Assembly: GCA_946800325.1 (NCBI GenBank)
Contig: OX326961.1
Location: 38,314,543 to 38,378,542 of the forward strand
Source: Luzula sylvatica
Lineage: Eukaryota > Streptophyta > Magnoliopsida > Poales > Juncaceae
Length of the DNA stretch: 64,000 nt
Direction of reading: 5' to 3'
A program made the position numbers and the translations under genes. Position 1 is the first letter of the stretch; each line of letters opens with the position of its first letter. A model generated the notes under the pieces. The model did no database searches, was not told the DNA's origin, and saw only the letters and a program-made list of their open reading frames with translations. Below are positions 1-64,000 of the stretch, piece by piece.

Positions 1-596
1 TAAGCTCCAAAAAAATTTGAGCTCGAATTTAAAAACTCAATTGTTTATCATAATTAATCATATTATACATATACAATTATAATTAAAAAATATATAAAGA
101 AAAAATCATCTCACTATTTCAAGCCCAATTAGTAAATTACACATCCCAAGTCCAAACCCTTTTATTCTTTGTTGTGTTGTTATTTGCTGTAGTCCAGCAT
201 GCTGTCGTGACTCAAAACTCTAATTAAAGAAAGTAAAACCATGAAAATAAATCATAAATAACTACAGGAAATCGAAATTGTGTTTTTATTATTTTATGCG
301 TGTTGTATTTTGGTACATTATAACTAGTATATTACGTTGTCATGTTTGGTTTTATTGGTTTTTGTTTGGTGTTGTCATGTTTGGTTTTTTCAATTGTTAT
401 GATCATTTTTAATTAATTTCAAGTTGTTTTGTGTAATTGAGCTATTGTTGAGCCGAACCGAGCCGAGCCAGCTCGAATTAAAATGGGCCGAGTTTGATCT
501 TGATTTTTTAACTCGAACCTTAATTCAAAACGAGCCAAGCCAGCTCGAATGAGTTTTGAACCGAGCTCGCTCGAACTCTACTCGTTTGCAGCCCTA
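1..596. mobile_element. hAT-like non-autonomous element, right part only
   Basis: The segment is rich in GAGCTCG/CGAGCCAGCTCG words and ends at the terminal sequence TTTGCAGCCCTA. That terminus is the reverse complement of the left end of the complete copy at 6,486-7,152, so this is the same family, cut by the window edge. It has no coding capacity. The left end and target-site duplication lie outside the window. Confidence 0.7.
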
Positions 597-861
597 TTGA
601 ACATATTAAAATAGGTAAGGTATTATTTGAAATTATTTTGCAATAATAACCATCTGATGTTACATGTATGGAAAATTTCTTTTAAAGGAAGGGACCAGAT
701 ATTGACACCTTTTGATTGGCTGTCTAGTTTCTAGTGTGCTACTTTTTATTTTATTTTATTTTTGTACATCAAAAAGAAAATAAGAATTATATGATTTATC
801 ATCTTCACATATTTTTTTGTAAGTATACTTGTATTGAAAAAATATGCAATTATAACAATTA

Positions 862-1254
862 GGGGGCGTTTGGTTGGAGCTTTACAATCAGAATGCCTTG
901 GCATACTCAATCATGGATTCCATTCCCATGTTTGGTTTGCGCGCTCGGTAATAAAGTAATGGCATACTCCATTCCCTAAGGCATAATTGATGGGAATAGG
1001 ATTACCACCAAAATTGGTGGCTTTTCTCTATTCCCATGAGGAGGGAATACATTTTAATTTAATTTCCAAAAATAAATTGTTCAAGGTTTCTATAAATAAA
1101 CTCATTTTTATATTTTTTTATTATGCCATGGAATAAATAAGTGTAACAACCAAACAAGGTATTATAGTATGCCATGGAATGATATGCCTTGGCATGAGAT
1201 TCCTTGGCATACTTCATGCCAAGGCATTCTCCAAAGCACGAACCAAACGGCCCC
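862..1254. mobile_element. Tourist-like (PIF/Harbinger) MITE, 393 bp
   Basis: The ends are imperfect inverted repeats, GGGGGCGTTTGGTT on the left and GGGGCCGTTTGGTTCG on the right, read inward. They are flanked by TTA on both sides (859-861 and 1,255-1,257), the 3-bp target duplication typical of PIF/Harbinger MITEs. The subterminal regions also pair, with GAATGCCTTGGCAT on both arms. No transposase is present. Confidence 0.85.
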
Positions 1255-1257
1255 TTA

Positions 1258-1856
1258 AAGTAATGAATTTCATGATATAAAATCCACATTCAACATATGT
1301 CATTTGAGAACAAAAATGTTATAAGATGATTGCAAAATTAGTGCCGCAAAAAATGATTTTTGTGTTCCTTCTAACTCAACCTTGAGTGGAGCTTTCATCA
1401 CAACCAAAAGGTAAGATATTCTAGCAAGAAAACGTAGTCGTAGTCACACCAATAATGTCGAAATGGCCCAAAATGACTTTTTTGGAGCCACTACTCTTTT
1501 TTCCTATTTAATCTCTCTCAAATTTTGCAAAATTGGCAACCACACATATATAATTTTCCTTGATTGAGAAAACAAAATTAGGTTTGAAATTTAGAAAGTA
1601 TTAAAGAAAAGAAAGGGACTATCGTCGGTGGTCGAGTATGTATGTCTTGCATTTACAATCGGTTGATCATTGATATTGATTGAATTTGATATGAGCTTCG
1701 CCATTAATGCTAAGCTATATGGTCGAAGAAAGTTTAATAATGCTTTTATTGATCTATGCTGAAGATCTTTTTACTATACTTTTTTTTTTTGATAAAAATA
1801 AGATCTTACTACATAGATGAAACTTAAAATTTTAAATGAGGGAAACATTATAACAT
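1258..1856. other. Unassigned AT-rich stretch
   Basis: No gene, RNA or repeat boundary is recognised in these 600 bases. Confidence 0.4.
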
Positions 1857-1857
1857 A

Positions 1858-2000
1858 CTAGAAGAATTGTTCGCGATTCGCGACGGATTTAATATATAAA
1901 TTGTCAAATTATATATAATTTTTAGATCAATAATGATATTATTTTTTTATAGTTAAATAAAATAATGAACATTAGATACAATATAGTAATTAGATCAAGA
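1858..2000 (-). mobile_element. Possible Helitron 3' end, minus strand
   Basis: Read on the minus strand, a short hairpin made of two CGCGA/TCGCG blocks (about 1,870-1,884) is followed by TTCTTCTAGT. This is the hairpin-plus-CTRR-T arrangement of a Helitron 3' terminus, with CTAG at 1,858-1,861. The body would extend rightwards. No matching 5' end was found, and the hairpin differs from the other Helitron ends in this window. Confidence 0.4.
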
Positions 2001-2179
2001 ATGATATTACTCGTTTCCAAATAGTTCAATAGGTTATTGTGCAATAAATACACATACTCAAATAAGGGGTTGATACACATACTTGAAAAATAAATAACAT
2101 ACCCAAGAAAATACACATATTTGAAAAATAAATAATAAATATAATTATAATCATAAAGAAAACTAATAAAAATAAAATA

Positions 2180-3260
2180 ATCAACGTTTTGTGTAATATA
2201 ATATCTTTAAAATAGTAACACAAAATATTATGTTGAAAATTATTTTAATTATATTATTTATTGAATAAAACAAATATAATTCTAAAATAGAAAATAAAAT
2301 GAAGAGAACTATTTGGCATCTAAAATAATCATTGCTTTGTGTAATATAATATCATAAAATAAATTAATGCAATGCGAAATTTATTATCAAACAAATATGA
2401 AAATAATATGCTGAAAATTATTTTAATTATATTTTTTATTGAATAAACAAATATAATTCTGAAAAAGAAAAGAAAAGGAAGAGAACTATTTGTATCTAAA
2501 ATATCATTGCGTTTGTGTAATATAATATCATGAAATAAATTATTGCATTGCAAAATATATCATCGAACAAATATGTACATAATAAGTTGAAAATTATTTT
2601 AATCATATTTTTTATTGAATAAAACAATATAATTCTAAAAAATAAAAGAAAAATATGAGAGTTATTTGGCATCTAAAATAACCATTGTGTTTGTGTAATA
2701 CAGTATCATAAATTAAATTAATACAATGCGAAATATATCATCAAACAAATTGGCATCTAAAATAATCATTGTGTTTGTGAAATATTAGTATCATAAATTA
2801 ATTTAATACAATGCGAAATATATCATCAAACAAATATGAAAATAATTAAATGTGTAATATAAAAATAATTAAATGTGTAATATAATGAAATGTGTAATTA
2901 ATATAAAATAATTAAATGTGTAATATAAATTATTGCATTGCGAAATATATCATCAAACAAATATGAAAATAATATGTTGAAAATTATTTTAATCATATTT
3001 TTTATTGAATAAAACAAATATAATTCTAAAAAAGAAAAGGAAAATAAGAGAGTTAATTAAATTAATACAATGTGAAATATATCATCAAACAAATATGAAA
3101 AATAATTAAATGTGTAATATAAAAATAATTAAATGTGAGAATATAAATGTTTAAATTTAATTTAATTTTTTTTGTATAATTAAATGTGTAATATTTTTTG
3201 TTGAACAATATTTAATAAAACAAGTATGAAAATAATTATATGTGTAATATTTTTTTGTTG
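2180..3260. repeat. Degenerate AT-rich tandem repeat, period about 178 bp
   Basis: A block containing TTGAAAATTATTTTAATCATA followed by TTTTTATTGAATAAA recurs at about 2,232, 2,411, 2,585 and 2,965. The blocks also share words such as GCATTGCGAAATATATCATC and TTTGGCATCTAAAATAATCATTG. The first three spacings are 175-179 bp and the last is about double that. The right part decays into short TAATTAAATGTGTAATATAAAAA duplications. Short ORFs here are by-products of the repeat. Confidence 0.75.
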
Positions 3261-4150
3261 ATGAATAGTACTATTTGGCATCTATATTTTCACTATTTAT
3301 TAGTGATGAAGTGTTCTTTTGTGGGAGCACAAAATCATTCTCATTTTAAAGGGAAATAAATTTCGCAATCATTCTACTAGAGAAGAAATTAAACAAGCTC
3401 GGATGTGAATACGGATCATAATTAAATATTAAAAAGTGTATTTCAGGTCTAGTCGATTAGTTAACTTGGTGGTGAAATGCATAACGAAACACGGAAAAAA
3501 AATCATTGACTTGTCAAAAAATTTATCGACCAAAATAATTTGTTTTAAAAAAAAAAACAAAATCCACTATTTGTTCTACATTCAGGGATATTTTAGAGCA
3601 ACTCCCAAAGCACAGGTGAAAGAAATCTCAAAGTAAACCGATGACTTGTATGAGTAATGTCTTAGGTCAATGTAGCAATTACGTAAATTAATTGTTTAAT
3701 GAAATGTTCCATTCATTCAATCAATTTATTTCTTAAAATTATTTTTTCAATTAGAATTTAAATTAAAAAAAATTCAATTAGAATTCAAATTAAATCTAAT
3801 TATGATAAGTGTATATTATGTTATAGACAAGTGCTTATTCATTTTTTCAGAATATGCAGTTGTGTATAAATGAATATGCACTTCTCACTATTCGATTCAA
3901 TTTAAATTTTAAACATTATTAAACCTAGCATCTCTATTCCAAAAAAAATTTGTATAACTAATGATAATTTCAATTTTTTGACAAATTGTATATTAAGGAA
4001 ATTCAAAGATTTATGACATTTTTCAATATATGACGAATCGTTGTTGAATATGATAAAATCATTTTTTGCAGGTAAATTTCAAGATATAAGTTCATTTTGT
4101 TTACCCGCATAACAATGTTCCACTAATCTCACAAAATTACATACCTTAAA
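3261..4150. other. Unassigned AT-rich stretch
   Basis: Nothing is recognised. A 66-codon ORF at 3,436-3,636 has low-complexity lysine-rich composition and is not supported as a gene. Confidence 0.4.
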
Positions 4151-4156
4151 GAATGT

Positions 4157-4350
4157 ATCACACGCACGCACGCACGCGCACGCACACACGCGTGTATTCA
4201 TTTGATAGAAAACTATTAATTTCAAGAATTTCATAGAAAGAGGCGTGCGCGCGCGCGCGCGCGTGTGTGTGTGTGCGTGTGCACGTGTGCATGCGTGCGT
4301 GTGCGCGTGTGCATTCGTACGTGCATGCGCGCGCGTGCGTTCGCGTGTTT
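4157..4350. repeat. Alternating purine-pyrimidine tract (CACG/CGTG/CG), potential Z-DNA
   Basis: The left block (4,157-4,196) is CACGCACG-type and the right block (4,242-4,350) is a long GCGCGC/GTGTGT/GTGCGT tract. They are separated by about 45 bp of ordinary sequence. Both alternate purine and pyrimidine almost without interruption. The two blocks are roughly reverse-complementary, so a hairpin or cruciform is also possible. Confidence 0.85.
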
Positions 4351-4445
4351 GTATGGGATATTTTTCATACTTTTTTCTTTTGGATGTGCAAGTAATTGTA
4401 AGTTTACTCTAGGATAGGAAAAATTTCCTAAAATATTGTTATGAT

Positions 4446-4945
4446 ATATTTGGATGACATTTTAGGATTTGGTAAGTTAAATTTTTGGTTTGGAAATTAT
4501 AGTAAATTTGTATACAAATCTTATCAAAACAAAAACTTAGCAAAAAGATAGTTTTTCTTACGAATTTCTAGTTCGTGTAATACATTTTTTCTCTCTATTC
4601 TTGGTAATTAGTGGGCATGTTTGTATTTTGTTTTGGAATATAGAAAGAAAATGAATAATTTATTACATTACTTGTTTTTTTCCTAAACAAACAACCAAAC
4701 AACATTTTATACAATTTCCTTTATAGTTCTTTTCTTTTGAAATTCTCATTTCTTAAAATTACCAATCATATGATAAAAAAATACTTTCTATCCAAACAAG
4801 TCCTGAATAGTAAAAAATGAGCATGTGAGTGCACTGTGCATGCACTAGACACGAACCATTGCATGTTGGTTCCCAACACATAAGCTTGTAATTTGTAGGA
4901 TCGCGCATGGCATCATATGCACCAACCATACGGTCCCTTAATTTG
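4446..4945. repeat. Dispersed repeat, copy 1 (MITE-like core plus shared flank)
   Basis: This stretch is collinear with 8,464-8,860. A core starts with TTTGGATGACATTTTAGGATTTG and ends with the inverted CTATCCAAACAAG. It is followed by a shared 3' flank (GTGCACTGTGCATGCACTAGACACG, then ATATGCACCAACCATACGG). Because the flank is shared too, the unit is larger than the MITE-like core. Confidence 0.7.
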
Positions 4946-5281
4946 AGTGTGAGGTTTTTTGTTTTGTGGAAATCTCCAGTCGAGAAAATTTTGCAACCTT
5001 TTAATAGCTATATTGCTTTTTGGCAGAAGAAATTGGCTGCTTTCAAATGAAGTAATCGAATCGATGGATTTGTTCCTCATATTTATGATTTCAAATTTTG
5101 CAACCAATGATCCATCTCTTTTTGTATACATAATGAGAAAGAGATTTTTTGCATCTTCGATAGTATTATCGTACAAATACGGACATCTCTTATAATTTTC
5201 GGAATGGAAATTTCATTGCATCAGAAATTCCTTCAATAAATAAAATATTTATTAAAGATAAATTTATTGAAGGCAAATTCT
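4946..5281. other. Unassigned stretch
   Basis: Both strands carry overlapping short ORFs (78 and 87 codons) with no recognisable domain. No gene is called. Confidence 0.35.
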
Positions 5282-5868
5282 TCTTATATATAAAGTTAGA
5301 AAAATTTGAGCTCATACATGAGGCCACATCATCACTTTACATTTTGATCCTTTTTTTGGTTTATTTACATTTTGGTTCTTTTTTATTTACATTTTGATCA
5401 TTTTTTATATTTTGTTCCTTTTTTTCTTAGTTTATATTTTGGTTTATTTACATTTTGGTCATTTCTTACATTTTGATCCTTTTTTCCTATTTTATATTTT
5501 GGTCCTTTTTTATATTTTGATATATTTTTTGATATTTTGGTCATATTTTATATTTTGATCATTTTTTCTTATTTTTCAATTTTTTTTTTAATTTCCTCAT
5601 TGGGCAGGGTTATGTATGTAATTTCGTAAGTTCAATTTTTTTTTTTGTAATTTTCCTTTTTACCCATTTTTTTTTCTTTTTACATTTTGGTCCTTTTTTT
5701 GCTTTTCAATTTTTTTTGTATTTGCTCATTTTGCACGGGTATATATGAAATTTTATAACCTCAAATTTATACGAGTTTTTTTGTCATTTGCCCGTTGTAT
5801 CCATATGACACATTGTGATCCTTTAATGAACCGTAACTACAATGCATCTATTGACATCAAATATATTT
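5282..5868 (+). mobile_element. Helitron 5' fragment with degenerate TTTTGGTCC repeats
   Basis: The segment begins TCTTATATATAAAGTTAG and continues GAGCTCATACATGAGGCCACATCATCA. This matches the inverted ends at about 20,560-20,612 and 19,990-20,030. It then runs into imperfect TTTACATTTTGGTCCTTTTT repeats. The end (TTGCCCGTTG, then GCATCTATTGACATCAAATATA) is collinear with the reverse complement of 57,740-57,900. Similarity stops near 5,868, so the hairpin/CTAG 3' end is missing. Confidence 0.65.
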
Positions 5869-6485
5869 TTAAGTGATGTGATTACAATTTTAATATAACC
5901 AATGACGTGATTTTGTTTGTGCTCAAATTCGAATTTTTTCTATTTTTTTGATCGAGGACTGTCAAGAGGCAAGTATGGGAGATTTGTTAAGGACTATTTT
6001 AAGCATATTTGAAAGGGTTAAAAAGGAAATTTTAGCACACTAAATCACTTAGTTAACATATAAATTGTTCATAATTTTAATATCATTAGAAATTGCTTAA
6101 CTATTTGAATTAGTGTTAATTTCAGGGTTAAAAATAAAAATTTTGCAATTTGCCGATCATGGCTGCATTCCTCTCTCTTTTCTGATGAATTTGATATATA
6201 ATATCATGATATCCAGAGAAGAGATGAGAGAGAAGTGAAGAAAGAGAAAGTGAGACCCACTTATGGGCCCCCACATGAAGACCAAATTTTCTACTTCGAA
6301 TCAAGCAAAACCAAGACCAATCTGGATTCCTCTCATTCTGATCAAAATGGTATATTCATATTAATATTTTGGATAAAGGATGAGAGAGAAAGTACAGAGA
6401 GAAAATGGGTCCCACAAAATGACTCGTTACACGAATGGCCACACAGAACAGCGCACGCCAAATTCCAAGATAACTCATTAATAAC
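5869..6485. other. Unassigned stretch
   Basis: No feature is recognised. An open frame at 6,235-6,558 starts at a non-ATG codon and runs into the neighbouring hAT element, so it is not called as a gene. Confidence 0.35.
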
Positions 6486-7152
6486 TAGGGCTGCAAACGA
6501 GTCGAGCTCGAGCGAGCTGTGCCAAGCTCAAGCTCGGCTCGGAACTTACTCGAGCTAGCTCGGCTCATTTAGAATTATGGTTCGAGCTAAAAAATCAAGC
6601 TCAAGCTCGGCTTGTTCTAATTCGAGCCAGCTCGGCTCGGCTCAACAGTAGCTCAATTAAAAAAACAACTTGAATTTTAATTAAAAAAATTATAATAATT
6701 ACGAATAAACAAAAAATATTATAAATACCAAATTATCTTAAAACATAACAATAATAAATCAAACATACAACACAAAACATAAAAAATAAGATTTGGACGT
6801 GGTATTATTAATTTGTCTCCCTTAATTAATATTTTTTTTTAGGACCTAAGTTGTAACCTGACTTGGAATTATTATGGAGATGAAGTTTTTCTTTATAAAT
6901 CTTTCTAATTATAATAATATATATAATATGAATTAATTATGATAAAAATATTTAATATTTTAAATCGACCTCAAATTCTTTTCGAGCTTAATACGAGCGA
7001 GCTGAGTCTGGATCAAGCTCGGCTCAATAAGCGTTCGAGCTAGCTCGGCTCGGCTCGTTTAATTTCGAGTTAATATCGAGCGAGCTATTATCGAACTATT
7101 ATCGAGTCGAGCTCGAGCGAGCCACGAGTCACGAGCTAAAGTTGCAGCCCTA
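6486..7152. mobile_element. Complete hAT-type non-autonomous element, 667 bp
   Basis: Terminal inverted repeats TAGGGCTGCAA and TTGCAGCCCTA are flanked by an exact 8-bp duplication, TTAATAAC (6,478-6,485 and 7,153-7,160), which is diagnostic of hAT elements. The body is AT-rich and bordered by subterminal GAGCTCGAGC/CGAGCTAGCTCG arrays. There is no transposase ORF. It is the same family as 1-596. Confidence 0.93.
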
Positions 7153-7160
7153 TTAATAAC

Positions 7161-8463
7161 CCATCAGAAAACTCTATTCTAACGATTTTCTGTGGCCCAG
7201 ACATGGTACAACCCAAACGAAAGCCCAATATATCCTTTTAAATAGATTATTACACGAAAGCTTACGCAAGTCTGTTCACAGAAATACAAGGAATGACCCA
7301 TCAACCCATCACTGTGCTGGAGATCACGTGATTCATTAAATATCACGTGACCTCTACAGCTGACCCATTTACTCCCTGAACAAACTCATTACGCGAAAGA
7401 TTAAATGGACACTCCATTGGTTCTTCAGTATACAAAAATGAATATAAATTCTCCACTACATTATTTGGCATGATTTGGTACTCTAAATGATCGTGGGAGC
7501 AACTGTTAACTTTTAATCTTAGTTTAATTAGTTTAAATATAGATCTTATTCTCTTTTTTTATTTCATTTTTACAGAATTGCATTTAGAATTTTTTTTTGA
7601 ATTGAAACAATATTGTTAAGTGAGTTCATCTGACAATATTGTTGTAATTGTTGTGATCACATCTAAATCTTTTCAATTGAAACAATAATTTTTTTCAGTT
7701 AGTATATCCATCATTCTATTAGTAGAAATTTTCCTCATTACATTTCATCTTCAATCTTGGAAGAAATAATATCCTAAATTTGAAGAAAAATACTTCTGAA
7801 AACAATTTTTTACCTAATTTACCAGAATTTGAATTTAAAGAGCAGTTTTCTTGGCCATTTTTAATTGATATGGATCAAAAAAGTTATTTTATATTCGAAT
7901 TCGAACAATCTATGTTTGAATAATCTTGATTGGTCGAATTTTCTATTTTGTATTCATATTTGAATATTGAAGTTTTTTTTCTGGATTAAGGACTTATTTG
8001 TTAAACTATGTGATTATTTCATCTGTCCAACTTTGTGTGTGAATTATAAAACACCTAGATCATTTTAGACCAAACCTGGCTCGCCAATGTATAGTACTAA
8101 TCCTATATTTAAATTAAAAACCAATTTCATATCATTTGAAGATCTAGATTCAAAGTTATTTAATTTTCAAAATAGTCCAGAACAAACATTCCATCAATTT
8201 CTTTACTGGATCTTTTCACCATTTTTCAGGGACTGACATGTAAATCCACTATAACGTTTTATTCTGAACTCTAAATTGTACCAAATTTATACCACACCTC
8301 TGGAATATCATAACCCACATATTGTGTCAGTTTGGAACATTTATTAGAAATTTAGAATATTTAATCTGAAATAAACTACGTATTTCTTTGTGGGCCGATA
8401 ACCCCACTTAACATATACTATATTAAAGTTAACTAAACTTTTGTTGAGTCAAAATGATGCTCA
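7161..8463. other. Unassigned stretch with two CACGTG motifs
   Basis: There is no gene or transposon boundary here. Two ATCACGTGA words at about 7,323 and 7,341 are perfect G-box cores, but no transcribed feature lies next to them. Confidence 0.35.
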
Positions 8464-8860
8464 ACAGATTTGTTTGGATGGTATTTTAGGATTTGCAAGT
8501 TAAATTTTTTATTAGAAAATTTTATTAAATTTATATACAAATTTTGTCAAAACACAAACTTAGCTTAAAAATAAAAAAAATTATTACATTACTTAATTTT
8601 CCTAAACAAACAACCAAACAACATTTTATATAATTTCTTATATATTTTTTTCTTTTAGATTTCATGATTTTAAAATTCTCATTTTTTTAAGTTACCAATT
8701 TTAGGTTAAAAAAATATTTTGCATCCGAACAAACCCAGTCGAAAATGAGCTTGTTGGTGCACTGTGCAAGCACTAGACACGGACCATTAATTGCATATTG
8801 GTTCCCAATTTGTAGGACCTTATCATATGCACCAACCATACGGCCCCTTAATCATATTTC
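8464..8860. repeat. Dispersed repeat, copy 2
   Basis: The second copy of the 4,446-4,945 unit has the core TTTGTTTGGATGGTATTTTAGG to GCATCCGAACAAACCC (8,467-8,736). It has the same 3' flank (GTGCACTGTGCAAGCACTAGACACG, then ATATGCACCAACCATACGGCCCCTTAA). Several indels separate the copies, indicating an old duplication or an uncharacterised transposon family. Confidence 0.7.
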
Positions 8861-9420
8861 ATAATTTAATAATTTATTCAACAACTTTATTTGATCTATA
8901 TTTTATCTAGAGACCTCTTTCTTCAAATTTATCAATCATTCATTTTTGGTAAAAGAAAAAAGAGAGTTTCTCATTTTCAGAAAGTTTTTTTTCTTTTTAA
9001 ATACATCGTATAATAAATATTGTCAATATCAAGAAAGCAACAATTATTTTAAAGACTCCCGATAATATACCTTTAATAACTTATCATTAAAAATTGTCAA
9101 CATCACTTATTCTGATGATTATTGGTCTATTTTCAGAAAAAGAATTGAAATTTATAACAATAAAAAATCTACTGTATTATCCACAATTATCAAAAGACCT
9201 TTTTAATTTACAGAAAATCTCTGATTTTATAGGATCCAAGTAATTAACATGCCGACTCTGCATTTCTTATCATGCAGAGGCCCAACTAATTTGGGTCCAG
9301 GTTCAATCATTCTGTCTTGGCCTTTGTTTGAAATGAGACCCACGTATGGAAACCTTGTGCTAGACCTAAAAATCATGATTCATGAGTTATCATCTCTGTT
9401 GCATGAATACGAATACAAAT
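8861..9420. other. Unassigned stretch
   Basis: Nothing is recognised. A 60-codon ORF at 9,249-9,431 runs into the adjacent transposon and is not supported. Confidence 0.35.
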
Positions 9421-9428
9421 ATCCTATT

Positions 9429-10492
9429 TAGGGGTGTACAATAAACCCAAAACCCACCCAACCCGTCCAACCCGACCCGACCCGACCCGATTTTTACGGG
9501 TTTGTATGCTATTTAATTGGGTCTGGGTTTGAATTTTGAAAAACCCGGAATTATGGGTCGGTTTATGGGTTAGAAGTTAAAAACCCGTATTAACCCAACC
9601 CGATCCGTATTTTGTATGGTTAGTAATTATTTATAATAAAAATGAAATATGTACTGAAATTCAAATAGACTTGCTATGTTTGGATGAATATGGATGAATT
9701 TTGTTTATGAATATGGAAGTATGTAGGACTTGTCATGTATTGGTTTTGAGAGAATATGTATAATGATGATTTATTAATTTCCTTATATATATAAATTATT
9801 CATTTGTTAAGTTTTTGTTTTGAGGAAATAATATAACAAGGCAATAATATATTTCTATCATTCATGGTATTATTTCCAATTCAATATTTATTAAGAAAAA
9901 ATGTGAATTTATCTGGTCGAAAGAGGGAACTATTCATTTAATTTCAACAAAATAATTCTCATTTTTTTTCTAGATTCTCTCATCAACAGGACTCAACATA
10001 ATGTAATATATCTTGATGTAATTATGTAATATATCTTGATGACAATTATTTACTGGTGATTTTGTTAATTTAACAGAGCTCACAACCACTAAATTATCAG
10101 GGGATACATCAATTTTGAAGATTCATGATTAGTTACCATAGGGGATACATCAATTATTTCCGAGTCAACCTTTAATTTGAAGTTTTGAATTTTATTATTT
10201 ATGTTGTTTTAGTATCATTATAAAATAAAATTTATGCAATTGATTGTTTATTGAGTTTTACATATAGATTTTTTTTTTTTTTTTTGTATTTAATTGTATT
10301 ATTGATTAATCGATTTCAAAATTTATCGGACCCGTCCAACCCGTCCAACCTACCCAACCCGACTTGTGTCATATTGAATGGGTTTTTCAAGTATAATGGG
10401 TTGGGTCGGGTTCAAAAATTCAAAGCCGACATGAGTGGGTTGGGTCACAGTGATCATGAAAACCCGGTTAACCCAACCCGTGTACACCCCTA
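9429..10492. mobile_element. hAT-type non-autonomous element, 1,064 bp
   Basis: Perfect 12-bp inverted ends, TAGGGGTGTACA and TGTACACCCCTA, are flanked by the exact 8-bp duplication ATCCTATT (9,421-9,428 and 10,493-10,500). Subterminal regions hold CCCAACCCGACCCG-type repeats on one strand and GGGTTGGGTCGGG on the other. The centre is AT-rich without coding sequence. Confidence 0.93.
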
Positions 10493-10500
10493 ATCCTATT

Positions 10501-10985
10501 CGATACGATAGATACGAATATGACGATACGATAATTTTCAAAAAATCACGAATACGAATACAGCTATATAATTATTAATTTAATATATTTATATTATATA
10601 TAATTAATAGATAAATAATAAATTAATAATATTTTTAAACTAAATATCACGACAATAAATAAAATCAACCAAACAATACTAATATCATAAAAGCATCATC
10701 AACTTATTCTAGAAGTATCATAAAACTAATGTAGAAATATTCTATATGATTTATTTAAAAATATTAAGGGCCAAAATATATAATGGGCCGAAATATCATA
10801 AATGAAGTATATCTCAGTCGTATCCAAAAAGTATCCCCAGTCGTATCATGCCGTATCATGCCGTACTCCCGCCGTATCCGAAAAACTAAATATTAAAATA
10901 TTCGGATACGCCTTATCCGATATGTATCCGATTTGTATCTAATCCGTACCGCAACCTCCGTATCGGATATGCGTATCCTCATGAT
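10501..10985 (+). repeat. 'GGATACG' dispersed repeat, copy A
   Basis: Arrays of TACGAATACGA / CGATACGATA open the element and CGGATACG / GTATCCGATA close it, around an AT-rich centre. The order matches copy C at 32,008-32,480, including CGATAATTTTCAAAAAA near the start. The family is non-coding and the exact ends are not resolved. Confidence 0.65.
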
Positions 10986-11121
10986 ACTTCTGTATTTTTG
11001 AAATATCCGCGTGACATAAACAAAAATGTATGCAAGTTAGTTCATAATAACAAATAATAGGTTCAAATGACACAACCAAACAAATTTCAATTAAAAAATA
11101 TATAGATAAATTTATATTCAC

Positions 11122-11250
11122 CAATCGGCCCATAATCCAGTTGGTTAATATATTTGACACAAAAAATCATATATTGTGAGAGGTTGTGAGTTCTAGTCTC
11201 ATTGACATGATTAATAGTGCTAATTAATTTTGTATATATAAATAATAAAT
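11122..11250 (+). repeat. SINE-like tRNA-derived remnant
   Basis: The sequence CCCATAATCCAGTTGGTTAA resembles a polymerase III A box. About 45 bases later, GGTTGTGAGTTCTAGTCTC resembles a B box. An AT-rich tail follows. This spacing and order are those of a tRNA-derived SINE head. No target-site duplication was resolved. Confidence 0.4.
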
Positions 11251-11683
11251 ATCTATTTTGTAATTCAATGTAATTTAGTTCAATCAATATAGATATTTTG
11301 TAAATATATTTTCCGCTCACTATCTATCTATCTATTTATCTATCTATTCTCTATCAAATTATATCCTTGAAACTTAAAAATAGATTGTTTTATCTGCGTT
11401 AGTCACATTTTTTTTTCCAATAAGATTGTCAATGAATAGAGTAAAGAAAAATGGAAAAGAAGATAGCAACTGATTAATGGCGAGTTGCCATTTACTTTCT
11501 CCCTTGATTCTTGATTGTTACCTATTTGTGGGATAAAAGTTTTCAGCCATGATATCTTTATATTTTGCATAGGTCTATCTGTAAGGCCTACAAAGTTCGA
11601 GTTTTTAGGTCTAAAGTTTTCGAAAAAGATAATTTATCTAGTTAAAAATAAGTATAATTACAATAAAATTACTTTAAATCATA
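11251..11683. other. Unassigned stretch
   Basis: There is a short TATC microsatellite near 11,318-11,345. Otherwise nothing is recognised. Confidence 0.35.
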
Positions 11684-11860
11684 AAAATTCTTGTGATCTA
11701 TTGGTAAAATAATTGTTTTTTGTTGTTGTGAAATGTCATGAGTTCGAATCCTGATAAATTATAATTTTTTAAAAAAAATTGAAAATACTATGAAAATATG
11801 AAAAAAAATGTTCTAGAAGAGATTCGAACCTTAGATATATAAGAAAAAATCACACAATCA
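11684..11860. repeat. Two B-box-like SINE remnants in opposite orientation
   Basis: On +, GTGATCTATTGGTAAAA (11,693) is followed by CATGAGTTCGAATCCTG (11,737). On -, the word GGTTCGAATCTC is read from about 11,830. Both resemble polymerase III B boxes. They are degenerate, and alternative explanations are open. Confidence 0.3.
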
Positions 11861-12614
11861 CATGTGATACCTTAGTCTCCGTTAATAAGTAATGTTTAAA
11901 AAAATTAAAAAAATAGCTTGGATTCTTACAATGCTGGGGTGCCGGGCGGCGCTGTTTGCACTGATCATCGAACACAAAGATAAATCTAAGAGACAAAAGT
12001 AGATAATTAAATTTATATAAAATTCACCAACTTATGAAATATCTTAATATAATTAAAATGTCACCTTTTACTTAACATATTGCACTGCTCATCGAGCATA
12101 CATAGGAATCTAAAAAGAAAAATAATCTAAACAGATTACTTAATATACATGACTAATGAGTATCCAGAAAGTCTGCTATATTATGTAGTTGTTTCCAATT
12201 GGATAGGTATGTTTTGTTCTAAATATTGGTAATATGAACTTGTATGTCAGTTTCATATCGATAATCGGTCCATGATCATTATTATATGTTCCATATCGGT
12301 TGAGTAAATCGATCGCCCGATATGTGGTTCGATCCGATATGGACCGATATTGACAGGTTTTTGGACTTGGATCAAAATTAATTGTTAACATTAAAATTTG
12401 GACCCGACCCATTATTTCACATTTTTTTTCATTTTTACTTTTTCGCCGAAGTTTTTTTTTTTCCTCTTTGTTGCTTGCGAAGTGTTCTCAAGTCACTTTT
12501 AATTTATTGTATTATTTATGAATTTTATGTTATAATTTTGGTTGTCTTTTTAATTTAACTTGAAATATATTTGGTATTGTTGAATTTTGACTGTTCATTA
12601 TATATTATATATAA
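11861..12614. other. Unassigned stretch with CCGATATGG words
   Basis: Around 12,245-12,360 several ATATCGG/CCGATATGG words occur, faintly like the 'GGATACG' repeat family. No gene is recognised. Confidence 0.35.
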
Positions 12615-13702
12615 CTAGTTTTTTTCTCGCACAATTGCGCGGGAGTATTCGAGATTATCATGGTTTGCTTTTTCTAATATGTAATAGGTTTTTACGCCTA
12701 ATTTATTTTGTCTGATTACTGAAAGTTGTGAGTTTTGGTAGTTTTTATGAGCATTGTGGTTGGGTTCTTTGTTTATGAATGAGTGAGTATTGAATTGTCA
12801 AAAAACTGTCTTTCTTCAACAAATCAGACGATCCCCGCATTAAAATTTCTATTTTTTTGCATATATCATCAACCCATAACTAATGTTGTAATGGAACATA
12901 GTACTAAAAATATGAATATTTCACAACAAAAAACAGATAGCATCATATAAGTTTTAATAAGATGAGAAATATAAGAATTACAACAGTACCAAGTTCTAAC
13001 TAATTCTGTTCCTAAGAAAATTCTTTTTTTATCCTATTATCGAGACATGTGAGTTTTGATATTTTATTTACGAATGGTGTGGTTGAGTTCTTTGTTTATG
13101 AATTGAGTGTTGAATTGTTCAAGACCTGGTTTTCTTGAACAATTCAGATGATCCTCTTTTTCAAATTTGTTTATTTTTTCATACATCATAGACCCAGAAC
13201 TGACTGATGTAAAAGAACACAGTTCACAAATATAAATATTTCACAACAAAAAAAGATAAACATTACAAAACTTTTAATAATGGGAGTTATATAAGAATTA
13301 CAACAGTACAAAATTTTAATAAATTCAGTTATTAAAAAATTATGCAATCAAATGCGTTCAGAACATCGAACACTTCCATTCGTGCATAAAATCTGCAAAT
13401 ATGGTACATTTGCCTCAGTATATCATGGTTTTTATAAATTTTACAGCAAGAACCGTTTGAATTGTTCAAGAGCCGATTTTCTTGAGCAATTCAAATAGTT
13501 CTTATTGTAAAATTTGTCTATTTTTTATACATCATCGGCAAATTAGACATAATGAAATAAAAAATGCATGAAAGTCCATCTACGTCCGAAATATTGTTTT
13601 GTTTTGTTTCGTACATAACAACGAAAGATGTAAGAGCCTTGATTCAGACCAAAGACCTCATGTGACACAATGTATTATTTTGTTTTCTCGATTATACGAA
13701 AC

Positions 13703-13745
<43 letters not shown>

Positions 13746-13930
13746 GCTGACAATGATGTTGTATTGTTTAGGCTTCCATATTTCAGTAGTAACGTTTAGA
13801 TTTACGACTTTCGGGTTTAAAATATATAAGGACAGTACGTTTGCCTGAGTAAATCATTATTTTTATAAATTTAAAAGCAAATCATCTATATTAATCGAGA
13901 GTCGGTTTTCTTGAACAATTCAGACGATTT
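12615..13930 (-). mobile_element. Helitron 3' end (minus strand) with hairpin-bearing internal repeats
   Basis: Read on the minus strand, the hairpin CCCGCGCAATTGTGCGAG (12,626-12,643) is followed by CTAGT (CTAG at 12,615-12,618), the Helitron 3' signature. To its right, a unit recurs near 12,815, 13,130, 13,476 and 13,905. The second and third copies carry the hairpin GAATTGTTCAAGA / TCTTGARCAATTC. The Helitron 5' end was not located, so the right limit is only where the repeats stop. Confidence 0.5.
13699..13743. repeat. (GAT)n microsatellite
   Basis: About 14 uninterrupted GAT/ATG triplets. Confidence 0.95.
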
Positions 13931-14975
13931 TGTAGTTGTCCTTGTATTCGTATTGGTATTCGTGCTTGTATTCGTATTTCATATTTCGTATTTTGTATTT
14001 TATTATTTTGGATTTCGGATTCGCATTTCGTCATCTTGTTAGTATTTTATATTCGTTCATGTATTTCATAGTTGTGTTCTTTAATTTTATTCGGTACTTG
14101 TATTTGTATCTCATTATTCAGTCCTCAAAATTGTATCCGTATTTGTGTTCTTATTCGTAATCGTATTCATATTTTGTATTCATTTCTCATAGTTGCTTTG
14201 CCTTTTTTTTATATTTGTACATGTATTCATTTTCCCTCTATTAGTTGTGTTAAGCATATCGGGTTTTGTGTTTCAGATTTCACGACATGTGTTTCATACT
14301 CGTACTTTGAACATGTATTGGGTATTCATATTTATATTCGTGCTGCATATTTATGTTTTGTACATGTATTGACGATAGTGAGATTTTTCGGATTCATATT
14401 TGAATGTGTGTATAATTTTTTGGTCTTTTATTTTCATATTGCGTAATGTATGCTTTTTAGTCGTTCGTAATTTTTATTCCATTTAAATTTAAATATTTGG
14501 ATTTGTCTGTATATCCATCCCTATTTGTATTCGTTGTCAATGTTGTTTTTTCATTTATTAATGTCCTATTTGAAAAAGACCATCACACAAATGATCTGAT
14601 TATTTCTATATTGTCAAAACAAAATATTACAAAATATGTATTTGCTGCATGTGCTTTTGTCAACAAATCGACAGGTATGTTATTTAGCTCGTGTTGATAT
14701 TATTTTAGGAACAAACTAATACCATAAGAGTTGCATGCGTATTTGTGTTTGCATTACTATTGGTATGTGTGTTCCTATTTTTCTTGTTATTTCATATTTC
14801 GTAATCGAATTTCATCTACGTATTTTATAGTTGCGATAATTTCTTTTCCTATTAATTTCGTAATTTGCATTCACAAAAATGATATGTTTATTGATTTCGT
14901 AATTTGTAGTCATCTTCGTATCGATTTTCATGTTCTAACTTGTGCTTATCATAGCCGCACAAAACAACGGAATTG
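13931..14975. repeat. Degenerate TATTCGTATTT-type low-complexity region
   Basis: For about 1 kb the + strand is dominated by variants of GTATTYGTATTTCATATTT with few purine-rich words. Several short ORFs (60-124 codons) in this region are rich in F, Y, I, C and S because of this composition. They have no domain and are not called as genes. Confidence 0.55.
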
Positions 14976-15302
14976 TTCATATTCACCATTGAGAGTCTCA
15001 TAGCTTATTTCATTCAAGCTTATCAAACAAAAAACCGAGACTTATTCGATTCCTTAACCTTGCAACATATATCCAAATCAATTTCTCAACTCTCTACCCA
15101 AAATTAATTTGTCAATTATGTACACAAGTATATGTTGCGCAACAAACCAAATAAATCTTAGAAATAATTAATAAGCAACAATGGCATAGAACAGCCCAAA
15201 ACAAAAACAGAGCAAAGCAACACAAACAACAGGAAAACCATATTCACACACGAAACGCATCAACGAAACTAAACATGGGTGGCCACCCACTGACGTATAG
15301 AA

Positions 15303-15656
15303 TGTTGATAATCCCAAGTCCGAAATAATAAATCAAGTTTAATTAGCCCAATTAATGTTAGGGAAAGTTGTTTTAAGGAAAATAATTTAGGAAATTATTA
15401 TAGGGCAAGATTTATTATAGGAAAGTAATTTAGTAAATAAGTTTTAAGGCAATGTTTAATTCCTTGTAATGCAAGTTCATGGAGCCTATAAATAGGTCTT
15501 AGATGTTTAGGGATTAATTACATTGAAAAGAATATCAAATATCAATTAGAAAAAGAGAGAAAGACTTGTAAGAGACTATTATAATTATAAGAGAGAGTTT
15601 TTTGGTTATTAGAAATTTCTATTAGAAATCCATATTCGAATCCCGTATTACCAACA
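15303..15656 (+). repeat. 5' LTR of copia element 1
   Basis: 354 bp, TG...CA ends, TATA box at 15,487-15,495. Paired with 18,397-18,750. Confidence 0.93.
15487..15495 (+). promoter_or_regulatory. LTR TATA box
   Basis: TATAAATAG inside the 5' LTR. The same word is at 18,581-18,589 in the 3' LTR. Confidence 0.7.
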
Positions 15657-15659
15657 AAT

Positions 15660-15672
15660 TGGCATCAGAGTG
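15660..15672 (+). other. Primer binding site (initiator tRNA-Met), copia element 1
   Basis: TGGCATCAGAGTG lies 3 bases after the LTR. It resembles the canonical TGGTATCAGAGC with two mismatches, consistent with an ageing element. Confidence 0.75.
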
Positions 15673-16812
15673 ATGGCGAGTTCTGGGAGTGTTTTTGGCC
15701 ATATACCGCTACCGCGATTGACGAAGACGAATTACGAAGTATGGAGTATACAGATGCGGGCGTTACTCGGTGCGCTAGATGTTTGGGAGATAGTCGAAGC
15801 TGGTTACGTGGAACCGGTTGCCGAATAGGAGCAGACGGTAAACCAATTAAAAGCAATGAAAGAGAAACGAGTGAAGGACAAGACCGCCCTGTACTTGTTG
15901 TACCAAGCTGTAGACGAGTCGGATTTTCAGAAGATTGCCGAAACGGAGCCCTGTACTTGTTGTACCTTGCAAAAACTTCGAAGGAAGCATGGGACACTTT
16001 GGAGAGAGTGTTCAAGGGTGCCGATCGAGTAAAGCAAGTGAGGCTTCAGACTTTGCGAGGCGAATTGGAGTCCATGAAGATGAAGGAATCGGAAGGAGTG
16101 TCCGATTACATCTCGCGTGTACAAGCAGTAGCGAATCAGCTAAAGGGTAACGGAGAAGCTCTAACCGACGCAAGAGTTGTTGAGACGATTCTTCGGTCTT
16201 TAACCGAGAAGTTCGAAAACATGGTGTGTGCTATTGAAGAGTCGAAAGATTTAGATCAAATGACCGTTGATGAATTGGTAGGTTCACTCAAGGCACACGA
16301 GCAGCGAAAGAAAAAGAAGGAGAACGAGGCACACCAAGAAGATTTGCAAGTCAAGACGACCATAGATAAAGACAAGGCGATGTACGCTGAGAACAATCGA
16401 GGAAGAGGACACGGCCGTGGAGGTCGATTTGGTGGTCGAGGCAGAGACGGAAACTATAATTCCGAAGAAAAGAAGCAACCGAATCAGCAAAATTGGCGCG
16501 GCCGAGGACGAGGTCGTGGACGAGGAAGCTGGTCGAGTCGAGCAAGTGTCGAGTGTTACAACTGCGGCAATCCTGGACATTACGCGAAGGAGTGCTGGTC
16601 CGAGAAAAAGGTAAAAGAAAATGCCAACCTAGTAGAGAAGGAGGAAAATGATGGTGTTCTCATGATGGCTCACAAATACACCACATCGGAGAGCGATACG
16701 ATTTGGTACCTCGACACCGGCGCAAGCAACCACATGTGCGGGCACAAACACCTTTTCGTAGAGATGAAGGAGCTAGACGATGGACACGTGTCATTTGGAG
16801 ATGCGTCAAAAC
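15673..16812 (+). pseudogene. copia gag and protease part, disrupted
   Basis: The Gag reading frame begins at the ATG at 15,673 just after the PBS (LPRLTKTNYEVWS). It meets a stop near 15,825. A 16-bp word, CTGTACTTGTTGTACC, is repeated at 15,889 and 15,951 and marks a small duplication that shifts the frame. From about 15,965 the frame is open through the Gag (UBN2-type) domain, then a basic RGRGRGR segment, then one CCHC knuckle (CYNCGNPGHYAKEC). The retroviral-type aspartic protease motif follows (WYLDTGASNHM, catalytic DTG intact). Near 16,812 a further frameshift separates it from the integrase frame. This is an inactive copy. Confidence 0.85.
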
Positions 16813-18033
16813 GTCCAAGTGAAGGGCAAAGGTAAAATACGGTTCTATCAGAAGGATGATAAAGAAGGACATATCGAAAATGTCTATTACGTGCCTGAGA
16901 TGAAGAGCAACATAATCAGCATGGGCCAACTATTGGAGAAAGGATACTCGGTCTTCATGAAAGATCGAACGATGCAGCTGAAGGACAAGCAAGGTCAATT
17001 AGTTGCACGTGTTGAGATGACGAAGAATCGAATGTTCAAGCTCAACCTGAGAAGTGTGCAAAGAATGTGCTTACGAGTCGACATGGAGGATAAAGCTTGG
17101 CTTTGGCATTTGCGGTTTGGACACTTGCACTATGGAGCCTTGCGAGAGTTGGCCAAGAAGGACATGGTGCACAGTCTGCCAGATATGGACTACACGAGAA
17201 AATTTTACGAAGGTTGCGTACTCGGTAAACATGCAAGAGTCCCATTTCAGAAGAAGGCGAAATATGAAGCAGCAAACCCTCTCGAGCTGGTGCACACCGA
17301 CATTTGTGGTCCGATCACACCGAAATCGTTCAGTGAGAAAAGGTATTTTATTACATTCATTGATGATTACACTAGGAGGACCTGGGTTTATTTTTTGAAG
17401 GAAAAATCCGAGGCATTCGAAGTGTTCAAGAGGTTCAAGATGCTTGTCGAGAAGATGACCGGGCGATACATCAAAGCTTTGCGGTCAGATAGAGATGGTG
17501 AGTACACGTCAACCGCATTTACGAGCTTTTGTGAGGAGCAAGGGATTAAGAGATTCTTGACTGCGCCATACTCGCCTCAGCAAAATGGTGTGGCCGAGAG
17601 GAAGAACCGGACCATTCTCGACATGGTTCGATCGATGTTGAAGACCAAAGGAGTGCCCAAAGAATTTTGGGCCGAGGCGGTACAGTGTGCGGTGTATGTA
17701 CAAAATCGATGTCCTCATGCAAAATTTGGCGAGAAAACACCTCAAGAAGCTTGGAGCAGGCAAAAACCGACGGTGTCGCATTTCAAGGTGTTCGGAAGTG
17801 TGGCGTATACACATGTACCAGATCAAAGGAGGACGAAGCTCGATGATAAAAGCAAGAAGTTCGTGTTCATTGGATATGACGAGAAAACGAAGGCATACAA
17901 GATGTATGACCCCATTGAAAGAAAAGTTATGGTGAGTCGAGATGTCCATGTGAATAAGAAGAGCGCATGGGACTGGAGTAAGAAGTGCGAGATGGAGGAT
18001 GAGGACGCCGAGTCAGACGAGTCCGAGAAATAA
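16813..18033 (+). pseudogene. copia integrase part of pol
   Basis: The frame continues protease sequence, then a GAG-pre-integrase zinc-binding segment. That segment has LWHLRFGH, but one of its two cysteines has become Tyr in FYEGC. The integrase core has its catalytic acidic residues in HTDICGP, LRSDRDGEY and NGVAERKNR. The frame stops at 18,033. Traces of the reverse-transcriptase start follow in other frames to about 18,322 (EKNKTWNLVEL), after which the rest of RT and RNase H is missing. Being truncated and frameshifted, it cannot supply a full polyprotein. Confidence 0.88.
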
Positions 18034-18383
18034 GAATCCGCAGCTACGGTACCGACTAACCCCCCGCAATACCTGATGAAGAAGACGAGTCGAGACAGAC
18101 GCGCACAAGGAGCCTACAAGAGTTGTACGATGCAACCAGTGAGGTACATCTTGTTTGTCTTTTGGCAGATGCGGAGAATATTTTCTTTGAAGAAGCCGTG
18201 AGAAACAAGAAATGAAAATTCGCGATGGATGAAGAGGTTGGGGCTATCGAGAAAAACAAGACGTGGAACTTGGTCGAATTATCAAAAAGATGCAAGCACA
18301 TAGGAGTCAAGCGGGTGTACAAGAAAAAAAAAAAAAAAATTTTTTTTGAAGACGAAGATCGGGATGATGAAGAGGTTTGTGCT

Positions 18384-18396
18384 TAAGGGAGGAATT
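18384..18396 (+). other. Polypurine tract, copia element 1
   Basis: AAGGGAGGAA lies directly before the 3' LTR, the usual plus-strand priming site. Confidence 0.7.
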
Positions 18397-18750
18397 TGTT
18401 GATAAGCCCAAGTCCGAAATAATAAATCAAGTTTAATTAGCCCAATTAATGTTAGGAAAAGTTGTTTTAAGGAAATTAATTTAGGAAATTATTATAGGGC
18501 AAGATTTATTATAGGAAAGTAATTTAGGAAATAAGTTTTAAGGCAAGATTTAATTCCTTGTAATGCAAGTTCATGGAGCCTATAAATAGGTCTTAGATGT
18601 TTAGGGATTAATTACATTGAAAAGAATATCAAATATCAATTAGAAAAAGAGAGAAAATTTTGTAAAAGACTATTAGAATTATAAGAGAGAGTTTTTTGGT
18701 TATTAGAAATTCTTATTAGAAATCCATATTCGAATCCCGTATTACCAACA
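18397..18750 (+). repeat. 3' LTR of copia element 1
   Basis: 354 bp, about 96% identical by eye to the 5' LTR. Confidence 0.93.
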
Positions 18751-19312
18751 AAGAACGTGCGAAAAACGAAACTATTAAAAAATAAGAAGAAATCCGCGAA
18801 AAAGAAAAACCTGATGAAACCCTAGACGAGGTGAAAACAAAGAAGACGCAAAGATCACAAAAAAATTGGGACAAAATAACGCAGCTCCCTTAAGTTTTTT
18901 TTTTGCCGAAAAAGCCCGTGGGCACACAGCTCCCTTTAGTAAATTTGATTACCAAATATGGAGAACAAAAGTTTGTATCTCTCCCCAAGTCAACAACAAA
19001 ATATGTTAAAAACGGGACCACCATAGACCCACGAGAAGACAACTCTCCAAAACATGACAGCACATGCACCAAGTTTACTCATACAACCAAATTACCAATT
19101 AGAACCGACATTTCCAAAGCCCCAAGCAAAAATGAAGCCCCGAACAAAAATGAACAAAAATGCACGGCTCAGATGAGTCCATATCAACCGGCGGAAAACA
19201 AATCAATCAACAAAGAACAATGTACGGTTGAGATGAAAGCAAACCAAATTAATCCATAAGTGGGTGACGTGGCTAACTGAGAAAAGAGTAATTTTCTTAA
19301 AATTATACATAA
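18751..19312. other. Unassigned flank
   Basis: An open frame of 118 codons (18,903-19,259) begins at a non-ATG codon and has low-complexity K/N/T composition. No domain is recognised and no gene is called. Confidence 0.35.
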
Positions 19313-20612
19313 CTAGCTTTATCCCCGCGCAATTGAGCGGGATGTTTTTAATATAATTATTTAAATAGAATTAACGCGCATGCGTTTGAATTAAATTAAT
19401 CTAATCACGACATATTTGCAAATATCATGATGTCAATAGATGTATGAGGTTCACGAAATTAGTCTGTCACGAATATTATTTTGTAATATAATTTGTATAA
19501 ATAGCATTTGCTCAGGTGATTCTAAATTCGATTAATATAATCAGGACATATTCACAAATTTTAATATGTATGTAAAATAGGAAACAAAGACCAAATGTAA
19601 AATAAGAAAAAATGTAAAAAAAAAACCGAAATGTAAATAAAAAGGACCAAAATGTAGATTAAAACTAAAAAGGACCAACATATAAATAAAAAGGGCCGAA
19701 ATATAAATTAAAATGTAAAAAATGACTGAAATGTAAATAAAAAGGACCAAAATATAAACTTAAATTAAAAAGGACCAAAATATAAATAAAAAGGACAAAA
19801 ATGTAAATTCAAAAATGTAAAAAATGACAGAAATGTAAATAAAAGAGGATCAAAATATAAATAAAAAGGACCAAAATGTAATTTTTTAAACTGAAAATGA
19901 CCAAAATGTAAATAAAAAGGACCGAAATGTAATTTTTTAAACTAAAAATGACCAAAATGAAAATTTAAAAATATTTTTTTACAAAAAAGTCTTTGATGAC
20001 GTGGCCTCATGTCTGAGCTCCATTTCTTCCAACTTTCGATTAATATAATCATGACATATTCACAAATTTTAATATGTATGTAAAATAGGAAACAAAAACC
20101 AAATGTAAAATAAGAAAAAATGATCAAAATGTAAAAAAAAAAACGAAATGTAAATAAAAAGGACCATAGATTAAAACTAAAAAGGACCAACATATAAATA
20201 AAAAGTACCGAAATATAAATTAAAATGTAAAAATGGACTGAAATGTAAATAAAAATGGACAAAAATGTTAATAAAAAGGACCAAAATATAAACTTAAATT
20301 AAAAAGGACCAAAATGTAAATAAAAAGGACCAAAATGTAAATTTAAAAATGTAAAAAAGGACCGAAATGTAAATTTAAAAATGTAAAAAAGGACCGAAAT
20401 GTAAATAAAAGAGGATCAAAATATAAATAAAAAGGACCAAAATGTAATTTTTTAAACTAAAAAGGACCAAAATATAAATAAAAAGGACCGAAATGTAATT
20501 TTTTAAACTAAAAAGGACCAAAATGTAAATTAAATTTTTTTTTTTTTTAAAAAAGTCCTTGATGACGTGGCCTCATGTCTGGGCTCCATTTCTTCCTACT
20601 TTATACATAAGT
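19313..20612 (-). mobile_element. Dimeric Helitron, minus strand, with GGACCAAAATGTAAA arrays
   Basis: Its 3' end (minus) has the hairpin CCCGCTCAATTGCGCGGG (19,322-19,341) followed by AAAGCTAGT (CTAG at 19,313-19,316). Rightwards there are many AAAGGACCAAAATGTAAATA repeats. The block from TTCGATTAATATAATCA to CTCATGTCTGAGCTCCATTTCTTCC is present twice in tandem, at about 19,525-20,030 and 20,034-20,600. Each copy ends in the sequence that forms the 5' terminus at 5,282 (inverted). The unit is therefore one 3' end with two successive 5' ends. It has no coding capacity. Confidence 0.7.
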
Positions 20613-20779
20613 ATAATTATAATTTGTATTAGTTTTAGAAATTTAGTAGAAATGAATGGTATAAAAATGATTTAATATAATATATATTGAATATTAAAAA
20701 GTAAAAAATCGGTATACCACAGATATGGTCCGATATGAATCCAATAAATTGATCATATTCTATGTTACGCAGTTACTTA

Positions 20780-21306
20780 AAAAATACAGAAGTATCCTGG
20801 GGATACATATATCCGATACGGATACGAGTGCGATACAGTGCAATACGTATCGGATACGTCACGGACTCACGTGACGTATCCGGTTATTTTAATATTATTT
20901 TTTTTCGAATACGACGGAAATACGACAGGATACGTCTGATAATACTTTCATAATACGGCTGAAATACTTCATTTATGATAATTCAGCCTATTAATCTATT
21001 ATATATTTTGTTCCATAATAATTTAAATGAATTATATATGTTACTTTTAAGATACTTGTAGATAAATTTTAGGATACTTTTAAAATAAGTTTGAGATATT
21101 TTTATGATACTTGTATTGTTTTATGGATTTTATTTATTTTAAAATATTGTTTAATTATTTATATAAATATATTAAAATAATAATTATATAGTCTTATTTG
21201 TATCCGAGATTTTTTGAAAATTATCGTATCGCCGTATCTATATCGTATCGGATACAATATCTGTATCCGTATCCGTGCAACATAAATATCGTTTATCGAT
21301 CGCTGA
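20780..21306 (-). repeat. 'GGATACG' dispersed repeat, copy B, left part
   Basis: Arrays of CGGATACG/ATACGTATCGG lie at both ends around an AT-rich centre. The right side has GTATCCGTATCCGTGCAACAT, the reverse complement of the GTTGCACGGATAC start of copies C and E. It is interrupted by the hAT element at 21,315-29,840; the remainder (TACACTGTATCCGTAAC) is at 29,849-29,890. Confidence 0.65.
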
Positions 21307-21535
21307 CCGTTATGTAGGGGTGTCAACGGTTCGGATCCGGTTCGGATAGTGGTCATACCAGATCCATATCCATATTTTTTTTCGGATACGGATACGGATA
21401 CGGAATTACCCGGATCCGGATACGGTTCGGATAATAAACGGATACGGATACGGTTCGGATATTGTCGGATACGGATACGATTTTTTTTCGGATATTAAAA
21501 CGGATACTATGTTATCATAACATAACTTACCTTTT

Positions 21536-22826
21536 TGTTGGTTCAAATTTCCTAATGGTTTGATTATTTCAAAACACTGTCATTACTAACGTTCACATCG
21601 AGAAAGTGTGTAGGATAACGCAGGTACGACACGAAGATGATGAAGAGTTTCAAAGTCACAAGAAGCACAACAAAAGAAGATTAGAAGGAAGACCCTTGAA
21701 GCATATCAAGAATCAAGATGTAGAAGCCTTCCGTGAGTGGGATTCGCCACAAATAAACCATAGGTAAAAACCAAGTAGACCTCGAGTACAATCATGTTTA
21801 AATAACGAAGAGTTCAATCCAGTGTCAAGTTAGTTGGAACGAATTTCGAGTTCGTTCTGAACGAACCTAAAGTTCGTCGTGAACGAACCTAAAGTTCGTC
21901 GTGAACGAACTTGGTACAAATATAGAAATCTATCACTTGATTGAACCAATCTTATTACAGTAGTGTGTGCGTTCGAACGAACAATGTATTCGTTCGAACG
22001 AACCCTAAGTTCGTTCACTCACAAGTTAAGTGCGTTGAACGAATATCAATACTGTAATTGGACAAAAACAATGTATAATTGAGTTCGTTGGAACGAACAC
22101 TTTGTTCGTTCGAACGGACAGTCAAAAGTACAATTGCGTTATTTGAAACGGCTAGTTCAAATTACTGTGCGTTCAGAACGAAAGATTGAGCGTTCGAACG
22201 GACTAGTAATTTTATGTAGGGTTTCTATAGAGAGTATAAATAGAAACCCTCAAGGAATTTTCTCTCACCGATTTTTCAGATATTACACATTCAATACACT
22301 TGAGAGAAAACCCTATAAGCCGTGATAAGCCATATCCTTTGATTGCTTTGAGAAACCCCTCTAGATCATTGATCTAATTTCGAAATCCCTCCACTAATCG
22401 TTTCCCACTCACGTGACCGATCACGTTGTAGTTTGATTAGTGAAAAGTGTATTAGGCTAGTGCAAGAAACTTGTAAAAGACCTAGCTATAGATCGATAGA
22501 AAGCTTGTAAATCGATCTAGGCAAACCTTGTAATCGAGTGAGTTGGAATTCAATCGAAAGCCAAAAATAGGCACAAGGCATTCCCGGAGACGTAGGTACT
22601 CGCAACTAATTGAGTCGGTCTATTAAGCGAGTAAAGGGTGAGTTAAAGCTACATAGCAACCACCTACCGAACTTCGTTAAAAAACATCTTGTGTTCAAGT
22701 GTTTACGGTATCATCTATCTCATTTAAATCATCATTTATTCCGCATAGTAAATTAGGTAATTAGATATAGTAATTGTATGGTAGATTACCGAATTTACCT
22801 CCCCTCTAGGTTAGAATTAATCAACA
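21536..22826 (+). repeat. 5' LTR, SIRE-like element 2
   Basis: 1,291 bp. Its U3 carries about nine copies of a GTTCGTT-NN-AACGAAC-type palindrome between 21,838 and 22,205, just upstream of the TATA box at 22,235-22,243. Confidence 0.95.
22235..22243 (+). promoter_or_regulatory. LTR TATA box
   Basis: TATAAATAG lies about 30 bp downstream of the last palindrome of the U3 array. This is the expected core promoter of the element. Confidence 0.75.
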
Positions 22827-22828
22827 AT

Positions 22829-22840
22829 TGGTATCAGAGC
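22829..22840 (+). other. Primer binding site (initiator tRNA-Met), element 2
   Basis: TGGTATCAGAGC is a perfect match to the plant initiator tRNA-Met 3' end complement, two bases after the 5' LTR. Confidence 0.93.
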
Positions 22841-22893
22841 AAGGTACTAACCATCTCTTAGAGTATTAGGGATAACTTGTACTTAACGATCAA

Positions 22894-24439
22894 ATGGCCA
22901 AAATTAACCCAATCGTACAAAACTCATCTCCAAATATGATAAATATCGTCCCCAAATCAAACATCTCAAATTTCATCAACAAGTCATGTTGGATGCTCCA
23001 TCCCGAAAATTCCCATTGGTCCAAAAGGGATGGTGACCAAACGGATCGGGAAAGGCGAAAATCTCGACACGAAAAGAGACACGAGGACAAGAGACAAGAA
23101 GATCGCCAAAAATACAAAGGTAAGGAATCCAAAAAGAAAAAGACTTACAAAGAGAAGGTTGATTGTAGGTGGGGAGAAACGGACGGATCAACCTCATCAT
23201 CCGACTCGGATGGTCCATCGAGTCTACACACCGCTAACCTAGCCCTTATGGTAAGGATCGACTCTCCATCAATGAGCGATGTGTAAGCGGCAATTCAAAC
23301 TATCCGAATTGAACGAGGTCCAATCCCAACATCTCAAACACCCGTGGCCTTAAATGTCGAACCCTCTACTCCTACTGCAAAGTCGACACATGACCAAGGT
23401 CATGAGGTACGTATTGACTCTTCACTTAACATAGAATCATTACATCGACCTCAATATTCACCCTCGTTAAAATTAGAAATTGAGTCATGTGACGAGTTCT
23501 TAAGGGATGATGGTAACTCTCAACGAAATAGCGGTAAACTTGAGAGCTCGACACAAGCTCTCAAGGATAAGATAGCTTCTCTTGAACTATCCATTTTGGC
23601 ATTTAAATCTCAAATAAATGAATTTAAAGGTTTTTCGAAATGTGAGTGTCAAGCTTTAAAAGGCGAGATTTCTCACCTAAAAGTCGAACTTCAAAATTCT
23701 AAAATTGAAAATGATTCTTTGAAGAAGGCATGTGCATCCATTGCATCGAGTCCTCCTTCCTTGGATGAAATTTTGAAACTGTCATTCATGGGACAAAAGC
23801 CAAATGACAAATCCGATTTAGGATATAAGAAGAATAACGGTAATAAACCCGATTCTTCCAAATCCAAAAATCAAATATCAAGATGGGAGAACAATCGATT
23901 ACAGCAAAGGTAAAAATGTGAAAAAGGAAAAACCTAAACGTGTTAATTGTAACTATAGGAATAATCAATTCACACAAAACTCACAACCTAGACGTAACAA
24001 TTTGGGAAGAACCGAATGCTTATTCAAACGGGGATCAAATGGCTACTTCTATGAAGTGACTAATTATACCGAGGCGTCGTATCAAAAAGGGGCTCCCAAA
24101 CATTACACAAACTTACAAAAACATTTTCAACCAAAACACGTTCTACCGACCCGATTTGAATCAAACAAATTTAATTCAAATAAATTTCATCAAATGCCAA
24201 AATCGATAAATTCTAGGAGAAGTGACTCAAATAAACTCTCAAATTATTTCGTTAAGAGCTCCACAACCTCAAATTGTCCAACCGTGGCCTTTTGTAATTA
24301 TTGCTGCAAAATTGGTCACATCTCGACAAGTTGTGATCTTCGCAATCCAAAATTGACATCTAACGTCGTTTGGATGCGCAAAGATCGTCACACGATGGGC
24401 CCTTCTACCTCATATGGTGTTGGACCCCCTAGGGTTTAA
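22894..24439 (+). pseudogene. SIRE-like gag, disrupted
   Basis: Gag starts at ATG 22,894. The first 130 codons are mostly a charged R/K/D/E segment; the usual N-terminal UBN2-type Gag domain is largely missing, suggesting an internal deletion. A TAA at 23,284-23,286 interrupts the frame, which then reopens from 23,344 with a coiled-coil-like region (LKDKIASLELSILAFKSQI). After about 23,905 the frame shifts to that used at 23,918-24,439, which carries one CCHC knuckle (CNYCCKIGHISTSC). One in-frame stop, one frameshift and the missing domain make it non-functional. Confidence 0.85.
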
Positions 24440-24568
24440 GCCTGAATGTGACATTATACTCCCGCATATACCATACCATAAGCCAAATATTGAGGGGGAG
24501 TATAGTAAATAGGAATTCATATTAGTTTAATTTCAATTTATGGTTTAACTAATATGAATTTCTTATAG

Positions 24569-27500
24569 ATGGGCTTAACCTCCAAAACCAAGTCATCTAA
24601 GTGGTGTCTATATAGTGGTTGCTCTAGACACATGACTTGGGATCGAGAGATGTTTAAATCTCTTGAACCATTCAAGGGAGGAGACGTTACCTTCGGAGGA
24701 AATAAAAAAGGTAAAATTGTCGGTATCGGTTCCATAGGTACCTCAAATTGGACCCTAGAAAACGTCTATCTTGTAATAGGACTTAAACATAACCTAATTA
24801 GCATAAGCCAATTATGTGATGCCTGGTATTGTGTAAAATTCGATCAAATCTCATGTTTGATTGATCTAATGAAAGATAATATCACGGTATGCAAAGGAAC
24901 CCGACACGAAAATCTATACTACTTCGATTTTGAATCTTTCGTGCCGGGAATTCATTGTCTCACCGTATCGGAATCAGTATCTCGATTATGGCACAGACGA
25001 TTAGGCCACATTTGTATGAAAACTATCTATAGGTTATCCAAAAAGGAATTAGTTAGAGGATTACCATCTCATAAACTTGAATTAGAAGGGTTATGCGATG
25101 CGTGTGAAAAGGGTAAGCACACGAGGTCATCCGGGTTCAAATCGAAGAACATGGTCACCACAATCCGACCTCTCCAACTCATCCATCTCGATCTTTGCGG
25201 TCCACTAAGCGTCTCGAGCATAGGTAATAAAAGGTATATGTTTGTAATTGTGGATGATTATTCACGTTTCACATGGGTATATTATTTACTCCATAAAAGT
25301 GAAACGTGTGACAACTTTATCAAATTTTGCACACTTGTTGAAAATGAAAAAGGCACCTCAATTGTCACCGTTCGAAGTGACAATGGAGGTGAATTTAGAA
25401 ATGCGAAATTTGATGAATTTTGTCATAAAAAGGGATATATACGCGAATTTTCCGGTCCTCGCACACCTCAACAAAATGGTGTAGTTGAACGTAAAAATCG
25501 AACGTTAATTGAACTTGCTCGTACCATGCTAAATGAGCACCCTTCTCCAAAATACCTGTGGGCTGAAGCTGTTAACACCGCATGTCACGTGGTTAATCGA
25601 CTTAGCTTAAGGCCTATTTTGAAGAAGACGCCATATAAGCTATGGTATGGGAGAAATCCAAACGTCTCATATATGAGAGTGTTTGGATGCAAATGCTTTA
25701 TCTTTGACGAATTGAGTAATCGAGACAAACTCGATCCAAAATCCATTGAAAGAATCTTTGTCGGTTACTCAAGTACAAGTAAAGCATACCGGGTTTTCAT
25801 ACGATGTACTCAAGTCGTACGTGAATCCGTTCACGTGCATTTTGATGAAACTAAGAAAGAGACCGAGAAAGGTAACACAAGTGTAGGTGAAGTCAAGGAA
25901 ACGATCGCTAAATCACCAAAAGAACAAACCGAAGTCGAGTATCAATACCTTGATATCACACTTGATGAACCTCAAGTAGACAACAATGACCTTCAAGAAG
26001 AGGAAGAAGAAGAAAAAGAGATCGAAGCTCCTTACCAAATCCCTGAGGTTCTTCGAGAAGTAGCGGCTCATCCTCTCACTAACATCGTTGGAAATCCCCG
26101 AGACGGTGTGCAAACTCGGTCTCGTATCCACAACTATGTCGCTCATTGTGCATATATCTCTCACATCGAGCCAAAATCGTTCAAGGAAGCAAATCTAGAT
26201 GAAAATTGGATTATCGTAATGCAAGAAGAATTGGAGCAATTCGAGAGAAATCAAGTTTGGACGTTGGTTCCGAGACCTATAACTCGATCGATCAAAGGGA
26301 CTCGATGGATTTATCGAAATAAACTCGATGAACATGGAAATGTGGTACAAAATAAGGCAAGACTCGTCGCTCAAGGATTCAAACAACAAGAAGGAATCGA
26401 TTTCGAAGAAACCTTTGCCCCAGTCGCCCGATTAGAAGCAATACGACTCCTCCTAGCTTACGCCGCTATCGAGGGGTTTACGCTTTTCCAAATGGACGTT
26501 AAGAGTGCATTTCTCAACGGTGAAATCGAAGAAGAAGTCTACGTCGAACAACCACCTGGATTAAAGGATCCAAAATTCCCCGATTACGTGTGCAAACTGT
26601 CCAAAGCTCTATACAGTTTAAAACAAGCCCCTCGAGCATGGTACGATTGCCTTTCCTCGTTTCTCACCACGAATGGATTTGTTCGAGGGATAATCGACAC
26701 CACACTCTTCACACGTAAAAAGGGAGTATCTATTCTACTTGTTCAAATTTACGTAGATGATATTATTTTTGGATCTAGTGACTCGGCAATTGCCGAAGAA
26801 TTTTCTATTCTTATGAAAAGTGAGTTTGCCATGAGCATGGGAGAACTAAAATTCTTCCTAGGCCTTCAAGTCAAACAATCTTCCGACGGAATCTTCGTAA
26901 ATCAATCCAAGTATACTCGCGAATTACTCAAGAGATTCGAGTTAGATCACACCAAAACGAGTGATACTCCAATGGCCAAGGAATCCAAATTGGATGCAGA
27001 CGAAGATGGTGAGTCTTTTGATATCACGGCATATCGAGGAATGATCGGAAGCCTTCTTTATCTCACTGCTAGTCGACCCGACATTATGTTCGCCGTATGT
27101 TTGTGCGCTCGATTTCAAGCAAACCCCAAGGTATCGCACTATAATGCCGTCAAACGTATATTTCGATATTTGAAAGGTACAATCGAACTTGGGATTTGGT
27201 ACGGGCATAGTGGAAATCTAAACCTAGTAGGGTACACGAATGCGGACTTTGCCGGTTCCCGAGTTGACTGTAAAAGCACGAGTGGTACGTGTCAATTCCT
27301 AGGCGGATCACTTGTCTCATGGTCAAGCCGAAAGCAACACTCCGTTGCCCTATCAACGGCCGAGGCCGAATATGTGGCGGCCGGAAGTTGCTGTGCACAA
27401 CTATTATGGTTAAATCAAATTCTCAGAGACTACGGTTTAAACTTCCGCAAAATCCCCATATTATGCGACAACAATAGCGCCATATGCATTTCGAAAAACC

Positions 27501-27694
27501 CCGTCTACCATTCACGAACCAAGCACATCGACATACGTCACCATTTCATTCGGGATCATGTGGAAAAAGGTGATGTCCGACTCGAATGGATAGAGACGCA
27601 CGATCAAATTGCTGACATTTTCACCAAGCCTTTGCCATTTGCGCCATTTTCCAATCTACGACTAAAGCTAGGTATGTTATCTCAAAAATATTAA
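24569..27694 (+). CDS. SIRE-like pol polyprotein (protease remnant, integrase, RT, RNase H)
   Basis: A 1,041-codon open frame. Residues about 8-25 are the protease start, but the catalytic Asp of the D-S/T-G triad is Tyr at residue 15 (LYSGCSRHM), so proteolysis should fail. The integrase zinc segment (WHRRLGH, then CDACEKGKH) precedes the core, with acidic residues in HLDLCGP (about 207), RSDNGGEF (about 268) and VERKNR (about 306). The reverse transcriptase starts near 544 and carries YVDD at about 727. RNase H has [12 protein letters not shown] (about 927), CDNNSA and [10 protein letters not shown]. Integrase, RT and RNase H all look intact. It shares a frame with the last gag segment but is separated from it by a stop at 24,437. 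Confidence 0.93.
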
Positions 27695-27829
27695 AATTCG
27701 TGCATGAGTGGTAGATTTCTATGTCATATCATCCTACGTGTACAAACATGTTTGTAAATATAAAAACTATATTATTGAAGTCCTAGTAGAATCACTTTTG
27801 GTCTATTCCCTGATCACCTCACAGTGCCA

Positions 27830-27868
27830 AGTGCGTTCGAACGAATCGAATGTTCGTTCGGAACGCAC
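27830..27868 (+). promoter_or_regulatory. Palindrome pair upstream of the polypurine tract
   Basis: Two more palindromes of the LTR type, GCGTTCGAACGAATC and GTTCGTTCGGAACGCAC, lie in the untranslated segment between pol and the 3' LTR. Confidence 0.6.
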
Positions 27869-28095
27869 TCACATACATTAATTTGCTTGAAAAATGTGAT
27901 TTTTTTTCTTCTACGAGCCCATACATTCATAAAAAATTCATTTATTGAGGGGGAGCTCGTATTTAGGGGAAGCCTTCCGTGGTTGAAGTTTCATTGGCCC
28001 TTTTGATCACTTTCAAAATGGGGAGAAACGATCATACGGAAAGTTCTCCATGAAAAGTCGAAACTCTCCAAATCGACGGTGTTTTGAAATTAATC

Positions 28096-28108
28096 AAAAG
28101 GGGGAGTT
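28096..28108 (+). other. Polypurine tract, element 2
   Basis: AAAAGGGGGAGTT directly precedes the 3' LTR. Confidence 0.9.
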
Positions 28109-29399
28109 TGTTGGTTCAAATTTCCTAATGGTTTGATTATTTCAAAACACTGTCATTACTAACGTTCACATCGAGAAAGTGTGTAGGATAACGCAGGTAC
28201 GACACGAAGATGATGAAGAGCTTCAAAGTCACAAGAAGCACAACAAAAGAAGATTAGAAGGAAGGCCCTTGAAGCATATCAAGAATCAAGATGTAGAAGC
28301 CTTCCGTGAGTGGGATTCGCCACAAATAAACCATAGGTAAAAACCAAGTAGACCTCGAGTACAATCATGTTCAAATAACGAAGAGTTCAATCCAGTGTCA
28401 AGTTAGTTGGAACGAATTTCGAGTTCGTTCTAAACGAACTACAAGTTCGTTCTGAACGAACCTAAAGTTCGTCGTGAACGAACTTGGTAAAAATATAGAA
28501 ATCTATCACTTGATTGAACCAATCTTATTACAGTAGTGTGTGCGTTCGAACGAACAATGTATTCGTTCGAACGAACCCTAAGTTCGTTCACTCACAAGTT
28601 AAGTGCGTTGAACGAATATCAATACTGTAATTGGACAAAAACAATGTATAATTGAGTTCGTTGGAACGAACACTTTGTTCGTTCGAACGGACAGTCAAAA
28701 GTACAATTGCGTTATTTGAAACGGCTAGTTCAAATTACTGTGCGTTCAGAACGAAAGATTGAGCGTTCGAACGGACTAGTAATTTTCTGTAGGGTTTCTA
28801 TAGAGAGTATAAATAGAAACCCTCAAGGAGTTTTCTCTCACCGATTTTTCAGATATTACACATTCAATACACTTGAGAGAAAACCCTAGAAGCCGTGATA
28901 AGCCATATCCTTTGATTGCTTTGAGAAACCCCTCTAGATCATTGATCTAATTTCGAAATCCCTCCACTAATCGTTTCCCACTCACATGACCGATCACGTT
29001 GTAGTTTGATTAGTGAAAAGTGTATTAGGCTAGTGCAAGAAACTCGTAAGAAACCTAGCTATAGATCGATAGAAAGCATGTAAATCGATCTAGGCAAACC
29101 TTGTAATCGAGTGAGTTGGAATTCAATCGAAAGCCAAAAATAGGCACAAGGCATTTCCGGAGACGTAGGTACTCGCAACTAATTGAGTCGGTCAATTAAG
29201 CGAGTAAATGGTGAGTTAAAGCTACATAGCAACCACCTACCGAACTTCGTTAAAAAACATCTTGTGTTCAAGTGTTTACGGTATCATCTATCTCATTTAA
29301 ATCATCATTTATTCCGCATAGTAAATTAGGTAATTAGATATAGTAATTTGACGGTAGATTACCGAATTTAACCCCCCTCTAGGTTAGAATTAACCAACA
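28109..29399 (+). repeat. 3' LTR, SIRE-like element 2
   Basis: 1,291 bp, the same length as the 5' LTR. The palindrome array is at 28,411-28,778. One GTTCG palindrome block differs between the two LTRs (GAACGAACTACAAGTTCG against GAACGAACCTAAAGTTCG). Confidence 0.95.
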
Positions 29400-29403
29400 C
29401 TTT

Positions 29404-29407
<4 letters not shown>

Positions 29408-29452
<45 letters not shown>
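29408..29452. repeat. (TA)n microsatellite
   Basis: About 22 TA units inside the right part of the hAT MITE, next to the retrotransposon insertion site. Confidence 0.95.
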
Positions 29453-29455
<3 letters not shown>

Positions 29456-29890
29456 GTGACCTAAACGATATATATGATTATATTTAAACGTAATTTTACT
29501 ATTGTGATTTTAAATCACTCAGAAATCATTAATTTGTATATGATTTTTCAACAAATATCAAATATAATAAATAAAAATAATATATAATATACGTATCCGG
29601 ATCCGGTTCCGAATACTCGAATCCGATTCCGAGTATCCGGATCCTAAAAATATCCGGTTCCGGAACACGAATCCGGTCCCCGCACCAAAATCGAATATCG
29701 AATCCGGTTTCGGATCCTAAAATTAGCAACCAGATCCATATCCGGATCCACTCGGATCCGGATATTTTTTTCGAATCCGGATATTTCTTCGGATACGGTT
29801 CGGGTCGGTTCGGGCAATATCCACACCATTGACATCCCTACCGTTATGATACACTGTATCCGTAACATTATATGTAATTTATATACGATA

Positions 29891-30557
29891 TTTAGATTTT
29901 TCAAGGGTGGAAATGAAATTGCCTCGAAGAATAATTGGGTCCGGCAAGGATGGTCCACATACTGACAACATGTCCACCTCATCCAACTCAGATGGGACCC
30001 ACTTCATGATTCCTCAATTTGCTAAACAATTAAATGTTGATGCGGATCAGTTGCAGCTTGAAAATAATGCACATAACATATTATTTTGTGCATATATTCT
30101 CTTACTTTCTTGAATTATGTTCATATCCTTGCAAAATAACTAATGCAGTCCCATAGTAGAGTTATATTTCATGTCGAACGTCTCATTCTTAGATTAATTG
30201 AGGTTTTATACGTAAATAACCCAAGAAGCTGACGAGGACTCATGGATTCTTAGATTCGATCGGACGGCTTGGATTCCTTTTCACTTCTTTATGACCCCCC
30301 TTTCTTCTCTCCTTTTCTCATTCCAAAACTCTCATTCTCTCCCTCCCTCTCCCTCACTCCCCCCAATGGCCTATTTCTCTCTCAAACTCATTCAACCTCC
30401 CTCTCTTCTCTGCACTTAGCACCACACATCTCTTCTCTCTTTCCTCAACACCCTCACCATAACCTACGACCAAAGCTTACTTCACAAGAGAGGGAAGAAA
30501 AAAAAAACAGCAACGAGAGTCATCGATCGGGAGAGAGAAAGAGGGAGAGTGTGTAAG
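29891..30557 (+). promoter_or_regulatory. Upstream region and CT-rich 5' UTR of the FLZ gene
   Basis: The 250 bases before the start codon are strongly pyrimidine-rich (CTCTCCCTCCCTCTCCCTCACTC), typical of plant 5' leaders. I see no clear TATA box. The recent hAT/SIRE nest ends only about 700 bp upstream of the ATG. Confidence 0.45.
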
Positions 30558-31098
30558 ATGATGCTAGGAAAAAGACAGAGGCCAGCGATGAGAAAAACGA
30601 CGAGCATGACCGAGTTCACCCTAGACGCCATTTTTTCAGAGATGGACTCATCCAAACCGGCCGATGAGAACCACAACCATGTAGTAACAGCCAAGCAACC
30701 AGAATGGATGAGGCATGTTGGCCCCACCGGCAGCATGCTCTCCCCGCGTGGAAGGCACCGAACAAGCTCCGGCGATTTCTATGCAATGGAAACCTCCTCT
30801 TTTTTGAAATCTTGTGGCATGTGTAATCGCCATCTCGCCCCTGGCCGTGATATATTCATGTATAGGTATGCATATATTATCTTTTTGGAAGATCTATTTA
30901 AATCGTGAACAAAACTTATGTAGTAAAATTTTGTTTTGTTTGAGTAGGGGGGAAATTGCATTTTGTAGCTCGGAATGCAGGCAGGATCAAATGAACCAAG
31001 ATGAGCTCAGAGAAAAATGCGCCATGAATTCCATGGTACAAACTGGAAACGCCGGTTCCGACCAGTCCGGAACCGGCGGAACCATGGCGGCGGCTTAA
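30558..31098 (+). CDS. FCS-like zinc finger (FLZ, DUF581) protein, two exons
   Basis: Exon 1 is 30,558-30,865 and exon 2 is 30,948-31,098. The 82-bp intron is GT-AG and splits an Arg codon, giving 152 aa. The FLZ domain spans about residues 81-125. Its zinc ligands are C86 and C89 (SCGMC) and C109 and C113 in FCSSEC, with the GRDIFMYRG segment between them. The intron falls inside this domain, as is common for FLZ genes. The first ATG (MMLGKRQRP) was chosen because the frame upstream has no other ATG. Known FLZ proteins are plant-specific adaptors that bind SnRK1 kinase subunits and respond to sugar, energy and ABA signals; that role is inferred here. The C-terminal tail is Gly/Ser/Thr-rich and unstructured. 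Splice sites and domain are intact, so the gene looks functional. Confidence 0.93.
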
Positions 31099-32007
31099 TA
31101 AAAAACTTTCCCTTACACTATTGTGCATATTTAGTTTTATACTTTTGCCGAGAACGAAATGTTTACATCTAATTCGCGAGAAGAGGCGGAATTGAAATCG
31201 AAGTGGTGTCTTTTACGGGTTTTTCCCCCTTTTAGGGTTATAATTGGTTCTTGTAATCTCAAGTTGTTATGTATGGTTTCCATTTTTGATGATGCGAAGG
31301 AGATGGTTGTGCACTTTGTTCAATCGTTATTCATTCATTATTATTATTATTATTATTGAGTTTTCACTTATTATTTGAGATGAATCTTGCATTTTTTTTG
31401 TACAAATTAAACCTAAATATATAATACTATGGCACTAATAAAAATATATTTGAGAAGTAGTATTTTCAGAGATGAAGAATGAATGAATGAATGATATGAA
31501 GAAGCTTATACTTGGGAAGACTTCTTAATAACAATATAATTCTCAAATAATTATTAGGTTGATATTTTGTGTACATGAACATGATGAATGGTCCATGATG
31601 TCAATTATAGAGGCATTTTAGATGGAACCAATGAGGGGTCGAGTTGGTGCTGGCAAGGCAGGGTTCATAATTGCTCGATTTCTATTGAATGCAAGTATGT
31701 CGACATAATGTTGACATGTATACATATTAGTCCAACATTTTCCTACATATTATCATTATAAATAAATAATATGTGTAGCTATCTGTACTGCATTATATAC
31801 TAAATACAGTGCATTCAATTATAGTACATAGACATAGACTGTGTACATTATAGAAAGCACTGTGTATTTTAAAATAATTTTTGCTATATTATAATTATAA
31901 TTTACAAATGTTACATTTTCTTGCCACTCGGTGAGGGCAAATCAAGAATTTGTACTCACTTAAAAGGAAAAAGACATGCATTTTTTTTTTCTTGGTTTGT
32001 ACGTCAT
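31099..32007. other. 3' region of the FLZ gene and unassigned sequence
   Basis: An (ATT)n tract lies at about 31,337-31,358. No other gene is recognised. Confidence 0.4.
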
Positions 32008-32480
32008 GTTGCACGGATACTGATACGGATAACGTATTCGACACGATACGAATACGGAGTTACGATAATTTTCAAAAAAACATAAGATACGATACGTCAA
32101 TTATATATAATATTTTATTATTTATTAATTATAATTTACATATTTAATATTTTTATATATTATGTATTTGACATATAATATATTAAAATTTTATTTTTAC
32201 ATAGATAACTTCTTATTAAGTAAATGTTTATTATATTTAGCTATTTATTTATATGTATTACTCACTTATTTCGATTTCAAATTTTTAATTTTAGTTTTCA
32301 AGTACATTTATTTATACTTTAGAAGTATCCGACAAATATTTGGAAGTATCCGAGAAGTATTCGTTATTATTTTGAAATAAAATATTCGGATACGCCTCGT
32401 GGAGTATTCGATACGTATCCGACGAATATCAGTATCCGATACGATACGGCTTGATTTTCGAAGTATCCGTACAAACGTAC
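32008..32480 (+). repeat. 'GGATACG' dispersed repeat, copy C
   Basis: It begins GTTGCACGGATACTGATACGG and has CGATAATTTTCAAAAAA soon after. The centre is AT-rich, and it closes with CGGATACGCC and CGTATCCGACGAATATC. This is the same architecture as copies A, B and E. Confidence 0.7.
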
Positions 32481-34465
32481 GTCTACCAAATAGAAGAAAA
32501 TAATATGATTACGAATTTAAAAAAGTAACATTTGCGAACTTCAGAGAAAAACTACTTTAAAAATGTACATGTAAAATCATTGGTCAATAATTTTGGTTCC
32601 AAAATGTGCAGAAATTAAGTCTTACTATAAATGTACATGAATTAATGGCAAAAGTTCAAGAATTAGTGTGAAGGAAAAATGATTTAAGCCCTGTAAATAA
32701 TAATAGAAATTGTGTAGAGAAAAAATAAAACTAATATAGAAATTAGTATCATTAAAATGACAGGAAATTGACAAGTTAGGCAACAAATTCAAATGCAAAC
32801 ATTATTGGCCTGAAACTGAAAGGGGCCACAGTTGTCTCTAAACTCACACTAATCTTCTGTGACGAATTCTATGCAGATAAAACGAATCATCATCTAATCT
32901 CACATATTCACGGATCCGACGACAACGCAAAAAAAAAAACTAATTACTTACATTTTTTCTTATTTATGCAGGAGAAAAGCTATATTTTAAAATTAAATAA
33001 ATGTCAGACAGAAGAGAAATTTCGAAGAAAAAAAAAACGCTTCTTACAAAATAAATCAATACTAAACTGTAATTTATCTCGACGAAGTTAGTGCAGTGAA
33101 ATATGTAAACGAGAACGAATGAATCACATAATTTTATATTGATCATAATTGCATCATTCCTTAGCAATACACCATAATCCGTAGAAGATCTAAGATGCAA
33201 AGTCAATAATAATTTATCACGGCTTATTAATTGATTCAAGAGGCTATATTAATAATAGTAAACAATAAAGTAAGTATTATATTATCATAAAACATATTTT
33301 CAAAAAAAATATTATCATAAAACATTTAATAAGCACTAATTAGTCAAATCTGACGTGTAACCTTCGAGCTTCTCTTATTTTGCTGTGTGACGTACTCCAC
33401 TTGGAATATTAGAAAGGAAAAGGGAAGCATATAAATCGATCCAATTGAGGAAAAATTTATATAAAGTTATGATGTAACAATATTTTTCATAAAGTATAAG
33501 AATAAGAATCATTAACAGAAGTTGTGACGTTATGGTTAACCTGTGGAAGAAAGATACTTCATTGGTTTATAATTTATATCAATATCAATATCATCACCAA
33601 AAGAGAAAACAAAACTAAAATATTGATATTTTCCAATTAATGTCAATGTAGGTATACGTTGCACCGAAACAAACATGAGTATGGCATATCAGGTATGATG
33701 CCTTAACAACAAGTATTTTGAATTCAAAACATGACATGAATAAGAATAATCATACATTATTTTTCAAGAAAAAGAACAATCATACATTGGTGCAGGAAGT
33801 GAGGTGATTGATTAGCGGGTTAATAAGATCATTGAGATCGTTTGGATTCTGTATCGTCCGGGATTTAGGCTGTTTGTTTGAGCATCGGTTCAATCGGGTT
33901 TCACGTTGCAGTATTACGAGTCTTTCTAATCTCGTGCCGTTCTTGTTCCAGATCATTCTTATTCCAGAATCGTTTGATTTTCGAGTTATTCAAGTCCTAA
34001 AACATTTGATTTCCTGGTCATTTGAATTTCGACGAGTTAATTCTGCGTTTGAAACATTTGATTTGGTAATTTAGATTTGTGATTCGGGTAATTTCTTTTG
34101 TACTTTGAATAATACATTATGTAGTGTTAACTTTTTGTGATTTGCATGTTCACTATTAACATATTTGTTTTAGCGTGTCGGTCGTAGCAATAAATTTTCG
34201 AGTCGTACTTCACTAGTGTCCTGGGTCAATCAGGTATCATGTTCTTTCAGTCGTGTGACGGGTTATTCGAGTTTCGTGATGTTCAAATTTCGGTTCATAA
34301 AAGTTAGGGACAATTCGGGTTTCGGATCATCTTGGATTTGATTGTTTGGGTTCGTTTCGAGTCGCTGCTTTTTAGTTTTTATGTATTTTTCATTCCGGGT
34401 TCGTGTTTGGATGATTTTTTCGGGTCATATATGGTATTAAAAAATAGTTATCCTAGTTATATTTT
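32481..34465. other. Unassigned AT-rich stretch
   Basis: No gene is recognised. From about 33,800 to 34,420 the sequence is richer in TCGGGTT and TCGTTTGATTT words, which open several short frames (33,808-34,074, 34,332-34,535) without domain content. Confidence 0.35.
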
Positions 34466-34474
34466 GAAAGTGTC

Positions 34475-34688
34475 CAGTGACGGATCTATTAAGGGACTAG
34501 AGGGCAACGCCCCCTCCCCCCCTCTAGATTTTTGATCGGTATTATATAATTATGTGATTATGTTAGTGTATTTTATTATAAAATTGGAAAATTATGTACT
34601 CACGCCCCACCAAATTTTTTTGAAAATTTCTCATAATTACTTTTCCTAAATTACCATCCCCCAGTGATAACGGACATGATCCGCCACG
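34475..34688. mobile_element. Short hAT-like MITE, 214 bp
   Basis: The left end CAGTGACGGATC and right end GATCCGCCACG are imperfect inverted repeats, flanked by an exact duplication GAAAGTGTC (34,466-34,474 and 34,689-34,697; 8 or 9 bp depending on the boundary). The interior has GGGCAACGCCCCCTCCCCCC. It is non-coding. Confidence 0.8.
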
Positions 34689-34697
34689 GAAAGTGTC

Positions 34698-35524
34698 CGG
34701 AAAATATATTGGTTTATTCGGGATGTATATAATAGTTAACTATTAAAATGATATGATGTTTCATGTGGATATTTCATGTCTATCGCATTAGTATTTGTGT
34801 TTCGATTCTTCAAAATTTGAGAAATATCTCTGTACTATAGATTTGGCCCTTTTATTTTTATCATTTTTTAAACATCTCTAAATGACTCCATCGTCCTAAT
34901 ACGTTTAGATAAGAAAAATATGATCGTCTCATTTTGAAGGCAATAATAAATAATAAATGTGACTTTTTTATGTTTATCTATTTTCTAATTTATTATCTAT
35001 TTGTTTAATATATACTTATTTCTAATACATACATATATGTTAAACCGAACCTATTTAGTCGTGTACAATATCACATTTAATAGTAATTGCAAAATATCAA
35101 TGATCTCATAACCTAGTTGTTAAGTATTTGATACAAGATATCAAAAATATTGATAATGGTTCAATCTCCATTGATATCACAAATAAAATATGAAATTAAA
35201 AATATTCATGATTCATGAATTATGTTTCACTTCAAAATTAAAAAAATACTAACTACAAAATATTATTTTATTGATAGAATGAGCAAAATGTAAGGGGACT
35301 TGGTATCACTACTCAGTTAGTTAACCAACTATAAAATGTGAGTAAATTTAAACCATTGCTTTATTTTTAATAGTGCAAAGATGTTAATCTATGTGACTAT
35401 GTAAGTGCCCTTTTAACTATTTACAAATAATCATTACTTCAATCATAGATTTGTATTACTCACATTAAACTTAAAATACATGGAATTGGATTAAAATTAA
35501 ATATATCATTTAATGATTTTGCTA
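34698..35524. other. Unassigned stretch with possible SINE remnants
   Basis: CATAACCTAGTTGTTAAGTATTTGATAC (35,107) and GGTATCACTACTCAGTTAGTTAACC (35,301) resemble polymerase III A-box heads of plant SINEs. Both lack a clean B box, so the assignment is weak. Confidence 0.25.
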
Positions 35525-35699
35525 TTATAATGAATAATGCATGTTACATTTTTTTTGTGCATCAAAGGCCCTTAGGCAATATATATACAGAAAATCACCA
35601 TTACATATAGTTGACGTAGAACTTAATAGCGACAAGATAATAAAACGGACACTCCAAAAGAGGACATATAAGCTGAATAATTGCATAACACGAAATACA

Positions 35700-36469
35700 T
35701 TATTTTGTCGGTGGTGGAAGAAAGTCCACCACCGCTTTCGATTTTTTTGGGGGATGTGAAGCATGATCGGAGATAAAAATTGAGGTCGAAAGAAGAACAC
35801 GACAATCAAGATCCATGGGAGCCTTCTCAGATGGAATTTGCGACGCACTTGTGGAGTTGCGGCCACGCTTCGATCGCGGAAAAGGAGAGGAAATCGGACA
35901 AACCGGTCGGGTCGGTGATGGAGGAGGGGATGAGTGCGGCCAATTAGAGGTTTCCGAGTTTGAATTGAATACGGCTCTAGGAACAAAAAGAGCTTGATTA
36001 ATCCATTTGCCCAACCGTTTTTTTGCAAGGTGCGAAGCAACCGCATTGTCCTTGAGTCTTTCAATACGATATAGATCCATACAATTTATGGTTTCGTGAC
36101 CTATAAGGCCACAAAAGACACAAATTTTCGGTACCTTTTCATAAACTATATAAACAAGGCGGGATGAGAGATCTGGTAGAGAGATTGGAATTGAATCCAG
36201 AAGAGGGATAGAGAGCGGGAGATGGAGGCGGATTTTTAACGCTTTATGTCCATGGACAAAGATTTAGTTCGGGTTGGATATTGGGGTCCCAATCCGTTCG
36301 GCCACTTGTCGAATGCAGTCATCATTAATTTGCTCAAGCGGGAGATAGTGAAAATGTACCCATGTCTCAAACGCATCTACATTCTCGTGCCTTATCTCAT
36401 CTACTTCTTTAACCGGTTTAACCACAACGAGTTCATTTCGAACGATCCATGGTCCATTGAGCAAAACCC
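35700..36469 (-). pseudogene. DUF4283/CCHC-knuckle (zf-CCHC_4) gene, main part
   Basis: Read on the minus strand from the retrotransposon junction, the frame opens in the second half of a DUF4283 domain (LLNGPWIVRNELVVVKPV). It meets one in-frame TAA (36,264-36,266) and then continues in the same frame. Next comes a zf-CCHC_4 knuckle (CVFCGLIGHETINC, minus strand of about 36,080-36,126) and a Pro/Ser-rich tail ending at 35,700. Such proteins are widespread in plants and mostly related to the ORF1 of LINE-type retrotransposons; their function is unknown. The premature stop and the 5-kb insertion make it a pseudogene. The N-terminal part is at 41,456-41,540. Confidence 0.75.
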
Positions 36470-37445
36470 TGAAAGAAATACAGTTTCGGATCAACCGTAA
36501 AAGTGTACACAAGGATAAACGAATGTAGTCGTACATTCGTGGCCATAACTTTCAGTGGGAAAATCCAATTAGAATGGTTCAAATTGGGTTAGATAGATAA
36601 TGAGATTATCTACAACCTTCATATAGAAATATATTTCATATGAACGAAGTATAAGTGTCGTTTCTGTGAAATACCGAAAGGGTGCAACAGTATGACATAC
36701 AATTAGTAAAACAGTCATAACTTTTGCATACGAACTCCAATTGGGCTGGGCCAAATTGTGTTGAGTAGATAATAAGATTATCTACAAGTTTCGTGTTGGT
36801 TGATTTTCTGTCAGAGAAATTTATCAATTTCTTCTGGACAGAATACTGAACAGGTTCATACAGTTTTCTGTGTGAAAGGGTGTATATTGGATATACATGC
36901 CTTTTGGCTAATCCTTATCCTATTAGGTATAAATAGGATTTTCTCTCTCATCTTCACTAAGGAATTCAGAAGTAATTCAAAGCAATATTCTGCCCAAGAC
37001 ACAAGAAAAAGAGCAAATTCAGATTTGATCTTTTGTGAGTGAAAAGGCACGAAGAGAGATTAATAGAGAATCGATCGAGATCAAGCAAGTGCACCGATAC
37101 ATCGTCTAGGCAGGTGTATCCGTGTCCGGCGTCTTCCGACTCAAGGTGGATACGTGTGGAGGAGCAACACTTGGGGCTCTCCGTTGTGATCGAACCGAAG
37201 GATCGAAGAACGGGAACGAACGGTGAAGGACGCACGGTGTGGGACGCGCGTAAAGTCACCAACGTGACCGGAGGAATAGGAGGCAGCGATCAACCCTTCG
37301 TGTTCCATCAATTTGGAACTGGTATGGATCTAACCTTCTATTTGCATCGTACCCTCGAAGTCGTGGCGTGATCTCGGGAATCGGGGAACCGGACCGGGCC
37401 TACATATCCGCTGCGCGGGTCCGGGGCCGGGGATATTCCCCTACA
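36470..37445 (+). repeat. 5' LTR, element 3
   Basis: 976 bp with TG...CA ends. TATA box TATAAATAG at 36,928-36,936. Confidence 0.95.
36928..36936 (+). promoter_or_regulatory. LTR TATA box
   Basis: TATAAATAG. The identical word is at 40,938-40,946 in the 3' LTR. Confidence 0.7.
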
Positions 37446-37446
37446 G

Positions 37447-37458
37447 TGGTATCAGAGC
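37447..37458 (+). other. Primer binding site (initiator tRNA-Met), element 3
   Basis: TGGTATCAGAGC lies one base after the 5' LTR and is a perfect match to the canonical site. Confidence 0.93.
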
Positions 37459-37748
37459 GATCGCCATCGATTCGAGGGTCGAATCATAGTCGTATATTAG
37501 ATATACGCACGGGTTATCAAAGTTCGTACCCGTTTGCATGATGTTACATATTCAGAATGTCAAATTCCATTAAAATCACAAGTGAAATTCGCTAGAGATC
37601 GATCAATAGTTGATTGAGAGTATCTAGGAATAATCGTGAAAAGGTTTCATGATTGATCGTTTTGGAAACGAGCGAAAACAGCAGTTCAAAAATCGCAACG
37701 GACACTGTAGCAGATACAGGAAATTGAGATTTTTTCGAAAAAACACAT

Positions 37749-38203
37749 ATTCCGTTATAACGGACTTGGTGTCCGTTGTAACGGACCCTGTATAGGATGC
37801 GGGGGTGTGAGGAGGACCGTGAAAACTGCATATTCCGTTGTAACGGACTTGGAGTCCGTTGTAACGGACCTTGTATCTGATACGAGGTTGCGGGGATGCC
37901 TAGGGTGTCTATTGGAGTCCGTTGTAACGGACTGGGTCCGTTGTAACGGAGCTCTACACAGTTGGTCCGTTGTAACGGACTGTATGTTGCGTTGTAACGG
38001 ACTGGTCTCTGGAAATTTGGACGAAAGTTTGCAGAAAATAGCGTTGTAACGGACCTAGGTTGCGTTGTAACGGACATGTTTCTGGCAAAATTTGGCCAAA
38101 CTCCGAAATAAATAGCGTTGTAACGGACTGGACTTCCGTTGTAACGGAGTGCCAAGTATACTGGAGGTCCGTTGTAACGGACTATGTTGCGTTACAACGG
38201 ACT
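37749..38203 (+). promoter_or_regulatory. Palindrome array in the leader of element 3
   Basis: Fourteen copies of a CCGTT-NN-AACGG dyad occur in about 455 bp. Nine have both half sites intact and five have GCGTT on the left. Most spacers are GT, with single AT and AC. It lies between the PBS and gag, so it is present in the genomic RNA as well as in DNA. Function is unknown. Confidence 0.85.
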
Positions 38204-38498
38204 GGTTTCTGGTTGCTGATTTTGTTTTCGTGATAACTTTGGCTACACAACTTGGAATATTGAGTTCTTTATATCGATTTGATCGGCATCAATCATACTA
38301 GCATATAATTAGATAATTATTTAGAATAATTAGACTCCCAAATAAATACATATGCATTTATGAAAATCTTGTGATAGTGATATAATTGGATTATGTCACG
38401 GATTTAGAAACGTGCAATGGCATGATCCCTCATAATATTTAAGTCATGGAAATGCCTTCCATATTCACAACCACTATGATCGGTACTACGTCTCACAT

Positions 38499-38676
38499 GG
38501 GTTAAGGCCAAAGCCGACATGGGTTATTGTAGTCATCGACGGGGTGGCAAGCGTTAAATAGGGACTGATAAGGGTTAAGGCCAAAGCCGACTTATTAGTA
38601 GTTTATTTGAACGATACGATGAGTATGGTTGTGACTTAACCGTTCTAGCCAGTAAGGGTTGAGGCCAAAGCCGACT
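38499..38676 (+). repeat. Three spaced copies of AAGGCCAAAGCCGAC in the leader
   Basis: Copies of GGGTTAAGGCCAAAGCCGAC (the third with TGAGG) lie near 38,500, 38,572 and 38,656, spaced 70-85 bases apart. The intervening sequence is not repeated. This could be a packaging or translation signal of the element RNA; that is inference. Confidence 0.7.
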
Positions 38677-39005
38677 TGATTGGAAGTTCGGGGCATAGAT
38701 AGGATGCACACACGGAACTGGGATTGTATTGGATACGATCCATCACCGAAATCCTATAAAGGTTCAAGAGTCGCATTGGATGTGATTGGATATAATCCTA
38801 CCTAAATAGCGAGATCTCATTCGTCTGCCAAAGCAACTTGTGGGAGGATCGTAAAATATGGGTCTTGAGTGTTATGGACTTGGAGTCCCGTATCGGTATG
38901 AGGGTTATCGATTCGATAAAATAACACTATCATATAATCATCATATAAGCCCTATAAGATAAGTACGCAACGTTAGTAATCAATCTTTTATTTCATTTGT
39001 AGAAT

Positions 39006-40538
39006 ATGTCTTCTAGTAACACCAACACCATGTCGATTAGATCGACTTTAGAAAAGGATAAGCTAGTGGGTCGGAACTACTTTGACTGGCACCGAAACCT
39101 GAGAATAGTTCTCAGGCAAGAGGGTAAGAGTCACGTATTGGATACGGAACTAATGGAACCGGGCCCCGATGCTACGGCCGAAGAAAAGGCCGCGTTTGAG
39201 AAACTTAAGAAGGACTCAAATGATGTTACGTGCCTCATGTTGGCATGTATGGACGCTAGTCTTCAAAAGCAGTTTGAGGACTCGGATGCGCACATCATAG
39301 ACGTTGTGCTCAAGGAAATGTTCCAAGAGCAGGAGCGTATTGAACGGTTCAGTACGCTCAAAGAGTTGGTAAACTGCAAGATGCCTTCGGGGTCTTCGGT
39401 TAGCTCTCACGTTTTGAAGGTGCAAGCTCTCATAGACCGTCTTGAGAAGCTAGGAGAGAAATTGTCGAAGATTATGCAACAAGATTTGATCTTGTGTGCA
39501 CTTCCTCCAATGTTTTCTCCGTTCGTGACTAACTATCACATGCATTCGATGGATAAGACGATCCCTGAGCTTCACGGAATGCTCAAGAATTTTGAATCGG
39601 AGACGTTAAAGTCGTCCGGAGAGAACAGGGCAAGAGTTGCCGGAAATGTTCTCACAATTCAGAATAAGGATCGTAAGAGATCAAAGTCCAAGGGCGGTTC
39701 GGCTAAGAAACGTTCGAAGCCGAATAAAAGGGGAAAGGAGAAATCCAAGGATGAGACGTGCTTTCATTGTCACAAGGCTGGACATTGGAAGCGCGATTGC
39801 AAGTCTTACCTCGAGGAGGTGAAGAAGGGCAAGGCGGTTTCAGCGACCGGCCTCTCAGGTATTAACGTTATTGAAGTTAATATTTCAACTATGACTAATT
39901 GGGTATTGGATACCGGTTGTGGGACTCATATTTGTCGAAATATGCAGGTTCTTCAAAATAGTCGAAGGTTGGAAAAGGGTGAAGTCGATCTACGCGTCGG
40001 GAATGGAGCAAGAGTTGCTGCGTTTGCCGTAGGAGTAGTTAATTTGACTTTACCTAGTGGACTTATTTTAGTACTAAATAATTGTTATTATGTACCGACA
40101 TTATGTAAGAACATAATAAGTGTGTCGAAACTGGCCAATGATGGCTATGAATTCGTTATTAGGAATAATGAGTTTTCGATATGTAAGGATTCTATTATCT
40201 ATGGAAATGTTCTGTTAGAAAATGGTCTTTATGTGTTGGATTTCGATCACGGAAATAATAAGTCCATATATAACGTTAATGCAAAAAGGATTAAACCTAA
40301 AGTTGATAATCGGACTTACTTTTGGCATTGTCGTCTCGGTCATGTGAATGAGAAACGCATTGCTAGACTCCATAAAGATGGAATGCTAGACTCATTTGAA
40401 TTGGATTCATTTGGGAATTGTGAATCTTGTTTGCTTGGCAAGATGACTCCAAGGATTAACTCTTGTTTGAGTGGGAGACTGAAAGAAATACAGTTTCGGA
40501 TCAACCGTAAAAGTGTACACAAGGATAAACGAATGTAG
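39006..40538 (+). CDS. Intact Gag-protease protein of element 3
   Basis: 510 codons from ATG 39,006, which follows a long leader. Residues about 10-210 form the Gag (UBN2-type) domain, followed by a basic KRSKSKGG-type segment. One CCHC knuckle lies at about 252-265 (CFHCHKAGHWKRDC). The aspartic protease start at about 299 (WVLDTGCGTHIC) has its DTG triad intact. A GAG-pre-integrase zinc segment (FWHCRLGH, then CESCLLGKM) ends near residue 480. Homology stops exactly there, and the frame runs into the 3' LTR and stops at 40,538. There are no internal stops or frameshifts. It could supply capsids in cis while RT and integrase come from another element. Confidence 0.92.
   Translation: MSSSNTNTMSIRSTLEKDKLVGRNYFDWHRNLRIVLRQEGKSHVLDTELMEPGPDATAEEKAAFEKLKKDSNDVTCLMLACMDASLQKQFEDSDAHIIDVVLKEMFQEQERIERFSTLKELVNCKMPSGSSVSSHVLKVQALIDRLEKLGEKLSKIMQQDLILCALPPMFSPFVTNYHMHSMDKTIPELHGMLKNFESETLKSSGENRARVAGNVLTIQNKDRKRSKSKGGSAKKRSKPNKRGKEKSKDETCFHCHKAGHWKRDCKSYLEEVKKGKAVSATGLSGINVIEVNISTMTNWVLDTGCGTHICRNMQVLQNSRRLEKGEVDLRVGNGARVAAFAVGVVNLTLPSGLILVLNNCYYVPTLCKNIISVSKLANDGYEFVIRNNEFSICKDSIIYGNVLLENGLYVLDFDHGNNKSIYNVNAKRIKPKVDNRTYFWHCRLGHVNEKRIARLHKDGMLDSFELDSFGNCESCLLGKMTPRINSCLSGRLKEIQFRINRKSVHKDKRM
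40467..40479 (+). other. Polypurine tract, element 3
   Basis: GAGTGGGAGAC lies directly before the 3' LTR. It is less pure than usual but in the right place. Confidence 0.6.
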
Positions 40539-41455
40539 TCGTACATTCGTGGCCATAACTTTCAGTGGGAAAATCCAATTAGAATGGTTCAAATTGGGTT
40601 AGATAGATAATGAGATTATCTACAACCTTCATATAGAAATATATTTCATATGAACGAAGTATAAGTGTCGTTTCTGTGAAATACCGAAAGGGTGCAACAG
40701 TATGACATACAGTTAGTAAAACAGTCATAACTTTTGCATACGAACTCCAATTGGGCTGGGCCAAATTGGGTTGAGTAGATAATAAGATTATCTACAAGTT
40801 TCGTATTGGTTGATTTTCTGTCAGAGAAATTTATCAATTTCTTCTGGACAGAATACTGAACAGGTTCATACAGTTTTCTCTGTGAAAGGGTGTATATTGG
40901 ATATACATGCCTTTTGGCTAATCCTTATCCTATTAGGTATAAATAGGATTTTCTCTCTCATCTTCACTAAGGAATTCAGAAGTAATTCAAAGCAATATTC
41001 TGCCCAAGACACAAGAAAAAGAGCAAATTCAGATTTGATCTTTTGTGAGTGAAAAGGCACGAAGAGAGATTAATAGAGAATCGATCGAGATCAAGCAAGT
41101 GCACCGATACATCGTCTAGGCAGGTGTATCCGTGTCCGGCGTCTTCCGACTCAAGGTGGATACGTGTGGAGGAGCAACACTTGGGGCTCTCCGTTGTGAT
41201 CGAACCGAAGGATCGAAGAACGGGAACGAACGGTGAAGGACGCACGGTGTGGGACGCGCGTAAAGTCACCAACATGACCGGAGGAATAGGAGGCAGCGAT
41301 CAACCCTTCGTGTTCCATCAATTTGGAACTGGTATGGATCTAACCTTCTATTTGCATCGTACCCTCGAAGTCGTGGCGTGATCTCGGGAATCGGGGAACC
41401 GGACCGGGCCTACATATCCGCTGCGCGGGTCCGGGGCCGGGGATATTCCCCTACA
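40480..41455 (+). repeat. 3' LTR, element 3
   Basis: 976 bp, about 99.5% identical to the 5' LTR by eye. Confidence 0.95.
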
Positions 41456-41540
41456 AACCCGAGTCATGTCGAATTCGGCTTTGAAAAAGATGATCATAAG
41501 CCCATTCCCTTGAGACGAGAATTCCGTATCGGAATCCACT
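41456..41540 (-). pseudogene. DUF4283 gene, N-terminal fragment beyond the insertion
   Basis: On the minus strand, the codons before the AACCC junction encode the GNGLMIIFFKAEFDMTRV part of a DUF4283 domain, in frame with the sequence left of 36,470 once the retrotransposon and one TSD copy are ignored. Further upstream it is cut off by the SIRE-like LTR at 41,591. Confidence 0.7.
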
Positions 41541-41615
41541 CGCCATAAACGGATAAGTGAGTGGATTAATGTGGAATCTAAGATAGGTTTTGTTGTTTAA
41601 TTTAGACCTTGGGGT

Positions 41616-41642
41616 GGGGGGGGGGGGGGGGGGGGGGGGGGG
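41616..41642 (+). repeat. Homopolymer of 27 G
   Basis: An uninterrupted G run preceded by GGGGT. It sits at the LTR end, where element 2 has only a C6 tract on the equivalent strand, so it looks like an expanded homopolymer. Confidence 0.9.
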
Positions 41643-42584
41643 TGAATAGGAAGTCCTACGGTCCAATTTTCGCGGTAATGGATACAATTACAATTTTGTG
41701 CGGAAGCGTAAATAAATTAGAGAAAGAATTACAATACCGAAACAAATAACACGCGATATTTGTTTACGGAGTTCGGTAGGTGGTTGATTTGTAGCTTTAA
41801 CTCACCGGCTACTTGCTCAATCGACCGACTCGATTGATTGCAAGTACCTACGTCTCCGGGGTTCCCTTGTGCCTTTTCGGCTTTCGATTGAATACCCAAC
41901 TCAAACAATTACAAGGTTTGCCTTGATCTATTTACACGAATTTATCGATCAATGGCGGGCTTTACGATTAGTAACTAGCCTATTACAATTTACTACTAAC
42001 GAACTAGTCGTGATCGGTCACGCAAGTTCGGAATCGTTTAGTAGTGGATTCGAAATTGGATCTAATAATCTCTAAGAATGTTTAGATGATTAAGCTCAAG
42101 ATTTAAAGCTAGGATTCTCTTTTTTGATTGGGAAAATATATTAGTTGAGATGATAAGAGAGAATGAGGGAAGGATTTGATAAGAGGAAAATAAAGCACCT
42201 TTTTGATATCTAATTTGGGGATTTTAGCCCTTTTGAATCACAATTTTATATATACAATTGTTCATATTTGAGATAACAAGAATATTTCTTCACTAAGTGT
42301 GTTTTATTGCTTAATTACAGGTTTTAGGTGGAAATTCTCGGCAATCCAAGATGTAGTTGCCTTCGTCTCCTCGCGCCGTTAAAATCGATATATCATACCG
42401 ACCAATTCGGTACACGTGTGAAGGAGAAGGCAAATAATCATTAACATAAGAGATTGCACCAAACTCTACTCGAAAACCACTCACACAATTGCCACTCTAC
42501 AGCCCACCTACCTCAACTACCACCCCCAACTACCCTCAATCCTCTCACCCATATCTCGGCCAATGGGAAAACCCCAATGACACT

Positions 42585-42592
42585 ATAAATAA
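42585..42592 (+). promoter_or_regulatory. Possible TATA box
   Basis: TATAAATA is followed about 65 bp later by a long CT tract, in the inner LTR. Confidence 0.4.
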
Positions 42593-42665
42593 GACCCAAG
42601 GCCTATGAGAAGACCCCCCGCTCCCCCCTCCCCCGCTCTTCGGAGCACTTTCTCTCTCTCTCACA

Positions 42666-42667
<2 letters not shown>

Positions 42668-42741
<74 letters not shown>
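42668..42741 (+). repeat. (CT)n microsatellite
   Basis: About 37 uninterrupted CT units. Confidence 0.95.
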
Positions 42742-42743
<2 letters not shown>

Positions 42744-42840
42744 AGCAAGTCCAAGAATCTTTCAAGATCACGCAAGAATTACCAAGAACGAACGATAAAT
42801 TCTCTAAGATCAATCACCGAATAGAAGCTCACTTCATTCG

Positions 42841-43130
42841 GTGAATTGGTCTACACTTCGACGAAGATCGAGTTGCGAGGATTGAGGTGGAGCTTTCTTC
42901 ATCCGAATCCGCTCAAGCAAGGAGTCAAGCTTACTCTATTCCACTCGGGAGCTTTCTTCTAATTGGACTTCTTGCAAATCTCGAGTTCACTCAACCGGTA
43001 CGGAGCTCACTTCGATTGGCGAGTGGATTGGTACGAAAGGAACACGTTGTGCGAGGCGACTAGCTCACTAGCATCTCGAGGCAACGGAGAAGGCATCCAA
43101 GACGAGACTCGGAGCTCACTTCATCTCTCT
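42841..43130. repeat. Recurring GGAGCTCACTTC-type motif
   Basis: AGCTCACTTC or AGCTTTCTTC occurs five times (about 42,826, 42,891, 42,949, 43,004, 43,112), usually preceded by GG and followed by TTGG- or TCCG-type sequence, in the inner LTR. Confidence 0.55.
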
Positions 43131-43381
43131 AGGTGTTTTCTTTCCTTTTCTTGAAATTCTTGTAGTATTAAATTTGAATTGGATTTGTGTAAAGAAGTTA
43201 AAGATTGTGTTGAATCTAGTTTCTTTGATTCTAAATCTTTGTTCTTGCATTCGATCTTTTGCTCTCTTTTGTGTTCTTTTGTTGCTCTCTTTTTACTTGC
43301 TTTTCAGCCCCTAATTAACTCATCAAACATTCACAAACCAAATCCCTAATAAAAATAACAAATTCCCAATCCAGGAGATAG

Positions 43382-43490
43382 TCTGTTATAACGGAAGTTC
43401 ACCATCCGTTACAACGGACCTATCGTTAGTCCTTATTCATTTCAGTTTGTTGAACTCCGTTATAACGCAACTTGCTCCGTTGTAACGGAC
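43382..43490. promoter_or_regulatory. Palindrome cluster, left part (inner LTR)
   Basis: Four dyads of the CCGTT-NN-AACGG type, two perfect. Continues at 45,068 beyond the solo LTR. Confidence 0.75.
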
Positions 43491-43865
43491 TAGTGTGTTG
43501 ATTCAAATTTCCGATTGTTTGATTATCTCAAAAACAATATCGATATTACTAACAAGATCTATCGAGAATGGTGTATAGGATATATATAGGTACAAAATGC
43601 AATAAGAAGTCGAAGAATCGCAAAGAAGAATAAGACGTCGAAGAATCGCAAAGAAGTACAAGACGTCGAAGATTCGCAAAGAAGATCAAGACGTAGAAGA
43701 ATCATGGAATCAAGACATCGAAGATTCCGCAAGTTGGGATATCAATCTAATCACCAAAACACAGTATAGGTATCCCTAAACTTGTTTATGTATGATTAAG
43801 CTCAAAACAAAAGTCAAATAAATGTAATCGAAATCCTGAATTGATATAAAAGGCTGAAATAAGGA

Positions 43866-44420
43866 TGTCCGTTACAACGGAACTCAGTGTCCGTTATAAC
43901 GGACATGCTCGTCCTATTCAAGAAAGAAAACACAGTATAGTCCGTTACAACGGATTAACCAATCCGTTATAACGGACTTAGAAAAGCGTTGCAACGGAAT
44001 AATGTCCGTTACAACGCTAATTAAAATCAAACTTGAAGGATGTCACAGAAGTATGTCCGTTACAACGGACATGTATGTTCGTTATAACGGACATTGAAGT
44101 CATTTCAGCTCAATATACTTCCCTTCATATCCGTTGTAACGGATTAACCAATCCGTTACAACGGAATGCCAATAAACGTTGTAACGGAACTTACTCCGTT
44201 ACAACGGGAATTAAACTCAAACTGAAGAGAAGTTTTCAGTATGATGTCCGTTGCAACGGACATGTCAGTCCGTTACAACGAACTACATAACACAGGGTTC
44301 CGTTATAACGGACATATATTCCGTTGTAACGGAGTATGTAAAAATTCGAATATAACAGCCATAACGGCTAGTTTGACTTATGGTCCGTTGTAACGGACAT
44401 TATGTTCGTTATAACGGACA
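43866..44420 (+). promoter_or_regulatory. Palindrome array in the U3 of the solo LTR
   Basis: About 18 copies of GTCCGTT-NN-AACGGAC or one-half variants in 555 bp. Spacers are mostly AC, AT and GT. The last copy is 40 bp upstream of the TATA box. Confidence 0.9.
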
Positions 44421-44459
44421 TTACGAAAAATGCAAGTTCTGGGAAGGGTCTATGTGTTC

Positions 44460-44468
44460 TATAAATAG
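44460..44468 (+). promoter_or_regulatory. LTR TATA box (solo LTR)
   Basis: TATAAATAG directly downstream of the palindrome array. Confidence 0.7.
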
Positions 44469-45067
44469 AACCTTTCCCTCTTTTCTCTCTCCAACTTTGA
44501 TAATCTGATTTCCACACTTACAAGAGAGAATACTTGCAAAATCCTTTGAGCTCATAATCTTCTAAACATTCTTAGAGATTATTTCCTTCCATTCCTCCAC
44601 CAAATACGATTCCCAACTTGCGTGACCGATCACGTTTAGTTCGTATTAGAAGTGTAATAGGCTAGCATCAAGAGTGTAAAGCCCGCTAGAGATTGATAGA
44701 ATAACGTGTAAATCAATCTCGGCAAAACCTTGTAAGAGTGATTCGGGAATTCAATCGAAAGCCGAAAAAGGCGCAAGGCATCCCCGGAGACGTAGGTACT
44801 TGTATTCAATCGAATCGGTCGATTGAGCAAGTAGACGGTGAGTTAAAGCTACAAAGCAACCACCTACCGAACTCCGTTATCAAATATCGCGTGTTCAAAG
44901 TGTTCGGTATTTTCTCAATTTCAATTATATCATTTTTAGCTTCCGCACTAATTTAGAATCGGTATACCATAATCGAAAATTATATACGAGGATTACCTAT
45001 TCACCACCCTCTAGGTTATAATTAACCAACATAGTGTGGATTCCTTCAGTCAAAACCTTAACACACA

Positions 45068-45262
45068 GTCCGTTGTAACGCAACTTGTTCCGCTGTAACG
45101 GATTCACCAATCCGTTGTGACGGACCAGCAGCTCCGTTGTAACGGACACCCACTTCCGTTGCAATGGACTTATCTCCGTCATAACGGATTAGTGTCCAAA
45201 ACTCAGAAATTAAATCAATGCACAAGTCCGTTGTAACGGACATTCTTCCGTTATAACGGACA
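45068..45262. promoter_or_regulatory. Palindrome cluster, right part (inner LTR)
   Basis: Eight dyads of the same type, several with one substituted half site (TCCGCTGTAACGG, CCGTTGTGACGG, CCGTCATAACGG), so this copy of the array is more decayed. Confidence 0.8.
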
Positions 45263-45492
45263 ATTTTCTGGAAAAGTTTCTGTCCATTTTTGCTTGTTTT
45301 TGATTCATTATTCGACGCATATACTCCTCGTGGAACGAACTTGCATATTTTCCACTATACACATATATTTTCACACTTGTTGATTGAATCGGGTTTTCGA
45401 ATACAACGATAATTTTACACGCCAAAAATCCGCTCATCAGGATTCTATTTATAGAACACATAGACCCTTCCCAGAATTTGCTTTTTCTTTAT

Positions 45493-46050
45493 AGTCCGTT
45501 ACAACGGACATGTAGTCCGTTATAACGGACCATAAGTCAAACTAGCCGTTACAGCTGTTATATTCGAATTTTCAATCAGTCCGTTACAACGGAACATATG
45601 TCCGTTATAACGGAAGTCTGTATTAAGTAGTTCGTTGTAACGAACTAAAGGGTCCGTTACAACGGACATTCTTCTGAGAACTTCACTTCAATTTGGTTCT
45701 TATTGTCCGTTACAACGGAGCACATTCCGTTGTAACGGTAAGTGGCAGTCCATTATAACGGATTGGTTAATCCGTTACAACGGACATGAAGGGAAATTCC
45801 TACCCTGAAGTGAGTTCAATGTCCGTTACAACGGACAGGTATGTACGTTACAACGGACATCATTATGTGACATTGTTCAAGTTTGGATTTAATTAGTGTT
45901 ATAACGGACATTCTTCCGTTACAACGCTTTGGTGGTGTCCGTTACAACGGACTGGTTGATCCGTTGTAACGGACTATACTGTGTTTTCCAATCTTGAATA
46001 GGACGAGCATGTCCGTTATAACGGACCATGAGTTCCGTTGTAACGGACAT
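45493..46050 (-). promoter_or_regulatory. Palindrome array in the U3 of the minus-strand SIRE-like LTR
   Basis: About 18 dyads, most with both half sites intact, upstream (on -) of the inverted TATA element CTATTTATA at about 45,445. Confidence 0.88.
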
Positions 46051-46400
46051 CCTACTTTCAGTCTGATTTATTATTTCATCATTCTGATGAATTTCGAATA
46101 TATTTATTTGACTTAATTTGAGCTTAATCAATCATAAATAAGTTTAGGGATACCAATAAGTTGTTTTGGTGATTATTGTGATCTCCCAACTTGCGGAATC
46201 TTCGATGTCTTGATTCCGTGATTCTTCACGATTCTTCGACGTCTTGATCCTCGATATTCTTGATTGATTTTTGCTTGTTTATCTTGATCTTCTTATTGCA
46301 TTTTGTACCTATATCTCCTACATGTTTTACTCGATAGATTTTGTTAGTAGTATCGATATTGTTTTTGAGATAATCAAACAACCGGAAATTTGAACCAACA

Positions 46401-46413
46401 AACTCCCCCTTTT
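46401..46413 (-). other. Polypurine tract of the minus-strand SIRE-like element
   Basis: AACTCCCCCTTTT on +, the reverse complement of the PPT of element 2. Confidence 0.85.
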
Positions 46414-46880
46414 GATTCATTTCAAAACAATGTCGATTTGGAGAGATACATCGATTATGGAGGATCTTTCCAATGTGATTATCTTTTCTCCCCTTTTTTG
46501 AAAGTGGATCAAAAGGAAACGAACGGAAAAATCATGAAAGACCGCTCCCCCTACATACAAGCTCCCCCTAACTAATTGCATAACGCAATCGTTTAGGCTT
46601 TTATGTAGTTGCCAAAAACTCACATGGATTGAAATGATTTTGATGTGAGTACTTGAAATAATTTTAAATATTTTGAGATTAAGACACACAACATTTAGCA
46701 CACAAAGTTTTAAATCAATTTAAAATTGAAGTTCATACATAAGCAAACATGCGAAATACAATTCAACAAACCTAACATAAAGCAAAATGCAATTCAACAA
46801 AACAAGATCATGCAAATATTACTTAATATTTAAAATAACATAGTTTTAGGCTCTCATGAGCTAGTTGGACACACTCCTCT

Positions 46881-47075
46881 CTAATCATCCCCGGGGGAAG
46901 TGTCATTGTCGTCATCGTGGTTGTTGTGGAATTGGTTGAAGCGACGGGTCAAGGTATCGAAGCGACGATCGATGTGGCCATACATTTCTTCGCGGAGTTG
47001 GAAGGCATGGCTACGGGTGAGTTCGTTGTCGGCGATGATGTCGTCGCGGGCCGCGTTTAGGAAAACAGCAGCGAT
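46881..47075 (-). pseudogene. Possible C-terminal fragment of an extra ORF (env-like position)
   Basis: On the minus strand an open stretch of about 64 codons ends at TAG 46,881-46,883 and reads ELTRSHAFQLREEMYGHI followed by an acidic, Asn-rich end. Upstream it is closed by a TGA near 47,075. It is more GC-rich than its surroundings and lies about 0.5 kb before the 3' LTR, where SIRE-lineage elements carry an extra (env-like) ORF. That placement, not similarity, is the basis of the suggestion. It could instead be a captured host fragment. Confidence 0.35.
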
Positions 47076-47163
47076 TCAGTCGGTGTCGCACTGATGGCCG
47101 GAGCACTCCAGCGAGCGCGGAGGAGCGCCGATTCAAGCGGTGGGGATGGTTTGCAGTCTAGGA

Positions 47164-47629
47164 GTGCAAACGAAGGGGTGCGAGTAGTTTTCTCTCCTAA
47201 GAGGAATTTTCTCTTTTTTATATGCATGTTACATTAAAGATATACCTTTTACTTGTTTTTGCTCCCGCATAAAAAACAATTCTGAGTGAAATATTATGTT
47301 TTACATTCAGAAATCTTCACATAAATCTATTTGAATTTTCTCTTTTCTGAACAATAAGTTGATATAGTTCCAATATTTTATCCTCGCCTGAATATATGAA
47401 GATAATAATATATATAAAAAAATTATATATGTGAACTAGGAACGAATCTTAATAAGGACTGAGAAGGGCCTCCCCTCTCTCCCCCAAAGTTTTTCACCGA
47501 AGATGAAAATTATATATAACTAATAATTCAGTATAAGTGTAAATTTAACTGCTCCCCCCCCACCCCCCCCCTACAACTCTCAATTTCTTTTTATAGTATA
47601 ATTTTGGTAACTGGTTTTTGCCAGATTCG
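47164..47629. other. Unassigned stretch
   Basis: A C-rich run (CCCCCCCCACCCCCCCCC) is at about 47,552-47,570. No gene is recognised. Confidence 0.35.
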
Positions 47630-48010
47630 ACAATGCACAAAACATATCCGTATCTATATTTATTTCTCGGATATGAATTGGAATATGATTATTTCTCGAA
47701 TACGAATACATACTCGAATTTGAATTTTTTTTTATTACTAAATGATATATATATTGTACAAACATTTTATCATTCACACCATATAATAAAAATAATATAA
47801 ATCGTGTTTCCAGAAAATTTTAAAGAAAGTTAATTGGGGGTACTATGTTGCATATCCGTTATAAATATGTGTTTTACGAATTCAACAATACGACGATACA
47901 TATTAGATACGACGATACGATGAGACGTATCAGTTATGCTGATACGACATTTTAACATGTGATATAGGATACGATTCGAATACGACGATACAGATTTAGG
48001 ATATTTTGAA
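47630..48010 (+). repeat. 'GGATACG' dispersed repeat, copy D (decayed)
   Basis: ATACGAATACATACTCG, ACGACGATACATATTAGATACGACG and ATACGATTCGAATACGACG words recur, but the terminal blocks are eroded. Confidence 0.45.
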
Positions 48011-48383
48011 GTATCATATAATATCTTGCATTATAACGTTTTAAAACAATTTATTCTTTATTATAACAAAGAAGTGAAAGAACCAATCCAATAGGAAATG
48101 TTGTATGTCATTGGCCACTTGTTTGATTCGAGGCACATACATAACACACGGTCCAATAGCATTTTCGTTGGAAAATTGCAGAAAATTATAAATTAAAAGA
48201 TTGTTATGATATGAATGTCATGATAATTACAGAAAAATTATTTAATATTTCGTATATCTTGTATTAGGAAAATACATTTAAGGAGAATATTTGTAGTTGC
48301 GGAAATAATTTCATAACATAATATCTTATTATATTTAAAGTTTCTTGGTTGTCAAATTTGTTATTCTCTATATAAGGAATTTT

Positions 48384-48882
48384 TATGGTTGGGCAAATGG
48401 TTTGGTTTATTTGGGAACCGAACCGAACCGGTCGAATTCGGGTTAATCGGTTCGATTTTTCGGTTCATTCGGTTCGGTTCGTTTCAAATATTGATATTAT
48501 TCGATTTATTTGGTTCGGTTCGGTTTTGGTATTTTTAAAACCGATTAAACCGAACCGACCGAATTAGTATTATTTTTCATGTTTTTATTATGTATCTTTA
48601 CAAAAATTAATATTTCATATTGCAAAATTATAAATAATATAATTATATTTTATATGATTTGTTTTAAATTTTTTTTTGCTAAATAGAATTTGAATTATAT
48701 TATTATAAAGCTTCTTATTCGGTTCAACCGAACAAACCGAATAAGAAATTCGGTTTAATCGGTTCGGTTTTAAATCGGTTCAAATTTTATTCGGTTCGGT
48801 TCGGTTTGAATATAGTTCGGTTCGGTTTAATTCGGTTTGATCTTAATCGGTTCGGTTCGGGACAACCGAATGTCCACCCCTA
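48384..48882. mobile_element. hAT-like MITE rich in GGTTCGGTTCGG
   Basis: The right end GTCCACCCCTA matches the TAGGGGTG hAT terminus. The left end TATGGTTGGGCAAATGG is a decayed counterpart. Subterminal CGGTTCGGTTCGG / CCGAACCGAACCG arrays frame an AT-rich centre. No target duplication is visible, consistent with age. Confidence 0.65.
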
Positions 48883-49399
48883 CCGACCTTCATGTATTGT
48901 AATCATTAGTAGGAAATAATAAGAAATAGTTATTTCTCTCTCCATTTATTTTATAACAAGGATCTACTTCTTTGCTACTTAATTGAGCAGGTTTAAATAC
49001 TCATTTGCTTAATTGGGTTGTTCGATAACGAATCAATTAGCTGTATTGTTTTCCATTTTCAAAATATGAAGTTGTATAAATAGAAAGTTCAGAGTATGAG
49101 GACTCGATATGTGGCTAATGAGGAGCAAAGCATGTGGTAAATAAGAATACAAAATTGAGTTGAAAAGGATTAATCAAGCCTTATCAGTTGTTCCAAAGAA
49201 TTTTGCATTAACCACCCTCATGAAATATACAGTTAATAATAAAGGACGTATATCCAAACTTTCTGGCAGCTTAATAAATATGGATTCATTAATGCACTTC
49301 ATTGATGTGCATTTCATACGTACGCCATTAATAAAAACACGATACGTGGCAATTTGACTTTTTTTTAATTTTGATCGCATTTGTTCAATTTTGATCACA
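48883..49399. other. Unassigned stretch
   Basis: No feature is recognised. Opposite-strand short ORFs at 49,160-49,425 have no domain. Confidence 0.35.
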
Positions 49400-49731
49400 T
49401 TGTGCACTCCAAACGCACGCAACAATAAAGATATAAATTATTATATAAAATGTTTAAATCTAATTCACCCGTGTAAAAAAAAATTATTTTAAAAAATGTA
49501 TCGTATATAGATAGAAGTATCATGCATATAAAAAAGTATGCCATGTATTTGTATTTAAAAAAAAAATACCATACATATAAAATATATATGATACATCTTA
49601 AAAAATATATCATAGATGTAAAAAATTACATAAAAAAAAGTATAATACATAAAGATATGTCATATCTTTAAATAAGGTATAAAACATGAATAAGAAATGA
49701 CGTGCGTTTTGGAGTGCGTTGGAGTGCACAA
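49400..49731. mobile_element. MITE-like element with TTGTGCACTCCAA ends
   Basis: The left end TTGTGCACTCCAAACGCACG and right end CGTGCGTTTTGGAGTGCGTTGGAGTGCACAA are inverted repeats around an AT-rich, palindrome-prone centre. The right arm holds a small internal duplication (GGAGTGCGTTGGAGTGC). Target duplication not resolved. Confidence 0.55.
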
Positions 49732-50442
49732 CATTCTGTCAAATTTGAAAAAAAAAATAACCCTCACATGTCCCTATTTTATTAATGACGTGCACATGAT
49801 AGTACAAATCCATGAACTTCACAAGATTTTCTCTAATAAATAATGAAAATCGAGAATGTGGTACCAAGTAGCTTTCAGAGAGGTTTTCAGGTATGGTTTA
49901 CACAATACAATGTCTCCCTTTGAATTATTAACATAATGACAGCTTGCTTCAAAGCACAGAAGCTTCTCATTGATTTCATCAATTATATATAAATATCTCC
50001 TAGTTTATTATTTATATATTGATATCATTGGTGGATGTTATATTGTGTATATTTATACTTATGTATAAATTTAGAGAAATTTCCTTTTCTACAGGCTGCC
50101 ACGTCAGCAGTGCTTCACATTTTTTTTTTTGAGATTTTTTTTGGCTTTGGCCGTGTATTCTCTGTGTTGTTATTCTAAAGGGATGATGAATTTTGGCAAC
50201 AACTGTTACACATGCACCAAGAGATAGATATACCATGTCAGCCTCTCGGTCCACGATATACCGTCTTTCTTCAAATGATTCCGGGTTAAAATATCTATGC
50301 TCGTCCTTCCATATTTTCCAACATCTCAAACTGTGCTGACACGTGTCAAAAAATTTGATATTATTTTTCCCCAAATTTTACCATAACATGTTTTATGTTC
50401 TAAGTTAATATATTTAATTAACATGATAACTCACACATGTTA
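49732..50442. other. Unassigned stretch
   Basis: A 120-codon minus-strand frame (50,012-50,374) has an ATG but no recognised domain. It is listed under rejected items. Confidence 0.3.
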
Positions 50443-50799
50443 CCTATTAATTTAATACGTAATTAACATCATTTCGAATTCATAAATTCGAATCAATATT
50501 AATGAATTTTAAATGATATGTTTTAATTATCACGTTAATTAAATGCAATAGTACAAATATGGAGAATACGGCGGGTACATTTTGGAGTAAAATAAAATTT
50601 AATATCTTTTTTCACGCATGAACAGTAGATCTGATATTAAATTTTTTTTTTACTTTCCATCAAAATGTACCCGCCGTATTCTTCATATTTGTAATATTGC
50701 ATTTAATTAGCGTGATAATTAGAACATATAACTTAAAATTCATTAATATTGATTCGAATTTATGAATTCGAACTGATGTTAATTACGTATTAAATTAGG
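50443..50799. repeat. Long inverted repeat (hairpin), arms about 165 bp
   Basis: The left arm 50,443-50,606 and right arm 50,633-50,799 are about 88-90% complementary by eye, with a 26-bp loop. Shared words include GAATACGGCGGGTACATTTTG and TTCGAATTCATAAATTCGAAT. Transcription through it would give a near-complete double-stranded RNA. Related single arms occur at 50,990-51,110 and 51,720-51,810. Confidence 0.85.
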
Positions 50800-51115
50800 A
50801 AATTTTCCAACAGTAACCATGTTACTGAAAATAATTAAGTGTACTGATGTTAATTACCACAGTAATTAAACGTAATAAATAAATAATGGAGAATTCATAA
50901 TTAAACGTAATAAATAAATTTTCCAACATATAACTTGTGTACTGATGTTAATTACCACAGTACTGATGTTAATTTTCCAACAAATACTTAATATTTATTC
51001 GAATTCATAAATTGAATAAATTTTAATGAATATTTAATTGTATATCTTAATTATCACGATAATTAAACGTAATAAATAAATAATGAAGAATTCGGTGGGT
51101 ACATTTTGGGTGCAT
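50800..51115. repeat. Fragmented copies of the hairpin arm
   Basis: ACTGATGTTAATTACCACAGTA and AATTAAACGTAATAAATAAAT are each repeated two or three times. The stretch ends in a diverged arm (GAATTCGGTGGGTACATTTTGG). Confidence 0.55.
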
Positions 51116-51420
51116 CACTACAACAGATATGATTATCACCTATCGGTCGTCGATATTAATTTATGTTTTGCTACGGCCCGTCGCTATTAATGTTTTTGTT
51201 GCTACGGCCCGTCGGAGAAGTATGTTAGCGATTGTAAGCCGTCGGAAATGTCTTTAGCGACGGTTTTCTTGACTTTTAGCGACGGTTTTTGCAGTCGCTG
51301 ATACTCAGTTATGTTGGAGTGCCTTGAGTTGGCGGACGTTTGGTGTTTGGCGAGGTATGATTGCTCGCCAGGCGTTGTATGGTTCGTCGCCTCTTTTTAA
51401 TTATGCACTTTTTCACTTAA
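51116..51420 (+). mobile_element. CACTA (En/Spm-type) terminal fragment
   Basis: Starts CACTACAACAGATATG, followed by repeated subterminal words (CTACGGCCCGTCG three times or so, TTAGCGACGGTTTT twice). This is the organisation of plant CACTA element ends. It lies inside a copy of the hairpin-arm sequence. No matching inverted end or transposase was found. Confidence 0.7.
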
Positions 51421-51830
51421 TTACTTCGCAGTACACTAACCAACAAAAATCAAGAAAGGCGTAGAATGGTTCCCCACTTGGCGCTGAATGGTACCCCGCA
51501 AAAGAGATTTTGAGAATTATGTTCAAAACTTGGTTATTTCGTGAATTATCTTCAGTAACATGGTTACTGTTGGAAAATTTCCATTAAATTAATAGCCAAC
51601 ATGTGTTAGTTATCATGTTAATTAAATATATTAACTTATAACATAGAGCATGGTATGGTAAAATTTGGTGAAAAATATTAATTTTTCAATTGAAAATTCC
51701 GACGGGATTTATAAACCCAAAAAAAAAGACACGCGTTAATTAAATGCAATTGTACGAATATGAAAAATATGGCGGGTACATTTTGGAGCAAAGTAAAATT
51801 TAATATTTTTTTTTTCGATAGACTAATTTC
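51421..51830. other. Mixed remnants
   Basis: Includes GTAACATGGTTACTGTTGGAAAATTTCC (reverse complement of sequence at 50,800-50,830) and another hairpin-arm copy (GGCGGGTACATTTTGGAG at about 51,770). Confidence 0.5.
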
Positions 51831-51995
51831 ATGAACCCTATGCATTTATCGACATCATTATATTTGCAAATATGTCATGATTATATTAATTTAATTCAAA
51901 CGCACGCGCGCACCAATTCTATTTAAATAAATTATATAAAAGACATGCAAAAAAGAGATATGATGTCCCGCGCAATTGTGCGGGGATAAAGCTAG
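51831..51995 (+). mobile_element. Helitron 3' end, plus strand
   Basis: The hairpin CCCGCGCAATTGTGCGGGG (51,967-51,985) is followed by ATAAAGCTAGT, with CTAG at 51,992-51,995. The preceding 130 bases (CATTTATCGACATCATTATATTTGC) are the reverse complement of the ends at 19,313 and 57,457. The upstream body is missing or replaced. Confidence 0.75.
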
Positions 51996-51996
51996 T

Positions 51997-53724
51997 ATAT
52001 ACATATATTTAGGGTCTTTCCTGAGCAAATTAAGGGTCTACTTCAACCCTATTTTTTAATGACTATTTTTTTTGCAAGTGACTACTTCATTTGAGCATCA
52101 GACTCTAAAGCAACATTTGCAAGTGTGTATAAATTAGATATTTGAATATCTGAAACTATATATAATTTATTTGCAATTGTGTCATTTTGAATTTTATAAA
52201 AGAATACCTTGTGTTATATTAGTATTACCATGATGGCACGTACTTTAGTATTTGACTCCCAACCACAAAAAGGCATGATTCGTGCCTAGGTTATATCACA
52301 AGTTGGGTAATTCGTCTCTTCCATTTTTTTTTTGGAAGAAGTGGAATAGGCTCACAAGTTGATTATTCGTTTCTTGTTTTTGAAGAACGTAAATTTGTAG
52401 GCTTCCGAGTTTGTCCTATAACCTAAATTTAAAGGTGACTTAATTTTACAAAATAATATTATTGTTATCATTATAAAAAATTATATTAAAAAGTATAATT
52501 AAAATATCTACAACATAGTTCGAGCATCACATATCACACAGTCGTTTTCCATTACTAATACAATTGTCAAGTCTTCAAATTATTTTCTTATCTGTATTTT
52601 TTTTCTTACACAACCTACCTCAATATTCTTCTCTCTAGAACTCCTCTGACTTCTTGTATTGTTATTATTTTTTCTACACCGTTGCTTTGATTCTTCAAAT
52701 TATGAATTTGTGATTTTTGATGGCTACAAGTTTGACATTTTACTTGCAAGTCATCTAAGGCTCTCTCCAAATTTAGCGGAAATTATAACTATATACAATG
52801 TTTTTTTTATTTCATACTTGTTTAACTTTGATATTCGAGATATATATGAGTTGTCGTAGCGTCAAGGCTAAGTTCAAGAGTCTCTATTTATCCATTAGAT
52901 TGTTTTAGATTATTAAACGACTAATTGCACTTGTTTAGTTGGATAAATCTTCCTAGTCAGAATGCCAGAAAGTCGAATCACTGTTTCGTATCAATCGAAC
53001 AACAAATTTGCAAGTTTGGATTAAAATATAATCAAATTGTCATGTGAGATTTGAATTCAGTCCAAGATTTTATAAATCTCAGTTTCCTTCATTGGATTAT
53101 TTTTTCCTCAAAAAGCTATGAAAAAAGATTCATTACTCAATAATTAACTAATTATTATTGTACACTTGCTCCTTTTTCTAGATTTTTTTTTCCTTCTTAG
53201 AGAAAGTTCATCGAATTAACGTGCACGTGTGCGCGAACTTAATTAGTACTTTAATTACTGCTAGCTAGTACAATATATTAACATAATCCATAGTTAAGAA
53301 TCTTACAAAAATAGGTTAATAATTAGGGTTAATTAGTTCATTGTTGGCTGTCAAAGTGCAAGTTGGTCATGTGCTTCATAGATAGGACATTAGCACATGG
53401 TGTAGAACAGTAGAAGAGTAATTAATCAAAAAGTACTTTTGCTTTGCTGGTCTAATAACAATCTCTACACTTGATAATTAACTATTACTAATTATTTGAT
53501 TAATCAAGGTTTGGATTTGGTAGTGTCAGTTCGTTCTTATCAAACTGTCTCATTTCAGGAAACCATGCTTAAAGATATTTTGCCACACTTGATAATTAGT
53601 TAGTTAAGCAAACATATATATTAAAAAAAAAAAATCATAATTAAGCTCAGCTAAATGTTAGATCAAAACTAGATCTAGTTGGATATGTGTTTAAATTACA
53701 AGTGAATATTAAAATACGACTTAA
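51997..53724. other. Unassigned AT-rich stretch
   Basis: No gene is recognised. This is the 3' flank of the lipid-transfer-type gene on -. Confidence 0.35.
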
Positions 53725-54364
53725 TTAAGTAAGCAACGCTGCGACGAAAAACATAGTGAACATAATTGGGTTGTAAAAACAAATTCTACGCTTCATTTCG
53801 CTAGATGATATTTCAGGTATTGGCAGAGACTCTGGCGAATTCGATGAAAATGGTGATCCTGATGGCCCGTTAAAAGGACGGAACGGTGGAGGAGGTGACG
53901 TAGATGGTGCCGACGCAGGTGCACTTTTCCACGGTTGCGTTGGTTTTGTAGGAGCTGTGACAATAACAAAAAAATGTAAACCTAAAAAAGGAAAAATGAT
54001 GTTGCAATTATATAAATATTACTAATATTAAACCTTTGTCGCAAGAGGATAAGGATGAGGGTGCGATTTTGCAAGCGAAAGGTAACGAAAGTGTTTTCAC
54101 TATATTGATGTTAAATCCTAAATCTTTAGTTTCCTCGATAGCATCACAAATACATCTCTCATTGCGTTTCATAATAGACTCGACACCGACACAACACGTC
54201 TCGCTCGGCTTCGAAACCGTACGGGCTCCATCGTTTACAAAATTCAAGCAATCCCAGAACGGAAATAATGACCCGGAACAATCTGTCGTGCTTTCCGCGC
54301 ATTTTAACAACGTGATATAAACAAAAACAGAAAATAAGACAACACGTTTCATCGATGGACTCAT
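53725..54364 (-). CDS. GPI-anchored non-specific lipid-transfer-type protein (LTPG), two exons
   Basis: Exon 1 is 54,034-54,364 and exon 2 is 53,725-53,954. The 79-bp intron is GT-AG, and the protein is 186 aa. I start at the ATG at 54,364 (MSPSMKRVV). Residues 1 to about 24 form a signal peptide. The eight-cysteine motif has C29, C39, C57C58, C71, C73, C98 and C108, with the C-X9-C and CXC spacings of plant lipid-transfer proteins. Exon 2 adds a Pro/Ser-rich linker (SAPSTSPPPPFRPF), a small-residue region (SSS) and a hydrophobic C-terminus. That is the pattern of a GPI-anchor signal, so the mature protein should sit on the outer face of the plasma membrane. LTPG proteins bind lipids and support cuticle, suberin or pollen-wall deposition; the specific role here is not inferable. 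All sites look intact. Confidence 0.9.
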
Positions 54365-54628
54365 TTCGAACAAGGAATTATGCAGAGAAGATGAAATGAT
54401 ATATTAATATATAATGATTTTTTGTAACTCCCCCAAAAATGGAGATGAAAAGACTCGTTTTTATGCTAATTAATATTACTTAATAAAGATTATATTGGCT
54501 GGGAGGTTTTGGAAGATAAATAGCCAGCCGCAAAATTCAAATATGATAATTATTATTAACGGAATTTACATTGTGAATGAAATTAATAATTAATTTTGAA
54601 TTGGCAAAAATGAGAAAAACATAAAAAT
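54365..54628. promoter_or_regulatory. Upstream region of the LTPG gene
   Basis: AT-rich 5' flank between the start codon and the 3' end of the tRNA gene. On -, ATATTAATATATC lies about 35-45 bp before the ATG. No certain TATA box. Confidence 0.35.
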
Positions 54629-54713
54629 TCCGACCTACCGGATTCGAACCAGTGACCTAAGGATTTATCTGCAACACTACAGTCCTCCGCTCTACCAACT
54701 GAGCTAAGGTCGG
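54629..54713 (-). tRNA. tRNA-Tyr(GUA): Nuclear tRNA-Tyr (GUA) with intron
   Basis: Read on -, the acceptor strands CCGACCT and AGGTCGG pair, with discriminator A. The internal promoter boxes are TAGCTCAGTTGG (A) and GGTTCGAATCC (B). The anticodon GTA (54,678-54,680 on +) is followed by a 12-nt intron, as in plant nuclear tRNA-Tyr genes. Mature length is 73 nt. T-rich sequence just downstream on - can terminate RNA polymerase III. It decodes UAU/UAC. Confidence 0.97.
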
Positions 54714-54924
54714 TTTTTGTTATTTTCTTATTATCAATTGTACATAACATTCTTTATTATGTATTTTTAAAAATAAATGAAGCAAAAACAAAGATTTGAA
54801 CATGCTTACGTATTGGGCCATGAGATATACTAACAAAGTTTATAATCTCACGAATAAAATATTAAAATGGATAAAAAGCTAAACATGTAACGAAATATTA
54901 TTAGTCTATTAACAAGGCTACAAT

Positions 54925-56935
54925 TTATTTGCCAATACAAAACTTGCTAAAAATACTCGTCAAAACTTCTTCAGAAATATCCTCGCCACTCAATTGACCG
55001 AGAGCCAAAGCCGCTTCTCTCAAATCAATCGTCCAAAAATCCATCTCCAATTCGTCCTTAATCGATACCCCCACTCTCGTGAACGCTTCTTTCGCTCTTA
55101 TTAACTGCTCAAATTGCCTCTAAAAAAATAATTAAATTACATTAATTTCAAAACATAAACGAATTTAATTTAATTTAATTAAATAACCTGATTAACAGTC
55201 CATTTTCGACCGGCAGAGGAAATCGGCTCGATACCCCTTACTTCAAGAACAGCTTTTTCTAACTCGGAAATTCCTTTACCAGTCACAGCACACGTCTTTA
55301 CCACCTTCTTAAAGCCGGTCTCATCAATCTCATTTATTATCGACTCGATCGAGACGAACGGCACGCAATCTATTTTATTAATCACGAGTATCATCGGCGT
55401 TTCCTCTTCTTGAAGTAACTGGAGACGATTAATTAGTTCCCTATCCTCTCCGGTCCATCCGTCCAGTGCATTAATCGCCATGATAATCACGTCCGCACCC
55501 ACAGCCGCCGCTTCCGATCTCTCCACCCCTATTTTTTTTAAATTAATATATAATAAAATACAAGGGCATTTTTTATATTTTAAAAAATTACCGATTTTCT
55601 CTACGAGATCATCGGTTCGTCTAATGCCAGCTGTATCGAGAAGAGTGAGAGGAATTCCATTAATCGAAACGTTCGCTTCGATTACGTCTCGTGTGGTCCC
55701 CGCTATTTCCGTCACTATCGCTCTCTCACTCTGCACTCTAGTCCAAAAACAAAATATAAATCTTTCATTTATACCCCTAGTAAATTTAAAAATTTACTTA
55801 CTTTGCTCCATGCGTTGAGGAGGCTCGATTTCCCCACGTTCGGTCTCCCGATTATTGCCACCTGTCAAATTTACTTCTTTTTACAAAAAAAAAAAAAAAT
55901 AATTAAATTTATATTTATGACCTGAATGCCCGATTGTAAGAGTTTATCGTAATTCGCGGTGTCCAAAGCGAGTTGCAAATGATGACTCATCGAATCAATT
56001 TTGTCTGTCAGTGATTCAAGATCTAACGGTGGTAATTCGTCTTCGAAATCTAGTCGCGCTTCGATTTCCGTGAGGATTTCGATGCATTGAATTCTTAAGG
56101 ACTTTACTAAAGAGGAAAATCCTCCCTGAATGCCAGCTAATGCTGAGTCAGCAGCGGCGGAAGATTTGGCGGAGATGAGTCGCGAAATATTCTCGGCTTG
56201 AGATAGATCGAGCCTTCCGTTCAGAAAAGCTCGAAGAGTGAACTCTCCTGTGAATAATTCGAAATAAAAAGGTGATAAGGGCGATTAAAATAGAATATTG
56301 GGTTGAGTATTGAGGTTGAGTTCAAACCGGGTTCGGCGAGTCGAGCTCCGGCTTCTAAACAGGCTCGTAGAACTCGGTTTAGACACACGTCGTTTCCGTG
56401 ACATTGGAGTTCGATTACGTCTTCTCTGGTGTATGATTTTGGTGCTAGCATTGGTACCGCTAAAACCTAGTTGATATAGATGAATAAAAAAACTAAATTA
56501 GATAAATTGATAGGAGTATTGGAAAGAATTGAACTTTACCTCGTCAATGACATTGCCGTCTTTGTCCAAGACGAATCCGTACTCCACGAAATGGCTTCTT
56601 GGTATCCAAGTAACCAACCCGTCTTCCTCTTTTATCTTCTTAACGGGTCGAAAAACCTGACCTGCAATAGAGATAGCAGAGGGACCTGATAGTCTGACAA
56701 TTCCGACAGCGGCGGGGCCGCCACCTAGGGAGGTCACGATGGCCGCGATTGTACCCGAACCGGATGAATTTGAAGTGTGGAATCTCTCGTCTTGAGTGAA
56801 GATTAAAGTTTGGTTTTGGGCAGATAGGTTTCTGGATAGGCGGGTTAGGGTTTTGGAAGGGTTTAAGAGATAGGAAAGGAGATTATGGGTTCTGGGTTTA
56901 AGGCACGGAAGGAGGCGGATAAGGGAGAGTGCCAT
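54925..56935 (-). CDS. mnmE: Organellar tRNA-modification GTPase MnmE/TrmE, seven exons
   Basis: Exons on -: 56,540-56,935; 56,328-56,466; 55,922-56,247; 55,802-55,861; 55,592-55,730; 55,188-55,528; 54,925-55,119. All introns are GT-AG and the total is 531 aa. The first about 45 residues are rich in L, R, S and lack acids, suggesting a plastid or mitochondrial transit peptide. Next comes the TrmE N-terminal folate-binding domain ([20 protein letters not shown]) and a helical domain. The inserted G domain has GRPNVGKSS (292-300), GTTRD, DTAGI (339-343) and NKID (404-407). The C-terminus ends in the family-specific CIGK, whose Cys is needed for activity in bacterial MnmE. With GidA/MnmG it modifies the wobble uridine of certain tRNAs at U34. 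The 60-bp exon 4 carries the P-loop. The gene looks intact and is transcribed away from a compact 5' flank. Confidence 0.95.
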
Positions 56936-57456
56936 GGCTGGAGAGGGGAGTTGAATTTGGAGGTAAAGTGCTAGTTCAGGAGGAAGAAGAATAAGAGTGG
57001 ATCGTTCTTAAAAACCAATGGCCCAAATATCGAACATAGTAATTATTATGGTCCATCTTTTCAGCCCATCTATGATCCTACTTGTCCAGAATTTTTATTT
57101 TGAGAAAAAATGATTTAAACTCCAATTTGTTTGTGCTCGACTCGATTATAGATCGGTACTAATTTGATAGTAATTTGTTTTATGTCAATTCGAATGAATC
57201 GAACGAACTGAACTACTTCGAAAACTTATCGAGCAAAGATGAAGATCCAGTTCACTCGAATTAAACTCGAAATAAATTTGATCTCAACTTTGAACAATAT
57301 AGTTTAATTCAAATTAATTTATAATATATAATATACCAAGAATTAATGTACAATAAAAATATATACACTTTTCTCGTTAAGTAGGCCGAATAGAAGTCAT
57401 GCATGTAGTGCTACAAAATTAGGCACTTGAATAACGCCTCTTCTCTTTCCATCTAA
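56936..57456. promoter_or_regulatory. Upstream region of the MnmE gene and unassigned sequence
   Basis: The proximal 5' flank on - has no clear TATA box. Around 57,125-57,300 decayed CTCGA/TCGAGC words resemble the first hAT family, but no ends are visible. Confidence 0.35.
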
Positions 57457-58540
57457 CTAGTTTTATTCTTGCGCAATTGCGCGGGATAACATATCTATTT
57501 ATTTACATATTTTTTACATAATTATTTAAATAGAATTTAACGCGTGTGCGAATTAACGCGCGCGCGTTTGAACTAACTTAATATAATCATGACATATTTG
57601 CAAATATCATGATGTCAATAGATGCATAAGTTTCATGAAATTAGTCTATCACGAATATTATTTTATGATATAATTTGTATAAATGGCATTTGTTCAGGTA
57701 CTTTTAAAGACGATTAATATAATCAGGACATATTCGCAAATATATTTGATGTCAATAGATGCATTATAGTTACGATTCATTAAAGAATCGCAACGTGTCA
57801 TATAGATACAACGGACAAATAACAAATTTTTATGAAAACTCGCATAAATTTGAGGTTCCAAAATTTCATATATACCCGTGCAAAATGAGCAAATAAAAAA
57901 AAAATTGAAAAGCAAAAAAAGGACCAAAATGTAAAAAGAGAAAAAATTGGATAAAAAGGAAAATTACAAAAAAAAAATTGAACTTACAAAATTGCATACA
58001 TGACCCTGTCCAATGAGAAAATTAAAAAAAAAATTGAAAAATAGGAAAAAAAGATCAAAATGTAAAAAAGGAAAAAAAATGTAAAAAAAGATCAAAATAT
58101 AAAAAAGGACCAAAATGTAAAAAAGGCCCAAAATGTAAAATAGGAAAAAAGGATCAAAATGTAAAAAAGGACCAAAATGTAAATAATTTTTTTTTGGAAA
58201 AAAGGATAAAAATGTAAAAAGGGACCAAAATGTAAAAAAGGATCAAAATGTTAAAAAGGACCAAAATGTAAAATAGGAAAAAAGGATCAAAATGTAAAAA
58301 AGGACCAAAATGTAAATAAAAAAATATAAAATAAGAAAAAAAGACCGAAATGTAAAAAAGGACCAAAATGTAAAATAGAAAAAAATGTAAAAAATGTAAA
58401 AAATGCCAAAAATGTAAAAAAAATAGACCAAAATGTAAATAAAAAAGGACCAAAATGTAAATAAAAAATAGGGGTAAAAGCAAAAGCTACTCTCTGCCAC
58501 ATGTCATCACAAGGTGGAGGGAGTAGCATTATAGTAACTA
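57457..58540 (-). mobile_element. Helitron, minus strand, with GGACCAAAATGTAAAAA arrays
   Basis: The 3' end (minus) is the hairpin CCGCGCAATTGCGC with CTAGT (CTAG at 57,457-57,460). The first 250 bases match the end at 19,313 (for example CATATTTGCAAATATCATGATGTCAATAGATG). Then come about 500 bp of AAAAAGGACCAAAATGTAAAA repeats. The other end near 58,490-58,540 has TGCCACATGTCATCAC, a counterpart of the GGCCACATCATCAC near the 5' end at 5,282. Short L/F-rich ORFs on - are artefacts of the repeat. Confidence 0.65.
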
Positions 58541-58589
58541 TAATTAAGTTAATAAAACTGTAAATACAATAAAATTAAGACAACAAGTA

Positions 58590-58961
58590 AAAACACACCC
58601 CCCCAAGCTTTAACATAACACTTCGACAATTTTTTTCTATTCGGTTTCTCCTAAAAAATCTAATAAGGAGAATACTAACATGACCTAAGAGAAGAATGAA
58701 TAGCCAATTTTATGGCATAATCTCAAATTAAGGCCAAACTCAAACTCAATTTGTTGGTCGATTTCGTAAATTAACAATTCAAATAAAAATGCGAAAATAA
58801 TAATAATAAACACAAAATAGAAAGATATTATCGAATTATCAATTTCGCTAACAACAAAATTGATAACAGAGTTCGGCGGATAGTTGCGTGAATTTTTAAC
58901 TATCTGCTGCTTGCTAGTCGACCGATTTGACTTTCACGAGTACCTACGTCTCTGTAGATAT
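58590..58961 (-). repeat. Diverged SIRE-like LTR remnant, left part
   Basis: GAGTTCGGCGGATAGTTGCG, CTGCTTGCTAGTCGACCGATTTGACT and GAGTACCTACGTCTC are counterparts of the R/U5 region of the minus-strand LTR at 41,740-41,860. Interrupted at 58,962 by a solo LTR and continued at 60,197. Confidence 0.6.
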
Positions 58962-59530
58962 TGAAGGGAATTATCCCGTCCCCGGGCCCGCGCATCGGAT
59001 ATGAAGGCCCGGTCCGGTTCCCAAATCCCGAGATCACGCTTCGATATCGAGGGTACGATGCAAAGGAGGATAGACGATTACCAGCGTGAAATTGATCACG
59101 CACGATGGGTTGATCGCTCGCATCCTTCTCTTCCTCGGTGTGACGTTGGTGACTAGCATGTGCGTCCCATACCACACGTCTCCCACCGTCTTGACACACC
59201 TCCGATTGTCTTCGTGCGTCCCACGTCCACACGCTTCCACATCCTTTCACTCTCTTACTTCTCCGGTTTGATCACAACGAAGAGCCACAAGTGTCGCTCA
59301 TTTACCCGTATCCACCGTGAGTCGTAGCACCTCGGCCGCGGATGCACCTGCCTAGACGATGCACCGGCGAACTTGCATGATTGCTTTCGATTCTCTAGAC
59401 TGAGAAAACACCTTTTCTCTTTCTCTCTTTCTCATCGCACTCTTTCAACACGTGATAAGAGTCTCTCTAATTTCTGGACCGAATTAGACTTCAATTGATC
59501 TGAATTGTCTGTATATTCTGAATGGTCTGA

Positions 59531-59605
<75 letters not shown>

Positions 59606-60191
59606 ATCATATTTATTCAACATAGGATAAGGATGGGCCAAAATGTATGTATATCTACTATACATCTTTTCAAACAGAAACTGCATACATCCTTTCAGTA
59701 TTCTGTTGAAACGAAATTGTTAAATCGTTCCAACCGACTTTAAACCTTCACGAAAGTTGTATATAATCTTATTATATTTCCAACCCAATTTGGCCCAGCC
59801 CAATTGGAGTTCGGATGCGAAAGTTATGACGATTTTACTAACTGTATATCAAACTGTCGCACCCTTTCGGTATTTCATTAAAACGACACTGATACTTCTC
59901 TCAAATGAAATATATTTCTACATGAAAGTACTAGATAATCTCATTATCTATCTAACCCAATTTGAACCATTCAAATTGGAGTCGTTATCTGAAAGTTATG
60001 TCAGTTTTACTAAAACTGTTTAAACTGATTTTCTGGTTTTCTTAATAAAACCGTTTCTTATTAATTTAACTATGTATATCCAATATACATATGTGCATCT
60101 TATATACACATTATTTATGCCCACGAACGCGTGCGTTCGTTTATCCTTATGTGTACCATTTTACCGTTGATCCAAAACTGTATTTCCTTCA
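58962..60191 (-). mobile_element. Solo LTR of the element-3 family, minus strand, 1,230 bp
   Basis: On + it starts TGAAGGGAATTATCCCG and ends TGTATTTCCTTCA, flanked by GATAT on both sides (58,957-58,961 and 60,192-60,196). The sequence is the reverse complement of a diverged element-3 LTR (GCGGGTCCGGG end, GGATCAACGGTAAAATGGTACACA start, CAATTGGGCTGGGCCAAATTGGG). It is longer partly because of an (AG)n tract. It lacks internal sequence, so recombination has removed the rest. Confidence 0.88.
59533..59603 (+). repeat. (AG)n microsatellite
   Basis: About 35 AG units inside the solo LTR. Confidence 0.95.
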
Positions 60192-60196
60192 GATAT

Positions 60197-60440
60197 CTTG
60201 TAGCCGACTTGCATCCTTTGGGGTACTATATTCACATTTTCAAATGACCAACTAAATGGTTGCCGGTATCGATTTACAACGTTCTATCAATACCCAACGA
60301 CTTTACAAATCATTTGTTTAGCCTAATACAAACTACTATTTCTCGAGATAGCCTAACAATGATCGGTCAGACGAGTTGGATTTGTTTTGAACAAGTAGAA
60401 GATGAAAATAATGAATTTCTTTTAATTTGATTTTGCCGTT
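60197..60440 (-). repeat. Diverged SIRE-like LTR remnant, right part
   Basis: Words such as GCCTAATACAAACTAC and CAATGATCGGTCAGACGAGTTGGA match the reverse complement of the LTR R region (GTATTAGGCTAG, ACGTGACCGATCACG) of the SIRE-like family. Confidence 0.5.
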
Positions 60441-61052
60441 AAGCTCAACAATGGCTAGATTTTTTTTCTCGGGGACGAAATCTAGCCATGGTTCACTATA
60501 ATAAACAATCAATTAACAAGGATGGTACTCCTATTCAATGGAGTTTGAAGCACTTGTTGTGTCCCCACTGGATTGGCTAATATGAATCTACCTTATCAGT
60601 CATGGTTTGGCTATGACTTGGTCATTCGATGTAGCGACGTATGCGGGTCCATTCATTTTCCCGCATCAGGCTTTCGGTTTAGTGCTTCGGAAAATGATAA
60701 GGAAAGTAAGAGGGTGAGATATGAATTTATGGAGAGCAAGGGAGAGACATATTCACATTACATAAATACAGAGAATTTGATTTGATGGTCATACCTATAA
60801 TTGTCATTAGTTTGACGGAGCGACTCACCACTAACGAACATTAAGACATCTTCCTCTTTTTATCCCTAAACTCAAGGATACCTTACCTAGTGCTAATCTA
60901 ATAAGTGGATTGCCGGGGGATTGGTGAGCCTGAGCGAAGCGACCATAGATTATGTGTTTATATGTTTTATTTGGTTATGCTGGCCAGCGAGATCCATTCT
61001 ATTGCTCTTCTCTTTTTTGATTTGTTTACTGTCCGCCCACTTTGTGAGTTTA
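60441..61052. other. Unassigned stretch with a small perfect inverted repeat
   Basis: ATGGCTAGATTT and AAATCTAGCCAT (about 60,450-60,492) form 12-bp arms with a short spacer. A 70-codon ORF at 60,573-60,785 has no domain. Confidence 0.35.
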
Positions 61053-61187
61053 TAGTGTTGGTTCAAATTTTTGGTTATTTGATTATCTCAAACCAATGCC
61101 GATACTACTAATCAATTTGTTAAATGACAATTGTAGGAGATAGATATAGGTATGGTCCGTAAACGAGATCAAAAGAAGATACACACA
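61053..61187 (+). repeat. Start of a SIRE-like LTR, plus strand, truncated
   Basis: TGTTGGTTCAAATTTTTGG and TTTGATTATCTCAAAC are the LTR start seen in element 2 and the solo LTR. It is interrupted by the hAT element at 61,188 and not clearly resumed after 62,361. Confidence 0.6.
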
Positions 61188-62361
61188 CAGGTCCGGCCCC
61201 GATATTTCGGTTGCCCTAGACCAAAATCGTAATAGCATCAAATTATTGTTCAATATGTTGCCCTACGATATAAATTACAAAAAAAATATATTCAAGATAC
61301 GTTCATTATCAACAAAAAATAAATTTAGTATACTTGAATGTACTAAAAAACGTACATACATTTTCTCAAAACAAAATTCAAAATTCAAAATTATTTCACT
61401 TTGATTAAATATTTTCTGATTGGAGATCATGCATCGGTAGAAATTGAGTTTGAAATCCTAATCCTAATTATTACATTATCTAATTATATTTTTCGAGATT
61501 CATAACTTGTAAAATTATTTATATATGGAAGAATATTGGTACAACAATAGAATAATTTCGCCAATGAAAAAAAAAACATGGTGATATTTTTTATTTTGTT
61601 TAGGGATATAATATATTTTTAGGAGAGAGGCTAAACTACTTAATTAAGTACCAACATTGTGGTACTTAATGTTTTTTCACCATTGAATTTACAATGATAT
61701 TTGTGTTTATTCATGATGATCATGAAAGTTTGTGCACATCATTAAATGCACAAATTTCAATACAAATCCAACGATGAATAAATATTAAGTATCAAAATGT
61801 TGATACTTAATTAAATAGTTTAGCCTCTTTTTATTTTTAGTTTCCACTTTTTTGAAGATGTGCACTTTTATAAATGTATTTCTTTTGGGTAATGCAAAGA
61901 TTTTTTTTTTATTTAGTTAATTATTATGTTATACGTTATTTCTACAACTTTCTACAAATCTATCAAAATAGAAATATGTATCCACTAGATTGGTGCCACG
62001 TCATCTAAGTATAAATTGTAAGAATCATTAATGTGAACCAGCACCCCCACTGTTTTTGATATAATGTTAATCACATGTTGTATAATTTATATTTTTTTTC
62101 AAACATCAACAAATAATATTGATGGTTATCCATTTAGTCTAAAACATGAAAGTACACAAATTTTATGTTCACATGAAATCCAAGTGAACTCATTTCCCAC
62201 TTCAACCTTCTTCCCCACGTAGCTTTTCCATGGCGTATGAAGCTTGTGAAAGGGTTTTTCATTCTCTAAAAAATATATATTAAAGTTTTTAAATTGTTGC
62301 CCTTACTCAAACGGTTGCCCTAGCCCGGGGGCTTGCGGGGCTTACCCCAGGGCCGGCACTG
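61188..62361. mobile_element. hAT-like non-autonomous element, 1,174 bp
   Basis: The left end CAGGTCCGGCCCC and right end GGGCCGGCACTG are inverted repeats, flanked by TACACACA and CACACACA (7 of 8 match). The left interior has GGTTGCCCTAGACC and the right GGTTGCCCTAGCCC. The element is non-coding. A second MITE is nested at 61,626-61,828. Confidence 0.7.
61626..61828. mobile_element. MITE with about 45-bp inverted repeats
   Basis: The left arm AGAGGCTAAACTACTTAATT and its continuation (AAGTACCAACATTGTGGTACTTAAT) pair with the right arm ending AAATAGTTTAGCCTCT. The centre is GATGATCATG-rich and non-coding. Target duplication uncertain. Confidence 0.8.
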
Positions 62362-62369
62362 CACACACA

Positions 62370-63398
62370 TAGGCAAATGTGATGTAATATATATCAAAAT
62401 AGAGTTTTGACATTTGTCGTAAATTTTTTTTATAAATATATTTTGAATCGAAAATCTAGTTTTCAACATTTAATTTCCCCGACCTTGATTTTTGTAATCC
62501 GTTATGTTTCATAGTAACTTTAACTTGGATATTCCTTAAAAAGTAAATGATTTACAAGTCTTATTCAAAAACTTATTAAAGATATTATAATGCTTCAATT
62601 AGATTTCGAATTATTACAGTTTAGAAAATATTTATGAATTAGTAATTATTAAATATTTTTGCAGTTAGATAAATAAATAAAACAATTATTTGTAATATCT
62701 GATATAGGGTTTTAATTGATATAGTAAGGGCCTGTTTGGATGGCGGCATTAGAATTTGCAAGTGCATTTAAAAGATATGTTGTTACAATTGCGGCATTGT
62801 ATTTGATTTTTAAATGTTTGAATCAAAGTAATAAGAATTGCTTATGTGATAATTCTATTGTTTGGGTCTAAGAAATTATAATTAACAACTACTATTGCAG
62901 TTTTTACATTTGAATTTTTGAAACTATATAAACAAATGATACACGATAAATTAAAAATATTTTACAAAATTCATGATCAAATAAAGTTCTAATAAATTTA
63001 AGTAACAAATACAACAAAATATGCTTAATAAGAATAAACACAAACTGATTGTAGAAATGGCCAACATAAACTATGTTTTTCAATCAACAGTTGTAAACAC
63101 AAATTTATTGTAGAATTGCCCAACAGAAATTTCAATCCAAATTACTAAAACAAGCAAACTAATGCACAAAAACTAAATTGTCATTTCATCGAACAAATTA
63201 GGGGCAAACTAATTGTCTTCGATGCAAAGATATAAAACACCATGCTTCTTAATAACCCTGAAAAAATAATTCAAATTCAAATTTTCAGTTCGTAAATAAA
63301 CGCATCGAAAAAACAAATATGATTAATAGACGAAGAAAAAGACGAGCAAAAAATTATGTTATAATAAATTTTTTCCCAAATAAGAGACTTATTCCCAG
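62370..63398. other. Unassigned stretch; possible MITE end at 62,728
   Basis: GGGCCTGTTTGGATGGCGG (62,728) resembles a Tourist/hAT terminus, but no inverted partner is visible. No gene is recognised. Confidence 0.3.
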
Positions 63399-63573
63399 AC
63401 TACGGCAAGATCTCTAGATATGATTAAATATTCACGTCATGTAAAATTTATCATGTAAAATTTACACATAATAATCTAGATATGATTAAATCATCTAGAG
63501 ATCTCTAGATATTGCTATTAAATAAGAGACTTATGTGAATATAAGAGACTTAAACATGTAATCTTGCCGTAGT
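63399..63573. mobile_element. Small CACTA-like MITE
   Basis: ACTACGGCAAGAT (63,399-63,411) is an exact inverted partner of ATCTTGCCGTAGT (63,561-63,573). The outer base on the right gives CACTACGGCAAGAT read inward. Internal TCTAGATATGATTAAAT repeats are subterminal. Total length about 175 bp. Confidence 0.65.
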
Positions 63574-63590
63574 GTGTTTATTATAACATA

Positions 63591-64000
63591 TGTTGCACGG
63601 ATACGGGTACGAGTATCGTATCGGATACGATACGGATACGGCGATACGGTATTTCTTGAAAATTCTAGGATACGATACGTCATGTATATATATTATTTAA
63701 TATAATTAATATATATATTTAAATAATTTTATTAAATTATTATAAAAATTAAGATGTTGTAATATCGATTTTGATGTTTTACGAATAAATAAAATAAAAA
63801 ATATGTGATGTAAAATACTATTGAATAGTAAAAGTATTGGGTATTTTTAAATTGGACAAAAAAACAAAAAACAATGGGTCAGCCGAATCGGAACCGTATC
63901 CCGCCGTATCGAAAACGTATCGTGCCGTATCGGAAACGTATCGTGCCGTATCGGAAACGTATCGGTTCAAATTTATATACTAAAATAGTCTGATACGCCA
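63591..64000 (+). repeat. 'GGATACG' dispersed repeat, copy E, cut by the window end
   Basis: Begins GTTGCACGGATACGGGTACG, with dense ATACGGATACGGCGATACGG at the left and three tandem ATCGTGCCGTATCGGAAACG units near the right edge. Confidence 0.7.

Follow-up and report, generated by a model that had tools for sequence, protein, structure and literature searches.

Retroelements in the window, i.e. the whole 64-kb stretch of DNA analyzed here, carry arrays of a short palindromic dyad whose half-sites are conserved far more than the intervening spacers, which is good evidence that the dyads are under selection. We lean, with modest confidence, toward reading these arrays as cis-regulatory docking platforms on which a host DNA-binding protein would sit as one dimer per dyad. 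The arrays and their carriers are as follows.

21536-29399, plus strand: element A, a Copia element of Sirevirus-like type whose LTRs share 97.8% identity
36470-41455, plus strand: element B, Copia-type, with LTRs at 36470-37445 and 40480-41455 that are 99.5% identical
37750-38202, no strand assigned: array in the leader of B, 14 dyads, at intervals in order of 21, 62, 21, 63, 19, 29, 22, 52, 21, 53, 21, 33 and 20 bp
41591-46400, minus strand: LTR D, a 3′ LTR of Sirevirus-like type that E divides into 46400-45440 and 42176 to about 41591 (outer end set by eye)
42177-45439, no strand assigned: element E, about 1.7 kb without C, termini TGATAAG...CTCATCA
43381-43490, no strand assigned: left part of the array of E, 4 dyads
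43496-45031, plus strand: solo LTR C, Sirevirus-like family, sitting within E
43867-44419, no strand assigned: array in C, 18 dyads
45068-45261, no strand assigned: right part of the array of E, 8 dyads
45494-46048, no strand assigned: array in D, 18 dyads, collinear with C

Exact matches to CCGTTNNAACGG occur 39 times in the 64-kb window, against a mean of 0.03 and a maximum of 1 in 100 dinucleotide shuffles. When up to 3 mismatches to GTCCGTTNNAACGGAC were allowed, 70 matches were obtained (mean 1.33 and maximum 5 in the shuffles), 58 of which fall in 37750-46048 and 11 in element A (21967-28776). A relaxed rule, which picks dyads by their resemblance to the consensus, gives 62 dyads, which fall into four arrays (B leader, 14; C, 18; D, 18; E, 12). 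The sequence-only reading had claimed more than 50 palindrome copies and estimated about 14, 18, 18 and 12 per array; the former is borne out, the latter are exactly the relaxed-rule counts, and the density in this window is far above that of shuffled sequence. One GTCCGTTNNAACGGAC match, at 32465, looks like chance, and the neighborhood of an LTR-start fragment at about 61055 contained no dyads of this kind. The CpG-island character expected of RM-box arrays was gauged by the observed/expected ratio of CpG, which is 1.31-1.79 in the arrays of B to E, 2.23 in A and 1.21 in the window, at an array G+C content of only 0.39-0.48.

Element B is flanked by the target duplication AACCC and has a TATA box at 36928; the leader array lies 3′ of the promoter. 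B had been described as Gag-only; gag is indeed present, but the same ORF (39006-40538) also contains pol beta-barrel and GAG-pre-integrase domains, while the domain search found no RT or integrase core match in it. Multiple polypurine tracts upstream of the 3′ LTR, a hallmark of Sireviruses, are present in A (GAGGGGGAG at 27947 and AAAAGGGGGAG at 28096) and in D, where several adjoin the LTR at 46401-46600 and four lie within about 165 bp of it; no purine run of at least 9 nt was found in 40001-40480 of B. An inverted repeat at the junction of tract and 3′ LTR was seen by eye in A and D. The attachment site after the terminal tract is TT/TG in these two elements and not the AT/TG of Sireviruses, and we therefore call them Sirevirus-like.

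C is nested within E and E within D, as marked by the 5-bp target duplications TAGTG (C; 43491-43495 and 45032-45036) and GGATT (E). The dyad interval of E that spans C is 52 bp after subtraction of C and one target duplication. E is probably a solo LTR of unassigned lineage, and its terminal bases recall, we suspect, those of a Ty3/Gypsy LTR. C and D are 80.8% identical over 993 aligned positions and their arrays are collinear, indicating that they belong to one family and that there are three dyad settings rather than four. The earlier description of the carriers as unrelated retroelements thus fails for C versus D, and among B, C/D and E it holds only as far as sequence comparison can detect. 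With the dyads masked, spacers showed no convincing similarity in 14 comparisons between differing arrays other than C/D (best, C versus the right part of E, E-value 0.015), while the positive control of C versus D gave an E-value of 3e-12. Recent spread of one array among the families is ruled out by these comparisons, which exclude recent transfer only; the arrays may have been acquired, have spread, or have descended from a very old common source.

Between C and D, half-site cores differ at 7 of 180 bases and array spacers at 60 of 264, with dyads labelled from C only and D left unconditioned. The internal duplications of B show 0/28 and 2/28 half-site changes and 16/51 and 25/42 spacer changes, in a comparison that is biased toward low half-site divergence since both copies were labelled. 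This agrees with the earlier statement that half-sites are kept while the sequence between them diverges, upholds the proposal that the dyads are selected, and rules out a plain recent tandem duplication lacking half-site conservation. CpG was retained at 34 of 36 dyad positions and at 12 of 19 positions elsewhere in the C/D alignment. Symmetric double changes within dyads were not in excess in C/D (3 observed vs 5.3 expected), which argues against symmetric templated repair, and both halves of a dyad were altered at one position in 13 cases (12.5 expected).

The center of the dyad is purine-pyrimidine in all 62 dyads of B to E. The claim that it is nearly always GT, AT or AC falls within this rule but omitted GC, which occupies 3 of the 62. 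Center changes between C and D comprise 14 transitions and 0 transversions, compared with 29 and 31 in the spacers (p=0.0002), as two inward-facing YAACGG sites would require. Transitions are more frequent at the center (14/36) than in the spacers (29/264), an excess for which a free pyrimidine alone does not account. Exchange between copies could raise center variation, as expected if the arrays were functionless products of duplication followed by exchange or templated repair among copies; B has internal duplications of 83- and 74-bp units and C has one of about 188 bp. We consider such neutral copying improbable, given that half-sites were retained where the spacers of the same duplications diverged, that CpG was preferentially kept in the dyads, and that the symmetric changes expected of templated repair are not in excess.

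Within pairs or short runs, neighboring dyads are spaced by about 21 bp, and the wider gaps of 29-33, 51-53, 62-64, 84 and 95 bp are also close to whole helical turns. To speak of pairs is a simplification, as runs at about 21 bp include four dyads in C and D and six in E. A period scan reached its maximum at 10.50 bp for all 61 intervals and at 10.45 bp for the 44 intervals without D. Under nulls that assume uniform, independent intervals, the 12 de-duplicated longer intervals gave p=0.0001 at 10.5 bp and p=0.001 for the best period within 9-13 bp, and stricter sets with a scanned period gave p=0.007 (C and E merged), 0.087 (six distinct lengths) and 0.37 (B alone, de-duplicated); the phasing signal weakens under the strictest de-duplication. 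C and D differ by four indels within the array, each of 1 bp, and by five outside it, of 2-18 bp. The 10.5-bp period would also suit phased DNA bends or the rotational setting of nucleosomes with no specific dimer, but we rate this the least likely of the readings considered, as a rotational signal needs no exact 14-base pair of half-sites and AACG is almost invariant.

In the reading that we prefer, a host protein would touch every half-site (YAACGGA, with C frequently the next base) and dimerize on the dyad. With dyads about 2, 3, 5, 6, 8 or 9 helical turns apart, successive dimers would face the same side of the DNA and could bind cooperatively. We infer that a protein binds the arrays, and binding might raise expression of the element. 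Phasing and the fixed center together make a concrete prediction: a dimeric protein, bound on a single face of the helix, with the half-site YAACGGA.

The sequence-only reading had left open dimer-binding sites or structured DNA/RNA. We favor dimer sites because the spacing is helical and symmetric double changes are not over-represented, and structure retains some support from C and D. Adjacent dyads could form a hairpin with a stem of about 16 bp and a 3-7 nt loop, and most pairs stay possible with a purine-pyrimidine center, so that the arrays might act as RNA hairpins or cruciform DNA, used by the element RNA or processed to small RNAs that attract host silencing. This is a serious rival, albeit an unlikely one. 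Mismatches between paired dyads are fewer than in shuffles in C (15 vs 22.9, p=0.001) and D (12 vs 17.0, p=0.03) but not in B (15 vs 14.9) or E (14 vs 12.3), and the common descent of C and D together with the internal duplication of C means that the excess may stem from few events. The RNA fold of the B leader is strong (z=-10.2), but strong folding is expected of any palindrome array, and a hairpin role gives no reason for pairs to lie whole helical turns apart. Sirevirus palindromes of maize are described as small-RNA hotspots in the available portions of two studies (PMC5311732, PMC10760457).

Half-site counts matched the core YAACGG, which fits the MYB/MSA core and is compatible with a MYB link; judged from this motif, the binder would plausibly be of the MYB type. 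In MSA elements AACGG is followed by a pyrimidine, whereas 115 of the 124 half-sites in B to E have A at that position, which argues against the MYB reading. Binding of AtMYB2 to TAACGG has been reported and homodimer motifs are known for R2R3-MYB proteins, but the AtMYB2 paper gives the preference ACCTAAY, which also counts against it. According to the accessible parts of PMC8964727 and PMC10905365, AACGG is the core of MSA/MYB3R sites, and the MSA elements of mitotic genes resemble our arrays in repeating this core in either orientation but differ in having sites that vary in number (2-4) and orientation and form no fixed dyads.

Palindromic LTR arrays are known in Sireviruses as RM boxes (Bousios et al., 2010; PMC2829016), and the present arrays extend this motif type. 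In the portions of that paper available, RM boxes are likewise short, CpG-rich, multi-copy dyads in the first half of the LTR right before the TATA box, and some elements have additional copies upstream of the 3′ LTR. Here, the array of C ends 41 bp upstream of the TATA box at 44460, the closest dyad of D is 41 bp from its minus-strand TATA box at 45453, and the LTR array of A stops 32 bp upstream of that at 22235. The boxes of OPIE-2, HOPIE and Usier include the CGGAC/GTCCG half, which faces outward here. Unlike RM boxes, with their CGG-CCG core signature, the dyads of C and D have the order CCG..CGG, and CGG..CCG is formed only between adjacent dyads; they are also helically phased, a property not seen for RM boxes in those portions, and occur in the B leader and E. 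The same text states that the RM motif is absent in classic Copia elements and that the protein for RM boxes could not be named. Maize Sirevirus palindromes, as covered in the accessible text of PMC5311732 and PMC10760457, are similarly clustered in LTRs, and the maize palindrome turns up frequently in Helitrons as well, which sets a precedent for the sharing of a single palindrome among several types of element; the motif is another, however, and these texts dwell on secondary structure and on small RNAs. LTR sites recruit host transcription factors in ONSEN (heat shock factors; PMC3907296) and in Rider and Tto1 (MYB proteins; PMC6762207), but the sites in these excerpts are few and form no long phased array, and the consulted part of a report on the CpG islands of Del LTRs (PMC4029996) describes no palindromes. 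In the parts of the open-access literature consulted, neither this dyad motif nor a helically phased set of LTR palindromes is described; the phasing, the purine-pyrimidine center rule and the occurrence in B and E thus seem to be new.

More tentatively, the arrays may represent a phased dyad code, in which retroelements with no detectable common array sequence offer a single host factor tens of dimer-binding sites in register with the 10.5-bp helical repeat. Such a code could have been captured or converged on by different families, would work 5′ or 3′ of the promoter, and in family A would have had both half-sites re-tuned together to another specificity. Were a single host factor to serve several families of retroelements, much of the mobile DNA in a plant genome would be under one shared switch.

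Element A, with the target duplication CTTTT (by eye), carries variant dyads GTTCGTTCGAACGAAC in both LTRs (21967-22203 and 28540-28776) and an additional one at 27831, ahead of its 3′ LTR. Their centers are CG or GG and not purine-pyrimidine, which we count against the dimer-site reading; as the center rule fails, the A dyads were rejected as YAACGG sites. This related array lies outside 37749-46050, the span that the sequence-only reading had covered.

The motif CCGTTNNAACGG occurs at 39 sites in the 64-kb window, versus 0.03 expected from 100 dinucleotide shuffles. When up to three mismatches were allowed, GTCCGTTNNAACGGAC matched 70 sites versus 1.33 in shuffles: 58 in 37750-46048, 11 in element A and a lone one at 32465. 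By a relaxed rule, elements B, C, D and E contain 14, 18, 18 and 12 dyads, respectively, in agreement with the numbers per array proposed in the sequence-only reading. The dyads, short palindromes of two inward-facing AACGG half-sites around a two-base centre, are genuine and strongly non-random, and their half-sites are constrained. The elements carrying them are as follows.

21536-29399, element A: Sirevirus-like Copia element with a variant dyad form; LTR pair identity 97.8%
36470-41455, element B: Copia-type element; LTR pair identity 99.5%, target duplication AACCC
D, minus strand: Sirevirus-like 3′ LTR adjoined by several polypurine tracts
E: probable solo LTR interrupting D; ends TGATAAG...CTCATCA, target duplication GGATT
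C: solo LTR interrupting E; target duplication TAGTG

Judging from their 80.8% identity over 993 positions, C and D are one family, and C shares the later part of its LTR with A (76.9% over 463). To the rest of the window, E matches significantly only in its dyads and in a simple TC repeat. The proteins of A and B have one stretch in common (28% identity). The single long ORF of B encodes gag, pol beta-barrel and GAG-pre-integrase domains and extends into the 3′ LTR; a domain search found no reverse transcriptase or integrase-core match in it. Since its LTRs are 99.5% identical, B probably moved recently, perhaps using proteins of another element after loss of reverse transcriptase and integrase. 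A minus-strand LTR at 58961-60192 is akin to that of B (82% across 406 bp, 70% across roughly 440 bp), with no array-type dyads nearby. Similarly, no dyad array adjoins a fragment of a Sirevirus-like LTR start at 61055-61152 (75% to C). A 32-base G-run (41611-41642, 93% matches), which is a C-run in the LTR sense, lies near the end of D, and long TC/AG microsatellites are found at 42651-42741 and 59533-59603, one of which is within E.

The earlier observation that half-sites are mostly kept while the sequence separating the dyads diverges was borne out. Between C and D, differences amount to 7/180 in the half-site core, 60/264 in array spacers and 69/397 in the LTR outside the array. The same trend was observed in the two internal duplications of B (0/28 and 2/28 half-site changes versus 16/51 and 25/42 in spacers) and in that of C (8/84 versus 45/92). 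CpG was retained between C and D at 34/36 dyad positions and 12/19 other positions (p 0.005). All 62 dyads have a purine-pyrimidine centre, and the C/D centre changes comprise 14 transitions and no transversions, whereas spacers show 29 transitions and 31 transversions (p 0.0002). This rule would reflect a requirement for two inward-facing YAACGG half-sites. Between 43867-44419 (C) and 45494-46048 (D), the transition rate of centres (14/36) exceeds that of spacers (29/264), for which the YAACGG requirement does not account.

No excess of symmetric double changes was found within dyads (3 versus 5.3 in shuffles); therefore, half-sites seem to be retained singly, as for protein contacts. Overall, protein binding is slightly favoured. 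The arrays might instead act as hairpins, which we consider unlikely. Paired dyads of C and D had fewer mismatches with each other than shuffled ones (C, 15 versus 22.9, p 0.001; D, 12 versus 17.0, p 0.03), a deficit that B (15 versus 14.9) and E (14 versus 12.3) do not show. This signal in C and D speaks for hairpins, although it may stem from few events because of common descent and the internal duplication in C. The B leader folds strongly as RNA (z -10.2), but this is expected of any palindrome array.

Neighbouring dyads are 19-23 bp apart, grouped in pairs or short runs, and the remaining intervals are 29-33, 51-53, 62-64, 84 and 95 bp. A period scan of 8-14 bp over all 61 intervals peaked at 10.50; leaving out D (44 intervals) shifted the peak to 10.45, and the mean cosine at a period of 10.5 was then 0.81. 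Among these 44, the 16 intervals >26 bp gave p 2e-5 when the best period was sought between 9 and 13 bp. Helical phasing weakens in the harsher of the interval sets listed below.

Phasing in reduced interval sets (p at 10.5; p with scan)
Internal duplicates removed, 12 intervals: 0.0001; 0.001
C combined with E, 10 intervals: 0.0003; 0.007
Six distinct interval lengths only: 0.005; 0.087
B by itself, six intervals: 0.003; 0.066
B de-duplicated, four intervals: 0.039; 0.37

Further support comes from the E interval spanning C, which is 52 bp, or five turns, after subtraction of C and one target duplication, and from the C/D indels, four of 1 bp each in the array versus five of 2-18 bp outside it.

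According to feature coordinates, the array ends 41, 41 and 32 bp upstream of the TATA box in C, D and A, respectively. The array of B starts 822 bp downstream of the TATA box, within the leader, and that of E 797 bp past a plus-strand TATA-like site, the orientation of E not being fixed. Location on either side of the promoter suits a putative enhancer role.

The flank of AACGG in the dyads poorly matches the consensus of the mitosis-specific activator (MSA). AACGG is described as the MYB3R/MSA core in the available text of two studies (PMC8964727, PMC10905365). AtMYB2 has been reported to use TAACGG, and homodimer motifs with set spacing exist for R2R3-MYB proteins, although the study in question (PMC11995187) presents models that favour ACCTAAY. 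A host MYB-type protein is a candidate binder.

In the accessible portions of Bousios et al., 2010 (PMC2829016), 13 Sirevirus elements carry repeated palindromic motifs, most of which lie upstream of the TATA box in the upper LTR half, and 12/13 show a CGG-CCG signature; classic Copia elements are said to be without them, and no single binding factor could be named. Excerpts of later studies describe maize Sirevirus palindromes as small-RNA hotspots (PMC5311732) that are also frequent in structured regions of Helitrons (PMC10760457). In C, D and A, the arrays would function in the manner of these boxes, but the dyad order differs, helical phasing is present where none was found in that description, and dyads are also carried by B, an element with no multiple polypurine tracts, and by the unassigned element E. 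The chief point of interest is this phased arrangement common to families without detectable array homology.

Among other repeats, an AT-rich minisatellite of the type AAAAAGGACCAAAATGT is present at 19608-20534, 58029-58468 and, on the opposite strand, 5379-5584. An inverted repeat at 50448-50797, with 150-bp arms (93% complementary) separated by 50 bp, is possibly a foldback or MITE-like element.
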